A DNA stretch of 64,000 nt from Xanthomonas sp. SI (GTDB lineage: Bacteria; Pseudomonadota; Gammaproteobacteria; Xanthomonadales; Xanthomonadaceae), in contig NZ_CP051261.1 in assembly GCF_014236855.1 (NCBI RefSeq), forward strand, positions 2,480,001-2,544,000, in the 5' to 3' direction. Below are positions 1 through 64,000 of this stretch, piece by piece. Below the pieces are notes generated by a model, which was given only the letters and a program-made list of their open reading frames with translations, had not been told where the DNA came from and searched no databases. Made by a program: the position numbers and the translations under genes. Each line of letters begins with the position of its first letter. Within the stretch, counting starts at the first letter, position 1.

Positions 1-2184
1 GTTCAGCGACAGCGAGGTGTTACGCGGCGCGCCGTAGTAGCCCTGTGCCCAGTACAGGCTGTTGATGTACTTGCGGTCGGTGACGTTGTAGACGTTGAGC
101 GTGGCGCTGAATTGCGGGGTGAAGTCGTAGTGCGCCATCAGCCCGAGCAGCGCATAGCTGCCCTGGCGGGTGAAGATCTCGTTGCCGCTGGTGTCCAGCG
201 CCTGTTGGTCGCGGTAGATATCGCCCTGCCAGGTCAGCGTCGCGCCCAGTTTCAGCGCCTCCCACTGTGGAACGGTGTAGGTGGTGGCGAGCTTGAAGCT
301 GCGACGCGGTACGTAGGTGCGCACGTTGCGGCCCGCATCGTCCTTGAGGCTCAGCTGGGTGTAGCCGGCGTTGAGCTGCCAGTGGTCGCCGAGCCGGCCG
401 GCGAGGTCGAACTCGTAACCGGTGGAGGTCGCGTCCACCGCCTTGTAGGTCTGCACGTTGCCGATGTAGAGGTTGGTTTCGGCGGTGTTGTCCTGCTTGG
501 CGCGGAACAGCGCGAACGAGGCGTTGACCCGCTGCTGCAGCCACTGGCCCTTGATGCCCAGTTCGGCGTTGCTGCCGGTGATCGGGTCCAGCACCTGCAG
601 GTTGCGGTCCAGCTCGGTCTGCGGATTGAAGATCTCCGCATAGCTGGCGTACAGCGCGTAGTTCGGGTCGAAGTTGTAGACCGCGCCGACGAACGGGGTG
701 GTCTTGCTGTCGTCGTAGACGTGCTGCACGCCGTAGTTCTGGCCGCGGCTCTCGATCCGGGTGTGGTTGACGCCGGTGATCAGCTTCAGCGCGTCGCTCA
801 GGTTCCAGCGCGCGGTGGCGTAGGCGCTGCGGCGGGTGATGTCGAAGTCGGCGCTGTCGGAATAGGCGTCGAAGCTCGGCTTGGGATAGTCGCCGTTCCA
901 GCCTTCCAGCGCCGGCAGCGCGGTGCCGATGTCGTTGCCGTACCACGACAGCTGATCGGCCTGCACGCGGCCCCATTTCACGCCGACGACCAGCTCGTGT
1001 GTACGGCCGCCGAGCGCGAACGGGCCGCTCGCGTAGACGTCGGCGTACTTCTGCGTCTCTTCGCTGCCGTACTGCGACGGGTAGGCGTACAAGCCCAGGC
1101 CGGTGCCGCGCTCCGGGGTGCCATAGACGTAGAACAGCTGGCTGTCGTTGTCGAGCTTGCGGTAGTTCAATGCGGCCTTGAGCTGCCAGTCCGCGCCCAG
1201 CGCCTGCTGCAGTTCCACGAACGCGCGTTTGTCCTGCGTGGTCCAGTACGACCAGTCGGCCGAAGTGCTGGTGGAGCGGGCGTAGTCGGTGGCGCTGCCG
1301 TCGCTGTAGAACAGCGGCAGCGCGCCCCACATGCCGCCGGTTGAATCGTTCTTCTGGTAGCTGGCGCCCACGCTGAGGCGGGTGCTGTCGCCGAGGTCGG
1401 CTTCGACGATGCCGTAGAAGCTCTGCTTCTTCAGCGCATAGCGGTCCAGGTAGCTGTCGCCGTCCTGGCCGACGGCGACGAAGCGCCCGCGCACGCTGCC
1501 GCTGGCGTTGAGGCGGCTGGACAGGTCGGCGTCGACGCGGCGCGTGTCCCAGCTGCCCACGGTCACGCCGGCGCTGGCCTGCAGTTCGTCGGTGGGGCGC
1601 TTGCGCACGAAGTCGATCGTCGCCGACGGGTTGCCGGTCGAGGACAGCAGGCCGTTGGCGCCGCGCAGCACCTCCACGCGCTCGTACATCGCCGTATCCA
1701 GGTCGCCTTCGGCGCCGCCGTTGGTGAACGGCAGGCCCAGTCCGTCGACCTGGAAATTGAGGATGTCGAAGCCGCGCGCGGTGTAGTAGGTGCGGTCGGT
1801 CTCGATCTTCTCGACGTTGACCCCAGTGGCCAGCGCGAGCACCGCATTGGCGCTGTCCAGGCCGAAATCGTCCATCTGCTCGCGGCTGATCGTGCTCACC
1901 GACTGCGGCGTTTCCAGCGGGCTCAGCAGCAGGCCGGTGCCGGTCGCGCTGGCCGGCGCGGTGTAGCCGTCGGCACGCTGCGCGACCACGTCGAGCTTGT
2001 CCAGCAGCTTCGGCGCGCTGGCGGCATCGGCTGCCGCATCGGCGGCCGATGCCGCTTCCGCGGCGGCGGCGCTGGCCGCCAGCGGTGCGAGCAGGGCGGC
2101 CAGCGCCAGGCACAGCGCCTGGCGGCGAACGGGGACGCGGGTCGGCTGGGCGGCGGACCACGTGGACTGGGCGGGAAGGTTCAT
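1..2184 (-). CDS. TonB-dependent siderophore receptor (3' end cut by window)
   Basis: Outer-membrane TonB-dependent receptor of the FhuA/FpvA-like siderophore type; it would import ferric siderophore using TonB energy. The reading frame starts at the ATG at 2184-2182, gives 728 residues and runs off the window a few residues before the expected terminal aromatic residue (last codons read SLSLN). An N-terminal basic/hydrophobic signal region ending near the Ala-rich stretch at about 35-50 is followed by a plug domain (about 60-170; motifs such as YYTARGFDI and ERVEVLRGANGLL) and a beta-barrel. There is no extra N-terminal signalling domain. A Fur-like inverted repeat lies upstream. The exact siderophore cannot be read from the sequence. 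Confidence 0.9.
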   Translation of the reverse strand, partial: MNLPAQSTWSAAQPTRVPVRRQALCLALAALLAPLAASAAAAEAASAADAAADAASAPKLLDKLDVVAQRADGYTAPASATGTGLLLSPLETPQSVSTISREQMDDFGLDSANAVLALATGVNVEKIETDRTYYTARGFDILNFQVDGLGLPFTNGGAEGDLDTAMYERVEVLRGANGLLSSTGNPSATIDFVRKRPTDELQASAGVTVGSWDTRRVDADLSSRLNASGSVRGRFVAVGQDGDSYLDRYALKKQSFYGIVEADLGDSTRLSVGASYQKNDSTGGMWGALPLFYSDGSATDYARSTSTSADWSYWTTQDKRAFVELQQALGADWQLKAALNYRKLDNDSQLFYVYGTPERGTGLGLYAYPSQYGSEETQKYADVYASGPFALGGRTHELVVGVKWGRVQADQLSWYGNDIGTALPALEGWNGDYPKPSFDAYSDSADFDITRRSAYATARWNLSDALKLITGVNHTRIESRGQNYGVQHVYDDSKTTPFVGAVYNFDPNYALYASYAEIFNPQTELDRNLQVLDPITGSNAELGIKGQWLQQRVNASFALFRAKQDNTAETNLYIGNVQTYKAVDATSTGYEFDLAGRLGDHWQLNAGYTQLSLKDDAGRNVRTYVPRRSFKLATTYTVPQWEALKLGATLTWQGDIYRDQQALDTSGNEIFTRQGSYALLGLMAHYDFTPQFSATLNVYNVTDRKYINSLYWAQGYYGAPRNTSLSLN

Positions 2185-2291
2185 CGGTGGGGGTCTATAG
2201 AATGGAGGGAGGCGAGAGGCCATGGGCGCAGCGCCGAGCTGCGCAGCGCGCTGCGGCGAGACAACCGGCAATGGCCGGCCGCTGGACCATG

Positions 2292-2310
2292 GCGAATACG
2301 AACTATTCTC
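2292..2310. promoter_or_regulatory. Fur-box-like inverted repeat upstream of the siderophore receptor
   Basis: GCGAATACGAACTATTCTC contains the inverted repeat GAATA/TATTC, extendable to seven positions with one mismatch, about 108 bp upstream of the receptor ATG. This resembles the GAGAAT/ATTCTC arms of iron-repressed Fur sites, and the gene downstream is an iron-uptake gene. The match is imperfect and the site is inferred. kdsB starts on the other side, at 2393. Confidence 0.4.
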
Positions 2311-2392
2311 AATAAATAGCGGGGAAAGATCAATTCATGTTCGAATTTCGTGAATTTCAGCGTTCAGCCATCGCCAGCGCAGCGGGCGCGGC

Positions 2393-3178
2393 ATGAGCGC
2401 CGCACATGCCATGCCGCCGCCGTTCGTGGTCGCCATTCCGGCGCGCTATGCCGCCTCGCGCCTGCCCGGCAAGCCATTGCGCATGCTCGGCGGCGAGCCG
2501 TTGGTGCGGCACGTGGCGCGGTGTGCGCTCGGCGCCGGCGCGCAGCAGGTCTGGGTGGCCGCGGACGATCCGCGCATCGCCGCGGCGGTGGCCGATCTTG
2601 ACGGGGTGCACGTCGCCCTGACCTCGGCGGCGCACGCCTCCGGCACCGATCGCCTGGCCGAATGCGCCGACATCGCCGGCTGGGACGACGCCACCCTGGT
2701 GGTCAATCTGCAGGGCGACGAACCGTTCGCGCCCGCCGCCGGCATCGTCGCCGTGGCCCAGGCGCTGGCCGACAGCGGCGCCGAGATGGCCACGCTGGGC
2801 ACGCCGGTCGAGTCGGCCGACAGCCTGTTCGACCCGAACGTGGTCAAGCTGGTGCGCAGCGCGCAGGGCGATGCGCTGTATTTCAGCCGCGCGCCGATCC
2901 CGTGGCACCGCGACGCGTTCGCCGCCTCGCGCGAACTGCTGCCGCCGGGTCCTTGGCTGCGCCATATCGGCATCTACGCCTATCGCGCCGGGTTCCTGCG
3001 CCGTTTCGCGGCGATGCCGCCGGGCGGGCTGGAGCAAGTGGAGGCGCTGGAGCAACTGAGGGTGCTGGAGGCAGGCTTCCGCATCGCGGTGGCGCTGTCG
3101 CCTGAGCCGTTCCCGCCGGGGGTGGACACGCCCGAGGACCTGGCCCGCGCCGAGGCGCACCTGCAGGCCCTGGCATGA
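2393..3178 (+). CDS. kdsB: 3-deoxy-manno-octulosonate cytidylyltransferase (CMP-Kdo synthetase)
   Basis: Cytoplasmic enzyme that activates Kdo with CTP to CMP-Kdo for the inner core of lipopolysaccharide. The 261-residue product begins with the typical nucleotidyltransferase loop ([15 protein letters not shown], about residues 13-27) and contains the conserved NLQGDEP segment and the FSRAPIPW and HIGIYAYR motifs of the family; the length is normal. It starts a closely spaced plus-strand run, and its stop codon overlaps the start of the phosphatase gene (ATGA at 3175-3178). The ATG at 2393 is the start that gives the standard KdsB N terminus. Confidence 0.95.
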
Positions 3179-3663
3179 AGCTGCTGCTGGTCTGCCTGGG
3201 CAATATCTGCCGCTCGCCGATGGCCGAAGGCGCGCTGCGCCACCATCTCGAGCGCTCGCCGCTGGCCGGCCAGGTGCAGGTGGATTCGGCCGGGACCGGC
3301 GACTGGCACAGCGGCGAGCCGCCGGACCGGCGCGCCATCGCCTGCGCCCGCGGCCATGGCGTGGACATCGCCGGGCTGCGCGCGCGGCAACTGCGCACGG
3401 CCGACTTCGCCGCCTTCGACTGGATCCTGTGCGCCGATGCGGCCAACCTGCGCGACGTGCGCCAGCGCGCGCCGGCCGCCGCGCTGGAGCGGGTGGCGCT
3501 GTGGTTGCCGTGGGCGGGCCTGGACGGGCGCCGCGAGATTCCCGACCCGTACACCGGCGGCAGCGACCACTTCGAGGAGGTCTGGCGCCTGGTAGACGAA
3601 GCCGCCGCCGGCAGCGTGGCGCGACTGTCCGCCGACGGCGGCTCCGGCATAATCGGCCGATGA
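3175..3663 (+). CDS. low-molecular-weight protein tyrosine phosphatase
   Basis: Cytoplasmic low-molecular-weight phosphotyrosine phosphatase of 162 residues. The N terminus carries the P-loop CX5R signature (CLGNICRS, Cys7 and Arg13), and the acid-loop DPY motif occurs near residue 123, so all catalytic residues are present. Many bacterial members act on tyrosine-kinase-controlled polysaccharide export, but no such kinase lies nearby. The gene overlaps kdsB by four bases upstream and the next gene by four bases downstream (ATGA at 3660-3663), so translational coupling is likely. Confidence 0.93.
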
Positions 3664-5081
3664 ACTCGATCGCCGCCCTGGAACTGCCGCAGCCCGGCAC
3701 CTGGCTCAATGCCGCGCCGACCACGCTGCGCGAGCAGCAGGGCCGCGCGCTGGTGCTGGCCTTCGTCAACGCCGCCTCGGTGTGGTGCGCGCAGCGCCTG
3801 GCCGAACTCAGCCAGTGGCAGGCGCGCAATCCGGGGCGCCTGCAGCTGATCGTGGTGCAGGTGCCGCGCTTCGACAGCGAACGCGAACCGCAGCGGGCGC
3901 TGAAGCTGCTGCGCAGCCAGGGCGTGTCGGCGCCGATCCTGCTCGACGCCGACTGGGCCGCCTGGCAGCGTTTCGACGTGCAGGCGTGGCCGACCCTGGT
4001 GCTGCTCGACGCCGGCGGCTACGAGCGCGAGCGCCTGGTCGGGATCGGCGGCGCCGATCTGGAAAAGGCGCTCAATGCGCTGTGCGCGGGGCAATCGCTG
4101 CCGCTGGACGAGGAACTGCGCGATGCGCGCGAGACCCAGCCGGAGCCGCGCCTGAGCCTGCGCTTCCCGGTCGGCCTGGCGGTCGCCGACGATCGCCTGT
4201 ACATCGCCGACAGCGGCCACCACCGCATTCTCGAATGCACCACCGGCGGCCGCGTGCTGCGCCAGTTCGGGTTGGGCACCGCCGATTTCATCGACGGCGG
4301 CATCGGCGAAGCGGCGTTCCACCGTCCGCGCGGCCTGGCGCTGGAACGCGGCGTGCTGTACGTCGCCGATACCGGCAACCACGCCTTGCGCCGGATCAAC
4401 CTGCTCAGCGGCCACGTCGATACCCTGTGCGGCAACGGCCGCGCCGGCGAACCGGTCGAAGGGCCGGTGCAGCACGCGCAGCAGGCGCCGCTGAACCATC
4501 CGCAGGACGTGGTGGTGGCCGACAACCAGGTGCATATCGCGATGGCCGGCGACAACCGCATCTGGAGCTACGAACTCGGCAACCGCACCCTGCGCTGGCG
4601 TGCCGGCGCGGGCGCGCTGGAATTGCGCGACGGCAGCGGCCATCTGGCCGCGTTCGCGCAGCCGTGCAGCCTGGCCGCGGTGCAGCAGGCGCTGTACGTG
4701 TGCGACGCGCTGGGCTCGGCGGTGCGCTCGCTGCAGCTGCGCGGCGACCTGGTGCAGACCCTGCTCGGCGGCCAGGGTCCGTGGGATTTCGGCAACGAGG
4801 ACGGCCCGCGCAGCCGCGCGCGCCTGCAGTTCCCGCAGGCGATCGCGCTGAGTCCGGAATCGCCGCTGCTGTGGATCGCCGACAGCGGCAACGGCAGCCT
4901 GCGCAGCCTGCGCCTGGGCGGCGGCGAACTGTCGACCACGGCCTTGCCGCGGCGCCTGCACGGCCCGGCCGGGCTGGCGGTGAGCGCCGGCACGGTGTGG
5001 ATCGCCGAAACCGATGCCCACGCGGTGTTGCGCTACGACATCGCCAGCGGCGAACTGAGCGACGTGCCGATCAACGAATGA
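3660..5081 (+). CDS. thioredoxin-like/NHL-repeat protein (NHLRC2-like)
   Basis: A 473-residue protein with an N-terminal thioredoxin-like domain (about 1-145) and a C-terminal beta-propeller made of NHL repeats (about 155-470). The repeats recur as LYIADSGHHRI, LYVADTGNHALRRI and LWIADSGNGSLRSL. In the thioredoxin-like domain the active-site position reads WCAQR, so only one of the two usual cysteines is present and ordinary dithiol redox activity is doubtful. There is no signal peptide. It lies between the phosphatase and uvrC with four-base overlaps on both sides. Function is unknown; the name follows domain architecture. Confidence 0.85.
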   Translation: MNSIAALELPQPGTWLNAAPTTLREQQGRALVLAFVNAASVWCAQRLAELSQWQARNPGRLQLIVVQVPRFDSEREPQRALKLLRSQGVSAPILLDADWAAWQRFDVQAWPTLVLLDAGGYERERLVGIGGADLEKALNALCAGQSLPLDEELRDARETQPEPRLSLRFPVGLAVADDRLYIADSGHHRILECTTGGRVLRQFGLGTADFIDGGIGEAAFHRPRGLALERGVLYVADTGNHALRRINLLSGHVDTLCGNGRAGEPVEGPVQHAQQAPLNHPQDVVVADNQVHIAMAGDNRIWSYELGNRTLRWRAGAGALELRDGSGHLAAFAQPCSLAAVQQALYVCDALGSAVRSLQLRGDLVQTLLGGQGPWDFGNEDGPRSRARLQFPQAIALSPESPLLWIADSGNGSLRSLRLGGGELSTTALPRRLHGPAGLAVSAGTVWIAETDAHAVLRYDIASGELSDVPINE

Positions 5082-6934
5082 CCGCATCCGCACTGCCCCC
5101 GTTCGACGGCAAGGCCTTCGCCGCCAACCTCAGTACCGCGCCCGGCGTCTACCGCATGTACGCGGCCGACGACACCTTGCTCTACGTCGGCAAGGCCGGC
5201 GCGTTGCGCAAGCGCGTGTCCAGCTATTTCAGCGCCTCGCCGAAGAACGCGCGGACCATGGCGATGCTGGCGCAGGTCGCGCGCATGGACGTGACCGTCA
5301 CCCGCAGCGAAGGCGAGGCGCTGCTGCTGGAAAACCAGCTGATCAAGTCGCTGGCGCCGCGCTACAACGTGTCGTTGCGCGACGACAAGAGCTATCCCTA
5401 CGTGCTGCTGACCCGCGAGGAATGGCCGCGGATCGCGCTGCACCGCGGCCCGCGCGCGCTGCCCGGGCGCTACTTCGGCCCGTATCCCGGCGTCACCGCG
5501 GTGCGCGAGACGATGAACCTGATGCACAAGCTGTTCAAGCTGCGCAGCTGCGAGGACAGCGTGTTCCGCAACCGCTCGCGGCCGTGCCTGCAGTACCAGA
5601 TCGGCCGCTGTAGTGCGCCGTGCGTGGCGTTGGTCCCGGCCGACGACTACGCCGAATCGGTGCGCCGCGCGACGATGTTCCTGGACGGGCGCAGCGACCA
5701 GCTCGGCGAGGAACTGGTGCAGGCGATGCAGGCCGCCAGCGAACAGCTGGAATTCGAACGCGCCGCGCGCCTGCGCGACCTGCTCGGCTCGCTGCGCAGC
5801 ATGCAGAGCCGGCAGTACGTGGACGGCCGCGCCGCCGACCTGGACGTGCTCGCCTGCGCGATGCAGGGCGCCAACGCCTGCGTGCTGCTGCTGGCGTTCC
5901 GCGACGGGCGCAATCTCGGCACCCGCGCGTTCTTCCCCAAGACCAACGGCGAGGACAGCGCCGCCGAGGTGCTGGCCGCGTTCGTGTCGCAGTACTACGC
6001 CGAGCACGCGCCGCCGCGCGAAGTGTTGCTGGATCGCGAGATCGCCGATGCCGAGCTGATCGAAGCGGCGCTGAGTTCGGCCGCCGAGCGCAAGGTGCAA
6101 TTGCGCTGGAACGTGCGCGGCGAGCGCGCCGGCTACCTGGAACTGGCCAGCCGCAACGCGCAGGCCACGCTGGTCACCGAACTGACCAGCCGCAACGCGC
6201 AGCACGCGCGCAGCGAGGCCTTGCGCGAGATGCTGGGACTGGCCGAGCCGGTCCGGCGCGCGGAGTGTTTCGACATCAGCCACACCATGGGCGAGGCCAC
6301 CGTGGCCTCGTGCGTGGTGTTCGACGCCAGCGGCCCGGTGCGCAGCCAGTACCGGCGCTACAACATCAGCGGCATCGAGCCGGGCGACGACTACGCGGCG
6401 ATGCGCCAGGCGATCGAACGCCGTTTCCGCCGCGCCGCGGAGGGCGACAAGGCCGACGTGGTGCTGCCCGACGTGCTGCTGATCGACGGCGGCGCCGGCC
6501 AGCTGGCGCAGGCCAACGCCGCGCTCGCCGACCTGGGCGTGGAGGGCATCCTGGTGATCGGCGTGGCCAAGGGCGCCGAGCGCCGCGCCGGGCACGAGAC
6601 GCTGGTGATGCCGGACGGGCGCGAACTGCGCCCCGGCGCGGCGTCGCCGGCATTGCAGTTCATTCAGCAGGTGCGTGACGAGGCGCACCGTTTCGCCATC
6701 ACCGGCCACCGCGGGCGGCGCCAGAAAGCGCGCATGACCAGCAAGCTGGAGGACATTCCCGGCATCGGTCCGCGCCGCCGCGCCAGCCTGTTGAAGCATT
6801 TCGGCGGACTGGCCGGACTCAAGGCCGCCGGCGAAGCGGAGATCGCGCGCGTGGAAGGCATCAACGACGCGCTCGCTGCGCGAATCTACGCTAACCTGCA
6901 CGGGCTGCCGGTGCCCGATCCGGCAGGCGAGTAG
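5078..6934 (+). CDS. uvrC: excinuclease ABC subunit C
   Basis: Endonuclease subunit of UvrABC nucleotide-excision repair; it makes the dual incisions after UvrB loads on damaged DNA. The 618-residue product has the N-terminal GIY-YIG nuclease domain (GVYRMYAADDTLLYVGKAG, about 17-35), a UVR motif around residues 210-240, the RNase H-like C-terminal nuclease region (CFDISHTMGE and LLIDGGAGQL) and a terminal helix-hairpin-helix pair (DIPGIGPRRRASLLKHFGG). Length is normal. It overlaps the NHL gene by four bases (ATGA) and is followed ten bases later by pgsA, a uvrC-pgsA order common in gammaproteobacteria. Confidence 0.97.
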   Translation: MTASALPPFDGKAFAANLSTAPGVYRMYAADDTLLYVGKAGALRKRVSSYFSASPKNARTMAMLAQVARMDVTVTRSEGEALLLENQLIKSLAPRYNVSLRDDKSYPYVLLTREEWPRIALHRGPRALPGRYFGPYPGVTAVRETMNLMHKLFKLRSCEDSVFRNRSRPCLQYQIGRCSAPCVALVPADDYAESVRRATMFLDGRSDQLGEELVQAMQAASEQLEFERAARLRDLLGSLRSMQSRQYVDGRAADLDVLACAMQGANACVLLLAFRDGRNLGTRAFFPKTNGEDSAAEVLAAFVSQYYAEHAPPREVLLDREIADAELIEAALSSAAERKVQLRWNVRGERAGYLELASRNAQATLVTELTSRNAQHARSEALREMLGLAEPVRRAECFDISHTMGEATVASCVVFDASGPVRSQYRRYNISGIEPGDDYAAMRQAIERRFRRAAEGDKADVVLPDVLLIDGGAGQLAQANAALADLGVEGILVIGVAKGAERRAGHETLVMPDGRELRPGAASPALQFIQQVRDEAHRFAITGHRGRRQKARMTSKLEDIPGIGPRRRASLLKHFGGLAGLKAAGEAEIARVEGINDALAARIYANLHGLPVPDPAGE

Positions 6935-6943
6935 AGCAGCGCA

Positions 6944-7579
6944 ATGAAGTTGACCATCCCCACCTGGCTGACGCTGCTGCGCATCGTGATGATTCCGGTG
7001 CTGGTGCTGGTGTTCTACCTTCCCTACACGTGGACGAACTTCGCCTCGGCGGCGATCTTCGGCCTGGCCGCGTTCACCGACTGGCTGGACGGCTGGGTGG
7101 CGCGACGCTACCACCAGTATTCCGCGTTCGGCGCGTTCCTGGATCCGGTGGCCGACAAACTGATGGTGGCGGTGGCGCTGTTCTTGATCGTGCAGGGCCA
7201 CCCGACGCCGTGGATGGCGTTCTGGGCGGCGGTGATCGTCGGCCGCGAGATCGCGGTGTCGGCGCTGCGCGAATGGATGGCCGAGATCGGCCAGCGCGCC
7301 AAGGTGCGGGTGGCGATGATCGGCAAGGTCAAGACCACCGCGCAGATGGTGGCGCTGCTGTGCCTGCTGTATTCGGTGATGCCCGACGGCTCGCCGCCGG
7401 AGAGCGTGTGGATGGGCTTGTTCATCTTCCACATCGGCGACTGGACCCTGGCGATCGCCTCGATCCTGACCCTGCTGTCCGGCATCCAGTACCTGCATGC
7501 GGCCTGGCCGAGCCTGCGCGCCGACGAGCGCGCCGCGGTCGCGGACAAGAATGCGAAAAAAATCGAAGGCAATGGTTGA
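6944..7579 (+). CDS. pgsA: CDP-diacylglycerol-glycerol-3-phosphate 3-phosphatidyltransferase
   Basis: Inner-membrane enzyme making phosphatidylglycerophosphate, the committed step to phosphatidylglycerol and cardiolipin. The 211-residue protein contains the CDP-alcohol phosphatidyltransferase signature DG-AR-G-D-D (DWLDGWVARRY followed by FGAFLDPVADK) at about residues 46-71 and several hydrophobic helices. The C-terminal hydrophilic tail after about residue 190 is charged. The ATG at 6944 is nine bases after the uvrC stop. The promoter of the downstream tRNA-Gly overlaps its stop codon. Confidence 0.95.
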   Translation: MKLTIPTWLTLLRIVMIPVLVLVFYLPYTWTNFASAAIFGLAAFTDWLDGWVARRYHQYSAFGAFLDPVADKLMVAVALFLIVQGHPTPWMAFWAAVIVGREIAVSALREWMAEIGQRAKVRVAMIGKVKTTAQMVALLCLLYSVMPDGSPPESVWMGLFIFHIGDWTLAIASILTLLSGIQYLHAAWPSLRADERAAVADKNAKKIEGNG

Positions 7580-7603
7580 CAGCCTGCCGGTTCCCGGTAA
7601 AAT
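7576..7603 (+). promoter_or_regulatory. sigma-70 promoter of tRNA-Gly, overlapping the pgsA stop
   Basis: A perfect -35 hexamer TTGACA (7576-7581) and a -10 TAAAAT (7598-7603) are separated by 16 bases, with the tRNA 5' end 13 bases further on. The -35 hexamer includes part of the pgsA stop codon (7577-7579). This is one of the clearest consensus promoters in the window. Confidence 0.8.
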
Positions 7604-7615
7604 TCGCGGCCTCAA

Positions 7616-7691
<76 letters not shown>

Positions 7692-7737
7692 GACGGTTTT
7701 GCAGGCATCCAGCGGATACCGGCGAAACGATGAAATC

Positions 7738-7758
7738 AGGACCTTCGGGTCCTTTTTT
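7738..7758 (+). terminator. Rho-independent terminator after tRNA-Gly copy 1
   Basis: AGGACC-TTCG-GGTCCT forms a six-pair stem with a UUCG tetraloop followed by a run of T residues. It lies 47 bases after the tRNA. Confidence 0.85.
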
Positions 7759-7863
7759 CGTTTTTGGCCGATTGCAGCGCAATGCGCTTGCGCGACGACG
7801 CTCCACCCATCGGCACGGCGCTGCGCCTGGCGAGCGCCATTACGCGAGCGGACGCGCCGTCCG

Positions 7864-10800
7864 CTACGGCGTCGATGCTGTCGTCGCGTCGATACGCCGC
7901 ACCGGCAGCGCTTCGCGCAATTGCCGGAAATAGTCCAGGCCACCCCATTGCTGCACATCGCCCAGCACATACAGGCGGCACTTGGCGCGCGTGATCGCCA
8001 CGTTCAACAGGTTCGGCTTGCCTGCGGCCCAAGCACGCGCGCCTGCACCCTGCGGGCCCGGCGCGGTGCCGAGGACGAAGAACACGATATCCGCTTCTTT
8101 TCCCTGGAACGTATGCACGGTGCCGCATTCGATGCCGCTGAAGCCGGCCTGCTTGATGCGGCTCCTGCAGGCCTGGGCGATCTTGCGGAAGGGCGAAATG
8201 ACGAACACCTTGGCCTGCGTGTCCGGCTCATCCGGCGATCCCGACAGCACGCGTGCCGGCGTCTGCCGCAATTGCTCCAGGCACGCGAGCAGGTGAGCGA
8301 TTTCGTCGATGCAGACCGGGTGTTGGATCTGACTGGATCGGACGTCCAGCCAGGCGCTCTCGCCCAGAATGCAGGAGAACGCGATGGGCTTGGGTTGCCC
8401 CTGCTTGTCCACCCGGCCTTGCACCATCTGCCCTGCATAGGCGATGTCGTTGGCAACGGAAAACATCGGGTCGTCGCAGCGCCGATGTGTGCGCAGTGGC
8501 ATGCCTGTCCACAGGCGTTCCGGCGAATCGGCTGCGGCGGGATCGGATGCCATCGCGACCCATGAGCCGAAAGGGGTGATGCGATCGGCCAGCGTCTGCA
8601 CGGATTCGTCGATCGGCGACCAGGTACGGTCGACGCCATGCCGCTGGCGCAGGTCTTCGGCGAGGCTGAGCGGCACGGTGAAGACGGGTTCGATCTGCAG
8701 CGGGTCGCCCACGATCACGGCGCGGCGGCTGCGCCACAGGGCGCCTGCCGCCGACTGCGGCGTGGCCTGGCCGGCTTCATCCAGCAGCAACCAGCCCAGG
8801 CTGTCCTGGCCCATGCCCAGAAACAAGCGGTCGAAGGAGGCGAGGGTGGTGGACACCACCGGCACGACGAAGAAGAACGCATCCCACAGCGTGGGGCGTT
8901 GTTCGATGGGGAGCTTGTCCCGCAGCGAGCCCATCAGCATGCCGTTGACCGCGCGCAGGTTGGCGATGAATTTGCCGGCGTTGGCCAGAATGCTCAGCCT
9001 GTGCAATTCCACCGCTTGCAGGAAGACGCGTGCCCGCAGTTGGTCAAGCTCCGCATGGACCGCTACGCTGGCGCGTTGGAGGTCGGCGGGCTGCAGTTCC
9101 CACAGGCTGCGGTCCGGAAAGTGGCTGGCGCCCAGCGCGTAGCCGGCCTCCAGCGCCTGTCTGTGCCGTTGCAGTTCCTGGTCCAACTTGGCGCGCTTGG
9201 AGGACAGCAACTTCAGGCGCTCGTGCCGATGATCCAGCTCTGCCTGGCTTTGGGCGACCTCCTTGGCTTGCTGCGCAAAGGTCTCGGCGGACTCGGCCAG
9301 ACGCCTGGCGGGCTCTTCCAGGGCCTGGCGCAATGCCGCCATCCGCTGCGTCTGGCGGCCGAACAAGCTCGATAGGCGATCGCGCAGGTTGGGCGTCGCT
9401 GCCGCTTGCCGCTGCGCGAACAGGGCTTTGTGGGCCTCCAGCATCGCGCGTTGATCCGACAGCGCTGCCTGCTGTCGGGAGAGGATCTCTGCGCGCTCGG
9501 CGATGTCGCCGGTCATGCGATCGATGTCGGCCTGGAGGGCGTCCAGGTCGCCACGCTCGGCGTCCAGCGCCTGGGCCGCTCGCTCTGCGCTCAGCAACGC
9601 CTCGCGGTGTTGCTCGAACTCGGACAGCAGTTGCAGGAAACCGCGTTTGGCGGTTTGCCATTCTTCCTGATGGCGTCGGTAGTCGGCGTTGGCGGCGATC
9701 TCGAGCAGCTGCTTCATCGACGGCGGCAGTGTGGCGGGTGGAGTGGCGCCAGCTGATACCTCAACTTGCTCCTGCGTCGATTCCGCATCTTCGCCGGTTG
9801 CCTCAGTTGCCTCGACCCGCGGCACATAGTCGTCGCGGAAGAACCCCTGGGCGAACGAGCGCCGATTACCGGCGTTGCCCAGCGCCGCGGCGATCACGCC
9901 CCAGCCTTGCAGCGGCTGATCGTTGTCGTCCACGACCTTCTGCGCCTTGAATATCTCCGTCATGACCTCGGCGAAATAATCGACAGGGCCGTACTCGTCG
10001 GCGATTTTCTTGCGTGCCGGCAACTCCTGGGTGATGTTCTTGACCGCGTTGTTGTTGGTGCTGGCCACCACGATGGAGGTGCCGGCGACCACCGAAGCCT
10101 TGAGCGGAAAGAAGCTCTTGCCGGCCACACTGATCTTGTCCTCGAACAGGGCCGCAGGGCGATCGAGCGCGGCAATCCGACGGGCGCGTTCGGTGACGAT
10201 GTCGGCGACCACATCGCACAGCAGGGTGGTCTTGCCGGTGCCGGGAGGTCCATTGACGCCGATGACGCCATCGGCCGTTCCGAGCGTATGCAACACCTGC
10301 GCGACCGCGGCTTGCTGCGCCAGTACCAAGGGGTGCCGCGACGGCGCGGGCCAGCGGGCGCTGGGCAGATGCGCCGCGCTCACCAGGCTGGCCATTGCGG
10401 CATGCTGTACCAGGATGTCGGTACGCTGATGCTGCTCAAGCGCAGATCCCAGATAGGCGCTCAACGCCGCGCCGAAGGGGCGGCCGTTCTGTGCCTGGGC
10501 AATCAGGCGATCGAGGTCGTCCAGGTAGAACGAATTCAGGAAATCGGTGGCGGCCTGCAGGCTGTCGCTCAGGTAGCGGCGTTTGACCCGGCTGCTGCGC
10601 ACAACCACCCGCCAATCCAAGGCTGTCTCGTCGGTGTTGTTACCGAGCAACTGGCGCACCAACTGCAACTCGGTCTCCAGCTCATCCCAGGTCAGCGACA
10701 AGGCTGTCGCGCTTTCGCTCGCCGTGCCGGGAGCGGAGGCATCGTCGATCTCTTCGAGGCGGTGGCAGCGCTGGGCGAACTCGTCGCGCGCACGGCCAAG

Positions 10801-11256
10801 ACGCGCATTGACGTTCTCCAGCGCGTTGGTTTGCCGCAATGCCTGCACGCCGTGGGCGAAGCTGGCAGCCAGGTAGCTATCAGGCTTGGGACGGCCGTGC
10901 TCGTCGACGACGAAAGCGGCCAGCCAGCCGTTGCCGGTGGCGCGTTGACGCTCGCGCTCGCTCAGGTCGCGGTCGGGGAAGATCGCGCGCAACAGCAGGC
11001 GGGACAGATCCTCGGTATCCACGACGCCGAGATAGACCACATGGACGTAGCCGTGTTCTGCCGTGGGCCTGAAATCGTTGCTGCGCCAGGGCAGCGGCTG
11101 GCCGTGGCGAAGGGTTGTGATCTTGGTCTGATCGGTGGCATCCCGGGCCGAAGGCGCGGTAGGGATATTGAAGACTTCCAGATCGCGCCAAAAACCGAGG
11201 ACGCGAAGGGGTTCGCTGGCCGAATTACTCAAGTTCGCACTCCATTGAAGATACAT
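7864..11256 (-). CDS. large superfamily 1 helicase/ATPase with central coiled coil
   Basis: A 1130-residue cytoplasmic protein resembling COG1112 (DNA2/NAM7-like) superfamily 1 helicases. Walker A GPPGTGKTTLL lies near residue 335, Walker B LLLDEAGQA near 823, a TFQGKEADIV motif near 1050 and NVAITRAKCRLYVLGD near 1085. About 480 residues separate Walker A and B and include a long heptad-like coiled coil (about 530-680) rich in Gln, Glu, Arg and Ala. The N-terminal 330 residues match no domain I recognise, and no nuclease motif was seen. The ATG at 11256 is preferred because GCAGGAAACGCGCCG supplies a ribosome-binding site; an ATG at 11307 is in frame but lacks one. The gene is alone on its strand next to tRNA-Gly. 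A role in repair, RNA metabolism or phage defence is possible and not shown. Confidence 0.85.
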   Translation of the reverse strand: MYLQWSANLSNSASEPLRVLGFWRDLEVFNIPTAPSARDATDQTKITTLRHGQPLPWRSNDFRPTAEHGYVHVVYLGVVDTEDLSRLLLRAIFPDRDLSERERQRATGNGWLAAFVVDEHGRPKPDSYLAASFAHGVQALRQTNALENVNARLGRARDEFAQRCHRLEEIDDASAPGTASESATALSLTWDELETELQLVRQLLGNNTDETALDWRVVVRSSRVKRRYLSDSLQAATDFLNSFYLDDLDRLIAQAQNGRPFGAALSAYLGSALEQHQRTDILVQHAAMASLVSAAHLPSARWPAPSRHPLVLAQQAAVAQVLHTLGTADGVIGVNGPPGTGKTTLLCDVVADIVTERARRIAALDRPAALFEDKISVAGKSFFPLKASVVAGTSIVVASTNNNAVKNITQELPARKKIADEYGPVDYFAEVMTEIFKAQKVVDDNDQPLQGWGVIAAALGNAGNRRSFAQGFFRDDYVPRVEATEATGEDAESTQEQVEVSAGATPPATLPPSMKQLLEIAANADYRRHQEEWQTAKRGFLQLLSEFEQHREALLSAERAAQALDAERGDLDALQADIDRMTGDIAERAEILSRQQAALSDQRAMLEAHKALFAQRQAAATPNLRDRLSSLFGRQTQRMAALRQALEEPARRLAESAETFAQQAKEVAQSQAELDHRHERLKLLSSKRAKLDQELQRHRQALEAGYALGASHFPDRSLWELQPADLQRASVAVHAELDQLRARVFLQAVELHRLSILANAGKFIANLRAVNGMLMGSLRDKLPIEQRPTLWDAFFFVVPVVSTTLASFDRLFLGMGQDSLGWLLLDEAGQATPQSAAGALWRSRRAVIVGDPLQIEPVFTVPLSLAEDLRQRHGVDRTWSPIDESVQTLADRITPFGSWVAMASDPAAADSPERLWTGMPLRTHRRCDDPMFSVANDIAYAGQMVQGRVDKQGQPKPIAFSCILGESAWLDVRSSQIQHPVCIDEIAHLLACLEQLRQTPARVLSGSPDEPDTQAKVFVISPFRKIAQACRSRIKQAGFSGIECGTVHTFQGKEADIVFFVLGTAPGPQGAGARAWAAGKPNLLNVAITRAKCRLYVLGDVQQWGGLDYFRQLREALPVRRIDATTASTP

Positions 11257-11935
11257 CGGCGCGTTTCCTGCGCCTGCACGAGTCCTTACCGGTCCCGTCG
11301 ATGACATAAGCAATGCGCTTCGAGCATAGCGCTTCCGAATTTGTCCAACCATGCAGTAGTCCGCAGGATGCCGTGCGGAGCATCGCAGTCGGGAGTGGTG
11401 CAGCGCCGGATTGTGGCGTCTATCACGCCCGCTATCGGCGTGTTGTGCGGTGTCGGGTTGCCGGTTGCATGGATGGTTCGATCCACACCCGGCGAGTTTC
11501 TCGATCTGCAGCGCCCCGGTACCGTCCACCACGCGCGGACTGCGCAGCGCCGACACGATGGTGAATGTGCGCGGGTAGTGGCGATGCTGCTGCAGGTCCT
11601 CGCCGGCGAACCCTTCGGCCTGCAGGACGAGGTGAGCGTGGGCTACTGAGACCGGCGCCGCCCGCCGGCACGCGCGCCGGCATCGCGACTGGGATGGCTG
11701 TTCCGAAGCCGCGGAGTGTCGACCGCGCGCGCTGCGATCTGCGCTAGGTTCGGCCAAGGGGCATCGCATCGCGTGCGGACGAGCGGAGGACGCAGCGGCG
11801 TTGCCGTCGCAGAGACCGGCACGAGCAAGACACGACAGACGTTTGCGCCGGGACCGGAGCGGTCGCGGCGCCGGGCGCATGCGCGAATGCCGGTCGCCCT
11901 CGGCGCACATCCATCCCACCACTGCAGGAGCCACC
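11257..11935. other. 679-bp intergenic stretch with possible coding remnant
   Basis: No gene is confidently supported here. The minus-strand helicase frame stays open through this region to 12006, and around 11490-11645 it shows high third-position GC in a protein-like stretch (PRTFTIVSALRSPRVV). The plus strand also gives a plausible C-terminal segment ending at 11649 (MLLQVLAGEPFGLQDEVSVG). The two readings overlap, so at most one is real; either could be debris from an older gene. Confidence 0.35.
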
Positions 11936-12760
11936 ATGAACTTCGAGATCGCGACCTGGTACGACACATGGAACGGCACGGGTGCCGACAATCTTGCGCA
12001 GGGCAAGGTGCCGCTCGGCTATGCCAGCCGCTACAACCTGGCCTTCGGCGTCTTCGCCGAGACCGGCAACGGCTATACCCTGGACCTCAATGCGCAATTT
12101 GCCGCGCAGAACCTCGGCCAGATCAAGACGCAGGCGCCCAGCGCGCTGATCTACGCCGGCGTCGGCGACACCGGGCTGGTGGCGACGGTGGCCGACAATC
12201 GCGACAACGCCAATCGTTCCACCGCCAATATCGTGGCCTATCTGCAGCAGCAAGGGCTCAACGGCATCAGCATCGATTCCGAAGGCGACGGCATGTCCTC
12301 GGTCGTGGAGCTGGTAACGCAGCTCAGCCCGAGTTTCAAGGCGGCCGGGCTCGGCATCGCGGTGTCGGTGCCGTGGCCCGCCGGCGGCCCTGTCGCGCTG
12401 TACGGCGACGGCGCGGTGGCGGCGTTCAACCAGTACGTGGATGCCGCCGAATTGCAGGACTATTCGTCCTCCGGCACGCCGCAGGATGCGCAGGTGTGGA
12501 TCCAGGCCGGCGTCCGCGCCGACATCCTGATGGGCGGCGTGGCCACCGAGAACGGCAACGTGCAGACCTCGCTCGAAGACACCGCGGCCTGGACCAATTA
12601 CGCGCTGCAGAACGGCTTGCGCGGCATGTTCAGCTGGAGGCTCGACAACGACCATGGCCAGGACGGCCAGGAAGAAGACGTGGATCCGACCTTCACTGGC
12701 GCCAAGACGATCTACGACACCGTTTATGCGCAGCGCGGTGCCGCGGATCCGCTGCGTTAG
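11936..12760 (+). CDS. GH18-like TIM-barrel protein (chitinase/EndoH fold)
   Basis: A 274-residue protein with the strand pattern of a family 18 glycoside hydrolase barrel: beta1 at FEIATWYDTW, beta2 at NLAFGVFA, beta3 at SALIYAGVG, beta4 at GISIDSEGD, later strands at GIAVSVPW and ILMGGVA, and beta8 at GMFSWRLDND. The catalytic signature DGxDxDxE reads NGISIDSE (about residues 108-115), keeping the last Asp and the acid Glu but replacing the first two Asp residues. No signal peptide is apparent. The start ATG follows a good ribosome-binding site (GCAGGAGCCACC). Activity on chitin or N-glycans is possible but uncertain. Confidence 0.65.
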   Translation: MNFEIATWYDTWNGTGADNLAQGKVPLGYASRYNLAFGVFAETGNGYTLDLNAQFAAQNLGQIKTQAPSALIYAGVGDTGLVATVADNRDNANRSTANIVAYLQQQGLNGISIDSEGDGMSSVVELVTQLSPSFKAAGLGIAVSVPWPAGGPVALYGDGAVAAFNQYVDAAELQDYSSSGTPQDAQVWIQAGVRADILMGGVATENGNVQTSLEDTAAWTNYALQNGLRGMFSWRLDNDHGQDGQEEDVDPTFTGAKTIYDTVYAQRGAADPLR

Positions 12761-12853
12761 CGCGATTCGGCACGGCGGCAGTGCGCCGCCGCCAGGTCTG
12801 GCGGCGGACGTGGCGGGCTGCACTCCGCTCGCATCTCCGCGCGCACGATCAAG

Positions 12854-14336
12854 GTGTCATGCGCCGCTGGATATACTGCGGTGGCGCAGACGAGAGAAAA
12901 AATCGCGGAAGTGAGTGCCGACCATGCCGCCTACGCGGATCAGATTCGCTATCTGGCCGAGTTGGGGCCGCGCGCGTCCGGCACGCAGGCCCACAACGCG
13001 TTGATCGACAGGGGGGCGAACGCGTTGGCCGCGCTCGGCCTCGACGTGCAGCGCGACCCGCACACGTTCGAACGCTGGGACGTCGACGGTGATGCCTTGG
13101 CGCTGCAGGTGGGCGAACGCCGCATCGCGATCGCCTCGGCGTGGCCTTATTCCGGCGAGACTCCGCGCGCAGGCACGACGGCGCCGCTGGTTCTGCTGCG
13201 CGGGCGGCGCAAGCGATGGCGCGCGGCTGCGGGCAAGATCGCAGTGATCGAAGTGCCGCACGTTGCCGTGCCGACGAGGCTGCTGGTCGAGACTTGGGAC
13301 GGGCCGCTTCCGTTCGACCGGGTCTCCAACCCGATCATCAGTTCCGAACTCGCCGGCACCGATCTGGCCAAGGCGAAGCAGGCTGGGGTTCTCGGCGTGA
13401 TCGCGGTCTGGCGCGGCCTGCTCGATGCGGTCGCCGCGGGTCAGTATCTGCTTTTCACCCGCGGCTATCAGGGCCTGCCGGCCGTCTGGGTCGCCGAAAG
13501 CGAACGCGCGCAGCTGCTCGCCGCCGCCGGACGCGGCGCTGTGGCCACGTTGACCTTGAGCGCGAGCAAGACCACGAATGCGCGCATGGAGACGCTCTGG
13601 GCCGTCGCTGGGAACCGGTCCGCGGGCCAGCGAGTCGGTGCTGGTCGTCACCCACAGCGACGGCGGCAACGCGGTCGAAGAGAACGGCCACATCGGCTTG
13701 CTCGCGCTGGCGCGGGACGCGGTCGCCGCGCCCCACCAACGCAGCATCGTGTTCGTCTATACCGCAGGCCATCTGCGCATGCCTGCGGTCACCGCGCACG
13801 GCCAGGCCACCACGGCCTGGCTGGATGCCCACTGCGCGCTGTGGGCCGGAACACCCGGCGGCTACACCGCGGTCGCCGGCCTGGTCATCGAACACCTGGG
13901 CGCAAGGCATCTCCGCATCGATTCGGACAAAGGACGCTATGCGTCCGACGGCTCACTAGAACCCGAATTGCTGTACGCCACCACCCCTGAACTCGCCCGA
14001 CTCGCGCGCGCGCTGTGGAGCTGTGCCGTCGTCGACGCGGCGACCCCGGTCAAGCCCGGCGCCTTGCTGCATTTCGGCGAAGGCGAGCCGCTGTTCGAGC
14101 GCAGGATTCCTGCGGTCGCGCTGGTCACCGGCCCCGAGTACCTGCTCGCCGAGTGCGAAGGCGACCTCGTCGATATCGACGCGCTTGCGCGGCAGGTCGA
14201 CAGCTTCCGCCGCCTGCAGCAGCACCTGGCTGGCAGCGCCGATCGTGAGTCCTTCGGCAAGGTCTCACTGCCCAACACATTGAAGAAGGCGCTGGCCGCT
14301 GTCCGCGTAGGTCTGTTCCTGCTCCGGCGCCGCTGA
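12854..14336 (+). pseudogene. M28-like peptidase/PA-domain protein disrupted by a 1-bp frameshift
   Basis: Two adjacent frames form one protein. The first part (12854 to about 13612) reads as an M28-type N terminus (YLAELGPRASGTQAHNALID) plus a protease-associated domain. The second part (about 13615 to 14336) continues with LVVTHSDGGNAVEENGHIG, comparable to the metal-binding H-x-D region of M28 peptidases. Removing one A from the GGGAACC at 13610-13616 restores VAGTGPRASESVL in a single frame of about 493 residues. The start is uncertain: GTG at 12854 or GTG at 12911. The usual M28 Glu-Glu motif is not evident, so even the intact protein may not be a standard peptidase. A sequencing error is an alternative explanation. 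Confidence 0.6.
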
Positions 14337-14404
14337 ACGCGTGCCGGCGGCGCTGGAGAGACGGAGCGTTCGTTGCGGACGCGGTCTGTCGATGGGCCTG
14401 GCCG

Positions 14405-14428
14405 TGTAGGAGCGGCTTCAGCCGCGAC
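14405..14428 (+). repeat. single GTAG-type REP element
   Basis: TGTAGGAGCGGCTTCAGCCG and four further bases (24 in all) are identical to the left arm of the paired element at 26491-26558. The expected inverted second arm is degraded here to traces around 14450. It lies between the M28-like pseudogene and the convergent aspartic protease gene. Confidence 0.8.
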
Positions 14429-14479
14429 GGGGCGTTACCGGTAACGCCTGTCGCAACCGCACGGTACCCGGCCGTTATA

Positions 14480-15730
14480 TCAGGGCGACGTCGCCGCCTC
14501 GCGGAATCCCGCCCGTCCGCAGGCGGCATCGTAGGCATAGTCCGCCGCGGCGAGCACATGGCGACCGCTGTTGATATGCGCGGGCGGCACGTCGAGCGCT
14601 GCCCGCCATTGCACGCCGTCCGGTGTCGCCGGCGTGGCGCCGCCGACCTTGAAGTCGTAGCTGAATACCGGATGCCCGGTTGGGCCGATGGCGAGGGTCA
14701 TCGGCGTCCCTTCCGGCACCACCAGCGAGGTGCTCGCGCTGGTGTCGGAGGTCTGCCCGGACGCTGCGCTTGCAGGCTTTGCGGGCTTAGTGAGCATCTG
14801 CTGCAACTTTGCCGGCGCAGGCGGCTGTTTGGTAGGGGTCAGCATCATGTAGGTGATGCCGGTATCCGGCAGCAGCTTGCCGCAGACCTGGTAGTCGCTG
14901 CCGCTGGCCGGGAAGCTGGCGCACGCGTTCGGCGCCTGCCAGTCGGCACCGCCGGCGGCGTTCGCCGCTTCGCGTTGCAGCGGGATCAGCGAGAAGCCCT
15001 GCAGCGCCTGGTCGCTGACGCCCAGGGTGATGCCGGACGCGCTGATGATGTAGCCCGGACTGATGCTGCCGGCATGCATCTGTACGATGTTGAGGAACGG
15101 ATTGCGTGCCTTGTCGACGCCGCGGTCGTAGCCCACGCCCATCATGCCGAAGTTGGAAGGGATCGTTTTGCAGTTCTTCAAGGTCTGCTTGCCGTTGCTG
15201 CTCAATGCGAGGGTGGTGTTGTAGGCGGCGCAGTTATTCGGCGCCTGGGTCAGCGTCTTCGCCGAACCAGACGGCGTTCCCGGCTTGATTGCGGCGACGT
15301 CGCAGCTGCATTGCGCGGCCAGGACTTCGATCGAGTCGATGCTCGCCACGGCGCTGTTGCCGTCGGCCGACACGCCCAGTCGCATCGGCACCTGCACGTA
15401 CTTGCCGGGGTGGTACTGGCTGTTGCTGGAATAGAAGATGTAGCCGAGCTTGGTTGAGGCGTCCCAGGCTTGCTGGATCGCCGCGCTGAGCGGCACGACC
15501 ACACCGGTGGAGCCGGTGTCCACTTCCAGGACCTGGCTGGCGGCGGCGGAGTTCGCCGAGGCCGGCGGCGTGCCGACCTGCACCCGCACCTGATAGGCGT
15601 ATTTCGGCATGTTCTGCGAGGCCAGCGGCAAGGGCAGGGTCTGCGTCTGCAGCCGGCAGGATTGCGCCTGCGCGGCGCCGGCCGCGATCAGGCAAAGCAC
15701 CGCGCCGCTGCAGCGTGTCCATCGGTTCAT
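14480..15730 (-). CDS. secreted pepsin-like aspartic protease homologue
   Basis: A 416-residue protein with an N-terminal signal peptide (cleavage expected after AAGAAQAQ, about residue 23). Two aspartic-protease-type motifs are visible in one chain: VDTGSTG with Asp71, and PDTGITYMML with Asp near 290, spaced as in the bilobal pepsin family A1. A Pro/Ala-rich linker occurs around 305-335. Several cysteines (for example CSCDV, NNCAAY) suggest disulfides and periplasmic or extracellular location. Bacterial pepsin-like proteins are uncommon. A non-catalytic DTG-containing fold is an alternative. The gene stands alone; the ATG at 15730 gives a complete signal peptide. Confidence 0.6.
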   Translation of the reverse strand: MNRWTRCSGAVLCLIAAGAAQAQSCRLQTQTLPLPLASQNMPKYAYQVRVQVGTPPASANSAAASQVLEVDTGSTGVVVPLSAAIQQAWDASTKLGYIFYSSNSQYHPGKYVQVPMRLGVSADGNSAVASIDSIEVLAAQCSCDVAAIKPGTPSGSAKTLTQAPNNCAAYNTTLALSSNGKQTLKNCKTIPSNFGMMGVGYDRGVDKARNPFLNIVQMHAGSISPGYIISASGITLGVSDQALQGFSLIPLQREAANAAGGADWQAPNACASFPASGSDYQVCGKLLPDTGITYMMLTPTKQPPAPAKLQQMLTKPAKPASAASGQTSDTSASTSLVVPEGTPMTLAIGPTGHPVFSYDFKVGGATPATPDGVQWRAALDVPPAHINSGRHVLAAADYAYDAACGRAGFREAATSP

Positions 15731-16045
15731 GGCGATCCCTCGTATGGATGTGGTTCCGATGCTAGGGCCACGGCCGGCTCAGGTGCGCGGTGACGCATGT
15801 GCGTTGGGACACTTGTCTACCTCGACGGGCGAACCGCTGTGGTGGAGATTCCAGTCCGCGTTCGCGCCGGCGGCGCTGCCGATGCGGCAGCGGTCCTCGC
15901 CCTGACAGGCGCCGCCGTGCGTCGCGGATTCCGGTGCGGATGGCCCGTCGTACCGTACTCCCGGCCACGCGAATACCGCTGCCGGATTTTTTTGCCCGAA
16001 GGCTGGCGCAATGCGCAGGAGGGCTGTAGAATGGCTGGCTCCCAA
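15731..16045. other. 315-bp intergenic stretch before tRNA-Gly copy 2
   Basis: No gene is supported. A TAGAAT -10-like hexamer at 16027-16032, with only a weak -35 (TGGCGC) 17 bases upstream, probably serves tRNA-Gly copy 2. The remainder shows nothing recognisable. Confidence 0.5.
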
Positions 16046-16121
<76 letters not shown>

Positions 16122-16132
16122 GATTCAGACAG

Positions 16133-16157
16133 AGCCCCGTCAGCGGGGCTTTGTTTT
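16133..16157 (+). terminator. Rho-independent terminator after tRNA-Gly copy 2
   Basis: AGCCCCG-TCAG-CGGGGCT, a seven-pair stem, is followed by TTGTTTT. Confidence 0.85.
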
Positions 16158-16201
16158 GTCGGACACCGCTGTTGGCGGTTTCGGCTAGAATTCAGTCCAC
16201 C

Positions 16202-16275
16202 GGCCTGGTGGCAGAGTGGTTATGCAGCGGACTGCAAATCCGCGTACGCCGGTTCAATTCCGACCCAGGCCTCCA
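16202..16275 (+). tRNA. tRNA-Cys (GCA)
   Basis: A 74-base cloverleaf with acceptor GGCCTGG paired to CCAGGCC, anticodon stem GCGGA/TCCGC around the loop CTGCAAA (anticodon GCA) and T-arm GGTTCAATTCC, with encoded CCA. A TAGAAT -10-like element lies at 16186-16191. Confidence 0.96.
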
Positions 16276-16288
16276 TCTGCAATTCGAC

Positions 16289-16326
16289 GCCCGGTAGATC
16301 TACGATCTACCGGGCGTTTGCGTTTG
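16289..16326 (+). terminator. terminator after tRNA-Cys
   Basis: GCCCGGTAGATC-TAC-GATCTACCGGGC is a perfect 12-pair hairpin followed by a T-rich segment (GTTTGCGTTTG). It can also stop transcription arriving from the convergent ccoG-like gene. Confidence 0.75.
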
Positions 16327-16440
16327 TGGCTGCCCGACGATCTGGCTGGCGCTCGCCTAGGTGGAGCGCCGTCGCGCGTGCCGGGCCTTTTGTTGCTTGC
16401 TCACGATGCCTGTTCTTCCTCGCCGCCGAGCGCGTGCCGG

Positions 16441-17577
16441 TCAACCAGCCGCGAGCAACGCCGCCAGCAAGGCCACCAGCAGCAATGCGGCGCCGGCCAG
16501 CAGCCGCGGTCGCAGCCTTCGGCGCGGCTGGCGCTCGATCGCGTTGGCGCCAGTCCAGCGCAGCAGGCCGTGGGCGAAGCCGTGGCGGTCCATGCTGCGG
16601 TCGCAGGCGTCCACGCAGGCGCCGCAGGCAGTGCATGCGTAGTGCGGGCCGTTGCGCAGGTCGATGCGCGCGGGGCAGGCATCCACGCAGGCGCTGCAGT
16701 CCACGCAGTCGCCGAGTTGCGCGGCGGTGAACTTGGGCAGGGTGCCGGCATAGTTGACCAGCGCGTCGCCGCGCTGGCCGCCCTGGCCGGCGCGCCAGGC
16801 GATGCTGGCGCGCAGCGCATAGTCGCGCGCGGTGCCGGCGTCGAGCAGGCGCCGCCCGCGCTGGGCGACGCTGCCCTGGCCACAGGCGCGCGCGCCGCGC
16901 GGTTCGCCGCGCATCGCGTCGTAGCCGATCAAGGGCGTGTCGCGATCGCACAGCAGCGGCTGCAGCCGCGCGTAGGGGCACAGGTAGCGGCACACCTGGC
17001 TGCGCAGGAAGCCGGCATTGCCCCACGTGGCCAGCGCGTAAAACAGCACCCAGAAGGTTTCCCAGCCGCTCCAGGCGAACGGCCGCAGCCGCGCGACCAG
17101 GTCGGCGATCGGCGCGAAGTAACCCACGAAACTGATCCCGGTCCACAGCGCCAGCGCCGCCCAGACCACATGCCGCGCGGCTGTCGGCCAGGCGGCAAAG
17201 CGCCGTTCCAGCCAGGCGAAGGCGTGGCTCCAGACCGATTGCGGGCAGGCGAAACCGCACCACACCCGTCCGGCCAGGGTGGTCGTCACCATCAAGGCGG
17301 CGGCTGCGGCGAACAGCGCCAGCAGCAGCCAGCCGACATCGTGCGGCCACAGGGTCCAGCCGAACAGGTCCAGGCGTCGCGCGGGAAGGTCGAAGCGCAG
17401 CGCCTGGCGGCCGTCCCAGCGCAGCCACGGCAGCAGGTAGAACGCGGCGAACAGCAGCCACAGGCTGTAACGGCGCAGGCGCGCGTAGCGGCCGTGCGGC
17501 GCTGCCGCCGCATCGGCATCGGCGGCGGCGTTTGCGGCTTGGGCGCCGAGCGTGTGCAATGGAATGCGGCGGGGCAT
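16441..17577 (-). CDS. CcoG/FixG-like membrane polyferredoxin lacking the C-terminal domain
   Basis: A 378-residue inner-membrane iron-sulfur protein of the CcoG (RdxA/FixG) type, a family involved in copper reduction for cbb3 oxidase assembly. It has four to five hydrophobic segments, the conserved GRVWCGFACPQSVW and CRYLCPYARLQ motifs, and two 4Fe-4S ferredoxin clusters (CVDCSACVDACP and CTACGACVDACD). After the clusters the chain ends with a single hydrophobic helix. The Ig-like FixG C-terminal domain of the usual roughly 470-residue protein is absent. No cbb3 oxidase genes are in view. It forms a pair with the small membrane protein upstream, and an FNR-type box lies ahead of both. Confidence 0.8.
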   Translation of the reverse strand: MPRRIPLHTLGAQAANAAADADAAAAPHGRYARLRRYSLWLLFAAFYLLPWLRWDGRQALRFDLPARRLDLFGWTLWPHDVGWLLLALFAAAAALMVTTTLAGRVWCGFACPQSVWSHAFAWLERRFAAWPTAARHVVWAALALWTGISFVGYFAPIADLVARLRPFAWSGWETFWVLFYALATWGNAGFLRSQVCRYLCPYARLQPLLCDRDTPLIGYDAMRGEPRGARACGQGSVAQRGRRLLDAGTARDYALRASIAWRAGQGGQRGDALVNYAGTLPKFTAAQLGDCVDCSACVDACPARIDLRNGPHYACTACGACVDACDRSMDRHGFAHGLLRWTGANAIERQPRRRLRPRLLAGAALLLVALLAALLAAG

Positions 17578-17588
17578 GGGCGTTCCGC

Positions 17589-17903
17589 TCACGGCAACAG
17601 TTCGTCGTCGTCTGCAGCGGCTTGCGGCGCCGGCCGCAGCAAGAACCCGCTCAGCATGCTCGAGCTCAGGGTGGCCAACCAGAACATGAAGAAGCCCAGC
17701 GTGTAGCCGAGTTCGCGGCTCAGCGGGCGGCCGGGGAAGGTGATGTCGCGCAGCGCCAGCGGATCGACCAGGGCGAAGAACAGCACGCTCATCGCGCCGG
17801 CGACCAGGAAGCTGGGCCACAGGATCACGCCCAGCCGCTGCACCAGCGGGCGCGGCGCGGTGGCATCGAGCGGGTCGAGCAGGGGATCGTCGCTGGGCGT
17901 CAT
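17589..17903 (-). CDS. small two-helix membrane protein paired with the ccoG-like gene
   Basis: A 104-residue protein with two clear membrane segments (LGVILWPSFLVAGAMSVLFF and LGYTLGFFMFWLATLSSSML), acidic tails at both ends and no cysteine motifs. I do not recognise a named family. It ends 11 bases before the ccoG-like start on the same strand and the FNR-type box lies about 160 bases upstream, so the two probably form an oxygen-controlled operon. The ATG at 17903 precedes the acidic N terminus MTPSDDPLLD. Confidence 0.7.
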   Translation of the reverse strand: MTPSDDPLLDPLDATAPRPLVQRLGVILWPSFLVAGAMSVLFFALVDPLALRDITFPGRPLSRELGYTLGFFMFWLATLSSSMLSGFLLRPAPQAAADDDELLP

Positions 17904-18064
17904 GGCGGGCGGGCTCCATCGCGGAAGAAGAGGTGCGGCATGCGCCTGGGTGGTGCCACGCATGGGCTGGCGCCGCCCGCACGCGGTCGCGCCGCCGCTC
18001 CCCGTCGGCGTCGGCGCAGGCGCATGTCGCCCACGCAGACTAGGCAGCGCAGCGCGTGGCGACA

Positions 18065-18078
18065 TTGATCCTGATCAA
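18065..18078. promoter_or_regulatory. FNR/Anr box upstream of the ccoG-like operon
   Basis: TTGATCCTGATCAA matches the FNR consensus TTGAT-N4-ATCAA at every conserved position. It lies about 160 bases upstream of the small membrane protein start at 17903. Confidence 0.75.
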
Positions 18079-18142
18079 GGCCGGGCCGCGGCGGCTGCGG
18101 AGACTGGCGCCATCGAGCAGGAGCACTGACATGCATGCCACT

Positions 18143-18652
18143 GAAAAGGGGCCATGGTCCCGATGGGAGAAGGAACAGCCGTGCGCGTGCATAGTCCCTC
18201 TCCCGTCGGGAGAGGGGTTGGGGTGAGGGTACGGCGCGCAGCGTCTCGTTGAGTTTGGGTGCGCGAGGCTTCGCCCGTACCCTCATCCGGCCCTTCGGGC
18301 CACCTTCTCCCGACGGGAGAAGGAACAGCCGTGCGTGCATAGCCCCTCTCCCGTCGGGAGAGGGGTTGGGGTGAGGGTACGGCGCGCAGCGTCTCGTTGA
18401 GTTTGGGTGCGTGAGGCTTCGCTCCGTACCCTCATCCGGCGCTGCGCGCCACCTTCTCCCGGTGGGAGAAGGAAAAGCAGTGTGCGTGCATAGCCCCTCT
18501 CCCGTCGGGAGAGGGGTTGGGGTGAGGGTACGGCGCGCAGCGTCTCGTTGAGTTTGGGTGCGCGAGGCTTCGCCCGTACCCTCATCCGGCGCTGCGCGCC
18601 ACCTTCCCCCGAAAAGGGGTCCATGGTCCCGGTGGGAGAAGGGAACAGCCGG
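18143..18652. repeat. tandem array of about three 148-151-bp intergenic repeat units
   Basis: The unit recurs with ATAG anchors at 18191, 18339 and 18490. Each unit contains a hairpin of the type CCTCTCCCG/CGGGAGAGG, the segment GGGGTGAGGGTAC, a spacer with CGTCTCGTTGAGTTTGGGTG, then the inverted GTACCCTCATCCGG and a second hairpin CTTCTCCCG/CGGGAGAAG. Partial units flank the array. A dispersed single copy of the GTACCCTCA...TGAGGGTAC element occurs at 53366-53469. The stretch has no gene. Confidence 0.9.
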
Positions 18653-18737
18653 CGCCGCCATCAAATGCGCTGGCGGCCGTTCGAACCGTCGCTGCCGTGG
18701 CCGCCTGCAGAGTGATGCAGTGAATCGATGCCGCGGA

Positions 18738-18751
18738 TTGATCCAGGTCAA
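18738..18751. promoter_or_regulatory. FNR/Anr box upstream of hemN
   Basis: TTGATCCAGGTCAA fits TTGAT-N4-ATCAA with one mismatch and lies 24 bases before the upstream hemN ATG. FNR-controlled hemN is the usual arrangement in proteobacteria that respire with little oxygen. Confidence 0.7.
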
Positions 18752-18774
18752 GGCGGCCTGCCATCTGGCCGCGC

Positions 18775-20193
18775 ATGCTGACCTCCATGGACATCCTGAC
18801 CGCCTCCGATCCCGCCGCCACCTCGACCTTCGACGCCGAACTGCTGCGCCGCTACGACCGTCCCGGCCCGCGCTACACCTCGTATCCGACCGCGCCGCAT
18901 TTCCAGGCCGGTTTCGGCCCGGCGCAGCTGTTCGCGGCGGTGCAGGCCAGCGATCCGGCGCGGCCGCTGTCGCTGTACGTGCATGTGCCGTTCTGCCGCA
19001 ATCCGTGTTTTTACTGCGGCTGCAACCGGGTCATCACTCGCGACGCCGGCAAGGGCCGCGCCTACGTGCAGCGCGTGTTGCGTGAGGCGGCGATGATGGC
19101 CGCCTGCCTGGAGAGCGAGCGCGAGGTGGTGCAGTTGCATCTGGGCGGCGGTACGCCGAATTTTCTGGCGCCGGAACTGCTCGGCGAACTGCTGCGAGGC
19201 CTGCGCGGGCTGTTCCGTTTCAGCGACGCGCCGGATCGCGACATCTCCATCGAACTGGATCCGCGCACGGTGACGCCGCAGGACATCGCCGCGCTGGCGG
19301 CGCTGGGGTTCAACCGCGCCAGCCTGGGCATCCAGGATTTCGACCCGCTGGTGCAGCAGGCGATCAATCGCCGCCAGGGCGTGGCCGAAACATTGGACAT
19401 CCTGCGCGCCTGCCGCGTGCAGGGCATGCGCTCGGTCAACGTGGACCTGATCTACGGCCTGCCGCGGCAGACCCTGGCCGGCTTCGAGCGCACGCTGGAG
19501 ACGGTGATCGCGGCGCGCCCGGATCGCCTGGCGGTCTACGGCTATGCGCATATGCCGCAGTTGTTCAAGGCGCAACGGCGCATCGCCGATGCGGAGCTGC
19601 CCGACGCCGAGCACAAGCTCGCGCTGCTCGGATTGGCGGTGCGCAAGCTGTCGGCGGCCGGCTACCAGTACATCGGCATGGACCATTTCGCGCTGCCGCA
19701 CGAGGACCTGGCGCGCGCGCAGCGCCAGGGCGGGCTGCACCGCAATTTCATGGGCTACACCACGCATGCCGACACCGACCTGCTCGGCCTGGGCGTCAGC
19801 GCGATCAGCCGCATCGGCGCCAGTTACAGCCAGAACCAGCGCGAGCTGCCGGCCTGGGAGGCGGCGGTGGACGCCGGCGACAGCCCGGTGCTGCGCGGCC
19901 TGCAGCTCAGCGCCGACGACGCGCTGCGCGCGGAGCTGATCCAGCAGCTGATGTGCCAGGGCCGCGCCGACGTCGCCGCCCTGGAGCAGCGCCACGGCAT
20001 CGACTTCGCCAGCTATTTCCACGAGGAGTTGCAGGCGTTGGCGCCGCTGTGCGCCGACGGCCTGGCCGACTACCGCGACGGCACGATCCATGCCACCGCG
20101 CGCGGGCGCCCGCTGCTGCGCCTGATTGCGATGTGCTTCGACCGCTACCTGCGCCAGCCGGCGCAGCCGGCACGTTATTCGCGGGCGATCTGA
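18775..20193 (+). CDS. hemN: oxygen-independent coproporphyrinogen III dehydrogenase
   Basis: Cytoplasmic radical-SAM enzyme that decarboxylates coproporphyrinogen III to protoporphyrinogen IX when oxygen is scarce. The 472-residue product has the N-terminal GPRYTSYPTAPHF motif and the HemN cluster motif CRNPCFYCGC (near residue 73), followed by the SAM-binding LHLGGGTPNF and the catalytic-domain GYTTHADTDLLGLGVSAIS. Length is normal. An in-frame ATG at 18787 is an alternative start. The upstream FNR-type box implies induction under oxygen limitation, matching the ccoG-like operon on the other side of the repeat array. Confidence 0.95.
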   Translation: MLTSMDILTASDPAATSTFDAELLRRYDRPGPRYTSYPTAPHFQAGFGPAQLFAAVQASDPARPLSLYVHVPFCRNPCFYCGCNRVITRDAGKGRAYVQRVLREAAMMAACLESEREVVQLHLGGGTPNFLAPELLGELLRGLRGLFRFSDAPDRDISIELDPRTVTPQDIAALAALGFNRASLGIQDFDPLVQQAINRRQGVAETLDILRACRVQGMRSVNVDLIYGLPRQTLAGFERTLETVIAARPDRLAVYGYAHMPQLFKAQRRIADAELPDAEHKLALLGLAVRKLSAAGYQYIGMDHFALPHEDLARAQRQGGLHRNFMGYTTHADTDLLGLGVSAISRIGASYSQNQRELPAWEAAVDAGDSPVLRGLQLSADDALRAELIQQLMCQGRADVAALEQRHGIDFASYFHEELQALAPLCADGLADYRDGTIHATARGRPLLRLIAMCFDRYLRQPAQPARYSRAI

Positions 20194-20231
20194 GCGCCGC
20201 CCGCCGACAGGTTCACTGTTTGCCGAGTGGC

Positions 20232-20269
20232 ATCCCCGGTCTCGTCGTGGCGGCGATACCGGGGCTTTT
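20232..20269 (+). terminator. terminator after hemN
   Basis: CCCCGGT (20234-20240) pairs with ACCGGGG (20258-20264) and is followed by CTTTTG. The loop is 17 bases, itself partly self-complementary. Confidence 0.6.
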
Positions 20270-20369
20270 GTCTGGCGCTTGTGACGCTGCGGCTACTTGC
20301 ATGGCCGTCGACTGCGGCGTGCGAGCGCGGCGCAGGCCTGCATCTGCGGCTGCTCACGTCGAAACGCGA

Positions 20370-20456
20370 TGGTGCCCGGAGCCGGAATCGAACCGGCATG
20401 GGGTCGCCCCCGGCGGATTTTAAGTCCGATGCGTCTACCAGTTTCGCCATCCGGGC
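20370..20456 (-). tRNA. tRNA-Leu (UAA)
   Basis: An 87-base class II tRNA on the minus strand. Acceptor GCCCGGA pairs with TCCGGGC, the anticodon loop is CTTAAAA (anticodon TAA), a long variable arm follows (CGGGGGCGACCCCAT region), the T-arm is GGTTCGATTCC and CCA is encoded. Confidence 0.95.
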
Positions 20457-20610
20457 CTGGTGCCGCTAGCGTGCCTGATTGCGTCCGAATTGGGAACCGC
20501 GCTTGCCGCCGCCGCGGCATCAGGCGCGGTTGCGCCGGCTTGAGATCTGCCCGAAAGGAGCACGAAAGACAGCCCGCCTAGGCTCTGCCCGAATTAGCCG
20601 GAGAGCCGCC

Positions 20611-21303
20611 TTGCGCGCCCAGTGGAAAATTCTTTGCGATTTCGACGGTACCGTGTCGCTGCAGGACGTGACCGATACCTTGCTCGAGCGTCTCGGCCAG
20701 CCGGGCTGGCGCGCGCTGGAAGAGGATTGGGTGGCCGGGCGCATCGGCGCGCGCGAGTGCATGAGCGGCCAGGTGGCGCTGCTCGACGGCGACGTGGACG
20801 CGCTGCACCGGGTGCTCGATGAGGTCCGCATCGATCCGGCGTTCGTGCGCTTCGTCGATCTGGCGCGCGACCTGGGCATGCCGCTGAGCATCGTCAGCGA
20901 CGGCCTGGACTACCCGATCGCGCGGATCCTGGCGCGGCACGGCCTGCATCAGCTGCCGATCATCGCCAACCGCCTGCTGCGCACCGACGCCGGGCAATGG
21001 CGCATGGCCTCGCCGCACGCGCAGCCTGGCTGCGCCAGCGGAACCTGCAAATGCGCGGTCATGGCCCAGCAGGAACCGGCGCGTTCCACCTTGCTGATCG
21101 GCGACGGCCGCTCCGATTTCTGCGTGGCCGGCAAGGCCGACCTCGTCTTCGCCAAGGACGGCCTTTTACGCCATTGCCGCGCCAGCGGCATCGCCCACCG
21201 CGCGATCGACGGTTTCGACGACGCCATCGCGCTGCTGCACGAACTCGCCGCGCCTGCCGTCGCCAGCGCGCGCCTCCCACTCCCCGTTCCCCAACGAGCC
21301 TGA
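20611..21303 (+). CDS. HAD-IB family phosphatase (MtnX/SerB-like)
   Basis: A 230-residue cytoplasmic HAD-superfamily phosphohydrolase. Motif I is CDFDGTVS (Asp10, Asp12), motif II is LSIVSDGLD, and motifs III/IV include LLIGDGRSDF. The small cap follows motif I, as in MtnX and phosphoserine phosphatase. A Cys-rich insertion GCASGTCKC near residue 145 is notable. The TTG at 20611 is chosen because a GGAGAG ribosome-binding site lies five bases upstream and homologous HAD chains begin just before motif I. Five bases separate it from the class III aminotransferase, suggesting an operon. The substrate is unknown. Confidence 0.8.
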   Translation: MRAQWKILCDFDGTVSLQDVTDTLLERLGQPGWRALEEDWVAGRIGARECMSGQVALLDGDVDALHRVLDEVRIDPAFVRFVDLARDLGMPLSIVSDGLDYPIARILARHGLHQLPIIANRLLRTDAGQWRMASPHAQPGCASGTCKCAVMAQQEPARSTLLIGDGRSDFCVAGKADLVFAKDGLLRHCRASGIAHRAIDGFDDAIALLHELAAPAVASARLPLPVPQRA

Positions 21304-21308
21304 TCCCC

Positions 21309-22826
21309 ATGAATCGGAATGTTCCGCTCCCCACCGCGCTTGCGCCGCTCCACGGCGATCTCGACACGCTCGATCTGGCCGCGCACGACGACCTGCAGCC
21401 GGCCTCGCCCGATCCGGACGCGCTGCTGCGCACCGGCCCCGCCTACCACGCCGCGCTCGGCGATGCGCAGATGCTGGCCGACGAGGCCCAGTACTGCTCG
21501 TTCGGCGACACCGTGCACTACAGCGAGCCGCCGCGGATCTTCGCGCACTGCGATGGCAGCTATCTGTACGACACCGAAGACGTGCCGTACTTGGACCTGC
21601 AGATGTGGTATTCGGCGGTCAACTTCGGCTACGCCAATCCGCGCCTGAACGGTGCCTTGAAGCGGCAGATCGACAGCCTGCCGCAGGTGGCCAGCCAGTA
21701 CCTGCACCCGACCAAGATCGAACTGGCCAAGACCATCGCCCAGGACGCCGAACGCAAGTGGGGCCGCAAGGGCCGCGTGCACTTCAACGTAGGTGGCGCG
21801 CAGTCGGTGGAGGATTCGCTGAAGCTGGTGCGCAACGCCACGGGCGGCAAGAGCCTGATGTTCGCCTTCGAGGGCGGCTATCACGGCCGCACCCTGGGTG
21901 CCTCGGCGATCACCTCCTCGTACCGCTACCGGCGCCGCTTCGGCCATTTCGACCGCGCCCAGTTCATCGAATTCCCGTACCACTTCCGCGGGCCCAAGGG
22001 CATTTCCAAGGAAGAGTACGGCGAGCAGTGCGTGGCCAAGTTCGAGCGCCTGTTCGAGACCGAGTACAACGGCGTGTGGGATCCCAAGGCCGGGCAGTGC
22101 GAGTACGCCGCGTTCTACGTCGAGCCGATCCAGGGCACCGGCGGCTACGTGATCCCGCCGCCGAACTTCTTCACCGGCCTGAAGCGGGTGCTGGACAAGT
22201 ACGGCATCCTGCTGGTGGTGGACGAGATCCAGATGGGCTTCTTCCGCACCGGCAAGCTGTGGGCGATCGAGCATTTCGGGGTGACCCCGGACGTGCTGGT
22301 GTTCGGCAAGGCGCTGACCAACGGCCTCAATCCGCTGGCCGGGGTCTGGGCGCGCGAGGAATTGATCAACCCGACCGTGTTCCCGCCGGGTTCGACCCAT
22401 TCCACCTTCGCCTCCAATCCGCTCGGCACCGCGGTGGGCCTGGAGACGATGCGGATGCTGGCCGAGACCGACTACGAGTCGATGGTCATGGCCAAGGGCG
22501 CGCACTTCCTCGACGGCCTGCGCGACCTGCAGAAGCGCCATCCGGAAATCGGCGACGTCGACGGCCTGGGCCTGGCGCTGCGCGCGGAGATCTGCCAGGC
22601 GGACGGCTTCACCCCGAACCGCAAGCTGCTCGACACGATGGTGGACATGGGCCTGGAAGGCGAGCTGCGCCACAACGGCAAGCGCATCGGCCTGGTGCTG
22701 GACGTGGGCGGCTACTACAAGAACGTGATCACCCTGGCGCCGTCGCTGCACATCAGCCACGACGAGATCGATCTGGGCCTGTCGCTGCTGGACCAGTTGC
22801 TGACCCGCGCCAAGCGGGTGGCATGA
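21309..22826 (+). CDS. class III PLP-dependent aminotransferase (diaminobutyrate/acetylornithine type)
   Basis: A 505-residue cytoplasmic fold-type I aminotransferase. It has the class III hallmarks VGGAQSVEDSLKLVR (cofactor phosphate site), FEGGYHGRTLGA, VDEIQMGFFRTG (cofactor Asp) and FGKALTNGLNPLAG with the Schiff-base Lys near 334. The family moves amino groups onto aldehydes or keto acids at the terminal carbon (diaminobutyrate, acetylornithine, 4-aminobutyrate types); the substrate cannot be fixed from sequence. An unusual N-terminal extension of about 60 residues precedes the catalytic fold. It follows the HAD gene and converges with the ketosynthase gene, whose stop is 58 bases away. 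Confidence 0.85.
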   Translation: MNRNVPLPTALAPLHGDLDTLDLAAHDDLQPASPDPDALLRTGPAYHAALGDAQMLADEAQYCSFGDTVHYSEPPRIFAHCDGSYLYDTEDVPYLDLQMWYSAVNFGYANPRLNGALKRQIDSLPQVASQYLHPTKIELAKTIAQDAERKWGRKGRVHFNVGGAQSVEDSLKLVRNATGGKSLMFAFEGGYHGRTLGASAITSSYRYRRRFGHFDRAQFIEFPYHFRGPKGISKEEYGEQCVAKFERLFETEYNGVWDPKAGQCEYAAFYVEPIQGTGGYVIPPPNFFTGLKRVLDKYGILLVVDEIQMGFFRTGKLWAIEHFGVTPDVLVFGKALTNGLNPLAGVWAREELINPTVFPPGSTHSTFASNPLGTAVGLETMRMLAETDYESMVMAKGAHFLDGLRDLQKRHPEIGDVDGLGLALRAEICQADGFTPNRKLLDTMVDMGLEGELRHNGKRIGLVLDVGGYYKNVITLAPSLHISHDEIDLGLSLLDQLLTRAKRVA

Positions 22827-22884
22827 GATGGCGGGAGACAGCGCGTTGGCGCCGCGTTGCCTCCCGTCCGCCGCGGCCTGCGCC

Positions 22885-24120
22885 TCAGCGCGCCTCGCGC
22901 ACTGCGAGCACCGCGTTGAGGCCGCCGAAGGCGAAGGAATTGCTGAGCACCGCGCGCACCCGTTGCGCGCGGGATTGGTTCGGGACGTAGTCCAGGTCGC
23001 AATCCTGATCCGCATCGAGGAAGTTCGCGGTCGGCGGCACCCGCTGCTCGCGCAGCGCGCCGATCGCCGCAACCAGTTCCAGCGCGCCGGCGGCGCCGAG
23101 CGCGTGGCCGTGCACCGCCTTGGTCGAACTCACCGCCAGCGCATCGGCGTGACTGCCGAACACCTCACGGATCGCCTGCGTCTCGCAGCGATCGTTGGCC
23201 AGGGTGCCGGTGCCGTGGGCATTGATGTAGTCGATCTGCTGCGGCTGCAGTTCTGCGTCCTGCAGCGCCAGGCGCATCGCCGCGGCGGCGCCGTCGGTGC
23301 TGGGCGCGACGATGTCGTGCGCATCGGCACTCATGCCGAAGCCGGCCAGTTCGGCCAGTGGGACCGCGCCACGCGCGGCCGCATGCGCGGCGCTTTCCAG
23401 CACGAAGACGCCGGCGCCTTCGCCCAGCACCAGGCCGCTGCGCTGAGCGCAGAACGGCCGGCAGGTGTCATCGCTGACCACGCGCATCGCTTCCCAGGCG
23501 CGGATCAGCGGCAGGCTCAGGCAGGCTTCGCCGCCGCCGGCGATGGCCACATCGGCCAGGCCGTGGCGGATCAGCAACGCCGCCTGCGCCAGCGCGTGGT
23601 TGGCCGAGGCGCAGGCGCTGGACACGGCGAAGGCCGGGCCGCGCAGGCCGAAGGCGATGCTGATCTGGCTGACCGGGGCGTTGTTCATGCTGCGCACGAT
23701 GGTCAGCGGATGCAGGCGCTCGGCCTGCTCGCGGTACAGCCGCCGCGATTGTTCGTCGCGGCTGAGTTCGGCGCCGACGCCGGTGCCGATCACCACCGCG
23801 CCGCGTGCCGCGCCGGCGCCGTCCAATACCAGGCCGGACTGCGCCACGGCCTCGCAGGCCGCGACCAGCGCCATCTGCGTCATGCGATCCAGCTGGCCCG
23901 GCGCGATGCCGCCCAACTGCGCCGCCTGCGGCGCGAACCCGGGCACGCTGGCGGCCAGGCGCATCTTCAGCGTGGCCTGCGGATCGGGCGAGGCCAGTGC
24001 GGCGATGCCGCTGCGGCCCTCGCACATGCCGCGCCACAGGGCATCGGCACCCAGGCCGAGCGCGCTGACCGCGCCCATCCCGGTGACGACGACGCGGTGT
24101 CCCTGCGCCGAGCGGTGCAT
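22885..24120 (-). CDS. beta-ketoacyl-[ACP] synthase (FabF/FabB-like)
   Basis: A 411-residue condensing enzyme with the elongating ketosynthase catalytic triad: Cys in SSACASANHA (about 168), His in NAHGTGT (about 301) and His in AVHGHALGAAG (about 336). It would extend an acyl chain on a carrier protein with malonyl-ACP. It lies six bases downstream of an acyl carrier protein gene on the same strand, so it probably works with that dedicated carrier rather than in bulk fatty acid synthesis. No ketoreductase, dehydratase or malonyl transferase is in the window. Confidence 0.9.
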   Translation of the reverse strand: MHRSAQGHRVVVTGMGAVSALGLGADALWRGMCEGRSGIAALASPDPQATLKMRLAASVPGFAPQAAQLGGIAPGQLDRMTQMALVAACEAVAQSGLVLDGAGAARGAVVIGTGVGAELSRDEQSRRLYREQAERLHPLTIVRSMNNAPVSQISIAFGLRGPAFAVSSACASANHALAQAALLIRHGLADVAIAGGGEACLSLPLIRAWEAMRVVSDDTCRPFCAQRSGLVLGEGAGVFVLESAAHAAARGAVPLAELAGFGMSADAHDIVAPSTDGAAAAMRLALQDAELQPQQIDYINAHGTGTLANDRCETQAIREVFGSHADALAVSSTKAVHGHALGAAGALELVAAIGALREQRVPPTANFLDADQDCDLDYVPNQSRAQRVRAVLSNSFAFGGLNAVLAVREAR

Positions 24121-24126
24121 GCCGGC

Positions 24127-24402
24127 TCAGTGCGCCGGTGCCAGCGCCGCGGCCGCGGCCTTGGCGACCAGCGCCTGATGCACCGCTTCGGCCAGCTTGC
24201 CCAGGGAGCCGTCGTCCAGGTTCGGATCGCGCTGCGGGAAGGTGATGTCGAAGTGCTCCTCGATGTCGAACAGGATTTCGATCGCCTCGAGCGAATCCAC
24301 GCCCAGGTCCTGCAGTTTGGTGTCGGCGGTCAGGCCGGCGGGATCGATCTCGCCATGCTTGGCGACGATGCTGTGGATCTGTGTCTCGATAGACGGGGTC
24401 AT
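24127..24402 (-). CDS. acyl carrier protein
   Basis: A 91-residue acidic protein with the phosphopantetheine attachment motif LGVDSLEAIE (Ser37) and the four-helix ACP pattern. A C-terminal Ala-rich tail (LVAKAAAAALAPAH) is longer than in housekeeping AcpP. A strong ribosome-binding site (GGAGGA) precedes the ATG. It is co-directional with the ketosynthase and divergent from the FemAB-type gene, with 113 bases between that must hold both promoters. Confidence 0.92.
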   Translation of the reverse strand: MTPSIETQIHSIVAKHGEIDPAGLTADTKLQDLGVDSLEAIEILFDIEEHFDITFPQRDPNLDDGSLGKLAEAVHQALVAKAAAAALAPAH

Positions 24403-24515
24403 GGCAGTCCTCCGCGAAATGAATGGCCACCGCGCGGCGGGTGCCGCCGGTGGAAGGCATGCCGCGGCCCACGGCTGCGGCGTCCATCCTCCACGCTAGC
24501 CGGTCAATCTTGCAG

Positions 24516-25586
24516 ATGCCTTTCGTAAGCCAACTCGAACCGCAGGCGCTGCAGCGGCAGTTCCTCGCGCATCCTCCGCAGGATTTCCAGGCGCGGACGC
24601 TGGAACACGGCGTGCCTGCGTTCGACGCCGTGTTCGACCTGCTCACCACCGCCGACCCGGCACTGCGCGCGCGCGTGGCCGGCTGGCCGCTGCAGCGGCT
24701 GTGGCGGCGCTGGCTGCGCCCGCGCACCAGCTTCGTCGGCAGCACCGTCAGCGAGTACGCCTGGCTGCCGCGCGCGGCCGACCCGGCGCAGTTGCCCGGC
24801 CAGTGGCGGGCGCAACTGGGGCGCGAGCGCCCGCTGCTGATCGTCAAGGACATTCCGCAGCACTCGCCGCTGCTCGATGCCACCGACAACGCCTGGGCGC
24901 ACGTGTTCCTGGAGGCCTGCGCGCGCAGCGGCTACGTGCTGCTGCGCGGGCAGGCGCTGGCCTGGGTGCCGATCGATTTCGCCTCCATCGACGAGTACCT
25001 AGCGCGGCTGTCGCGCGGCCGCCGCCGCAACATCCGCCGCAAGCTGCGCTCACGCGCCGATCTGCAGATCGAGGAACTGCCGACCGGCGCCGCCTTCGCC
25101 GACCCGGCGCTGCGCGCGCAGTGTTATGCGCTGTACCTGCAGGTCTACGCGCAGAGCGAGGTGCATTTCGACCTGCTGACTGAAGCGTTCTTCGACGCGC
25201 TGTTGACCGATGCGGACTCCGGCGGCCTGGTGTTCGCCTATCGTCACCAGGGCCGACTGATCGGCTGGAACCTGTGCTACGTGCACCAGGGACGTTTGGT
25301 CGACAAGTACATCGGCCTGCACTATCCGCAGGCGCGCGAGCACAACCTGTACGCGCTGAGCTGGATGCACAACCTGGACTACGCCTGCCGCCATGGCCTG
25401 CGCGCCTATGTCGCCGGCTGGACCGATCCGCAAGTGAAGGCGCAACTCGGCGCCAGCTTCACCTACACCTGGCATGCGGTGTACCTGCGCAACCCGCTGC
25501 TGCGCATCGCGCTGCGGCGGCTGCGGCCGCTGTTCGAAGCCGACGATGTCGGCACTCCAGACCCAGACGCCGACGCGGCGGAATGA
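24516..25586 (+). CDS. FemAB/GNAT-type acyltransferase
   Basis: A 356-residue protein with a tandem GNAT-like organisation as in FemAB and 'peptidogalycan' acyltransferases. Recognisable parts are the RGRRRNIRRKLRSR basic segment followed by the C-terminal acyltransferase half (GGLVFAYRHQGRLIGWNLCYV, DKYIGLHYPQAREHNLYAL). Such enzymes transfer aminoacyl or acyl groups to an amine. No signal peptide or membrane helix is seen. There is no clear ribosome-binding site at the chosen ATG; an in-frame start at 24423 is possible. Its stop lies one base before the UPF0489 start. Confidence 0.7.
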   Translation: MPFVSQLEPQALQRQFLAHPPQDFQARTLEHGVPAFDAVFDLLTTADPALRARVAGWPLQRLWRRWLRPRTSFVGSTVSEYAWLPRAADPAQLPGQWRAQLGRERPLLIVKDIPQHSPLLDATDNAWAHVFLEACARSGYVLLRGQALAWVPIDFASIDEYLARLSRGRRRNIRRKLRSRADLQIEELPTGAAFADPALRAQCYALYLQVYAQSEVHFDLLTEAFFDALLTDADSGGLVFAYRHQGRLIGWNLCYVHQGRLVDKYIGLHYPQAREHNLYALSWMHNLDYACRHGLRAYVAGWTDPQVKAQLGASFTYTWHAVYLRNPLLRIALRRLRPLFEADDVGTPDPDADAAE

Positions 25587-25587
25587 C

Positions 25588-26469
25588 ATGAGCGCACCGG
25601 TACTGCTGGACCTGGACGACTCGCTCGGCACGGTGCCGGGCGCGTTGCGCCTGCCACTGCACGAGTGGTGCGACGGGCTGCGCTTCGCCTGTTCGCTGCG
25701 CAGGCTGCGACGCTTCGGCGCCGCGCTCGACGGCGTGCTGCCGGCACGGCACGGCACCGTGCTGCTCGGCAGCGGCGATTTCCATCACCTGAGCCTGCCG
25801 CTGATCGTGCGCCAGGCGCAGCGCGCACAGGTGCCGCTGCGGGTGGTGGTGTTCGACAACCATCCGGACAACATGCGCTTCCCGTTCGCGGTGCATTGCG
25901 GCTCGTGGGTGTGGCGGGTGGCGGCGCTGCCGCAGGTGGCGCGGGTGGAAGTGGTCGGCATCACCTCGGGCGATGTCGGTGCCCCGCATGCCTGGGAAAA
26001 CCATCTGCGGCCGCTGTACCGCGGCAAGCTGCGCTACTGGTGCAGCGGCGTGGACGTCGGCTGGGCGCGGCGCCTGGGACTGGGGCGGGCGGTGCGCGGC
26101 TTCGGCTCGAGCATGGAGATGATCGACGCCTTCCTGCAGCACCTGCGCAGCACGCCGATGCCGACCTATCTGTCGCTGGACAAGGACGTGCTGGATCCGC
26201 AGGACGCGCGCACCAACTGGGACCAGGGCGAACTGCGGGTGCCGCACCTGCTCACCGCCATCGCCTACCTGCACGGGCAACTGCTCGGCAGCGACATCAC
26301 CGGCGAAGTGTCGGAAGCGCGCTATCCGCAGTGGTGGAAGCGGCGCCTGGCGGCGCTGGATGCGCAGCCGGTGCCGTCGCCGCAATCGCTATCGGCGTGG
26401 CAGGCGCAGCAGCATGAGGTGAACCTGCGGTTGTTGCAGGCGTTGGCCGAGGCCGGGTTGCCGCGGTAG
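25588..26469 (+). CDS. arginase-fold UPF0489-like protein
   Basis: A 293-residue protein with the metal-binding motifs of the arginase/agmatinase fold in order: GSGDFHH (about 51-57), VFDNHPDNM (about 88-96), YLSLDKDVLDP (about 192-202) and DITGEVSEARY. These correspond to the GGDHS, DAHxD and SxDxDxxDP metal ligands of ureohydrolases, so hydrolysis of a guanidino or amidino group is a reasonable guess. The family itself is uncharacterised. It is coupled to the FemAB-type gene and converges with the DegT aminotransferase across a REP pair. Confidence 0.7.
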   Translation: MSAPVLLDLDDSLGTVPGALRLPLHEWCDGLRFACSLRRLRRFGAALDGVLPARHGTVLLGSGDFHHLSLPLIVRQAQRAQVPLRVVVFDNHPDNMRFPFAVHCGSWVWRVAALPQVARVEVVGITSGDVGAPHAWENHLRPLYRGKLRYWCSGVDVGWARRLGLGRAVRGFGSSMEMIDAFLQHLRSTPMPTYLSLDKDVLDPQDARTNWDQGELRVPHLLTAIAYLHGQLLGSDITGEVSEARYPQWWKRRLAALDAQPVPSPQSLSAWQAQQHEVNLRLLQALAEAGLPR

Positions 26470-26490
26470 CGCATGCTCGACGCTGGTCCG

Positions 26491-26558
26491 TGTAGGAGCG
26501 GCTTCAGCCGCGACGGGCGTTACCGATGGATCCTGTCGCGGCTGAAGCCGCTCCTACA
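26491..26558. repeat. paired GTAG-type REP (24-bp perfect inverted repeat)
   Basis: Arms at 26491-26514 and 26535-26558 are perfect inverted copies (TGTAGGAGCGGCTTCAGCCG... and its complement) separated by 20 bases. The pair sits between two convergent genes and can form a long hairpin that may stop transcription from both sides. Confidence 0.9.
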
Positions 26559-26589
26559 GGATTGTGCAGGGTGCGACAGTGTTGTGGGA

Positions 26590-27795
26590 TCAGACCATTC
26601 GCTCCGCACACACCTGCCGCAGCACCGTAACGATCGCCTCGAATCCATCCTCGTCCAGCCACGGGCTGTTGCTGATGCTGAGGCAGCGCGCGGCGAAGTC
26701 GCGCGCGTGCGGCATCGGTGCGGGATCGACGATGCCGTGCAGGTAGGCGTAGTCGGGCAGGGCGTGCACGAACAGCAGGCCGACGCCGAGCCCGCGCGGC
26801 CACAGCTGCGCCAGTGCGCGTTCGCGTGCGGCCGCGTCCGGCAGCAGCACCAGCAGGGCCGGCCAGCTGCCCTGCGCGCCGGCGCTGTCGGCGACGACCC
26901 GCAGCCCGGCGATCGCGGCCAGGCGTTCGGTGCGGCGCAGACCTTGTACACGCGCCTGCGCCAGGAACGCCGGCCAGCGCGCGCTGGCGCGCACGCCGAC
27001 CGCTTCGCGCCAGGCGCCGACCGCGTGTTGCGGGATCGCCGCATCGAATTGATCGCCGGCCGCGGCCACGCGGTCGCCGCGGCGCAAGGCGCGGCGCAAC
27101 GGCGCGCCGTAGGCCCAGCGCAAGGCGAGTGGTCGGTACAGCGCGGCGTAGCCGAGCAACTGCAGGCTGCGCTGCAGTTCCCGGCGCCAGTCGGGCTGGC
27201 CCAGGCGCGCCGCCATCGCCGCCAGGCTGCGCCGCAACGGCGCGTGCGGCGACATCAGCAGGCCGCCTTCGTACAGGGTTGGGCCCTTGCCCACCGCCAG
27301 GCTGCAGAAGCCGATGTCGCCGCCCAGGCCGGCCGGCCGGCCGTCGGCATGCACGCCGCCCAGCGCCTGCGCGGCGTCTTCGATCAGCATGGCGCCGCAG
27401 GCCGCGGCGGCATGGCGCAGCGGCTCCAGGTCGGTCAGGCGTCCGCCCAGATGGGTGGCGACGATCGCCAGGGTGTCGCTGCCGCAGCGCTGCGCCAGCT
27501 GCGCAGGGTCGGGTTCGATCGAGTCGGGCAGCAGATCGCACAGCACCAGTTGCAGGCCGCAATGGGCCACCGCCAGCGCGACCAGCGGGCAGGTGTAGGC
27601 GGCCACCAGCACCTGCCGGCGGCGGCTGCCGGCGGCCAGGGTGCGCAGCGCGATGACCAGCGCGGCGGTGCCCGAGCAGGTCAGCAGCGCATCGGGAAAG
27701 CCGAGTTGCGCGGCCAGCCGCTGCGGCGTGCGCGCCGGCCACAGGTCGCGCCAGCGCAGCGGCAACCCGGCGGTGGGCGGAACCTCAGTGCGCAT
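26590..27795 (-). CDS. DegT/DnrJ/EryC1/StrS-family aminotransferase
   Basis: A 401-residue fold-type I PLP enzyme of the family that aminates keto-sugars and related ketones. Motifs are TCSGTAALVIALRTL (cofactor binding), IEDAAQALGG (cofactor Asp) and FCSLAVGKGPTLYEGGLL with the expected Schiff-base Lys near 169. The second half is more divergent than in sugar aminotransferases, so the substrate is uncertain. It is the last gene of a minus-strand group (hydrolase, two EamA-like proteins, this gene) and its start overlaps the preceding gene by 11 bases. Confidence 0.82.
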   Translation of the reverse strand: MRTEVPPTAGLPLRWRDLWPARTPQRLAAQLGFPDALLTCSGTAALVIALRTLAAGSRRRQVLVAAYTCPLVALAVAHCGLQLVLCDLLPDSIEPDPAQLAQRCGSDTLAIVATHLGGRLTDLEPLRHAAAACGAMLIEDAAQALGGVHADGRPAGLGGDIGFCSLAVGKGPTLYEGGLLMSPHAPLRRSLAAMAARLGQPDWRRELQRSLQLLGYAALYRPLALRWAYGAPLRRALRRGDRVAAAGDQFDAAIPQHAVGAWREAVGVRASARWPAFLAQARVQGLRRTERLAAIAGLRVVADSAGAQGSWPALLVLLPDAAARERALAQLWPRGLGVGLLFVHALPDYAYLHGIVDPAPMPHARDFAARCLSISNSPWLDEDGFEAIVTVLRQVCAERMV

Positions 27796-28183
27796 CGGCC
27801 GGCGCGGCGCGCTCGCCGAGCGCGAGGCAGACGATGCCGGCCACGATCAGCGCCGCACCGAGCGCCTGCAGCATGCCGATCGGCTCGCCGAACCACCACG
27901 CCGACAGCAGCAGCACGCTGACGATCTCCAGGTGCGAGGCGGCGAAGGCAGGGCCGATCGGCGCGTGCTCGAGCAGTTTCATCCAGGTGAAGAACGCGCC
28001 GACATAGCCCAGCAGCGCGGCGTACAGCCAGGGACTGGCGAGCAGGCGCAGCACCCAGGTCCACTCGGCCTGCGGCGGGAACGCGTGCGCGCCGCCGAGC
28101 TTGAAGCCGAACTGGGCCAGGGTGTCGAAGCCCAGCAGCAGGGCGAAGCCCACGGCGTAGCGTTGCAGCGGCGGGCGGCTCAT
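27785..28183 (-). CDS. EamA/SMR-like four-helix membrane protein, subunit B
   Basis: A 132-residue protein with four hydrophobic helices (for example LYAALLGYVGAFFTWMKLLE and ALIVAGIVCLALG), about half the length of a full EamA transporter. It overlaps its partner by four bases (ATGA). Adjacent half-size pairs of this kind occur as heterodimers, for example the ArnE/ArnF flippase of undecaprenyl-linked aminoarabinose. The role in exporting or flipping a product of this locus is inferred from context. Confidence 0.72.
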   Translation of the reverse strand: MSRPPLQRYAVGFALLLGFDTLAQFGFKLGGAHAFPPQAEWTWVLRLLASPWLYAALLGYVGAFFTWMKLLEHAPIGPAFAASHLEIVSVLLLSAWWFGEPIGMLQALGAALIVAGIVCLALGERAAPADAH

Positions 28184-28542
28184 GTGCCGAGTCCGACCAC
28201 GGCCACGCCGGCGCTGACCAGGCAGATCCCGGCCACCTGCATGCGTCCCAGCCGCTCGCCGAACAGCCAGCGCCCGGCGAGCATGATCGCCACGATGTTG
28301 ATCGAGCCGAGCAGCACGCCGCGGCCCAGCGGCACCAGCGACAGGAACGCGGTCCAGGCCAGGAATTCGAATGCGTAGCAGGCGATGCCCAGCCACAGCC
28401 ACGGCTGCCGCGCCATGCGCCGCCAGCGCGCCGCGCCGCTCGCCAGCGGGTCGCTGGCGACGTGCTTGAAGGCCAGCTGGCCGACCGTGTCCAGCGCCAC
28501 CGTCGCCAGCCACACGCCGACCACGGGCGCCTGCAGCGCCAT
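28180..28542 (-). CDS. EamA/SMR-like four-helix membrane protein, subunit A
   Basis: A 120-residue protein with four hydrophobic helices (VVGVWLATVALDTVGQLAF, LWLGIACYAFEFLAWTAFL, GVLLGSINIVAIMLAG and MQVAGICLVSAGVAVVGL). The helix pattern and the LPLGR-like loop resemble SMR/EamA half-transporters. It is translationally coupled to its partner downstream and overlaps the hydrolase upstream by one base (TGATG). Polar substrate identity is unknown. Confidence 0.72.
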   Translation of the reverse strand: MALQAPVVGVWLATVALDTVGQLAFKHVASDPLASGAARWRRMARQPWLWLGIACYAFEFLAWTAFLSLVPLGRGVLLGSINIVAIMLAGRWLFGERLGRMQVAGICLVSAGVAVVGLGT

Positions 28543-29366
28543 CAGGCGGCCTGGCGCGGCGCGGCCTGCGCGGCGAAGAACTGCGCCAGGCGCGCGCCGA
28601 GCACGCGGCGTTCGCGATCCAGGGTGATCATGTGATAGCTGTCGTGCAGCAGCAGCAATTCCACCGGTCCGGACACGCCGGCCACCACCAACTGCGCGTT
28701 GCGCAGATGCGCGATGTCGTCCTCGGCCGCATGCGCGACCAGGCACGGCGCGGTCACCTTGGCCAGGTTGCGGCGCACCCGTCGCGACAGCAGGTGCATC
28801 TCGGCCAGCGCGTGCCACGGATTGCCGGGCAGGCCGGCGGCGCTGCTGTCGCCGCCGAGCATCGCGCCGCTGATCTGCGCGCGGATGCGCTCGTCGCGCA
28901 GGCCGTACGGCGGTTCTTCCAGGAACATGCGGCGGCGGCCGATGCCCAGCCGCTTGAACCACGGCAGCAGGAACGCCAGCCGCGCACGGCGCGGGATGTT
29001 CCAGCCGTCATAGCGGAAGGTGGCGCCGAGCACGCCGACGCCATCGATCCACTCCGGCCGCTCTTCGGCCAGTTGCAGCGCCAGCAGCGCGCCCATCGAC
29101 AGCCCGGCCACGAACAGTTTGTCCACCTGCGGGCGCATCTGCGCCGCGGCCTGTTCGACGCTGGCGGTCCAGTCGCGCCAGCCGGTGGCGAGCAGGTCGT
29201 CCTCATTGCCGCAATGCCCGGCCAGCTGCACGCCGTGCACGCTGAAGCCCTCCCGGTTCAGCGATTTGCCGAGCAGGCGCATCTCGCTCGGCGTGCCGGT
29301 CAGGCCGTGGATCAGCAGCACGCCGTGGCGGCCGCCCTGGAAGTGGAATTCGGCGGATTGGATCAT
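28542..29366 (-). CDS. alpha/beta hydrolase (carboxylesterase/thioesterase-like)
   Basis: A 274-residue serine hydrolase similar to Est30-type carboxylesterases. The oxyanion segment is GVLLIHGLTGTPSEM, the nucleophile elbow is GLSMGA (near residue 90), and the C terminus contains HAAEDDIAH (acid) and HDSYHMITLD (His). There is no signal peptide, so it is likely cytoplasmic. It is the first gene of the minus-strand group with the two EamA-like proteins and DegT. Hydrolysis or release of an acyl group is plausible given the nearby ACP and ketosynthase. Confidence 0.82.
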   Translation of the reverse strand: MIQSAEFHFQGGRHGVLLIHGLTGTPSEMRLLGKSLNREGFSVHGVQLAGHCGNEDDLLATGWRDWTASVEQAAAQMRPQVDKLFVAGLSMGALLALQLAEERPEWIDGVGVLGATFRYDGWNIPRRARLAFLLPWFKRLGIGRRRMFLEEPPYGLRDERIRAQISGAMLGGDSSAAGLPGNPWHALAEMHLLSRRVRRNLAKVTAPCLVAHAAEDDIAHLRNAQLVVAGVSGPVELLLLHDSYHMITLDRERRVLGARLAQFFAAQAAPRQAA

Positions 29367-29433
29367 GGCGGCACGGCGTCGGCAGCGGAAGCACGCGCGC
29401 AGCGTGGCGGACAGGCGTTTCAGCAGCCTTTCG

Positions 29434-30339
29434 TCAGCGTTGCGGTGCGGAAGGGTTGCGGAAGCGCACCAGCACGCGCTGGCCCAGGCGCAGCGCCGAC
29501 GGTTGCCGGAACGCCAGCACGCAGGCCACGCTGCGGTCGTTGCCGGCGCTGGCGCCATCGGCGTCGTCGTGCAGTTGCGCCGGGCCGAACGCCGGCGCCA
29601 GCCAGCGCACCTCCGCGCTGCCCAGCGCGGTCTGGCGGCCGTCGTCGCTGATCACCTCGGCCTGCATGCCGGGGCGCACCGCAGTGGCGTAGCTTTCGTT
29701 CAATTCGGCGCGCACCAGGCGCGGCGCGTCCGGCAGCAGGGTCAGCAGCGGCGTGGCGCCGCCGTCGCTGCGCGCGCCGACCGCGGCGGCCAGCTGCAGC
29801 ACGCGGCCGTCGGCGGGCGCGTACAGGCGGTACTGGTCGCGCTGCAGTTGCGCCTGATGTACCTGCTCGGTGGCCAGCGTGGCGTCGCTGCGCGCGGCCT
29901 GCAGCGCGTCGGCCAGGGTCTGGCTGGCGTCGCCGGCATCGTCGGCGCTCTGGCCGTCGCCGGCGCCGATCCGCGCCGCCTCGGCCAGCCGTTGCTGGCG
30001 CTGCTGCGCGTGCGCCAGTCGCTGCTGCAACTGGTGAACGTGCGCGTTCGCGGCCTGCGCGCGGGTCTGCGCGATGTCCAGGTCCAGCGCCGCGGCGCGG
30101 TCGTCGGCTGCGATCAGCAGCGCGCCGCGGCGCACCGCATCGCCTTCGTGCACCGCCACCCGCTGCAACGTCGCGGCGACCGGCAGGCTCAGCCGCAGCA
30201 GCCCGCCTTCCACGTCGATGCGCCCGCGCGCCACCGCCAGGTAGGCCGGCGCCGCGTTGGGCGCGGGCGCGGCCTGCGGCGGTCGCGCGCAGGCGGCCAG
30301 CAGCAGGCCCAGCAGGGGAGCGGCGAGGAGCGCTTTCAT
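29434..30339 (-). CDS. HlyD-like membrane-fusion lipoprotein of an ABC exporter
   Basis: A 301-residue periplasmic adaptor with a lipoprotein signal peptide (LLGLLLAAC; the Cys would be lipidated). A barrel-sandwich part (LPVAATLQRVAVHEGDAVRRGALL) precedes a long Gln/Ala-rich alpha-hairpin (about 90-160), then YRLYAPADGRVLQL and a beta-barrel region (VRAELNESYATAVRPGMQAEV). It would link the permease/ATPase below to the outer-membrane factor. It is the last gene of the operon, overlapping the ATPase gene by four bases. Confidence 0.87.
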   Translation of the reverse strand: MKALLAAPLLGLLLAACARPPQAAPAPNAAPAYLAVARGRIDVEGGLLRLSLPVAATLQRVAVHEGDAVRRGALLIAADDRAAALDLDIAQTRAQAANAHVHQLQQRLAHAQQRQQRLAEAARIGAGDGQSADDAGDASQTLADALQAARSDATLATEQVHQAQLQRDQYRLYAPADGRVLQLAAAVGARSDGGATPLLTLLPDAPRLVRAELNESYATAVRPGMQAEVISDDGRQTALGSAEVRWLAPAFGPAQLHDDADGASAGNDRSVACVLAFRQPSALRLGQRVLVRFRNPSAPQR

Positions 30340-31103
30340 GGTGCGGACATCCGGGGCGAAGAAGAAGGCGAGGGCGGCGGCGCCAGGCGGCGGTCGTCGA
30401 GGATGCGGCCGTCCTCCATCGACAGCACGCGGTCGGCGTGGCGGATCAGCCGCGGATCGTGGCTGACGCACAGCACCATGGTGTTGTGGCTGCGGGCGAT
30501 GCGGTGCAGCAGGTCGATCACGATCTGGCCGTTGCCGGCGTCCAGCGCGCTGGTCGGCTCGTCGGCGAACAGCAGCGCCGGGTGCTTGGCCAGCGCGCGC
30601 GCGATCGCCACGCGTTGTTTCTCGCCGCCGGACAGCTCGGCCGGGCGCAGCTGCTGGCGGTGGGCGATGCCGACCTCGGCCAGCGCCGCTTCGGCGCGCG
30701 CGCGCACCTCGGCCGCGGCCAGGCCCATGTACTGCAGCGGCAGCCGCACCTGGTCCAGCGCGCTCAGCGCCGGGAACAGGTTGAAGCCCTGGAAGATGAA
30801 GCCGGTATGGCGCAGGCGGAAGCGTTCCAGCGCGCTCGCGTCGAGCGCGCCCAGGTCTTCGCCCAAGGCCTGCACGCGGCCGCGGTCGGCGCGCTGCAGG
30901 CCGCTGAGGATCGACAGCAGGGTGCTCTTGCCGCAGCCCGAGGGTCCGGAGATCAGGGTCAGTTCGCCGGGCCACACCTGCAGCGTCACCTCGCGCAGCA
31001 CGTCGGTGCGCAGCTTGCCGGAGACGAAGCTCTTGCACAGGCCGCTGCCGTGCAGCGTGGCGGCATCGGGCAACAGCGCGGCGGGAACGGCGGCACGGTT
31101 CAT
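30336..31103 (-). CDS. MacB/LolD-type ABC transporter ATPase
   Basis: A 255-residue cytoplasmic ATPase. Walker A is GPSGCGKSTLL, the Q-loop is FIFQGFNLFPALSA, the signature is ELSGGEKQRVAIARALA, Walker B is ALLFADEP and the switch His is in CVSHDP. It belongs to the LolD/MacB export group. It overlaps both neighbouring genes by four bases and would drive the permease encoded just upstream. Confidence 0.93.
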   Translation of the reverse strand: MNRAAVPAALLPDAATLHGSGLCKSFVSGKLRTDVLREVTLQVWPGELTLISGPSGCGKSTLLSILSGLQRADRGRVQALGEDLGALDASALERFRLRHTGFIFQGFNLFPALSALDQVRLPLQYMGLAAAEVRARAEAALAEVGIAHRQQLRPAELSGGEKQRVAIARALAKHPALLFADEPTSALDAGNGQIVIDLLHRIARSHNTMVLCVSHDPRLIRHADRVLSMEDGRILDDRRLAPPPSPSSSPRMSAP

Positions 31104-32233
31104 CGCAGCAACAGCGCCGGATCGGCGCGGCGCAAGCCGCGCAGCGCGGCCAGCGCCGAGAGCAGGGTCAGCAGCATCACCGCGACCACGCACGCGGCCC
31201 AGCCGTTGCCGTCGAAGGCTACCGGCACGTCGTGCGCACGCGCCAGCGCCACCAGCGCGGCGCCGAGCGCGCTGGCGCCGAGCAGGCCCAGCGCGCCGAC
31301 CCAGGCCGCCTGCTCAAGCACCACCCAGCGCAGCGCGCGCATGCTCACGCCCAATGCGTTGAGCGTGGCGTACTCGCGTGCGGCGCCGAGCACCGTGGCC
31401 AGCAGGGTCTGGCTGGTGATCGCCACGCCGACCAGCAGCACGATGCCGCCGAGGAACAGCACGCCGGAGCCGGCGCCGGTGTCGAACATCCAGAACAGGA
31501 TGCTGCGCCGGGCGAACTCCGCTGCACTCCAGGCCTCGATGCGTGCCGGCGCGGCGCTGCCGACCAGGCCGCGCGCCACCGCCGCGGCGTCGGTGCCGGG
31601 CCGCAGCCGCGCGACCACGTAGGTCGGCCAGTCCGGGTGCGCGGCATCGGTGTTCAAGGCGCGCGCGGTTTCCAGCGAGGCCAGCACGTTGACCCCGCCC
31701 AGCGCACGCAGGCCGCGGCCGACCCCGATCACCCGCACCCGGTGGCCGTTGATGCGCGCGCTGCGGCCGATGCCGACGCCGAGCTTGTCCAGTTCGGCGC
31801 GGTCCACCACCACCGTGTCCGGTTCGCGCAGCGCCGCGCGCAGGGCGGGGCTCAACAGCCGCGCGAACATCAGCCCGTCGCTGCGGGTGTCGATGCCGGA
31901 GACGTAGATCGACACCGCGCCGGTGTCGTCGGGGCCGCGCCAGTCGCCGTCGAACCACACGAACGGTTCGACCTGCAGCACCCGCGGGTCCAGGTACAGC
32001 GCGGTGGCGGCATCGGGATCGATCGGACGCCCCTGATCCACGCTCTGCGTGCCCGGATAGCCCAGCCACAGATCGGCGTCGGAGCCGGATACGTAGACGC
32101 TGGCGCTGCCGAAGATGCCCAGCACCAGCGCGGTCTGCAGCAGCAGCAACAGGCTGGCGAAGCCGACCGAGACCACCACCGGCAGGAAGCGGCGCCATTC
32201 GTGGCGCAGGGTCTGGCGGGCCAGCGCGACCAT
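31100..32233 (-). CDS. MacB/DevC-type ABC transporter permease
   Basis: A 377-residue inner-membrane permease with an N-terminal helix (VVVSVGFASLLLLLQTALVLG), a periplasmic domain of about 210 residues, and three C-terminal helices with the FtsX-like region (LGGIVLLVGVAITSQTLLATVLGAAREYATLNALG). This four-helix topology is that of MacB/DevC mechanotransmission exporters. It is coupled to the ATPase by a four-base overlap and overlaps the outer-membrane-factor gene by one base. Confidence 0.88.
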   Translation of the reverse strand: MVALARQTLRHEWRRFLPVVVSVGFASLLLLLQTALVLGIFGSASVYVSGSDADLWLGYPGTQSVDQGRPIDPDAATALYLDPRVLQVEPFVWFDGDWRGPDDTGAVSIYVSGIDTRSDGLMFARLLSPALRAALREPDTVVVDRAELDKLGVGIGRSARINGHRVRVIGVGRGLRALGGVNVLASLETARALNTDAAHPDWPTYVVARLRPGTDAAAVARGLVGSAAPARIEAWSAAEFARRSILFWMFDTGAGSGVLFLGGIVLLVGVAITSQTLLATVLGAAREYATLNALGVSMRALRWVVLEQAAWVGALGLLGASALGAALVALARAHDVPVAFDGNGWAACVVAVMLLTLLSALAALRGLRRADPALLLR

Positions 32234-33666
32234 CAGGGCGCCGCGCCTGTCGCGCCGGCTTCGGTGGCGGCCTGCGTGTCCGCGCTGCCCAGCGCGGTCT
32301 GCAGCGCGATGTAGTCGAGATCGCGCTGGCGCTGCGCGTCGAGCAGTTCCAGCGCGGCCTGGTCGCGTGCGGCCTGTTGCGTGGCGATGTCCAGATCGCT
32401 GCCCAGGCCCAGTTTGCGCCGCGCCTGCGCCGCGTCGGCGGCCTGCTGCAACGCCTGCAGTGCCTGCTGCTGCGCCAGCGCGCGCTGGCGCTGCTGTTCC
32501 AGCGCGGTCAGCGCGTTCTGCACTTCGGCCACCGCCTCCAGCACGCATTGGCGGTAGGCCAGCGCAGCGGCCTGCAGCAGGTCGCCGCGCGCCTGTGCCT
32601 GGGCCTGGCGCAGGCCCCAGTCGAACAGCGGGATATCGATCAGCGGCCCCAGCGAGGCGATTTCGTGCGGGGTGGCGGTGCGGCGGTGCGAGAGCAGGTT
32701 GGTGGACCAGTGGATGGCGCCGCCCAGGCCGATGCTCGGGTAGCGGTCGGCGCGGGCGATGCCCAGTTCGCCGGCCGCGCTGAGCACCTCGGCTTCGCGT
32801 GCAGCGATGTCCGGGCGCCGCCGCAGCAGATCGGCGGGCACTGCGTCTAGCGCGCCGATCTGCAGGCTCGGTGGCGCTGTCTCCGCCGCGGCCGGTGATG
32901 CAACGGCGGCGCTCCACGCCGGGTCCGGTTCACTGCGCGCCAGCAGCACCGCCAGCCGTTGCGCGGCGGCGGCGCTGGCGGTGCGCGGTTCGCCCAGCGC
33001 GGCTTGCGCCTGCAACTGCGCGGCCTGCGCCTGCGCGGCGGTGGCCGGCGGCGCCAGGCGCAGCTCGACCAGGGCGGCGCTTAGCGTCGCCTGCCGCTGG
33101 CGGGCGTCGGCGATGCGCTGCAGCACCTGTTCGGCCTGTTGCGCGTGGCGCAGTTCGATCCAGTTGCGCGCCACGTCGGCGACGGTGGCGGTGCGAACCT
33201 GTTCCAGGCTGGCCTGTGCGGCCTGCAGGTCGCCGCGGCTCATGCGGCGGGCGGCTTCGCCGCGCCCGAACAGCGGCAGCTCCCATTCCGCGTCGAAGCC
33301 GGCGACCAGGAACGAGGCGCTGGCGTCGGGGTCGATCGGTTCTTCGGTGCGCGCGTGCAACTGCGGCTTCAAATCGGCGGTGGCGACGCCGTCCATGCGC
33401 CGCGCCGCGCGCAGCCTGGCCAGCGCCTGGGCCACGTCGAGATCGTCGCGCAGCGCCTGTGCGACCAGCGCGTCGAGCTGCGGATCGTGGAAGTCCTGCC
33501 ACCAGGCGCTGCCTGCCGGCCGTGGCGCGGCCGCAGCCGGCAGCGCGCTCCATTGCGGCGGCAGCGGTTGCGCCAGGTCCGGCAGCGGGGTGCTGACGCA
33601 GCCGGCCAGCGCCGCGGCGCCCAGCACGGCAAGCCCGGCCAGCCGGGATGCGTGGCGCCGGCTCAT
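32233..33666 (-). CDS. NodT/TolC-family outer-membrane factor lipoprotein
   Basis: A 477-residue outer-membrane channel protein of the NodT family. Its signal peptide ends in a lipobox (ALAGC, Cys near residue 23), and the chain has the duplicated long-helix pattern with WWQDFHDPQLDALVAQAL in the first half and LDAVPADLLRRRPDIAAREAEV in the second, a standard OMF motif. It supplies the outer-membrane exit for the exporter. Its start overlaps the kinase stop by four bases (ATGA). Confidence 0.92.
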   Translation of the reverse strand: MSRRHASRLAGLAVLGAAALAGCVSTPLPDLAQPLPPQWSALPAAAAPRPAGSAWWQDFHDPQLDALVAQALRDDLDVAQALARLRAARRMDGVATADLKPQLHARTEEPIDPDASASFLVAGFDAEWELPLFGRGEAARRMSRGDLQAAQASLEQVRTATVADVARNWIELRHAQQAEQVLQRIADARQRQATLSAALVELRLAPPATAAQAQAAQLQAQAALGEPRTASAAAAQRLAVLLARSEPDPAWSAAVASPAAAETAPPSLQIGALDAVPADLLRRRPDIAAREAEVLSAAGELGIARADRYPSIGLGGAIHWSTNLLSHRRTATPHEIASLGPLIDIPLFDWGLRQAQAQARGDLLQAAALAYRQCVLEAVAEVQNALTALEQQRQRALAQQQALQALQQAADAAQARRKLGLGSDLDIATQQAARDQAALELLDAQRQRDLDYIALQTALGSADTQAATEAGATGAAP

Positions 33667-35093
33667 GCGGACGGCGCCGCGCTGGCGGGCAGGTCCAGTT
33701 CCACGCGCAGGCCGCCCAGCGCCGAGCGCTGGTAGCGCAGGGCGGCGTGGTGGCGTGCGGCGATGCTGGCGACGATCGCCAGGCCCAGGCCGGTGCCGCC
33801 TTCGGGCGCATCCGGGGCACGGAAGAAGCGTTCGCCCAGGCGCGGCAGCAAGGCCTCGTCCACGCCCGGACCGGCATCGTCGACCGCCAGCTGCAGGTGC
33901 CGCGGCTGCCGGCGCAGGCTCACCGTGACCATGCCGCCGGCGGCGTGCTTGAAGGCGTTGTCGAGCAGGTTGTCGAGCAGTTCGCGCAACGACCAGGTAT
34001 CGGCGGCGACCCAGGCCGGTCCGCCCTCGGGATCGTCGTCGTCGTAGCCCAGGTCGACCCCGGCCAGCAGCGCGTCGGGAATGCGCTCGGCCAGCGCCTG
34101 CGGCAGCCACGCGGCCAGGTCCAGCGGCAGCAGCGGGCGGATGCTCTCGCGCGGCGCCTGCGCGCGGGTCAGCGCCAGCAATTGGGTGGAGCTGCGGATC
34201 GCGCGGTCGGTCAGCTGGCGGATGTGCTGCAGCGCCTGCGCGGTGTCCTGCGGGCGGGTGCTGGCCTGGGCGCGCTGCACGTGCATGCTCAGTCCGGCCA
34301 GCGGTGTGCGCAGCTGGTGCGCGGCGTCGGCGACGAAGCGCTCCTGCAAGGCCATCAGCTGCTTGAGCCGGCCGAGCAGGCCGTCGATGGCCTGGGTCAG
34401 CGGCAGCACCTCGATCGGGATGTCGGGGCCGGACACCGGGCTCAGGTCGCGCTGGCTGTCGTCGAGCCGGCGCACCGCCGGTTGCAGCAGGCGCAGGCCG
34501 ACGCGCACCCCGTGCCAGACCAGCGCCAGCAGCGAGCAGGTCAGCAGCAGTTCGATCGGCAGCATCAGCATCAGGATCTCGCGCGCGCGGCGGTGGCGGT
34601 CGTCCAGGGTCTCGGCCACCGAGATCGTCAGCCGGTCGCTGGCCTCCCAGGCCGACGGCACGATCAGGCTGGCCACGCGCACCGGGGTGCCGTCGGCCAT
34701 GCGTTCGTCGCGCAGCGCCACCCGGCCGAGCGTGGCCGGCGCGTCGTGCGCCGGAATCGGCTGCGCGCTGTTGCTGATCACGCCGTGGTCGCGGCTGCGC
34801 ACTTCGAAGAACACCCGGCCGTCGCTGCTGTATTCGAGCAGGCGCCGCGCCTGCAGCGGCAGCGGCAGGCTGGCGCCGGCATCGTTGACCGCCTTGGCCA
34901 GGCCCAGCGTGTCCTCCTTCAGGTCCATGTCGTGGACGTGGTTGGAGTACTTGAGCATCAGCAGGTAGAACAGCGCCGAGACCACCAGCATCAGCAGCAG
35001 GGTCGGGATCAGCAGGAACGCCAGCAGGCGCCGGCGCAGGCTGGGATGGGCGGGCAGCGCGCCCGCCGTTCCGGCTGCCACGGCCGCGCTCAC
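33663..35093 (-). CDS. two-component sensor histidine kinase
   Basis: A 476-residue membrane kinase with two transmembrane segments (FLLIPTLLLMLVVSALFYLLM near 30-50 and MLPIELLLTCSLLALVWHG near 180) flanking a periplasmic sensor of about 130 residues, then a HAMP-like linker. The phospho-acceptor box reads AAHQLRTPLAGL (His near 258), followed by N-box DNLLDNAFKHA and G-boxes DDAGPG and GGTGLGLA. Start is the GTG at 35093 that overlaps the regulator stop (GTGA). It resembles the QseC/TctE type. The signal is unknown; export of a damaging compound is plausible from context. Confidence 0.9.
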   Translation of the reverse strand: MSAAVAAGTAGALPAHPSLRRRLLAFLLIPTLLLMLVVSALFYLLMLKYSNHVHDMDLKEDTLGLAKAVNDAGASLPLPLQARRLLEYSSDGRVFFEVRSRDHGVISNSAQPIPAHDAPATLGRVALRDERMADGTPVRVASLIVPSAWEASDRLTISVAETLDDRHRRAREILMLMLPIELLLTCSLLALVWHGVRVGLRLLQPAVRRLDDSQRDLSPVSGPDIPIEVLPLTQAIDGLLGRLKQLMALQERFVADAAHQLRTPLAGLSMHVQRAQASTRPQDTAQALQHIRQLTDRAIRSSTQLLALTRAQAPRESIRPLLPLDLAAWLPQALAERIPDALLAGVDLGYDDDDPEGGPAWVAADTWSLRELLDNLLDNAFKHAAGGMVTVSLRRQPRHLQLAVDDAGPGVDEALLPRLGERFFRAPDAPEGGTGLGLAIVASIAARHHAALRYQRSALGGLRVELDLPASAAPSA

Positions 35094-35803
35094 GACGCCT
35101 GCGGGTCGTGGGCGGCGTCGGCGTCGGCTTCTGCGGTGCGGGATTCTTCCAGCAGGTAGCCCAGGCCGCGGATGGTGCGGATGCCGACGCCGGAACCGTG
35201 CAGCTTGCGACGCAGGCGGTGCATGGAGATGTCCAGGCCGTTGTCGGTGATCTCGTGCTGCCAGTCGCACAGCGCGTCGGTGAGCTGGCCGCGGCTGACC
35301 ACGCGCCCGCTGCGCATCAGCAGCGTTTCCAGCAGCGCGAACTCGCGCGCGGTCAGTTCCAGCGGTTCGTCCTGCAGCCACACCCGGCGCCCGGCCAGGT
35401 TGATCCGCAACTGGCCCAGGGCAAGCTCGGGGATGCCGCCGCTGCTGCGCCGGCGCAGCAGGGCGCGGGTACGGGCCAGGAACTCGGACAGTTCGAACGG
35501 CTTGATCAGGTAGTCGTCGGCGCCCTGGTCGAGGGCGCGGATACGGTCTTCCACGCTGTCGCGCGCGGTCACCACCAGCACCGCCACCTCGTCGCGGCGC
35601 TCGCGCACGCGCTGCAGCACCTGCAGGCCGTCGCGCCGCGGCAGGCCCAGGTCCAGTACCAGCAGGTGGTAGGACTCGGCGCTGAGCGCGCGCTCGGCGG
35701 CGGCGCCGTCGTTGACGTGGTCCACCACGTGCCCGCACTCGGCGAGCGAGTCGCGCAACGCAACGGCAATGGACGTATCGTCTTCGGCAACCAGGATGCG
35801 CAT
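35090..35803 (-). CDS. OmpR-family response regulator
   Basis: A 237-residue regulator with a receiver domain (acid pair Asp8/Asp9, phospho-acceptor Asp51 in LVLDLGLP, Lys in YLIKPF near 101) and a C-terminal winged helix (ELTAREFALLETLLM and HRLRRKLHGSGVGIRTIRGLGYLL). The gene is first in a six-gene minus-strand operon with the kinase, outer-membrane factor, permease, ATPase and adaptor, so it probably regulates its own exporter. It is preceded by a 725-bp gene-free region. Confidence 0.93.
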   Translation of the reverse strand: MRILVAEDDTSIAVALRDSLAECGHVVDHVNDGAAAERALSAESYHLLVLDLGLPRRDGLQVLQRVRERRDEVAVLVVTARDSVEDRIRALDQGADDYLIKPFELSEFLARTRALLRRRSSGGIPELALGQLRINLAGRRVWLQDEPLELTAREFALLETLLMRSGRVVSRGQLTDALCDWQHEITDNGLDISMHRLRRKLHGSGVGIRTIRGLGYLLEESRTAEADADAAHDPQAS

Positions 35804-36160
35804 GGCGCGAGATGCTTGCAACGCGGATGTTGGAAAACCGTCGTAATCGGCGGTGGCGAGGCCGCTACGATGGGATCCGTTTATGTAGCGGCGGTGACCG
35901 TTGCGCGGCAAGCGTGCCGCGGACCTGCCGGGACAGGCATGTCCGGCGTCGGAAAAGTCCTACAGCCGGGCGCGGGGTCGGCCGATCGTCAGCGCCCGCG
36001 CCGGCGCGCATCATCTCCCTGTCGGCAACGTCATCGCTCCCGCGCCAGGGATGCGCGCTTGCACGGAATCGAACGGATCTCGATTCGCCGGCCACCCGAT
36101 TTCGATCCCGCATGCGCCGACGGACTGGCGCATCTGCATGCGAGCGGAGTGACACGGACG

Positions 36161-36200
36161 AAACGCACGACGCCTCGGCATGCCGGGGCGTCGTGCGTTT
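36161..36200. repeat. 40-bp near-perfect palindrome
   Basis: AAACGCACGACGCC (36161-36174) is perfectly complementary to GGCGTCGTGCGTTT (36187-36200); the middle contains the further palindrome CGGCATGCCG. The hairpin ends in a short T-run only on the plus strand and A-run at its start, so it could act as a terminator in both directions, although no gene ends close by. Confidence 0.75.
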
Positions 36201-36496
36201 GGGTGCATGTTGCTTTGCCGCGCTTCGCGGCACACCAGGCTGGTGGCGACGGTCTGGAGGTCGCCCCGATGCAGGAACCGACATCGCATGGCAACTGTTG
36301 GGAGCTGGCTATGCATCCGTCCCAGGGCCATCCTTCGTCTCGCGAGATCCGCTGGACCGTGGCTTCGTTAACTAAGCAGGATCGCCGCTAGCGCGGTAGC
36401 TTCGATCCTGCCGCCCGGCATCGCGGCGATCCGCTGCCCGAGCGCTGTGGAAACGCCGCGACCTGCAAATGCCGCCATCAGCATCCGCGGCGCGAC

Positions 36497-36526
36497 GAAT
36501 CCCAAATCCCGAATCCCCAATCCCGG
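36497..36526. repeat. heptanucleotide tract (AATCCCG-like)
   Basis: Four tandem AATCCC(A/G/C) heptamers directly abut the end of oprB. This is one of eight such tracts in the window. Confidence 0.8.
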
Positions 36527-36528
36527 CC

Positions 36529-37794
36529 CTACAACGCCCAATCCACGCGCATGCCGGCGACCAACGCATTCGGCAGGTCGCGGGTCCGCGACGGGTCGTT
36601 GAACTGGTCCGGATGCACGATGTAGTGCAGGTTCGGCGCGATGCGCAGCTGCGGGGTGACCTGGATGCCGTAGCTCAGTTCCATCATGTACTGCGAGCTG
36701 TGCGGGGTGCCGCTACCGCCTGCCGCGGCGCGCGCCAGGCGCAGGTCTTTCAGCGCGTCGTCGCTGTAGCGCTGCTGGGTGACGACGAAGGCGATGTTGT
36801 CCTGGTCGCGGCTGGCGAAGGTGCCGCGCTGGACCAGGCCCAGCTCCAGGAAATGGTCTTCGATCAGCTGCCCGGAGGTGCCCTTGAGCACCGAGCCGAA
36901 CAGCACCAGGCCGCGCGCGCTGTCGGCGTCGGGGCGGGTGACCTGCTGCTCGAAGCGGAAGAACGCGCCGGAGCGGCCGTTGCGGGTGGCGTAGTCCAGC
37001 CCGCTGAGCCGCGCCGGGTTGCCGTTGCGGTCGGTGAGCGGGTCGCTGTAGTCGGAGTTGTCCTGCCAGCCGCCCAGTTCGTACATCGCCGGGAAGCGCA
37101 CGCTGGCCGCTTCGGTCTTGTAGCCGACCGCGTAGGGCACGATCACCCCGGTGCGGTCGCGGCTGCTCCAGTTCAGGCCATGCTCGCCGTCTTCGGCCTG
37201 GGTCGGATTGACCTCGTAGGCGCCGACGTGCACGTACACGTTCGGGGTCACCCAGGCCTTGGCGTGCGCGGCCCAGCTGGACACCGGCCAGTAGGTGAAG
37301 TTGCTGGTGCGGAACACGAAGGTCGGGTTGCCGCAGGCCGAGTTGCCTTGGAAGTAGCCGCACAGGTCCGAACCGAGGAAATGGATGTTGGCCACGCTGC
37401 GTCCGGCCTCCAGTTCCAGGCGGTCGTTGAACAGTTTCTGCGCGATGGTGAAGTTGGCCAGGCGCGTGCCCTGGCCGCCGTAGATTTCCTGCACCGAGGT
37501 GCTGTTGCCGATGTCGCTGTTGGCCAGGTTGGTGCCGTGGCGGTTGATCGCGTAGACCTTCAGCGTGGCGCCGTTCCAGCCCATCAGCCGCTGCAGGTCG
37601 ACGTCGGTGCCGAGCATCAGCTGGCCGGCGTAGGCGCTGCCCTGTTCCTTGCCGCCGTCCAGCGAGACCGCGGCTTCGCCGGTATAGGCGAGCTTGAGTT
37701 TGAACGCATCGCTGGCGTCCTGGGCATGGGCCAGCGGGGCGAGGGCGAGCGCCAGGGCGGTGAGCGACAGGCGCCGGGTGAGGGGGAGGGACAT
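36529..37794 (-). CDS. oprB: OprB-family carbohydrate porin
   Basis: A 421-residue outer-membrane porin with a typical signal peptide (LSLTALALALAPLAHAQ, cleavage near 25) and OprB-type barrel features: aromatic-rich repeats, a disulfide-capable pair in LCGYFQGNSACG, and a C terminus ending in VAGMRVDWAL. OprB porins admit mono- and disaccharides. The gene lies 92 bases downstream of fruA on the same strand, so it probably opens the outer membrane for fructose or sucrose-derived sugar as part of the fru operon. Confidence 0.88.
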   Translation of the reverse strand: MSLPLTRRLSLTALALALAPLAHAQDASDAFKLKLAYTGEAAVSLDGGKEQGSAYAGQLMLGTDVDLQRLMGWNGATLKVYAINRHGTNLANSDIGNSTSVQEIYGGQGTRLANFTIAQKLFNDRLELEAGRSVANIHFLGSDLCGYFQGNSACGNPTFVFRTSNFTYWPVSSWAAHAKAWVTPNVYVHVGAYEVNPTQAEDGEHGLNWSSRDRTGVIVPYAVGYKTEAASVRFPAMYELGGWQDNSDYSDPLTDRNGNPARLSGLDYATRNGRSGAFFRFEQQVTRPDADSARGLVLFGSVLKGTSGQLIEDHFLELGLVQRGTFASRDQDNIAFVVTQQRYSDDALKDLRLARAAAGGSGTPHSSQYMMELSYGIQVTPQLRIAPNLHYIVHPDQFNDPSRTRDLPNALVAGMRVDWAL

Positions 37795-37886
37795 GGCAGA
37801 GACTCCTGGGGTGTGGTGGAGGCCGGCGCGTCGCCGTGGGCGACGGGGGAGGGGACATCGCCCCCGGCGGCGCGCCGGCGCAGGAC

Positions 37887-39614
37887 TTATTCGGCGACCG
37901 GCTTCTTCAGCACGCGCAGCGCCAGCGCGGTCAACACGGTGCCGGCGAGCAGCGCGATCAGGTACATGCCCAGATGGGTGGCCGCGTTGGGAATCGGCAG
38001 CACGAACACGCCGCCGTGCGGCACCTTCAGTTCGGCGCCGGCGGCCATCGAGATCGCGCCCGCCAGCGCCGAGCCCAGCATCAGTGCGGGGATGGTGCGC
38101 AGCGGGTCGCGCGCCGCATACGGGATCGCGCCTTCGGTGACGAAGGCCAGGCCGAGCACGCCGGTGGCGGCGCTGGTGCCGCGCTCCTCGCGGGTGAAGC
38201 GGTTGCGGAATACCCAGGTGGCCAGCGCGATGCCCAGCGGCGGGGTCATGCCGGCGACCATCGCCGCGGCCATCGGCGTGTACACCTGGCTGGCGATCAG
38301 GCCGGTGGAGAACGCATACGCGGCCTTGTTGACCGGCCCGCCCATGTCGAAGGCCATCATCGCGCCCAGCAGCAGGCCCAGCAGCACCGCGCTGCTGCCC
38401 TGCATGCCGCGCAGCCAGTCGGTGAGCCAGGCCAGCGCCTCGGCGACCGGCTGGCCGACCACGTAGAGCATGGTCAGGCCGACCAGCAAGGTGCCCAGCA
38501 CCGGCAGGATCAGCACCGGCTTCAATCCTTCCAGCGTGCGCGGTAGCTTGATCGCGCGATTCAGCGCGGCCACGCCGTAGCCGGCGATGAAGCCGGCGAA
38601 GATGCCGCCGATGAAGCCGGCGCCGAGGTTGGCCGCGACCATGCCGCCGATCATGCCGGGGGCGATGCCGGGGCGGTCGGCGATGGAGTAGGCGATGTAG
38701 CCGGCCAGCGCGGGCACCATCAGGGTGAAGCCGGCCTTGGCGCCGATCTGGAACAGCGACCAGGCCAGGGTGCCCTTGTGCGCGTCGTCGAAGGCGTAGA
38801 TGCCGCCCAGCGCGAACGCCAGCGCGATCAGCAGGCCGCCCGCGGTGACGAACGGCAGCATGAACGACACGCCGGTCATCAGGTGCTTGTACGGGCCGGC
38901 CGACTTGCCGCGTTCGCTGCTCGCCGGTGCGGCGCCGTTGCCGCTGGCCGCGTGCACGCCGGCCTCGGCCAGCGCCTTGCGGATCAGCCCGGGGCCGTCG
39001 TTGATCGCCGGCTTGGTGCCGCTCTTGAACAGGCGTTTGCCGCCGAAGCGGGACAGGTCCACTTCGCGGTCGGCGGCGATCAGCACCAGGTCGGCGTCGG
39101 CGATTTCGGCATCGCTGAGCGTGTCCTGCGCGCCGACCGAGCCTTGCGTTTCGACCCGTATCTGGTGGCCCAGGGTCTTGGCCGCCTGCTGCAGGCCTTC
39201 GGCGGCCATGAAGGTGTGGGCGATGCCGGTGGGGCAGGAGGTCACGGCGACGATGCGCTTGGTGCCGTCCGTTTGCGTGGCAGCGTTGGCGGTCGTGGCT
39301 GGCGCGGCATCGGCCGCGGCCAGCAGCGGCGCGAGTACGCCGCTGGCATCGTCGAGCACCGCATCCAGGCTGGCGCGCAGCGGCGCGGCGCCGGCGAAGC
39401 GTGCTGCATCGGCATCGCCATCGCCGACCAGCAGCAGCGGATAGCCGCTGCCGGCCGCGGCCAGGTCCAGCGGCGCGATCACGCCCTGCGGCGTGCGCAC
39501 CTCGGCGTGCAGCACCGCGCCGCGCGCGCTGGCCGCATGGCGCAAGGCTTCGGCGGCGAGGACGGCTTCGGTGCTGCGCTCGCCGGCGACGATCACCACG
39601 AAGATAGGATTCAT
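37887..39614 (-). CDS. fruA: PTS fructose-specific EIIB'BC permease
   Basis: A 575-residue inner-membrane permease that imports fructose as fructose 1-phosphate. An N-terminal degenerate B' domain (about 1-105) precedes the active IIB domain (VAVTSCPTGIAHTFMA, phospho-Cys near 126) and a IIC domain with eight or more helices, including MMAFDMGGPVNKAAYAF and FVTEGAIPYAARDP. The ATG at 39614 has a GGGAGC ribosome-binding site; an open extension upstream consists of pentapeptide-like repeats and overlaps fruK, so it was not included. It receives phosphate from FruB. Confidence 0.95.
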   Translation of the reverse strand: MNPIFVVIVAGERSTEAVLAAEALRHAASARGAVLHAEVRTPQGVIAPLDLAAAGSGYPLLLVGDGDADAARFAGAAPLRASLDAVLDDASGVLAPLLAAADAAPATTANAATQTDGTKRIVAVTSCPTGIAHTFMAAEGLQQAAKTLGHQIRVETQGSVGAQDTLSDAEIADADLVLIAADREVDLSRFGGKRLFKSGTKPAINDGPGLIRKALAEAGVHAASGNGAAPASSERGKSAGPYKHLMTGVSFMLPFVTAGGLLIALAFALGGIYAFDDAHKGTLAWSLFQIGAKAGFTLMVPALAGYIAYSIADRPGIAPGMIGGMVAANLGAGFIGGIFAGFIAGYGVAALNRAIKLPRTLEGLKPVLILPVLGTLLVGLTMLYVVGQPVAEALAWLTDWLRGMQGSSAVLLGLLLGAMMAFDMGGPVNKAAYAFSTGLIASQVYTPMAAAMVAGMTPPLGIALATWVFRNRFTREERGTSAATGVLGLAFVTEGAIPYAARDPLRTIPALMLGSALAGAISMAAGAELKVPHGGVFVLPIPNAATHLGMYLIALLAGTVLTALALRVLKKPVAE

Positions 39615-39663
39615 GCTTGCTCCCGATGGACGCAGGGGGACGCCGCGCGCGATGGCGGCGGCG

Positions 39664-39738
39664 TGCGGTTCGATGACGTGCGGTTCGAAGACATGCAGTT
39701 CGACAACATGCAGTTCGAGGTCATGGGGTTCGGCGAGG
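39664..39738. repeat. five tandem 15-bp repeats between fruK and fruA
   Basis: Five copies of a 15-base unit (core TGCGGTTCGA or TGCAGTTCGA) fill the fruK-fruA junction. On the minus strand they encode a pentapeptide repeat (EPHVI, ELHVF, ELHVV) in the fruA frame, but upstream of the likely start. Confidence 0.9.
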
Positions 39739-39741
39739 GGT

Positions 39742-40695
39742 TCATTGCAGCGCCTCGATGCGCACCGCGGCGGCGATGCCGGCGACTTGGTCGCGCGGCA
39801 GCCGGCGTTCTGCCCCGCTGCCCAGCGTGGCCACGGCGAAAGCGGTGGCCTGGCGCGCGCAGGTCGCCAGGTCGGCCTCGGCCAGCAGCGCGGCGACCAG
39901 GCCGGCGACCATCGCATCGCCGGCGCCGACGCTGCTGCCGCCGGCCAGCTGCGGCGGGTGCGCCAGCAGCGCCTGCTCGCCGCCCACGAACAGCGCGCCG
40001 TCGGTGCCCAGCGACACCACCACCAGGGCGATGCCGCTGGCCAGCAGCGCGCGCGCGGCCGCCAGCACCTCGGCGGTGTCGTGCAACGGCGTGCCGGCCC
40101 AGTCTTCCAGTTCGTGGCGATTGGGCTTGATCGCGAACGGCAGCTGCGCGCGCGGCGCGGCCAGCGCGGCGCGCAGCGGCGCGCCGCTGGTGTCCAGCAG
40201 CACCCGCGCGCCGGCGGCGGCGGCCTGCGCCTGCAGCGTGCGCCAGCTGTCCTCGGCCAGGCCGGCCGGCAGGCTGCCGGTCAGCACCACCGGCAGGCCC
40301 GGACGCAGCAGTTCGGCCAGGCATGCACCGACCGCGTGCAGCTCGGCCGCGCCCAGCGGCAGGCCGGGCAGGTTGATGTCGGTGGTGGCGCCGCTGTCGG
40401 CGGCGACCAGCTTGAGGTTGGTGCGGGTGTCGCCGGGCACGCGCAGGCAGCGGTCGTCGATGCCGCGCGCAGTGAACAGGGTTTCGAACAGGTGCGCATT
40501 GCCGGCGCCGAGCACGCCGAGCGCGGCCGTGGCGATGCCGGCATCGGCCAGGCAGGCGGCGACGTTGATGCCCTTGCCGCCGGCGATCGCGTGCGCGCTG
40601 CTGGCGCGATGCACCTGGCCGGGCTGCAGCCGGTCGATCGCGACGGTCAGGTCGATCGCCGGATTCAGGCTGACGCTGACCGCCTGCACGCTCAT
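39742..40695 (-). CDS. fruK: 1-phosphofructokinase
   Basis: A 317-residue PfkB-family kinase that converts fructose 1-phosphate to fructose 1,6-bisphosphate. It opens with SLNPAIDLTVAIDRLQPGQVHR and has the substrate motif AGGKGINVA, and the PfkB C-terminal signature with the catalytic Asp in SSVGAGDAMVAGLVAAL. It lies between fruB (overlap of four bases) and fruA on the same strand. Confidence 0.95.
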   Translation of the reverse strand: MSVQAVSVSLNPAIDLTVAIDRLQPGQVHRASSAHAIAGGKGINVAACLADAGIATAALGVLGAGNAHLFETLFTARGIDDRCLRVPGDTRTNLKLVAADSGATTDINLPGLPLGAAELHAVGACLAELLRPGLPVVLTGSLPAGLAEDSWRTLQAQAAAAGARVLLDTSGAPLRAALAAPRAQLPFAIKPNRHELEDWAGTPLHDTAEVLAAARALLASGIALVVVSLGTDGALFVGGEQALLAHPPQLAGGSSVGAGDAMVAGLVAALLAEADLATCARQATAFAVATLGSGAERRLPRDQVAGIAAAVRIEALQ

Positions 40696-43211
40696 GCGCC
40701 GGCTCCGTCCAGCGCGCGCACGTCGGCTGCGCTCTCGCAGTCCAGCGCCTGCAGGGCCAATGCCTGCAGCGCGTCCAGGCGGCTGCCGCGCAGGCGCGCC
40801 TTCACCGCCGGCACGTCGTTGGGGGTCATCGACAGCTCGTGCACGCCCAGCCCGGTCAGCAGCGCCGCGCCGAACGCATCGCCGGCCAGGCCGCCGCACA
40901 CGCCGACCCAGCGCCCGTGGCGCGCAGCGCCTTCGACCGTGGTGCGGATCAGGCGCAGCACCGCCGGGTGCAGGCTGTCGGCCTCGGCGGCCAGGTCCGG
41001 GTTCTGCCGGTCGATCGCCAGCGTGTACTGGGTCAGGTCGTTGGTACCGATCGAGAAGAAGTCGGCATGCCGCGCCAGCGCGTCGGCCTGGATCGCCGCC
41101 GCCGGCACTTCGATCATGATCCCCAGCGGCACTTCCGGCGCGTCCAGCTCGGCGCGCAGGCGTTCGCACGCGGCGCGCAGCGCGACGATCTCCGATGCCG
41201 AGGTGATCATCGGGAACATGATCGCCAGCTTGGCGCCGTCCCTGGCCGCGCGGTACAGCGCGCGCAGCTGCGGTTGCAGCAGGTCGGCGCGGCGCAGCAG
41301 CAGGCGCGCGCCGCGCACGCCGAGGAACGGGTTGTCCTCGCGCGGCAGGTTCAGGTGCGCGACCTGCTTGTCGCCACCGATGTCCAGCGCGCGCACGATC
41401 AGCGAACGTCCGTCCAGCGCCTTGGCCATCGCCATATAGGTGTCGTACTGCTCGTCCTCGCTCGGCGTGCTGCCGCGCTCCAGGAACAGGAACTCGGTGC
41501 GCATCAGGCCGACGCTTTCGGCGCCTTGCGCCAGCGCCATCGGCACCTGCTCGGGCAGGTTGACGTTGGCGCCGATCTCGACACGGTGGCCGTCCTGGGT
41601 CTGCGCCGGCTGGTTGCGCTGCTCGGCCTCGCGCTCGCGCAGCTGGCGCTGTTCTTCGATGTAGGCGCGGGCCGAGGCCAGGTCGGCCTCCGACGGCGCC
41701 AGATACAAACGGCCGCTGTTGCCGTCGACGATGACGGTGGCCCCGTCGTCCAGGTCGAGCAGGTCGGCACCGCCGGCGACCAGCGCCGGCAGGCCCAGGG
41801 TGCGTGACAGGATCGCGGTATGCGAGGTCGGCCCGCCCAGCGCGGTGGCCAGGCCGAGCACGCGGCTGGTGTCCAGGTGCGCGGTGTCCGACGGCGACAG
41901 GTCGCTGGCGAGCAGGATGCACGGGCGGTCGGGCAGGTGTTCCAGGCTGCCGCTGGCCAGGCTCGGATCGATCTGGGTCAGCACCCGGCGGCCGACGTCG
42001 CGCAGGTCGCTGGCGCGCCCGGCCAGCACCGCGTTGCCCAGCGCCGACAGCTTGTTGGCCATGCGCTCGACCGCCTGCTGCCAGGACCAGGCCACGCCGT
42101 GGCCTTCGACCATCAGCTGGCAGGCCAGGGTGATCAGGTCGGTGTCGTTGAGCAGTTCGGCCTGGGCGCGGAAGATCGCCGCGTCGCCGGCGCCGAGCCG
42201 GCGCCGGGTGTCGTCCTCGATCGCCTGCAGTTGCTGGCGGGTGCGCAGCAAGGCGTCGTGCAGCAGCGCGCCGCCGTCGCTGAGCGGCACCGGCGCGTCC
42301 GGCACCGGGCCGTCGTTGCCGGCCAGCTTGTGCACCACGCCGATCGCCAGGCCCGGGCTGGCGCCGATGCCGACGATGGCCGGCTGCGCCTGCGGCGGGG
42401 TCCAGCCGCTCACCGGGGCGGCACGGCGCTGCGCCGCGGCCTGTGCGTCGGCTTTCTCCTGTGCGGTGAGGCCGTCGATGACGCTGCGCAGCCGCGCCAG
42501 CGCGGCAACCGCGTCCTGGCCTTCGGCCGAGATGGTCACGGTGTCGCCGGCATGCAGGCCCAACTGCAGCAGCGACACCAGGTTCTTGGCATCGCCGGTT
42601 TGTTCGCCGGCGCGCACCTGGATCCTGGCGGCGAAACCGCGCGCGGTTTCCACCCAGCGCGTGGCCGGGCGCGCATGCAGGCCGGTGGGGTAGGCGACGG
42701 TCCAGTCGAAGCGCTCGCCGAGGTCGGCGACCGGCTTCCCGCTTGCCGCCGCGACCGCATCCTGGCTCAGCGCGTCGACGATCGCCTGCGGGTCGTCGCT
42801 GGCGAACAGCGCGTCCAGCCGCGGCTGGTCCTGGATCAGCCGGGTCAGGCGCCGCAGCAGGGTGATGTGGGTATCGGACTGCGCAGCGATGGCGACCACC
42901 AGGTGGGTGGTCTGGCCGGGATTCCACTCCACACCGTCGCGGATCTGCAGCACCGCGATGCCGTCGCGCTGGACCAGGTGGCGGTCCTCGCCGGTGCAAT
43001 GCGGGATCGCCACGCCGTGGCCGAGGAAGGTATTGGCCAGCGCCTCGCGGCGCAGCATGCTGGCCGCATAGGCCGGCGGCACACAGCCGGCGGCGACCAG
43101 CAGCTGTGCGGCCTGGGCGATGGCGTCGGCCTTGTCGCGGACCTGGACGTTGACGCGGACCAGTTCGCTGGCGACCAATACGGGGGGATTCGTCTGGGTC
43201 ACGCGGGGCAT
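40692..43211 (-). CDS. fruB: PTS fructose EIIA-HPr-EI multiphosphoryl transfer protein
   Basis: An 839-residue cytoplasmic fusion carrying the whole soluble phosphorelay: EIIA-Fru (GHGVAIPHC, His71), an HPr domain (PTGLHARPATRW, His near 179) and a complete Enzyme I (GGPTSHTAILSR, active His near 464; catalytic Cys in GVCGGLAGD near 771). It takes phosphate from phosphoenolpyruvate and passes it to FruA, so fructose uptake here need not depend on general PTS proteins. First gene of the fru operon, divergent from fruR, with an operator palindrome 36 bases upstream. Confidence 0.96.
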   Translation of the reverse strand: MPRVTQTNPPVLVASELVRVNVQVRDKADAIAQAAQLLVAAGCVPPAYAASMLRREALANTFLGHGVAIPHCTGEDRHLVQRDGIAVLQIRDGVEWNPGQTTHLVVAIAAQSDTHITLLRRLTRLIQDQPRLDALFASDDPQAIVDALSQDAVAAASGKPVADLGERFDWTVAYPTGLHARPATRWVETARGFAARIQVRAGEQTGDAKNLVSLLQLGLHAGDTVTISAEGQDAVAALARLRSVIDGLTAQEKADAQAAAQRRAAPVSGWTPPQAQPAIVGIGASPGLAIGVVHKLAGNDGPVPDAPVPLSDGGALLHDALLRTRQQLQAIEDDTRRRLGAGDAAIFRAQAELLNDTDLITLACQLMVEGHGVAWSWQQAVERMANKLSALGNAVLAGRASDLRDVGRRVLTQIDPSLASGSLEHLPDRPCILLASDLSPSDTAHLDTSRVLGLATALGGPTSHTAILSRTLGLPALVAGGADLLDLDDGATVIVDGNSGRLYLAPSEADLASARAYIEEQRQLREREAEQRNQPAQTQDGHRVEIGANVNLPEQVPMALAQGAESVGLMRTEFLFLERGSTPSEDEQYDTYMAMAKALDGRSLIVRALDIGGDKQVAHLNLPREDNPFLGVRGARLLLRRADLLQPQLRALYRAARDGAKLAIMFPMITSASEIVALRAACERLRAELDAPEVPLGIMIEVPAAAIQADALARHADFFSIGTNDLTQYTLAIDRQNPDLAAEADSLHPAVLRLIRTTVEGAARHGRWVGVCGGLAGDAFGAALLTGLGVHELSMTPNDVPAVKARLRGSRLDALQALALQALDCESAADVRALDGAGA

Positions 43212-43246
43212 CCTTCGAAGGGCTGGGGCGGCGAGTGGGCGCAGTG

Positions 43247-43260
43247 TGGGAACGTTCCCA
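43247..43260. promoter_or_regulatory. FruR operator O1 (perfect palindrome)
   Basis: TGGGAACGTTCCCA is a perfect 14-base palindrome of the LacI-family operator type (central CG). It lies 36 bases upstream of fruB in the fruB-fruR divergent region and shares 11 of 12 core bases with O2. Confidence 0.75.
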
Positions 43261-43272
43261 GTGCTGCGTCAA

Positions 43273-43285
43273 TGTGCACTGCACA
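43273..43285. promoter_or_regulatory. TGTGCA-C-TGCACA inverted repeat in the fruB-fruR region
   Basis: A perfect six-base inverted repeat with a one-base centre sits between the two FruR-type operators. It does not fit the TGTGA-N6-TCACA spacing of Clp/CRP sites. Its binding protein is unknown. Confidence 0.35.
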
Positions 43286-43356
43286 ATTTATTCGGGAAAT
43301 CCCGGTGCTACTATCGAATTTGGCCACTTGGAAGGGGGTTGCAGTGGGAATTTTGC

Positions 43357-43368
43357 GGGAACGTTGCC
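43357..43368. promoter_or_regulatory. FruR operator O2 overlapping the fruR leader
   Basis: GGGAACGTTGCC differs from the O1 core GGGAACGTTCCC at one position. It ends two bases before the fruR GTG and covers its ribosome-binding site, suggesting autoregulation. Confidence 0.65.
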
Positions 43369-43369
43369 A

Positions 43370-44350
43370 GTGACGGTCAGCATTCACGATGTGGCGCGGG
43401 TGGCCGGGGTCTCGACCTCGACCGTGTCGCGGGCGCTGGGCCACGGTCCGGTCAGCGAGGACGTGCGGGCGCGGGTCGAGGCGGCGGTGCGCGAGACCGG
43501 CTACCGGCCGAACCTGATGGCGCGGCGGCTGCGCTCGCAGCATTCGGGGATCGTCGGGCTGATCGTGGCCGACATCCGCAACCCGTTCTTCACCGCGGCG
43601 ATCGGTGCGGTCGAGGAGGTGGCCTATCGCGCTGGCATGCGGGTGATCCTGTGCAATACCGACGAGGATCCGCAGCGCGAGGCGCTGTACCTGCAGCTGA
43701 TGCAGGAGGAGCGGGTCAGCGGCCTGATCTTCGCGCCAACCCGCACCACCCAGAGCCAGTTGCCGAAATTGAACTTCGATTATCCGGTGGTGCTGCTCGA
43801 CCGCGCCGGCAAGGCCGGGGTGCACGACAGCGTGGTGCTGGACAACGCCGCGGCGATGGCGAGCCTGATCGAGCACCTGGCCGAGCGTGGTTTCCGCCGC
43901 ATCGGCGGGCTGTTCGGCAAGACCAGCAGCACCGCCGCCGAGCGCCGCGACGGCTACCTGGCGGCGATGCAGGCGCACGGCCTGGCGCCGGACTATCGCG
44001 AGGTGGCGCCGAGCGCGGAGGCGGCGACCGCCGAGGTACAGGCGTGGCTGGCGCAGCCCGAGCGCCCCGAGGCGCTGGTGGCCAGCAACAGCCTGTTGCT
44101 GATGGGCGCGCTGAAGGCCGCGCGCGGCGCCGGCCTGCGCATTCCGCAGGACCTGGCGCTGGCCGGCTTCGACAACGAGAGCTGGACCGACCTGGTCGAG
44201 CCGGGCATCACCGTGATCGAACAGCCGGTGGAGGACATGGGCCGCACCGCGATGTCATTGCTGCTGGAACGGCTGAACGCACCGACCCTGCCGATGCGCA
44301 AGGTGGTGCTGAGCGGGCGTTGCATCGTGCGCGGGTCGAGCCTGCGCTGA
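43370..44350 (+). CDS. fruR: LacI-family transcriptional regulator of fructose use
   Basis: A 326-residue repressor-type regulator. The N-terminal helix-turn-helix and hinge read SIHDVARVAGVSTSTVSRALG, followed by a periplasmic-binding-protein-like effector domain (GLIVADIRNPFFTAAIGAVEE, ending LSGRCIVRGSSLR). The start is the GTG at 43370, which gives the canonical LacI N terminus (VTVSIHDVARVAGVS). It is divergent from fruBKA, and two related operator palindromes lie between. The effector is probably a fructose phosphate; this is inferred from position. Confidence 0.9.
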   Translation: MTVSIHDVARVAGVSTSTVSRALGHGPVSEDVRARVEAAVRETGYRPNLMARRLRSQHSGIVGLIVADIRNPFFTAAIGAVEEVAYRAGMRVILCNTDEDPQREALYLQLMQEERVSGLIFAPTRTTQSQLPKLNFDYPVVLLDRAGKAGVHDSVVLDNAAAMASLIEHLAERGFRRIGGLFGKTSSTAAERRDGYLAAMQAHGLAPDYREVAPSAEAATAEVQAWLAQPERPEALVASNSLLLMGALKAARGAGLRIPQDLALAGFDNESWTDLVEPGITVIEQPVEDMGRTAMSLLLERLNAPTLPMRKVVLSGRCIVRGSSLR

Positions 44351-44391
44351 CTGTGTGGCGCCACCGAGGGCGGCGCGGTTTGTTTACTGCG

Positions 44392-44568
44392 CTATTCGCT
44401 GCCGTCCGGCCGCGGGTAGTCGCGTTCCGGGTCGGCGTGATTGCGTTCGGGATCGCTGTCGGGCTGGTCGCGGTCCTTCCACTGCGCATCGTCGTTGTGC
44501 AGCTTGTCGGGCGTCTGGCTGCGCTGCTGGGAACTGTGCGCGTTCTCGCGGTTGGAGGTACTGGCCAT
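44392..44568 (-). CDS. small hydrophilic hypothetical protein
   Basis: A 58-residue, very polar protein rich in Asp, Arg, Asn, Pro and Ser (for example NREN, DPERNHADPERDYPRP), without membrane helix or cysteine. The duplicated DPERN/DPERD motif is visible. A good ribosome-binding site (TGGAGACAC) precedes the ATG. It follows the GTG-started hypothetical gene by 14 bases on the same strand. It looks disordered; function unknown. Confidence 0.6.
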   Translation of the reverse strand: MASTSNRENAHSSQQRSQTPDKLHNDDAQWKDRDQPDSDPERNHADPERDYPRPDGSE

Positions 44569-44582
44569 GCGTGTCTCCAGGG

Positions 44583-44906
44583 TCAGGCGGGGGCGGGGGT
44601 CGGATCGGGATAAATATCGTGCCGCTCCGAACCGTCCAGCCTGGCCCAGCAGCCCAGCACCAAGGCCTCGGCGTCGCTCCAGGCGATGCGCGGCCACGGA
44701 TGCTCGGCGTCGTAGCGTTGGCGCAGGCGCTGGATGCGCACCGCATTGGACTCGCGCGGCAACTGCAGGAATACGTCGCAGGCCATCTTGATCAGACGCG
44801 CATGCTCGCTGAAGGACTGCGGGCCCAGCTTGCCTTCCCCGTGCAGCATCTTCCAATGCGCCAGTTCGGCTTCGACATCCACGAGCAAGCTCGGAGCATG
44901 GCTCAC
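44583..44906 (-). CDS. conserved-looking hypothetical protein (107 aa)
   Basis: A 107-residue cytoplasmic protein with an ordered helical composition (EAELAHWKMLHGEGKL, ARLIKMACDVFLQLPRE, WPRIAWSDAEALVLGCWARL). I do not recognise a family. The start is GTG, supported by the strong ribosome-binding site AGGAGAACTCGCC. It is probably co-transcribed with the small polar protein downstream. Confidence 0.65.
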   Translation of the reverse strand: MSHAPSLLVDVEAELAHWKMLHGEGKLGPQSFSEHARLIKMACDVFLQLPRESNAVRIQRLRQRYDAEHPWPRIAWSDAEALVLGCWARLDGSERHDIYPDPTPAPA

Positions 44907-45219
44907 GGCGAGTTCTCCTGTTGGGTTGGGGGCATATGGGATAAGGGCCGTTCCGGTGTTTGCGCGGAACCGTTTCCATACACTAAGACGCGCCGCGTAA
45001 AGACCAGGTCACACTGGTGTCGTGGCGGTGGCAAGAGTCGCGACATGCGCAATGCCGCGTGTGCGACGGGAACGCGGCTTGCAAGACGTCCGGCTCCGCT
45101 TGGAGCGCGCCGCCGCGGCGCTTACCATGGCGGCGGGTCCGCGCCGCGGACATCCGCACTTCCGCGACCACCCGCGGCGCCGGCTCGCACCGCCGCCGCG
45201 GCGCCCTGAAAGGAACGGC
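44907..45219. other. 313-bp divergent intergenic region
   Basis: No gene is supported between the 107-residue hypothetical gene and the divergent nucleotide-sugar dehydrogenase. It must contain promoters for both, but no consensus pair could be assigned with confidence. Confidence 0.5.
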
Positions 45220-46512
45220 ATGCCCGTCGCTATCGTGTTCGATCCCGCGCAACTGCGCATCGGCGTCATCGGCCTGGGCTATGTCGGCTTGCCGCTGGCG
45301 GTGGCGTTCGGCGCGCGCTACGACACGCTCGGCTACGACATCGATGCGCAACGCGTGGCGCAACTGCGCGATGGCCACGACCAGACCCTGGAAATGGAAC
45401 CGGACGAACTGCGCGCCGGCGTGCACCTGCGCTACAGCGACGATGCCGCCGCGCTGCGCGACCGCAACGTCTATGTCGTCACCGTGCCGACCCCGATCGA
45501 CGCCTACGAACAGCCCGACCTGCAGCCGCTGCGCCAGGCCAGCGAACTGCTCGCCGGCGTGCTCAAGCGCGGCGATCTGGTGATCTACGAATCCACGGTG
45601 TATCCGGGCACCACCGAAGAGGTCTGCGTGCCGCTGCTGGAACAGGGTTCGGGCCTGCGTTTCAACGAAGACTTCCACTGTGGCTACAGCCCGGAGCGGG
45701 TCAACCCGGGCGATCGCCAGCGGCGCCTGGCCGACATCCGCAAGATCACCTCCGGCTCCAGCGCCGCGGCCGCCGACGCGGTCGATGCGCTGTACGCGAG
45801 CATCATCGGCGCCGGCACCTGGCGCGCGCCGTCGATCCGCGTCGCCGAGGCGGCGAAGGTGGTGGAGAACATCCAGCGCGACGTCAACATCGCCCTGGTC
45901 AACGAACTGGCGCTGATCTTCGACCGCCTCGGCATCGATACCCAGGACGTGCTGGAAGCAGCCGGTACCAAATGGAACTTCCTGCCGTTCCGCCCCGGCC
46001 TGGTCGGCGGCCACTGCATCGGCGTGGATCCGTACTACCTGCTGCACAAGTCCGAGAGCATGGGCTACCACCCGGACCTGATCCACACCGCGCGCCAGGT
46101 CAACAACCGGGTCGGCGCGCACGTCGCCGCGCGGGTGCAGGCGCTGCTGGCGGACAAGGGCGTGAACATGGCCGAGGCCGCGATCCTGGTGCTCGGCGTC
46201 ACCTTCAAGGAGAACTGCCCGGACCTGCGCAACAGCCGCGCGCTGGAACTGGTGCAGGCGCTGGCCGCCAGCGGCGCGCGGGTCGATGCCTGCGACCCGT
46301 GGGCCGAGCCGCAGCTGGCGCGCGACCATGGCGGGGTGGAACTGCTGCCGGCGCCGGTCGCCGGCCGCTACGACGCGGTGGTACTGGCGGTGGCGCACGA
46401 CGAATACCGCGGCTTCGACGCCGCGCAGATCCGCGCGCTGGGCACGCCGAACCTGGTGGTCTACGACGTCAAGTCGGTGTGGCCGCGCGCCGCGGTGGAC
46501 GACCGCCTGTAA
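45220..46512 (+). CDS. TviB-type nucleotide sugar dehydrogenase (UDP-GlcNAc/GalNAc C6 dehydrogenase)
   Basis: A 430-residue cytoplasmic NAD-dependent dehydrogenase that oxidises C6 of a UDP-sugar to the uronate. The Rossmann motif is GVIGLGYVGLPLA (about 12-24), the catalytic Cys lies in GGHCIGVDPYYL (near 266) and the C-terminal domain has GVTFKENCPDLRNS. The sequence resembles the TviB/WbpA group (Vi antigen, O-antigen) more than UDP-glucose dehydrogenase. The ATG at 45220 has an AAGGAACGGC leader. No polysaccharide genes flank it, so it appears as a solitary supplier of a uronic acid precursor. Confidence 0.88.
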   Translation: MPVAIVFDPAQLRIGVIGLGYVGLPLAVAFGARYDTLGYDIDAQRVAQLRDGHDQTLEMEPDELRAGVHLRYSDDAAALRDRNVYVVTVPTPIDAYEQPDLQPLRQASELLAGVLKRGDLVIYESTVYPGTTEEVCVPLLEQGSGLRFNEDFHCGYSPERVNPGDRQRRLADIRKITSGSSAAAADAVDALYASIIGAGTWRAPSIRVAEAAKVVENIQRDVNIALVNELALIFDRLGIDTQDVLEAAGTKWNFLPFRPGLVGGHCIGVDPYYLLHKSESMGYHPDLIHTARQVNNRVGAHVAARVQALLADKGVNMAEAAILVLGVTFKENCPDLRNSRALELVQALAASGARVDACDPWAEPQLARDHGGVELLPAPVAGRYDAVVLAVAHDEYRGFDAAQIRALGTPNLVVYDVKSVWPRAAVDDRL

Positions 46513-46637
46513 CCGAAAACGCCGCACGCTGTGCATCGCCAAGCTGTACGCCGCCCAAGCGGGCGGTAGGCGGCGCCAGCGCCATTGCCGGCCTGCACCG
46601 CCTACACTCGCGCCTTCCGAATCTCGCGAGGAACGCG

Positions 46638-48263
46638 ATGCACCGCTACCTAGCCTATGTCGCCAGCTGCGTGCTGCTGGCGCTGTCCATCGCCCTGTGC
46701 GCGATCTGGCCGCTGTGGGGCTGGGGCGTGGCCGCCTTCGCGGTCCTGGCGCTGCTCGGCACCTGGGACCTGCTGCAGACCCGCAGCACGCTGCGCCGCA
46801 ACTATCCGATCCTGGCGCATTTCCGCTATGGGCTGGAATCGGTCGGCCCGGAGATGCGCCAGTATTTCCTGCAGAGCGACATCGAGGAGGCGCCGTTCTC
46901 GCGCCAGCAGCGCGCCCTGGTCTACCAGCGCGCCAAGAACGTCATGGACGTGGTGCCGTTCGGCACCCTGCGCAGCGCCTACGCCACCGACTACGAGTGG
47001 ATCAACCACTCGCTGGCGACCAGCGAGATCGCCCACCACGATTTTCGCGTGACCATCGGCGCCGGCTGCGCGCAGCCGTACTCGGCCAGCGTGTTCAACA
47101 TCTCGGCGATGAGCTTCGGCGCGCTGTCGGCCAACGCCATCCGCGCGCTCAACGAAGGCGCGCGCCGCGGCGGCTTCTACCACGACACCGGCGAAGGTTC
47201 GATCTCGCCGTACCACCGCGAATGCGGCGGCGACTTGGTGTGGGAAATCGGCTCGGGCTACTTCGGCTGCCGCGATGCGGATGGGCGCTTCAGCGAGGAA
47301 CGTTTCGTCGCCAACGCCACCCTGGCGCAGGTGAAGATGATCGAGGTGAAGCTGTCGCAGGGCGCCAAGCCCGGCCACGGCGGGGTGCTGCCGGCGGCCA
47401 AGGTCAGCGCCGAGATCGCCGCCACCCGCGGCGTGGCGATGGGCCAGGACTGCGTATCGCCGTCGCGGCATTCGGCGTTCTCTACGCCGCTGCAACTGCT
47501 GCAGTTCGTGGCCCGGCTGCGCGAGCTGTCCGGCGGCAAGCCGAGCGGGTTCAAGCTGGCGATCGGGCATCCGTGGGAGTGGTTCGCGATCGCCAAGGCG
47601 ATGCAGGAAAGCGGGCTGTACCCGGATTTCATCGTCGTCGACGGCGCCGAAGGCGGCACCGGCGCAGCGCCGGCCGAGTTCATCGACCATGTCGGCGTGC
47701 CGATGCACGAGGCGCTGCTGCTGGTGCACAACACCCTGGTCGGGCTGGACGTCCGCGACCGGGTCAAACTTGGCGCGGCCGGCAAGATCACCAGCGCGTT
47801 CGACATCGCGCGCACCCTGGCGCTGGGCGCGGACTGGTGCAACGCCGGGCGTGGCTTCATGTTCGCACTGGGCTGCATCCAGTCGCTGAGCTGCCACAGC
47901 GATCGCTGCCCGACCGGCATCGCCACCCAGGACCAGCGCCGCTGGAAGCACCTAGATCCCACCGACAAGGCGGTGCGGGTGGAGCACTACCACGCCAACA
48001 CCCTGCGCGCGCTGCGCGAACTGCTCAGCGCCGCCGGCCTAGCCGATCCGTCGCAACTGGGGCCGGAGCACATCCTGCGGCGTATCTCGCAGGTCGAGAT
48101 CCGTTCGCTGGCCTCGCTGTACCGTTATCTGGAACCGGGCGAACTGCTGCACGATGGCGTGCCCGACCATGCGGTGTTCCAGGAGTACTGGGCCGATGCG
48201 CGCAGCGATTCGTTCCAGCCGCCGGCGCGGATCCGCAGCCTGCGCGACAGCAAGTCGCGATGA
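46638..48263 (+). CDS. FMN-binding glutamate-synthase-domain membrane protein
   Basis: A 541-residue protein with two N-terminal membrane helices (YVASCVLLALSIALCAIWPL and WGVAAFAVLALLGTWDLL), then a glutamate synthase large-subunit-like FMN barrel (FNISAMSFGALSANAIRALNEGARRGGF, KPGHGGVLPAAKVS, VDGAEGGTGAAP, GADWCNAGRGFMFALGC). The cysteines in GCIQSLSCHSDRCPTGIA fit the 3Fe-4S site. It lacks the amidotransferase domain, so it is not complete glutamate synthase. The substrate is unknown. Its stop overlaps the next gene by four bases. Confidence 0.85.
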   Translation: MHRYLAYVASCVLLALSIALCAIWPLWGWGVAAFAVLALLGTWDLLQTRSTLRRNYPILAHFRYGLESVGPEMRQYFLQSDIEEAPFSRQQRALVYQRAKNVMDVVPFGTLRSAYATDYEWINHSLATSEIAHHDFRVTIGAGCAQPYSASVFNISAMSFGALSANAIRALNEGARRGGFYHDTGEGSISPYHRECGGDLVWEIGSGYFGCRDADGRFSEERFVANATLAQVKMIEVKLSQGAKPGHGGVLPAAKVSAEIAATRGVAMGQDCVSPSRHSAFSTPLQLLQFVARLRELSGGKPSGFKLAIGHPWEWFAIAKAMQESGLYPDFIVVDGAEGGTGAAPAEFIDHVGVPMHEALLLVHNTLVGLDVRDRVKLGAAGKITSAFDIARTLALGADWCNAGRGFMFALGCIQSLSCHSDRCPTGIATQDQRRWKHLDPTDKAVRVEHYHANTLRALRELLSAAGLADPSQLGPEHILRRISQVEIRSLASLYRYLEPGELLHDGVPDHAVFQEYWADARSDSFQPPARIRSLRDSKSR

Positions 48264-48784
48264 GCGCCGGTACTGGGAGTGCCGGTAATGGCGTGGCGCC
48301 GCGGATCGAGCTGCGGCCAGCGACGCTGGCGGACATCGATGCGATGTGGGCGCTGCGCACCCGCTGCGTGCGCGAAGTGTGCCGCTCGCACTATCCGCCG
48401 GCGGTGATCGAGGCCTGGGCCGCATCGCCGGCACCGGCGACGTACCCGCAGTTGATCGCCAGCGGCGGCGCGGTGCTCGCCGAGGACGCCGGTGACCGCC
48501 TGCTCGGCTTCGGCATGGTCGATCTGGCCGGCAGCGAGATCGATGGCCTGTTCGTCGCGCCGGAGGCGCAAGGCACCGGCCTGGGCGGACGCCTGTTGCG
48601 TGCGCTGGAGGCGAAGCTGCCAGCGGCAACACGCATCCATCTGGCGGCGGCGCTCAATGCGGTCGCGTTCTACAGCGCACAGGGCTACACGGTGCTGCAG
48701 CAGGGCAGCTACGCGCATCCCAGCGGGATGGCGCTCGATTGCGTCTATATGGAAAAGCTCGCCGCAGCGGCGTCGAGCGCATGA
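48260..48784 (+). CDS. GNAT-family N-acetyltransferase
   Basis: A 174-residue acetyltransferase with the GNAT pattern: ELRPATLADIDAMWALR at the N terminus, the acetyl-CoA pyrophosphate loop VAPEAQGTGLGGRLLRALE near residues 100-118, and a C-terminal NAVAFYSAQGY motif. It overlaps the glutamate-synthase-domain gene by four bases, implying co-expression. The acceptor is unknown. Confidence 0.82.
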   Translation: MSAGTGSAGNGVAPRIELRPATLADIDAMWALRTRCVREVCRSHYPPAVIEAWAASPAPATYPQLIASGGAVLAEDAGDRLLGFGMVDLAGSEIDGLFVAPEAQGTGLGGRLLRALEAKLPAATRIHLAAALNAVAFYSAQGYTVLQQGSYAHPSGMALDCVYMEKLAAAASSA

Positions 48785-48963
48785 GGTGCCGGTAGCGAAT
48801 GCGAACAGCACGACGTGGTCGCCTCTGTATGGCGGCACGCGCATTCGCTCGAAGCATGCCGACGCGCGAGAACAGCGATTGCGTGCGATCTCGCTGAACG
48901 CGGTAGCCGCTTCAGCACTTCGCTAGCGCCAGTCCCTGGGCCCGTGGCAAGAGCGCAAGCTTT

Positions 48964-49022
48964 CCCGAGTCCCGAGTCCCGAGTCCCGAGTCCCGAGTCC
49001 CGAATCCCGAATCCCGAATCCC
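48964..49022. repeat. tandem heptanucleotide array (CCCGAGT / CCCGAAT)
   Basis: Five CCCGAGT units run straight into CCCGAAT units, giving about eight tandem 7-bp repeats, ending just before the stop codon of the flavoprotein gene. This is the longest and most regular of the heptamer tracts in the window. Confidence 0.93.
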
Positions 49023-49029
49023 GCGCCAT

Positions 49030-50286
49030 TCATCCATTTCGCCCCAACCACGCCACCGCGCCGCGCCCGGCGCGCAGGCCGCTGGCGAAGCAGGCGCTGA
49101 GCAGGTAGCCGCCGGTCGGCGCTTCCCAGTCGAGCATTTCGCCGGCGCAGAAGGTGCCGGGCAGGGCGCGCAGCATCAGCGCCGGGTCCAGCGCTTCCAG
49201 GCGCACGCCGCCGGCGCTGCTGATCGCCTCGGCCAGCGGCCGCGGGCGCAGCAGGGTCAGCGGCAGCCGCTTCAGCGTGGCCGCCGCGCGCGCCGGATCG
49301 TCGCCGGCCTGCTTGCCCAGGACCTCGAACAGCAGCGCCGCCTTGACCCCGTCGATGCCGGCCTGGCGCCGCAGGTGCTCGCCGAAGCTGCGCCCGCCGC
49401 GTGGTTTGCCCAGTTCGGCCTGCAGCCGCGCCAGATCGCGGCCCGGCGCCAGGTCCAGCCACAGCGCGGTCGGCCCGTGCGCGGCGATGGCCTCGCGCAG
49501 GTCCGCCGACAGCGCATAGACCAGGCTGCCCTCGATGCCGTGTTCGCCGACTACGCATTCGCCCTGCAGTGCGTGTTCGCGGCCCTGCGCATCGTGCCAG
49601 TGCGCGATCACCGGCTTCAGCGGCGCGCCGGCATGGCGTTCGCGGAAATGCGCGCTCCAGTCGATATCGAAGCCGCAGTTGGCCGGCTGCAGCGGCGCCA
49701 GGTCGACGCCGCGCGCGCGCAGCGTGTCCTGCCAGGCGCCATCGGAACCCAGCTGCGGCCAGCTGCCGCCGCCCAGCGCCAGCACGCAGGCGTCGGCATG
49801 CACCAGGCGTTCGCCGTCGGCGCTGGCGAAGCGCAGCGCGCCGTCGTGGTCCCAACCCTGCCAGCGATGCTGCACGTGGAAGCGTACCCCGGCTTCCTTC
49901 AGCCGCCGCACCCAGCCGCGCAGCAGCGGCGCGGCCTTGCGGTCCAGCGGGAACACCCGGCCGGAACTGCCGACGTAGGTCTCCACGCCCTGCGCCTGCG
50001 CCCAGGCGCGCAGCGCATCGGCGTCGAAGTCGGCCAGCCATGCGCCGACCTGAGCGGCACGCTCCCGATAGCGCGACACGAACAGCGCGAACGGATCGGA
50101 GTGGGTCAGGTTGAGCCCGCCCTTGCCGGCGATCAGGAACTTGCGCCCGACCGAGCCCTTGCCCTCGTACACATCGACCTCGGCGCCGGCCGCGCGCGCA
50201 GTCTCGGCGGCGATCAGCCCGGCCGGGCCGCCGCCGACGATGGCGATACGGCCGCGCACGGCGGCGGCGAGCTTGTTGGCGGGCAT
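49030..50286 (-). CDS. BaiN/HI0933-type FAD-dependent oxidoreductase (TIGR03862-like)
   Basis: A 418-residue flavoprotein. The dinucleotide-binding motif is IAIVGGGPAGLIAAETARAAG near the N terminus, followed by GRKFLIAGKGGLNLTHS and the second FAD motif FCAGEMLDWEAPTGGYLLSACFASG at the C terminus. The HI0933/BaiN family covers NAD(P)H-dependent flavin reductases of unclear substrate. The ATG at 50286 is preferred over a TTG at 50295. It is 13 bases downstream of the FKBP lipoprotein gene on the same strand. Confidence 0.87.
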   Translation of the reverse strand: MPANKLAAAVRGRIAIVGGGPAGLIAAETARAAGAEVDVYEGKGSVGRKFLIAGKGGLNLTHSDPFALFVSRYRERAAQVGAWLADFDADALRAWAQAQGVETYVGSSGRVFPLDRKAAPLLRGWVRRLKEAGVRFHVQHRWQGWDHDGALRFASADGERLVHADACVLALGGGSWPQLGSDGAWQDTLRARGVDLAPLQPANCGFDIDWSAHFRERHAGAPLKPVIAHWHDAQGREHALQGECVVGEHGIEGSLVYALSADLREAIAAHGPTALWLDLAPGRDLARLQAELGKPRGGRSFGEHLRRQAGIDGVKAALLFEVLGKQAGDDPARAAATLKRLPLTLLRPRPLAEAISSAGGVRLEALDPALMLRALPGTFCAGEMLDWEAPTGGYLLSACFASGLRAGRGAVAWLGRNG

Positions 50287-50299
50287 CGGCGGCAACGGC

Positions 50300-50755
50300 T
50301 CAACGCGGCTTGACGTCGAGCAGTTCGACCTCGAACACCAGCGAGGCGTTCGGTGGAATCACCCCGCCGGCGCCGCTGGCGCCGTAGCCGTATTCCGACG
50401 GGATCATCAGCTTGCGCTTGCCGCCCACGCGCATGCCGGCCACGCCTTCGTCCCAGCCGCGGATCACCTGGCCGCCGCCGAGGGTGAAGCTGAAGGGCTG
50501 GCCGTGGTCGGCGGAGGCGTCGAACTTCTCGCCACGCTGGTCCTTGGCGGCCTCGTCGTACAGCCAACCGGTGTAGTGCACGGTGACCTGGTTGCCGGGC
50601 CGCGCCTCGGCGCCGCTGCCGACCTGCTCGTCGATCATCTGGAAAGCGGCGATGCTGCCGCCCGGCGGCGGGCCCGGCGGCGTGCAGCCGCTCAACAGCC
50701 AGGCAGGCAACGACAGGCTCAACAGCAGCAGGACACGGCGCATGCGGTCATCCAT
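50300..50755 (-). CDS. FKBP-type peptidyl-prolyl isomerase lipoprotein
   Basis: A 151-residue protein beginning with a lipoprotein signal peptide (LPAWLLSGC, lipidated Cys near 23) and an FKBP domain: VTVHYTGWLYD, GQVIRGWDEGVAGMRVGGKRKLMIPSEYGYG and a C-terminal VFEVELLDV. It would act as a proline isomerase or folding helper in the periplasm. An alternative ATG four codons downstream (50743) is equally plausible. Confidence 0.9.
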   Translation of the reverse strand: MDDRMRRVLLLLSLSLPAWLLSGCTPPGPPPGGSIAAFQMIDEQVGSGAEARPGNQVTVHYTGWLYDEAAKDQRGEKFDASADHGQPFSFTLGGGQVIRGWDEGVAGMRVGGKRKLMIPSEYGYGASGAGGVIPPNASLVFEVELLDVKPR

Positions 50756-50809
50756 GGGCGAACAGGGCGTGCAAGGGTAGCGCATCGCCGCAGCGGCTAT
50801 CATCGGCGC

Positions 50810-51175
50810 ATGGCCAAACTGCTGCTCAACCTGCGCCACGTGCCCGACGACGAACTCGCCGAGGTGCGTGCACTGCTCGATGCCGCGCGCATCGACTACT
50901 ACGAAACCCGCCCCGGCACCTTCGGCATTTCCGCCGGTGGCGTGTGGCTGCGCGAGGACGCCGAGCAGGCGCGGGCCAAGGCGCTGCTGGCCGACTACCA
51001 GGCGCAGCGCGGCGAACGCGCCCGCGCCGAGCGTGCCGCGGCGCTGCGCGACGGCAGCGCCGAGACCTTCGCCACGCTGCTGCGGCGGCGCCCGCTGTTC
51101 GTGCTGGCGACGCTGCTGGGCATGCTGCTGATCGCCTCGCTGGTGCTGCTGCCGTTCTTCCTGTTGCGCGGCTGA
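50810..51175 (+). CDS. DUF6164-like membrane protein
   Basis: A 121-residue protein with a soluble N-terminal part resembling ferredoxin-like signalling domains (LLLNLRHVPDDELAEVRALLDAARIDYYETRPGTFGIS) and one C-terminal membrane helix (FVLATLLGMLLIASLVLLPFF). It matches the DUF6164 pattern as I recall it; function unknown. It diverges from the FKBP gene. Confidence 0.7.
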   Translation: MAKLLLNLRHVPDDELAEVRALLDAARIDYYETRPGTFGISAGGVWLREDAEQARAKALLADYQAQRGERARAERAAALRDGSAETFATLLRRRPLFVLATLLGMLLIASLVLLPFFLLRG

Positions 51176-51373
51176 AGCCAGCCGGCGATTGGGAGAGGGC
51201 GCGGCAACCGGCGTGACGTGGCTGGGCGTGTCCCGGAAGGATCGTCGCTCGGCGCCTCAGGCGGCGCATTGGGCCTCGTTGCTCTCTTGCCCTCGCGCAT
51301 GAGCGCGGCGACGCCGTCGCCATCGCCCTCGCGCTGCCAGCCCCGGCCGCACGCCGCACGCTAAAATGCGCGG

Positions 51374-52129
51374 ATGATCGCCAATACCGCCGCCTACCAT
51401 TTCGTCGCCATCGCCGATCCCGACGCGCTTGCAGCGCTATTGCAGGACCGGGCGCAGGCCGGCGCCTTGCGCGGCACCATCCTGGTCGCAGGCGAGGGCA
51501 TCAACCTGTTCCTGGCCGGCGCGCCGGAGGCGATCGACGACTTCTACGCGCAGTTGCGTGCCGACCCGCGCTTCGCCGCGCTGCGGGTCAAGACCAGCAG
51601 CAGCGCGCAGCAACCGTTCGCGCGGCTGAAGACCAAGGTCAAGCCGGAGATCATCAGTTTCCGCCGCGATGCCGCCTCGCCGCTGGCCGCCGAACGCGCC
51701 CCGGCAGTGGCGCCGGCCACGCTGCAGCGCTGGCTGCGCCAGGGCCACGACGACACCGGCCGCCGCGTGGTACTGCTGGACACGCGCAACGCCCAGGAAG
51801 TGGACTACGGCACGTTCGCGGGCGCGCTGACCCTGCCGATCGTCAAGTTCACCGACTTGCCCGAGGCGCTGGCGCCGCATCGCGCCGACCTGGCCGACGC
51901 CACCGTGGTCAGCTTCTGCACCGGCGGCATTCGCTGCGAGAAGGCGGCGCTGTGGATGCGCGCCGACGGCATGGACAACGTGCTGCAACTGGACGGCGGC
52001 ATCCTCGGCTATTTCGAGGAAGTGGGCGGCGAGGGCTACGCCGGCCGCTGCTTCGTGTTCGACGAACGCGTGGCGTTGGACCCGCAGCTGCAGCCGCTGG
52101 TGGATGTCGCGGCGCCGGTGAGCGATTGA
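51374..52129 (+). CDS. trhO: tRNA uridine(34) hydroxylase, rhodanese-related
   Basis: A 251-residue protein with the N-terminal UPF0176 domain (GTILVAGEGINLFLAG) and a C-terminal rhodanese domain with the active Cys in SFCTGGIRCEKAALWM. TrhO proteins hydroxylate U34 of certain tRNAs in an oxygen-dependent way. The C-terminal extension of some members is absent, giving a short form. Convergent with the SDR gene across heptamer tracts. Confidence 0.88.
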   Translation: MIANTAAYHFVAIADPDALAALLQDRAQAGALRGTILVAGEGINLFLAGAPEAIDDFYAQLRADPRFAALRVKTSSSAQQPFARLKTKVKPEIISFRRDAASPLAAERAPAVAPATLQRWLRQGHDDTGRRVVLLDTRNAQEVDYGTFAGALTLPIVKFTDLPEALAPHRADLADATVVSFCTGGIRCEKAALWMRADGMDNVLQLDGGILGYFEEVGGEGYAGRCFVFDERVALDPQLQPLVDVAAPVSD

Positions 52130-52452
52130 TTGCCGCGGCAGGGATTGGGGAGTCGGGATTGGGGATTGGCAAAGGCGGTCTGCCACGCGACTGACCAAAA
52201 ATTTGCGCTCTGCAAGCTGGGTCGCCGCCGCGTCATATCAGCGCCTCAAAGGAATCCTCTCTAGCGAATCCCCAATCCCCAGCGACGAATCCCGTAAAAC
52301 GGGTCTGGCCTGGCAAGCGCCCGGTCAGCGCTCCGAGCCGTAGTGTTCTCCAGGAGCAGGAAGCCAGTGGCGCGATGGCGCACTCGGCCCCTCTGGCAAG
52401 GCAGAAGCCGCTTTGGCGAATCCCCAATCCCGAATCCCCAATCCCAACGCCG
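52130..52452. repeat. 323-bp convergent intergenic region with three heptamer tracts
   Basis: Between trhO and the convergent SDR gene lie tracts of GGGATTG/GGGAGTC type at 52141-52168 and their inverse (AATCCC type) at 52264-52292 and 52418-52446. The opposite orientation allows long hairpins that may end transcription from both sides. No gene is supported. Confidence 0.8.
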
Positions 52453-53259
52453 TCAGGCGTACTGCATCTTGCGCGTCATCCCGCCATCGACCACGAAGTC
52501 CTGGCCGGTCACGAACCCGGCATCGCCCGACAGCAGATACACCGCCAACGCACCGATATCCTGCGGCGTGCCGACCCGGCCGGCCGGATGCTGCGCATGG
52601 TCCTGCCGCGACAGCGCCGGCTTGCGCCGCGCGCTGGGCTTGCGCCAGGCATCGGTGGCGATCCAGCCGGGGCTGATGCAGTTGACCCGCACCGCCGGCC
52701 CGGCGCTGATCGCCAGCGCATGGGTGAAGGCCAGCAGGCCGCCTTTCGCCGCCGCGTAGGCTTCGCTGTCGGGTTCTGATTGGTGGGCGCGGGTCGAGGC
52801 GATATTGACGATCGCGCCGCCGCCGGGGCTGTCGCGGAGTGCCGGCAGCGCGTGCTTGCTGCACAGGAAGGCGCCGCCCAGACTTGCGCCCAGGCGCCGG
52901 TTCCATTCGCGCAGCGCCAGGCGCTCCAGCGGGCCGCTGTGCGGATCGGCGACGCCGGCATTGTTGACCAGGCCGTCGATGCGGCCGAACTGCGCCAGTG
53001 CTGCGTCGACGAAGCGCCGCACGCCGGCTTCGGCGGCCACGTCCAGGCGCCGGAACAACACCCGGTCGCCGGCATCGAGTTCGGCGACGCAGGCGCGCCC
53101 GGCCTCGGCGTCCAGATCGCCGAACGCGACCCGGCCGCCGGCGCCCAGCACCGCCTGCACCACGCCGCGGCCGATGCCCTGCGCGCCGCCGGTGACCAGG
53201 ATCACGCGGTCGCGCAGCGGCAGGGCGGGGGTGGTGGGTATCGGCGGGATCAGGGACAT
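52453..53259 (-). CDS. short-chain dehydrogenase/reductase
   Basis: A 268-residue classical SDR. The cofactor motif is VTGGAQGIGRG, NNAGVAD follows, and the catalytic residues are Ser in NIAST and Tyr-Lys in YAAAKGG. The Ser of the usual triad is in IASTRAHQSEPDSEAYAAAK. The C terminus FVTGQDFVVDGGMTRKM is typical. The presence of Asp at the end of beta2 (FGDLDAE) suggests NAD rather than NADP. Substrate unknown. Confidence 0.88.
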   Translation of the reverse strand: MSLIPPIPTTPALPLRDRVILVTGGAQGIGRGVVQAVLGAGGRVAFGDLDAEAGRACVAELDAGDRVLFRRLDVAAEAGVRRFVDAALAQFGRIDGLVNNAGVADPHSGPLERLALREWNRRLGASLGGAFLCSKHALPALRDSPGGGAIVNIASTRAHQSEPDSEAYAAAKGGLLAFTHALAISAGPAVRVNCISPGWIATDAWRKPSARRKPALSRQDHAQHPAGRVGTPQDIGALAVYLLSGDAGFVTGQDFVVDGGMTRKMQYA

Positions 53260-53365
53260 GGCGGACGACCGTGCGGGGCGGGAGTACAGCGTAGCCAGGC
53301 GGCCGTGCAGTCGGCGTTGCCGTCGTCGCGGCTGTGTGTGGGTGTCGACAGACAGCGGGGCGCCC

Positions 53366-53469
53366 GTACCCTCATCCGCCCCTTCGGGGCACCTTCTCCC
53401 GGAGGGAGAAGGGGGCGCTGGCTTGCTTGAGCCCCTCTCCCACCGGGAGAGGGGTTGGGGTGAGGGTAC
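53366..53469. repeat. dispersed copy of the GTACCCTCA...TGAGGGTAC intergenic element
   Basis: A 104-bp element bounded by the perfect inverted repeat GTACCCTCA/TGAGGGTAC. It contains CCCCTTCGGGG and hairpins of the CTTCTCCC/GGGAGAAG and CTCTCCC/GGGAGAG type, matching the modules of the array at 18143-18652. The rest of the 53260-53591 gap holds no gene. Confidence 0.85.
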
Positions 53470-53591
53470 GTCCGCACGCAAACCCTGGCGCAGCCATGCC
53501 GCCACCGCAAATCAGCGTTCCGGCCCCGGCCGCTGCAATCGGCCCGTCCGTCCCCATTTCCACTGCATCGCTTTGCAGGAACCCGCTCTCC

Positions 53592-54587
<996 letters not shown>

Positions 54588-55047
54588 GCATCGGCAGGCG
54601 TGGCCACGCACTGCACGGCCGCGTCTGGACTACCTTGGCGCGCAGCGTAGACAAGTCGCGGCGACAGCGGCGGTTTTCACTTCGTCTTGCCGGGGCCTTG
54701 GATCAGATTCGGATGGCGTGCCAGGGGCTGGCGCGCACGTGGCGGCAGGACCCGGCATCGCGCCGGTCGGCGCCACGCATCAATGGATCGAAACAGGGGG
54801 CGTCACATGGAATCCGAGTACCTGCCGCCGGCCGCGCGCGGCTGCGGCCTGGAGGCCGTCTTGCATCAGCTCGCGCTGCAACTGCAACGTCTGCAACGCG
54901 CGCCGGACGCCGCCGGGGCGACGCAGCCGATGCGCAGGCAGGTGTTCGCCGAAGCGTCGGTCGCGGAGTAGCGCTGCGTCGCGCCAGAAGCGTGCCCGAG
55001 GCGCGCGGCACCGCTTCGGCGCGAACTTTTTCGGTGGGGAGCGCGGG
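54588..55047. other. 460-bp region between LLM gene and exoD
   Basis: Only a possible small gene (54807-54971, given separately) was seen; no repeats, tRNA or clear terminator. Confidence 0.5.
54807..54971 (+). CDS. possible small protein (54 aa)
   Basis: A 54-residue reading frame beginning MESEYLPPAARGCG, with a central amphipathic helix LEAVLHQLALQLQRLQR. A purine-rich leader (AACAGGGGGCGTCAC) precedes the ATG. No family is recognised. In a genome of this base composition a frame of this length can arise by chance, so the call is tentative. Confidence 0.35.
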   Translation: MESEYLPPAARGCGLEAVLHQLALQLQRLQRAPDAAGATQPMRRQVFAEASVAE

Positions 55048-55698
55048 CTACAGCTTGTGCATCCACTCGCGGCTCAGGTCCACCACCTGGTCCGAGGCCA
55101 GGCCCAGGCCGAACGCCACCGCGATGCCGCCCAGCCACGACACCAGCATCAGGCCGCCGTCGCGTTCCAGCAGGGCCAGCGAGAACAGCAGCAGCATCGC
55201 GCCGAACGCGTAGTTGGTGAACGGGATTGGCAGCGACAGCAGGATCCCCAGCACCACCAGCAGCAGGCCGCTGAACGCGCGTGCCGGCAGCGTCTCGACC
55301 AGCGCCGGCAGGCGCGGCTTGAGCAACTTGTCCAGCCGCCGCAGCCACGGTGCGATGCGCCCGACGAAGCGCTGCATGGTGCGCCGGCGCGGGCCGCGTT
55401 CGCCGATGAAGCGCGGCAACCAGGGCTTGCGCAGGCCGATCAGCATCTGCGCGCCGATCAGCGTCACCAGCGGCCCGCTGAGGCCGCCGGCCAGGCCCGG
55501 CACCGGCAGGAACGCCGGCAGGATCGCCACGAACAGGAACACGCCGAACGCGCTGTGCTGCAGGTCGGCCAGGATCGTGCGCAGCCGCAACTGCTCGTCC
55601 GGATCGCCGAGCAGGAAGGTGTCGAGCAGGGTGCGGATGCCTTCGGCGCTGTAGCCGTGGCCGGGCTCCGCGTCGGGCGCGTCACCCGGTGATGTCAT
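55048..55698 (-). CDS. ExoD-family exopolysaccharide synthesis protein
   Basis: A 216-residue inner-membrane protein of the ExoD family, with several hydrophobic helices (FGVFLFVAILPAFLPVPGL, ALVETLPARAFSGLLLVVLG and VSWLGGIAVAFGLGLA). The N terminus is acidic. ExoD affects exopolysaccharide production and alkaline or stress tolerance in Sinorhizobium; its molecular role is unclear. It overlaps the end of the CNNM/CorC gene by 17 bases on the same strand. Confidence 0.83.
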   Translation of the reverse strand: MTSPGDAPDAEPGHGYSAEGIRTLLDTFLLGDPDEQLRLRTILADLQHSAFGVFLFVAILPAFLPVPGLAGGLSGPLVTLIGAQMLIGLRKPWLPRFIGERGPRRRTMQRFVGRIAPWLRRLDKLLKPRLPALVETLPARAFSGLLLVVLGILLSLPIPFTNYAFGAMLLLFSLALLERDGGLMLVSWLGGIAVAFGLGLASDQVVDLSREWMHKL

Positions 55699-57025
55699 CG
55701 CTGTTCTCGTCCTGCAGCTTGCTCAGCAGCAGCTTGTCCACGCGCGCGCCGTCCAGGTCGACGATCTCGATGCGCCAGCCGGCCCAGTCGAAGAACTCGC
55801 CGGCGTGCGGAATGCGGCCGAAGTAGTAGATGCACAGGCCGGCCAGGGTGTTGTAGTCGCCTTCCTCAGCGTTGGGCAGTTCGGCGCCGCCGAGCAGCTC
55901 GCGCAGATCCTCGATCGCCAGCGAGCCGTCGATCAGCAGCGAGCCGTCGGCGCGGGTCACCACCAGCGCGTCCTCGTCGGCGTTGTCCACCGACTGCAGG
56001 CGCCCGACCACCGCGCCCATCAGGTCGCTGATCGTGACCAGGCCCTGGATCTCGCCGTACTCGTCCACCACCAGCGCCATCGACTGTTGTTCCTCGCGGA
56101 AGATCTCCAGCAGCTTCATCGCGTGGGTGGATTCGGAGACGAACAGGGTCTCGCGCAGGCTCTGGAACAACTGGGTGGCATCACCGTCCATGCGCGTGAC
56201 CAGCGATTTCACTTCCAGCACGCCGGCGATGTCCTGGTCGCTGCCGCGGTATACCGGATAGCGCGAGAACTCGTGCTCGCGCATGGTCTGGAAATTGCGC
56301 TCCGCCTCGGCGTTGGCGTCGAGCCAGGCGATGCGGTTGCGCGGCGTCATCAGGCTGTCGGCGGTGCGGTCGCCCAGGCGCATGACCCGGTTCATCATGT
56401 CGCGCTCGTGGCTGTCGATCACGCCGGCCTCGTGGCTCTCGGCCACCAGCATGCGGATCTCCTCTTCGGTCACCGACGCCGATTGCTCGTTGCCCAGGCC
56501 CAGCACCCGCAGCACCAGCCGGGTCGAGCGCGACAGCACCCACACCGCGGGCGCGGCGACGAGCGCCAGCCAGCCCATCGGCACCGCGACGAAGCCGGCG
56601 ATGACTTCCGAGCGGGTCAGCGCCAGGCGCTTGGGCACCAGTTCGCCGAAGATCAGCGTCAGGAAGGTGATCAGCACGATCGCCAGGGTCTTGCCGATCA
56701 CCGCCGAGTACGGCTGCGGCTGCCCGATCAGGCTGAAGGTGGCCGACAGCGCCGGGAACAGCGATTGCAGCTTGGTCGCGATCGCCTCGCCGATGGCCTC
56801 GCCACCGAACACGCCGGTCAGGATGCCGATCGCGGTGATGCCGATCTGCACGGTGGATAGGAAGTTTTCCGGATTCTCGGCCAGCGCCAGCGCCTTGGCC
56901 GCACGCGTGCTGGATTGCGCCATCTGTTTCAGGCGGCTCTTGCGCGAGGTCATCAGCGACATCTCGGACATCGCGAAGAAGCCGTTCAGCAGCACCAGGG
57001 CTGCCACGACCAATAATTCAAGCAT
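55682..57025 (-). CDS. CNNM/CorC-family transport protein (DUF21-CBS-CorC)
   Basis: A 447-residue membrane protein. It has an N-terminal DUF21/CNNM region with three or four helices (LLVVAALVLLNGFFAMSEMSL, FGELVPKRLALTRSE), two CBS domains (about 200-320; TPRNRIAWLDANA, QQSMALVVDEYGEIQGLVTISD) and a C-terminal CorC_HlyC domain (DLDGARVDKLLLSKL). This family is linked to magnesium and possibly other divalent cation export. The ATG at 57025 is preceded by GGGAGCGCGC. Divergent from the DUF47/pit pair. Confidence 0.88.
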   Translation of the reverse strand: MLELLVVAALVLLNGFFAMSEMSLMTSRKSRLKQMAQSSTRAAKALALAENPENFLSTVQIGITAIGILTGVFGGEAIGEAIATKLQSLFPALSATFSLIGQPQPYSAVIGKTLAIVLITFLTLIFGELVPKRLALTRSEVIAGFVAVPMGWLALVAAPAVWVLSRSTRLVLRVLGLGNEQSASVTEEEIRMLVAESHEAGVIDSHERDMMNRVMRLGDRTADSLMTPRNRIAWLDANAEAERNFQTMREHEFSRYPVYRGSDQDIAGVLEVKSLVTRMDGDATQLFQSLRETLFVSESTHAMKLLEIFREEQQSMALVVDEYGEIQGLVTISDLMGAVVGRLQSVDNADEDALVVTRADGSLLIDGSLAIEDLRELLGGAELPNAEEGDYNTLAGLCIYYFGRIPHAGEFFDWAGWRIEIVDLDGARVDKLLLSKLQDENSDDITG

Positions 57026-57275
57026 GCGCGCGCTCCCTGGCGGCAAGGGAAGCGGGGACATGGGCGCCGAGGCGGCGCGGGGGAGGGGGGCTAGGGTGGT
57101 CGTCCATAGGGTGCGCCTAGCGACGGCGCGGCTGCATGGTAGCAAACCCGGGTGGCGGCCGCGTCCACGCGACGCCGACCCGCTGCCGCCGGTCGCCCGA
57201 TTCCCCCGTTTTGTCAGCAAACGGTCATAATTCCGCCCCGGTGCCGTCCCTCCCGCGACGGCGGGATTGCGTTTC

Positions 57276-57905
57276 ATGTTCTCGTTGCAGACCATCTTCG
57301 GTTCCGGCAAGCAGTTCTACACCCTGCTCGACGAAGCGGCGCAGGCCGCCTACGACAGCACCAAGGCGCTGCATTCGATGATGCGCGCATCGTCGGACCG
57401 GCAGCCGGCGCTGGACGCCTTCAAGCTGGCGCGACTGCGCGAGCGCGCCGCCGCCGACAAGATCGGCCAGGCGCTGGTCGACAGCTTCATGACCCCGATC
57501 GAGCGCGAGGACATCGAGGCGCTGGGCTCGGCGCTGTACAAGATCCCCAAGCAGGTGGAGAAGTTCGCCGACCGCTATTCGCTGGCGGTGCAGCACCTGG
57601 AGCACATCGACTTCGCCCCGCGCGCGGCGATGCTGGAACAGGCCGCGGCGGTGGTGGTGGAGATGGTCCACGACCTGCGCAACATGCACCTGGACCGGAT
57701 GAGCGCGCTCAACGACAAGCTGCGCTCGCTGGAGAACGAGGCCGACCGGCTGATGCTGGAGCTGTACCGCGACATCTACTCCGGGCGCCTGGACAACCTG
57801 CAGATGTTCCTGCTCAAGGAATTCTTCGAGATCCTGGAGAAGGCCATCGACCGCTGCCGCGAGGCCGGCGTGGTGGTCTACCAGATCGTGCTGAAGAATT
57901 CGTAA
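57276..57905 (+). CDS. DUF47/PhoU-like protein
   Basis: A 209-residue all-helical cytoplasmic protein of the DUF47 (PhoU-like) family (IEREDIEALGSALYKIPKQVEKFADRY, VVVEMVHDLRNMHLDRMSALNDKLRSLENEADRL). DUF47 genes regularly precede low-affinity phosphate transporter genes, as here, and are thought to modulate Pit. An in-frame TTG lies three codons upstream of the chosen ATG. Eighty-five bases separate it from the transporter gene. Confidence 0.9.
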   Translation: MFSLQTIFGSGKQFYTLLDEAAQAAYDSTKALHSMMRASSDRQPALDAFKLARLRERAAADKIGQALVDSFMTPIEREDIEALGSALYKIPKQVEKFADRYSLAVQHLEHIDFAPRAAMLEQAAAVVVEMVHDLRNMHLDRMSALNDKLRSLENEADRLMLELYRDIYSGRLDNLQMFLLKEFFEILEKAIDRCREAGVVVYQIVLKNS

Positions 57906-57990
57906 TGGGCACGGTCCGGATCCGCTGCATGCGCGGCTGCGCCGCCATGCCCGCCGCCGCGGCCGCCATGGGTGAGGCGAGGAGCGCACG

Positions 57991-59112
57991 ATGCTGACGC
58001 TGGTCCTGATCGTGATCCTGGCCGCGCTGGTGTTCGAGTTCATCAACGGCTTCCACGACACCGCCAATTCCATCGCCACGGTGGTCGCGACCAAGGTGCT
58101 CAGCCCCGGCTGGGCGGTGATCCTGGCCGCCGGCATGAACCTGATCGGCGCGCTGACCGGCACCGCGGTGGCGATGACCATCGCCTCGGGCCTGCTCAAC
58201 ACCGACGTGGTGACGGTCACCCCGCAGGTGATCCTGTGCGCCCTGCTCGGCGGCATCGTCTGGAACCTGATCACCTGGTGGAAAGGCCTGCCGTCCTCGT
58301 CCTCGCACGCCTTGATCGGCGGCCTGTGCGGCGCCGGCCTGGCCGCGGCGCACAACAACTGGGGCGCGCTGATCTGGTCGCAGAACGTCGGCGACTGGGC
58401 CAAGAACAAGGGCCTGCTGTGGAAGGTGTTCGTGCCGATGATCACCTCGCCGATCGCCGGCTTCCTGCTCGGCATCGCGGTGATGCTGCTGCTGTGGGCG
58501 ATGATCGCCGGGCTGTCCAAGGTCGGCGGCCGCATCGGCCGGCTGGCGCGGCCGCGCTGGGTCAACGCCTTCTTCGGCAAGGCGCAGATCGCCTCGGCCG
58601 CGTACATGGGCTATGCGCACGGCCACAACGACGCGCAGAAGACCATGGGCATCATCGCCATGACCCTGGTCGGCGCGCAGAGCACCGGCGCGCTGGACGA
58701 GCTGCCGTTGTGGCTGGCGTTCCTGCACCCGGCCGCCAGTCAGGGCCAGGGCATCGCCACCTGGATCGTGCTGACCTGCGCGGTGGTGATGGCCGCCGGC
58801 ACCGCCTCGGGCGGCTGGAAGATCATCAAGACGCTGGGCCACAAGATGGTCAAGCTGCACCCGATCCACGGCTTCGCCGCGGAAACCAGCTCGGCGACGA
58901 TCCTGACCCTGGCCGCGCACTTCGGCATGCCGGTGTCCACCACCCACAGCATCTCCACCGCGATCATGGGCGTGGGCTTCGCCAAGAACCCGCGCTCGCT
59001 GCGCTTCGGCGTGATCGAGCGCATCGTCTGGGCCTGGATCCTGACCATCCCGGCCGCTGCCGGCGTGGCGTATTTGATTTTCCGATTGTTTGCGCTGTTT
59101 GGTTGGACGTGA
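57991..59112 (+). CDS. pit: inorganic phosphate transporter, PiT family
   Basis: A 373-residue inner-membrane transporter with about ten helices and the PiT signature repeats: FEFINGFHDTANSIATVVATKVL near the N terminus and YAHGHNDAQKTMGI in the second half. It imports metal-phosphate with protons. It follows DUF47, the standard pairing, and converges with the S10-type peptidase across inverted heptamer tracts. Confidence 0.95.
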   Translation: MLTLVLIVILAALVFEFINGFHDTANSIATVVATKVLSPGWAVILAAGMNLIGALTGTAVAMTIASGLLNTDVVTVTPQVILCALLGGIVWNLITWWKGLPSSSSHALIGGLCGAGLAAAHNNWGALIWSQNVGDWAKNKGLLWKVFVPMITSPIAGFLLGIAVMLLLWAMIAGLSKVGGRIGRLARPRWVNAFFGKAQIASAAYMGYAHGHNDAQKTMGIIAMTLVGAQSTGALDELPLWLAFLHPAASQGQGIATWIVLTCAVVMAAGTASGGWKIIKTLGHKMVKLHPIHGFAAETSSATILTLAAHFGMPVSTTHSISTAIMGVGFAKNPRSLRFGVIERIVWAWILTIPAAAGVAYLIFRLFALFGWT

Positions 59113-59208
59113 GGGATTGGGGAGTCGGGATTAGGGATTCGTAAAAGCGGGTCTGGCGCGCGCCGAAACCCCGCTCTTGCCAATCCCGAATCCCCAATCC
59201 CGAATCCC
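59113..59208. repeat. inverted pair of heptamer tracts between convergent genes
   Basis: GGGATTG/GGGAGTC/GGGATTA units at 59113-59140 face AATCCCG/AATCCCC units at 59181-59208 around a 40-bp spacer. The arms are mostly complementary, giving a long hairpin between pit and the peptidase gene. Confidence 0.85.
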
Positions 59209-59210
59209 GG

Positions 59211-60761
59211 CTAGTTGGCCCGATACATCGCCAGCACATCCCCGCGCAGCGCGCGCTGGCTGTCGGCGCGGTTGTAGAACATGTGCCCGCCCGGATAGTT
59301 CTTGACCTGCACCCGGCTCGGGTCGTTGCCCATCACCGGCATCTGGTCCACGGTCAGCACCGAACCCATGAACGGGCAAGAAAGGTCGTTCCAGCCGTGC
59401 ACGATCAGCACCCGCAGCTTGGGGTCGATCGCCACCGCCTGGCGCAGCTCGGTCACCGAGCCCTTGCGCAGTTCGTCGTTCCAGTCCCACAGCTTGTTCA
59501 CGTCGTAGTTCAGCGCCTGGTAGCGCGCGTCCACCTTCCAGCCGACCACGCGGGTCACGAAATCGACCATCGCGGTAGTGGTCGGGGCGATGATGCTGTC
59601 CAGCAGCGGATCGTTGGCGCGCTGCTCGGGCGCGTTCGGGAACGGGTCGAACGCGGTGACGTTGGAGTCGTAGCGGCTGCCGAGTTGGCCCTTGTCGCGG
59701 AACACTTCGCGCAGGTAGGCCTGGGTTTCCAGGCGGCCGCCAGCGCGGCGCACATAGACCGGGTCCAGCCCGGTCATCGTCGCCACCTGCTGGATCATGC
59801 GTTCGCTGCCGGCCGCGTCCGAGCGCCCGCGCAGCAGCGCGGTGACGTAGTCGCCGCGGGTGTAGTCGATCACCTGGCGCATCGCCTCCGGGGTCAGTCG
59901 CTGCTCGCGCTCCAGGTGCGCGGCGGCGATCGAGGGCAGGGTCAGCATCCACGCCAGCGGCGACACGTCGCCGTTGTCGTCCAGGGTCGGGTTGAGGTAC
60001 GGCGAGACCAGCACCACGCCGTTCATCGCCACGCCCAGCTGGGTCTGCAGGTAATGGGTGATGCGCGGCCCGCGGAAGCCGCCGTAGCTCTCGCCGACCA
60101 GGTACTTGCGCGACTGCAGGCGCTGGTTTTTCAGCAGCCAGTCGTAGATCGTGCGCGACAGGTATTCGATGTCGGCCTGCGGGTTGTAGAACAGCTTCTT
60201 GGCCTGCTCGTCGGCGACCCGCGAACGGCTGAAGCCGGTGCCGACCGGATCGATGAACACCAGGTCGGTGAAGTCCAGCCAGGTGCCGGGGTTGTCGTGC
60301 AGCGTCGCCGGCGCCGAGGCGCTGTCGCCTTCGCTGCCGAAGGTGACCACCTTCGGCCCGATCGCGCCCAGGTTGAGGTACACCGAGGCCGCGCCGGGGC
60401 CGCCGTTCAAGGCGAAGGTCACCGGGCGGTCCTTGCCGTCCACGGTGTAGGCGGTGAACACCACGTCGGCGACGGTCTTGCCCTGCGCGTCCTTCACCGG
60501 CAGCGTGCCGACCGTGGCGGTGTAGCTGAGCGACTTGCCGTCCACGTGTGTGACCTGGCGCACCTTCGCATCGGCCGGCAACGCGGCCGGCCTGGCCGGC
60601 TCGGCGCTGTCGGCCTTGTCGGTTTTGTCTGGCTTGTCGGCAGCGTCGGCATCGGCGGCGAGTGCGGCGGAGATCGGCAGGACGGCCAGCAACAACGCCG
60701 CCAGCAGCGGCTTGGACAGGTTCGGCACGGGGAGGGCGCTCGGCAGAAGGGAAGCCGGCAT
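59211..60761 (-). CDS. secreted S10-type serine carboxypeptidase homologue
   Basis: A 516-residue protein with a signal peptide (LLAALLLAVLPISAALAADA, ATG at 60761 chosen because it begins this signal) and a Lys/Asp-rich linker, then an alpha/beta-hydrolase peptidase domain. The nucleophile elbow is GESYGG (Ser near 223), the catalytic Asp is in GWNDLSCP (near 456) and the His in GGHMFY (near 493). The oxyanion region FALNGGPGAASVYLNLGAIGP is typical of family S10. Bacterial members act in the periplasm or outside the cell. Confidence 0.88.
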   Translation of the reverse strand: MPASLLPSALPVPNLSKPLLAALLLAVLPISAALAADADAADKPDKTDKADSAEPARPAALPADAKVRQVTHVDGKSLSYTATVGTLPVKDAQGKTVADVVFTAYTVDGKDRPVTFALNGGPGAASVYLNLGAIGPKVVTFGSEGDSASAPATLHDNPGTWLDFTDLVFIDPVGTGFSRSRVADEQAKKLFYNPQADIEYLSRTIYDWLLKNQRLQSRKYLVGESYGGFRGPRITHYLQTQLGVAMNGVVLVSPYLNPTLDDNGDVSPLAWMLTLPSIAAAHLEREQRLTPEAMRQVIDYTRGDYVTALLRGRSDAAGSERMIQQVATMTGLDPVYVRRAGGRLETQAYLREVFRDKGQLGSRYDSNVTAFDPFPNAPEQRANDPLLDSIIAPTTTAMVDFVTRVVGWKVDARYQALNYDVNKLWDWNDELRKGSVTELRQAVAIDPKLRVLIVHGWNDLSCPFMGSVLTVDQMPVMGNDPSRVQVKNYPGGHMFYNRADSQRALRGDVLAMYRAN

Positions 60762-60918
60762 GCTAGGCCGCGGCGCGGCGCGCGCGGATGTGCACAAAGG
60801 CATGGTCGGCGCGCAGCGCAGTGCTCGATGGCCCAGGCCGCCATGCTCCGCTCCAACCGAATCGCGAGCCCGTCACCAGTGGCAGCGCGGGCAGCGCATG
60901 GAATCTATCGGGCTGGGC

Positions 60919-60948
60919 CAATCCCCAATCCCGAATCCCCAATCCCGG
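60919..60948. repeat. heptanucleotide tract (AATCCC type)
   Basis: Four AATCCC(C/G) units lie within the 191-bp gap between parE and the S10-type gene, just after the parE stop codon. Confidence 0.8.
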
Positions 60949-60952
60949 CTCC

Positions 60953-62842
60953 TCAGACCTCCAGCGACGCCAGGTCGCCCTTGGTCTCCAGCCACTGCTT
61001 GCGATCGCCGGCGCGCTTCTTGGCCAGCAGCATGTCCATTAGCGAACCGGTCTCGTCGCCGTCGGCGATGGTCAGCTGCACCAGCCGCCGCGTGTCCGGG
61101 TGGATGGTGGATTCGCGCAGCTGCTGCGGGTTCATCTCGCCCAGGCCCTTGAAGCGGGTCACGCTGAGCTGGCCCTTGATCTTCTCGCGCGCGATCTTCT
61201 CCAGCAGCGAGCGCTTCTCTTCCTCGTCCAGCGCGTAGAACACCTGCTTGCCCACATCGACGCGGAACAGCGGCGGCATCGCCACGAACACGTGGCCGGC
61301 CTTCACCAGCGTCGGGAAGTGGCGCAGGAACAGCGCGGTGAGCAGGGTGGCGATGTGCAGGCCGTCGGAGTCGGCGTCGGCCAGGATCACCACCTTGCCG
61401 TAACGCAGCCCGCTGATGTCGTCCTTGCCCGGGTCGCAGCCGATCGCGATCGCCAGATTGTGCACTTCCTCGGAGGCCAGCACGCTGCCGGAGGCCACTT
61501 CCCAGGTGTTGAGGATCTTGCCGCGCAGCGGCAGGATCGCCTGGAAATCCTTGTCGCGCGCCTGCTTGGCGCTGCCGCCGGCCGAGTCGCCTTCCACCAG
61601 GAACAGCTCGGTACGCGACAGGTCCTGGCTGATGCAGTCGGCCAGCTTGCCGGGCAGCGCCGGGCCGGAGGTGACCTTTTTGCGGGTGATCTGCTTTTCG
61701 GTTTTCAACCGTGCGCTGGCGCGATCGATCGCGATCTGCGCGATGCGCGTGCCGGTTTCCACGTTCTGGTTCAGCCACAGGCTGAAGGCGTCGTGCGCGG
61801 CGCCTTCGATGAAGCCGGCGGCCTGGCGCGAGGACAGGCGTTCCTTGGTCTGGCCGCTGAACTGCGGGTCGGTCATCTTCAGCGACAGTACGAAGGTGAC
61901 CCGGTCCCAGACGTCTTCCGGCGCCAGCTTGACCCCGCGCGGCAGCAGGTTGCGGAAGTCGCAGAACTCGCGCAGCGCATCGGTGAAGCCGCTGCGCAGG
62001 CCGTTGACGTGGGTGCCGTGCTGCGCGGTCGGGATCAGGTTGACGTAGCTTTCCTGCACCAGTTCGCCGTCGGCGACCCAGGCCACCGCCCAGTCGACGA
62101 TCTCCCGGTCCTTCTTCAGGTTGCCGACGAACAGGTCGGCCGGCAGCAGCTCGCGCTCGGCCAGCTCGCCCTTGAGGTAGTCGCGCAGGCCGTCCTCGAA
62201 GTACCAGGTGTCCTGCTCGCCGGTGGCCTCGTCGTGCAGCTTCACGGTCAGGCCGGGGCACAGCACCGCCTTGGCGCGCAGCAGGTGGCGCAGCGCGCGC
62301 ACGGCGAACTTCGGTGTGTCGAAGTACTTCGGATCGGCCCAGAAGCGCAGGCGCGTGCCGGTGTTCTTCTTGCCGACGCTGCCGACGATCTCCAGCTTGG
62401 AGGCGGGGAAGCCGTCGCCGAATTCCATCCGGTATTCGTTCCCGTCGCGCTTGATGAACAGCTCCACCTTCTTCGACAGCGCATTGACCACGCTGACGCC
62501 GACGCCGTGCAGGCCGCCGCTGAAGGTGTAGTTGCGGTCGTTGAACTTGCCGCCGGCGTGCAGCCGGGTCAGGATCAGTTCGACGCCGGAGATCTTCTCT
62601 TCCGGATGGATGTCCACCGGCATGCCGCGGCCGTCGTCGGAGACCTCGCAGCTGCCGTCCTTGAACAGGGTCACCTCGATGTGCCGGGCGTGGCCGGCCA
62701 GCGCCTCGTCGACGGCGTTGTCGATGACTTCCTGCGCCAGGTGGTTGGGGCGTGCGGTGTCGGTGTACATGCCCGGCCGGCGCTTGACCGGGTCCAGGCC
62801 AGAGAGAACTTCGATGTCGGCGGCGTTGTAGCGGGTATTCAT
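60953..62842 (-). CDS. parE: DNA topoisomerase IV subunit B
   Basis: A 629-residue subunit supplying the ATPase and metal-binding parts of topoisomerase IV, which unlinks daughter chromosomes. The GHKL ATPase region has NAVDEALAGHA, DDGRGMPVD and GGLHGVGVSVVNALS; the Toprim region has EGDSAGGSAKQARD and ADADSDGLHI; the C terminus has RFKGLGEMNPQQL. The length and the presence of the ParE-type YNAADIEVLSGLDPVKRRPGMY N terminus separate it from GyrB. Divergent from the small secreted protein. Confidence 0.96.
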   Translation of the reverse strand: MNTRYNAADIEVLSGLDPVKRRPGMYTDTARPNHLAQEVIDNAVDEALAGHARHIEVTLFKDGSCEVSDDGRGMPVDIHPEEKISGVELILTRLHAGGKFNDRNYTFSGGLHGVGVSVVNALSKKVELFIKRDGNEYRMEFGDGFPASKLEIVGSVGKKNTGTRLRFWADPKYFDTPKFAVRALRHLLRAKAVLCPGLTVKLHDEATGEQDTWYFEDGLRDYLKGELAERELLPADLFVGNLKKDREIVDWAVAWVADGELVQESYVNLIPTAQHGTHVNGLRSGFTDALREFCDFRNLLPRGVKLAPEDVWDRVTFVLSLKMTDPQFSGQTKERLSSRQAAGFIEGAAHDAFSLWLNQNVETGTRIAQIAIDRASARLKTEKQITRKKVTSGPALPGKLADCISQDLSRTELFLVEGDSAGGSAKQARDKDFQAILPLRGKILNTWEVASGSVLASEEVHNLAIAIGCDPGKDDISGLRYGKVVILADADSDGLHIATLLTALFLRHFPTLVKAGHVFVAMPPLFRVDVGKQVFYALDEEEKRSLLEKIAREKIKGQLSVTRFKGLGEMNPQQLRESTIHPDTRRLVQLTIADGDETGSLMDMLLAKKRAGDRKQWLETKGDLASLEV

Positions 62843-62944
62843 GCGTCTCAACAGGTGGCGCGAAGCAGATCCGGAAGTGTGCGGTGTGCGGCGGCTTTTT
62901 GCACGTCGCCGGTGTTCAGGGCCAGTGCCGTGGCGGCGCGCTAG

Positions 62945-64000
<1,056 letters not shown>

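Follow-up and report, generated by a model that had tools for sequence, protein, structure and literature searches.

Does a run of closely packed genes on both strands of a Xanthomonas genome form a single biosynthetic unit and, if so, what would that unit make? The window, a stretch of 64,000 nucleotides from Xanthomonas sp. SI, was originally predicted to contain a nine-gene locus for an amino-acyl or aminolipid-like product between positions 20611 and 29366. The list given with that prediction holds ten genes, and all ten are confirmed as adjacent, with codon composition of the coding type and with the assigned folds, the exception being UPF0489, which is absent from the Pfam matches; the arginase-fold protein matches PF00491 instead. 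The boundary at 29366 is drawn too early: a minus-strand chain of overlapping genes runs from a response regulator (ending at 35803) to the DegT aminotransferase, and beyond 29366 this chain encodes an exporter of the HlyD/ABC/FtsX/TolC type and a two-component system. The unit spans positions 20611 to 35803 and consists of sixteen genes, listed here with the domain profile matches of their products:

20611..21303, plus strand: HAD-IB phosphatase, MtnX-like (TTG start; PF12710; TIGR01489 above cut-off)
21309..22826, plus strand: class III aminotransferase, AT3 (PF00202, E 1.7e-75)
22885..24120, minus strand: FabF-like ketosynthase, KS (PF00109/PF02801; PRK07314 above cut-off, TIGR03150 below)
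24127..24402, minus strand: dedicated acyl carrier protein, ACP (PF00550)
24519..25586, plus strand: FemAB_like/GNAT acyltransferase (PF04339, PF13480; start chosen from relatives)
25588..26469, plus strand: arginase-fold hydrolase (PF00491, E 1.1e-7)
26590..27795, minus strand: DegT/DnrJ/EryC1/StrS aminotransferase (PF01041 over residues 26-192; C-terminal half diverged)
27785..28183, minus strand: half-size EamA transporter 1, weakly ArnF-like (PF00892)
28180..28542, minus strand: half-size EamA transporter 2, weakly ArnE-like (PF00892)
28542..29366, minus strand: alpha/beta hydrolase, monoacylglycerol-lipase-like (PF12146)
29434..30339, minus strand: HlyD-type periplasmic adaptor (PF13437; conserved together with the unit)
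30336..31103, minus strand: ABC ATPase (PF00005; conserved together with the unit)
31100..32233, minus strand: FtsX/MacB-type permease (PF02687, PF12704; conserved together with the unit)
32233..33666, minus strand: TolC-type outer-membrane efflux protein (PF02321; matched in 38 of the 77 named loci)
33663..35093, minus strand: sensor histidine kinase (GTG start chosen; PF08521, PF00512, PF02518)
35090..35803, minus strand: OmpR-type response regulator (PF00072, PF00486)

The FemAB reading frame is open from 24423; the annotation of X. sacchari uses the start equivalent to 24519.

The sixteen genes almost certainly constitute one functional unit, and this unit is modular. Orthologues of FemAB, the arginase-fold protein and DegT occupy an identical set of 22 of the 121 genomes of the order; HAD is found in these 22 genomes and one more (23 of 121), and AT3 in 21 of the 22 as well as in the extra HAD genome (22 of 121). 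The naive Fisher p values for this co-occurrence, which ignore shared ancestry, range from 2.8e-21 to about 1e-24. Other genes travel as modules. KS is accompanied by ACP in each of the 16 genomes (of 23) that carry either; the four exporter genes likewise share one set of 12 of the 23, and in the stretches read the two-component genes occur as a pair in 20 of the 23. One genome, G060, keeps HAD, AT3, KS, ACP, both EamA genes, the hydrolase and the exporter, and is missing FemAB, the arginase fold and DegT; a contig of another, G123, carries AT3, the EamA pair, the hydrolase, HAD and the exporter without FemAB, DegT or KS, and no arginase-fold match was found in that genome. Protein distances correlate less for FemAB (Spearman 0.49-0.68 against the others) than for the others among themselves (0.71-0.94).

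That two or more unrelated units simply happen to be neighbours is extremely improbable. Such an arrangement would fit the use of both strands and the splitting-up of modules seen in G053, in g33 and in several members of genus g46; the original prediction had named free separation in related genomes, with a known unrelated role for each gene, as the mark of a false unit. Genes do lie apart in some genomes, yet distances of 42-152 kb or placement on separate contigs (G074, G100, G095, G039, G120, G053) leave the set of carrier genomes unchanged, and the genes are lost jointly, with the arginase fold, DegT and AT3 all absent from G522. Moreover, the genes recur together across other orders and classes of bacteria, whereas the outside neighbours do not. 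Where 3 kb or more of sequence extends past the unit, the genes to its left recur in none of 37 named loci (n=77 in all, each reaching 10 kb on either side of the arginase-fold gene) and none of 18 loci of a second, unlabelled set; those to its right recur in none of 3 and none of 10, respectively. The two sets overlap in species, so the counts are not additive. This flanking-gene control, together with the joint absence in G522, led us to reject chance neighbourhood, and the survey of synteny and co-occurrence that the original prediction had called for comes out strongly in favour of unity. One open reading frame outside the unit, 40692-43211, has a single match in the 34 loci of the second set, which is not among the loci counted for the right-hand control.

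The catalytic residues of the enzymes are conserved. The HAD protein, whose nearest solved structure in a sequence search is MtnX (2fea), has the catalytic Asp/Ser/Asp in 51 of 51 homologues; the KS has its Cys-His-His active site in 66 of 66, the ACP its Ser in 63 of 63, and DegT its PLP Lys in 62 of 62. By NCBIfam/PRK profile matches, KS and ACP are of the fatty-acid type, and their genes adjoin on the same strand in all 66 loci that contain both. In class III aminotransferases that use glutamate (GABA/ornithine type), a Glu/Arg switch handles the glutamate alpha-carboxylate. AT3 differs from these: alignment to 7vno shows the PLP Lys retained and the Glu/Arg gate replaced by Thr/Thr, with Thr at both positions in all 46 homologues that have a residue there. 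The FemAB protein scores above cut-off (PF04339, 51.1 bits against 27; PF13480, 43.5 against 22) and has no meaningful relative among solved structures in a sequence search. The arginase-fold gene starts 1 bp after the FemAB stop, and the two are adjacent in 80 of 80 loci. The arginase-fold protein is no more than a remote relative of solved agmatinases and arginases and aligns with both at the metal ligands (His, Asp-x-His-x-Asp, Asp-x-Asp; kept in 79 of 79). By motif, it also has His103 (79 of 79) and Glu240 (73 of 79, Asp in the other 6), candidates for the second-shell His and the guanidinium-binding Glu of the ureohydrolase superfamily. The alpha/beta hydrolase is closest to bacterial monoacylglycerol lipases among solved structures and has Ser/Asp/His in 65 of 65 homologues. 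The adaptor, ATPase, FtsX/MacB permease and TolC-like protein make up a complete tripartite set resembling MacAB-TolC, except that MacB is a fused ATPase-permease and the two parts here are separate genes.

Carriers of the unit are soil and plant-associated bacteria (Xanthomonas, Lysobacter, Rhodanobacter, Dyella, Delftia), with remote versions in other Proteobacteria, including plasmids of Rhizobium, Agrobacterium and Bartonella, at which neither KS nor ACP is annotated. Of the nine rhizobial plasmid loci read, six include a fatty-acid desaturase, joined in four cases by a cyclopropane-fatty-acid synthase, inside the operon or at its end; the other three have neither. MBOAT and AlgX-like genes adjoin both Bartonella loci read, with one further MBOAT gene seen, at locus L061, and in L120 a cyclopropane synthase follows the arginase-fold gene. 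A locus in Agrobacterium borders genes for a diacylglycerol kinase and a lipid A phosphoethanolamine transferase. Because the relatives carry these acyl-lipid enzymes, and because KS and ACP are of the fatty-acid type, the hydrolase resembles monoacylglycerol lipases and the EamA pair has ArnE and ArnF as its best NCBIfam hits, though far below cut-off, we favour an acyl lipid of the envelope, N-acylated and amine-bearing, as, on balance, the probable product. The aminolipid-like product suggested at the outset gains from the same relatives and is still a prediction.

A secreted specialised metabolite (a fatty-acyl amine, small polyketide-amine, signal or antibiotic), partly built by KS and ACP and exported by the EamA pair and the pump, appears possible but rather unlikely. 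Such clusters commonly contain a stand-alone KS and a dedicated ACP, along with a pair of aminotransferases, an amidohydrolase-type fold and genes for export; the pump is complete in 12 of the 23 genomes; and the distribution is patchy, with plasmid-borne versions. However, the sixteen products include no domain of the ketoreductase, dehydratase, adenylation or release type, and the lineage-specific extras are enzymes of acyl lipids. The absence of KS and ACP from 7 of the 23 genomes marks them as dispensable, which speaks against a metabolite and likewise counts against a lipid, as do the three rhizobial loci with neither desaturase nor cyclopropane synthase. Other observations unfavourable to a lipid are that HAD, AT3 and the arginase fold belong to families that are not lipid-specific, that G060 and the G123 contig keep other genes of the unit without FemAB, that outside Bartonella MBOAT was seen only at L061, and that FemAB distances track those of the other proteins less closely.

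The Arn system, which makes L-Ara4N-lipid A under PmrAB, combines a DegT aminotransferase, paired half-size EamA proteins and two-component control, all three shared by this locus. The unit might accordingly add an amine to an existing envelope component, for instance lipid A or a sugar carried on undecaprenyl, the acyl genes merely tuning the surrounding membrane. The first half of DegT does match sugar aminotransferases, and the phosphoethanolamine transferase and kinase genes beside the Agrobacterium locus would fit as well. Nevertheless, the idea is improbable: the sixteen products include no glycosyltransferase, formyltransferase or ArnT-type transferase, nor counterparts of ArnA, ArnC and ArnD; the scores fall far under the cut-offs (DegT against ArnB, 46.6 bits versus 631; EamA 1 against ArnF, 27.5 versus 99; EamA 2 against ArnE, 25.0 versus 92); and the versions read from rhizobia, Bartonella and f17/f61 showed no DegT.

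Other known systems resemble the locus in part. In arginine-derived polyketides, an amidinohydrolase step reportedly removes a guanidino mask from an amine, as the arginase-fold enzyme may do here, but this locus has no modular polyketide synthase and its enzyme is paired with FemAB/GNAT. Two reports describe the Rhodobacteria ceramide pathway (AasR, AcpR, Spt, CerR, CerS/bCerS), whose genes influence the response to polymyxin B (PMC11324152, PMC11087976). Like the locus, it groups in a single region a specialised ACP, a PLP enzyme, genes for lipid transport and an N-acyltransferase of the cytoplasm. In place of an acyl-ACP synthetase, a CerR-type reductase and an alpha-oxoamine synthase of the serine palmitoyltransferase type, none of which is among the sixteen products scanned, the locus has class III and DegT aminotransferases and the arginase-fold enzyme. 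The PKS-derived sphingolipids of Pseudomonas fluorescens MYb115 likewise are membrane-type lipids from a non-canonical cluster (the product here being predicted), but the genes named for them, for a monomodular PKS and an alpha-oxoamine-synthase aminotransferase (PMC12134224), are lacking in the locus. With the ornithine-lipid synthases OlsBA and OlsF, the shared idea is a stress-linked N-acylated amino-acid lipid (PMC12186959); a domain scan for PlsC-type O-acyltransferase and OlsB-type N-acyltransferase domains finds none among the sixteen products. Membership in the Arn, sphingolipid and ornithine-lipid pathways is rejected, their key enzymes not being among these products.

For the envelope lipid, a sequence of steps can be proposed, and it is rather doubtful that the order is correct even in outline. 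AT3 and HAD would supply a small amine precursor; KS and ACP, as a branch of fatty-acid synthesis, would deliver a chosen acyl chain, which a desaturase or cyclopropane synthase may shape in other lineages; and FemAB/GNAT would couple the amine with the chain, a step that cannot be general because G060 and the G123 contig keep other genes without FemAB. The arginase-fold enzyme would then cleave a guanidino or similar C-N group and thereby free a masked amine of that intermediate; a further amino group would be added or exchanged by DegT. The hydrolase might trim or transacylate, the EamA pair could act as an ArnE/ArnF-like flippase, and the pump, where present, may move the product or a by-product onward. 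Expression of the set would be switched on by the sensor and regulator that head the minus-strand chain, probably in response to envelope stress. One idea is that AT3 and HAD make serinol phosphate from dihydroxyacetone phosphate, which would suit the conserved Arg with the lost carboxylate gate, the small-molecule phosphatase and the monoacylglycerol-lipase-like hydrolase.

The original prediction recognised no named pathway, and a literature search of one open library found no description of the gene set either; as far as that search goes, this modular, two-component-linked pathway is undescribed. A more far-reaching possibility, tentative and with the balance against it, is a new class of bacterial amide lipids whose assembly involves neither serine palmitoyltransferase nor Ols enzymes; a guanidino-masked amine would be freed on the lipid by the arginase-fold hydrolase, and acyl-tailoring modules (KS/ACP, desaturase, cyclopropane synthase, MBOAT) would be swapped between lineages. 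If the product is a membrane lipid, it would be an unrecognised envelope component across at least three orders, relevant to plant contact and to how cells respond to antimicrobial peptides; if a secreted compound, it would open a mineable natural-product family. In both cases, AT3, which has lost its gate pair, and the arginase-fold enzyme coupled to FemAB represent unexplored enzymology. Cyanophycin metabolism was also considered as a link to arginine and dropped because the cyanophycin-synthetase-like pair is too rare, occurring in 3 of the 149 loci scanned, where the copies are mutually 89-97% identical.

The genes of the locus form one unit. This had been put forward in the original prediction, and it is borne out by co-occurrence across the genomes surveyed. 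Of 121 genomes sampled from the order, 22 encode the arginase-fold protein, and FemAB (E ≤ 1.3e-113) and DegT (E ≤ 3.5e-104) are found in exactly the same 22 genomes; weaker matches to FemAB in 24 further genomes (E ≥ 9e-11) and to DegT in 8 (E 3.9e-18 to 3.0e-16) represent distant members of these families. The HAD phosphatase is present in all 22 genomes and in G060, the class III aminotransferase AT3 (E ≤ 1e-120) in 21 of the 22 (the exception is G053) and in G060, and the ketosynthase KS (E ≤ 1e-100) in 15 of the 22 and in G060. Naive Fisher tests, which ignore shared ancestry, yield values from 4.7e-13 for KS to about 1e-24 for DegT and FemAB. Shared ancestry cannot be the sole account of the co-occurrence because genus g3 is split: of its eight listed genomes, G023, G040, G047 and G086 carry the arginase-fold, AT3, FemAB, DegT and HAD genes, and G013, G068, G081 and G096 carry none of the five at the thresholds used. 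In the window's own genus, the arginase-fold protein and DegT are found in the same 19 of 20 genomes, and the remaining genome, G522, also lacks an AT3 orthologue (best match, 28%).

Nor is neighbourhood by itself a sufficient cause, given that the genes stay in the same genomes although far apart. DegT and the arginase-fold gene are separated by about 42 kb in G074 and G100 and about 55 kb in G095, and lie on different contigs in G120; AT3 is about 152 kb away in G039, and the gene set is spread over three contigs in G053. Among 23 genomes compared module by module (genome-wide for arginase fold, FemAB, DegT, HAD, AT3 and KS, and within the stretches read for the remaining genes), HAD, both EamA transporters and the hydrolase are present in all 23 and AT3 in 22. 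The other genes come and go together, in identical genomes within each group: FemAB, arginase fold and DegT in 22, the histidine kinase and response regulator in 20, KS and ACP in 16, and HlyD, ABC ATPase, FtsX and the TolC-type protein in 12. The neighbour of HAD in G053 (L040:5565-6914) is a different class III aminotransferase (PF00202, E 3e-65), 26% identical to AT3, and the slot beside HAD is likewise taken by another class III aminotransferase in loci L089 and L106 (24–26% identity to AT3 across the three loci), which suggests non-orthologous replacement of AT3 and a requirement of HAD for a class III partner.

The window comes from a genome of 5.25 Mb (positions 2480001-2544000); the closest named relative of its arginase-fold protein is from Xanthomonas bonasiae FX4 (96%), and X. 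translucens has a partial protein at 95%. All ten genes initially predicted were recovered, with high GC at the third and low GC at the second codon position and clear family matches. The arginase-fold start codon lies 1 bp from the FemAB stop codon. On the minus strand, the response regulator, histidine kinase, TolC-type, FtsX, ABC ATPase, HlyD, hydrolase, EamA 2, EamA 1 and DegT genes follow one another closely: given the start codons chosen in the analysis, neighbours overlap by 1 to 11 bp, except for HlyD and the hydrolase, which are 67 bp apart. This chain runs from the response regulator to DegT, and the unit therefore extends over 20611-35803.

An alignment-based scan of named genomes confirmed at least 554 relatives, of which the best 80 were used for counts. 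These come, within the order, from Rhodanobacter, Dyella, Luteibacter, Frateuria, Dokdonella, Lysobacter and Xanthomonas, and, outside it, from Pigmentiphaga, Alcaligenaceae SAGV5, Xylophilus, Delftia, a Salinisphaera bin and two other Burkholderiales or unplaced bins. Among these best 80, adjacency (same strand, ≤400 bp) holds for FemAB and arginase fold in 80 of 80 loci, KS and ACP in all 66 loci with both, the two EamA genes in 66 of 66, DegT and EamA 1 in 63 of 63, EamA 2 and hydrolase in 58 of 62, and HAD and AT3 in 49 of 51. Presence counts in the same 80 loci are minima because contig ends cut many of them: at least 66 for KS, ACP and both EamA genes, at least 65 for DegT, at least 64 for the hydrolase, at least 59 for AT3 (two of these merely 24–26% identical), at least 53 for HAD, 50 for ABC (some unrelated), and at least 43, 42 and 41 for HlyD, FtsX and the TolC-type gene, respectively.

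The genes flanking the unit do not follow it. On the left, four ORFs (hemN and three more, of which two mutually overlap) are found in none of the 37 named loci outside Xanthomonas that contain HAD and extend 3 kb or more past it, and in none of the 18 loci of a second, species-overlapping set. On the right, four ORFs (an OprB porin and three more) are found in 0 of 3 named loci and 0 of 10 loci of the second set that contain the response regulator and extend 3 kb or more past it, so that few loci underlie the right border. Some outside neighbours are conserved inside Xanthomonas, namely hemN in L053, and hemN and a porin in X. sacchari.

Among 398 genomes of the phylum, the arginase-fold protein is found in 17 (one weak match, E 1.9e-4) and AT3 (E ≤ 1e-120) in 26, including all 16 with a strong arginase-fold match. 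In two groups of loci with remote proteins (L149-L152), arginase-fold, EamA-type, HAD, AT3, hydrolase and FemAB/GNAT genes recur together with MipA, with a histidine kinase and sigma-54-type regulator in L149 and a similar pair, recognised by eye only, in L152. Smaller versions also exist: loci L176-L178 retain ACP-KS-HAD-AT3-hydrolase, L174 has HAD-AT3-hydrolase and no other matches to the unit, and in G150 and L179 AT3 (55%) is the sole gene of the unit. HAD-AT3-hydrolase looks like the minimal set. In genome G352, one contig (L148) has a Xanthomonas-type FemAB-arginase-EamA-EamA arrangement and another (L181) a Pseudomonas-type FemAB-hydrolase-AT3-HAD-MipA arrangement.

AT3 is also encoded in 34 of 72,556 plasmid records (Rhizobium 16, Agrobacterium 10, Bartonella 5, and Xanthomonas, Sinorhizobium and Phyllobacterium one each), 12 of which were read in their neighbourhoods (nine rhizobial, two Bartonella and one Xanthomonas sacchari). 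The nine rhizobial loci share the order HAD-AT3-arginase-EamA-[desaturase]-hydrolase-GNAT-EamA-[cyclopropane synthase], with the desaturase in six, four of which have the cyclopropane synthase too, and a TolC/ABC/adaptor exporter in two that have neither. All nine are preceded by two-component genes (one lists the regulator alone and two are divergent; the gene tables are incomplete). On the Bartonella plasmids L160 and L170, from bat faeces, AT3-GNAT-arginase fold adjoins AlgX-like and MBOAT O-acyltransferase genes, in a reduced version with no HAD, EamA or hydrolase matches in these surroundings. The X. sacchari R1 locus (L159, NZ_CP010410.1) is arranged as in the window, except that FtsX is not listed; here the whole cluster, together with hemN, is on a record of 508 kb that is labelled as a plasmid and may be a piece of the chromosome that was assembled separately.

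Catalytic residues are retained throughout: in HAD (51/51), the arginase-fold metal ligands (79/79), the KS Cys-His-His (66/66), the ACP Ser (63/63), the DegT Lys (62/62), the hydrolase triad (65/65) and the AT3 Lys (46/46 sequences with a residue at the position). AT3 of the window has EPIQGTGG and VITLAPSL in place of the EPIQGEGG and AIRLIPPL of 7vno, one of its nearest solved relatives, and Thr replaces both the Glu and the Arg of these motifs in 46 of 46 sequences. In GABA and ornithine aminotransferases, this Glu and Arg make up the switch acting on the alpha-carboxylate of the donor; its replacement by Thr/Thr points to a donor other than glutamate, or to no ordinary transamination. The nearest solved structures are bacterial monoacylglycerol lipases for the hydrolase, MtnX for HAD and, chiefly over the first half, sugar aminotransferases for DegT; KS is FabF-like, and ACP scores below the cut-offs of fatty-acid ACP models.

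We infer the steps of the pathway, their order and its product. The evidence leans towards an acyl lipid of the envelope, chiefly because the lineage-variable genes (KS/ACP, desaturase, cyclopropane synthase, MBOAT) encode acyl-chain and acyl-transfer enzymes around a constant core. Against this reading stand the absence of KS/ACP from 7 of 23 genomes, the lack of any acyl-tailoring gene in 3 of 9 rhizobial loci, and the FemAB distances, whose Spearman correlations with the distances of the remaining proteins are 0.49–0.68, compared with 0.71–0.94 among those remaining proteins. The core also exists without FemAB, in G060, where FemAB, arginase fold and DegT are missing and the rest of the set is kept, and in G123, a genome with no arginase-fold match, where the contig that was read shows none of FemAB, DegT and KS; therefore, the step in which FemAB would join acyl chain and amine cannot be general.

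The proteobacterial sphingolipid pathway (PMC11324152, PMC11087976) resembles this gene set in its dedicated ACP, PLP enzyme, N-acyltransferase and lipid transport, and a PKS-derived sphingolipid cluster of Pseudomonas fluorescens illustrates that unusual routes exist (PMC12134224). The 16 products of the unit do not place it in the sphingolipid, Arn or ornithine-lipid families. No description of the gene set was found in the open-licence library searched, and we provisionally regard it as undescribed.

Several other genes occur around the unit. A MipA/OmpV-type outer-membrane gene adjoins HAD in many loci (e.g. L030:4056-4850); it is present in 46 of 149 loci scanned, 22 of the best 80 named loci (of at least 554), 7 of 9 rhizobial plasmid loci and the stretches read of 12 of 23 genomes, and is absent around the unit of the window itself. 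Between arginase fold and DegT, at about 10.8–18.8 kb, three close relatives among the Burkholderiales (L097, L104 and L121), and only these, carry a pair of cyanophycin-synthetase-like genes together with ABC transporter and DUF1854 genes. Directly 3' of the operon on the Agrobacterium fabrum 2788 plasmid pAt2788a (L169:18297-20332) are a phosphoethanolamine-lipid A transferase and a diacylglycerol kinase, neighbours pointing to envelope remodelling. In loci L041, L042 and L046-L048, the two-component pair adjoins a second set (clusters c19, c21-c24), which by eye resembles DUF4198, DUF2271, PepSY, ApbE-type and sulfite-reductase-flavoprotein genes, and the regulator may serve this second system too.
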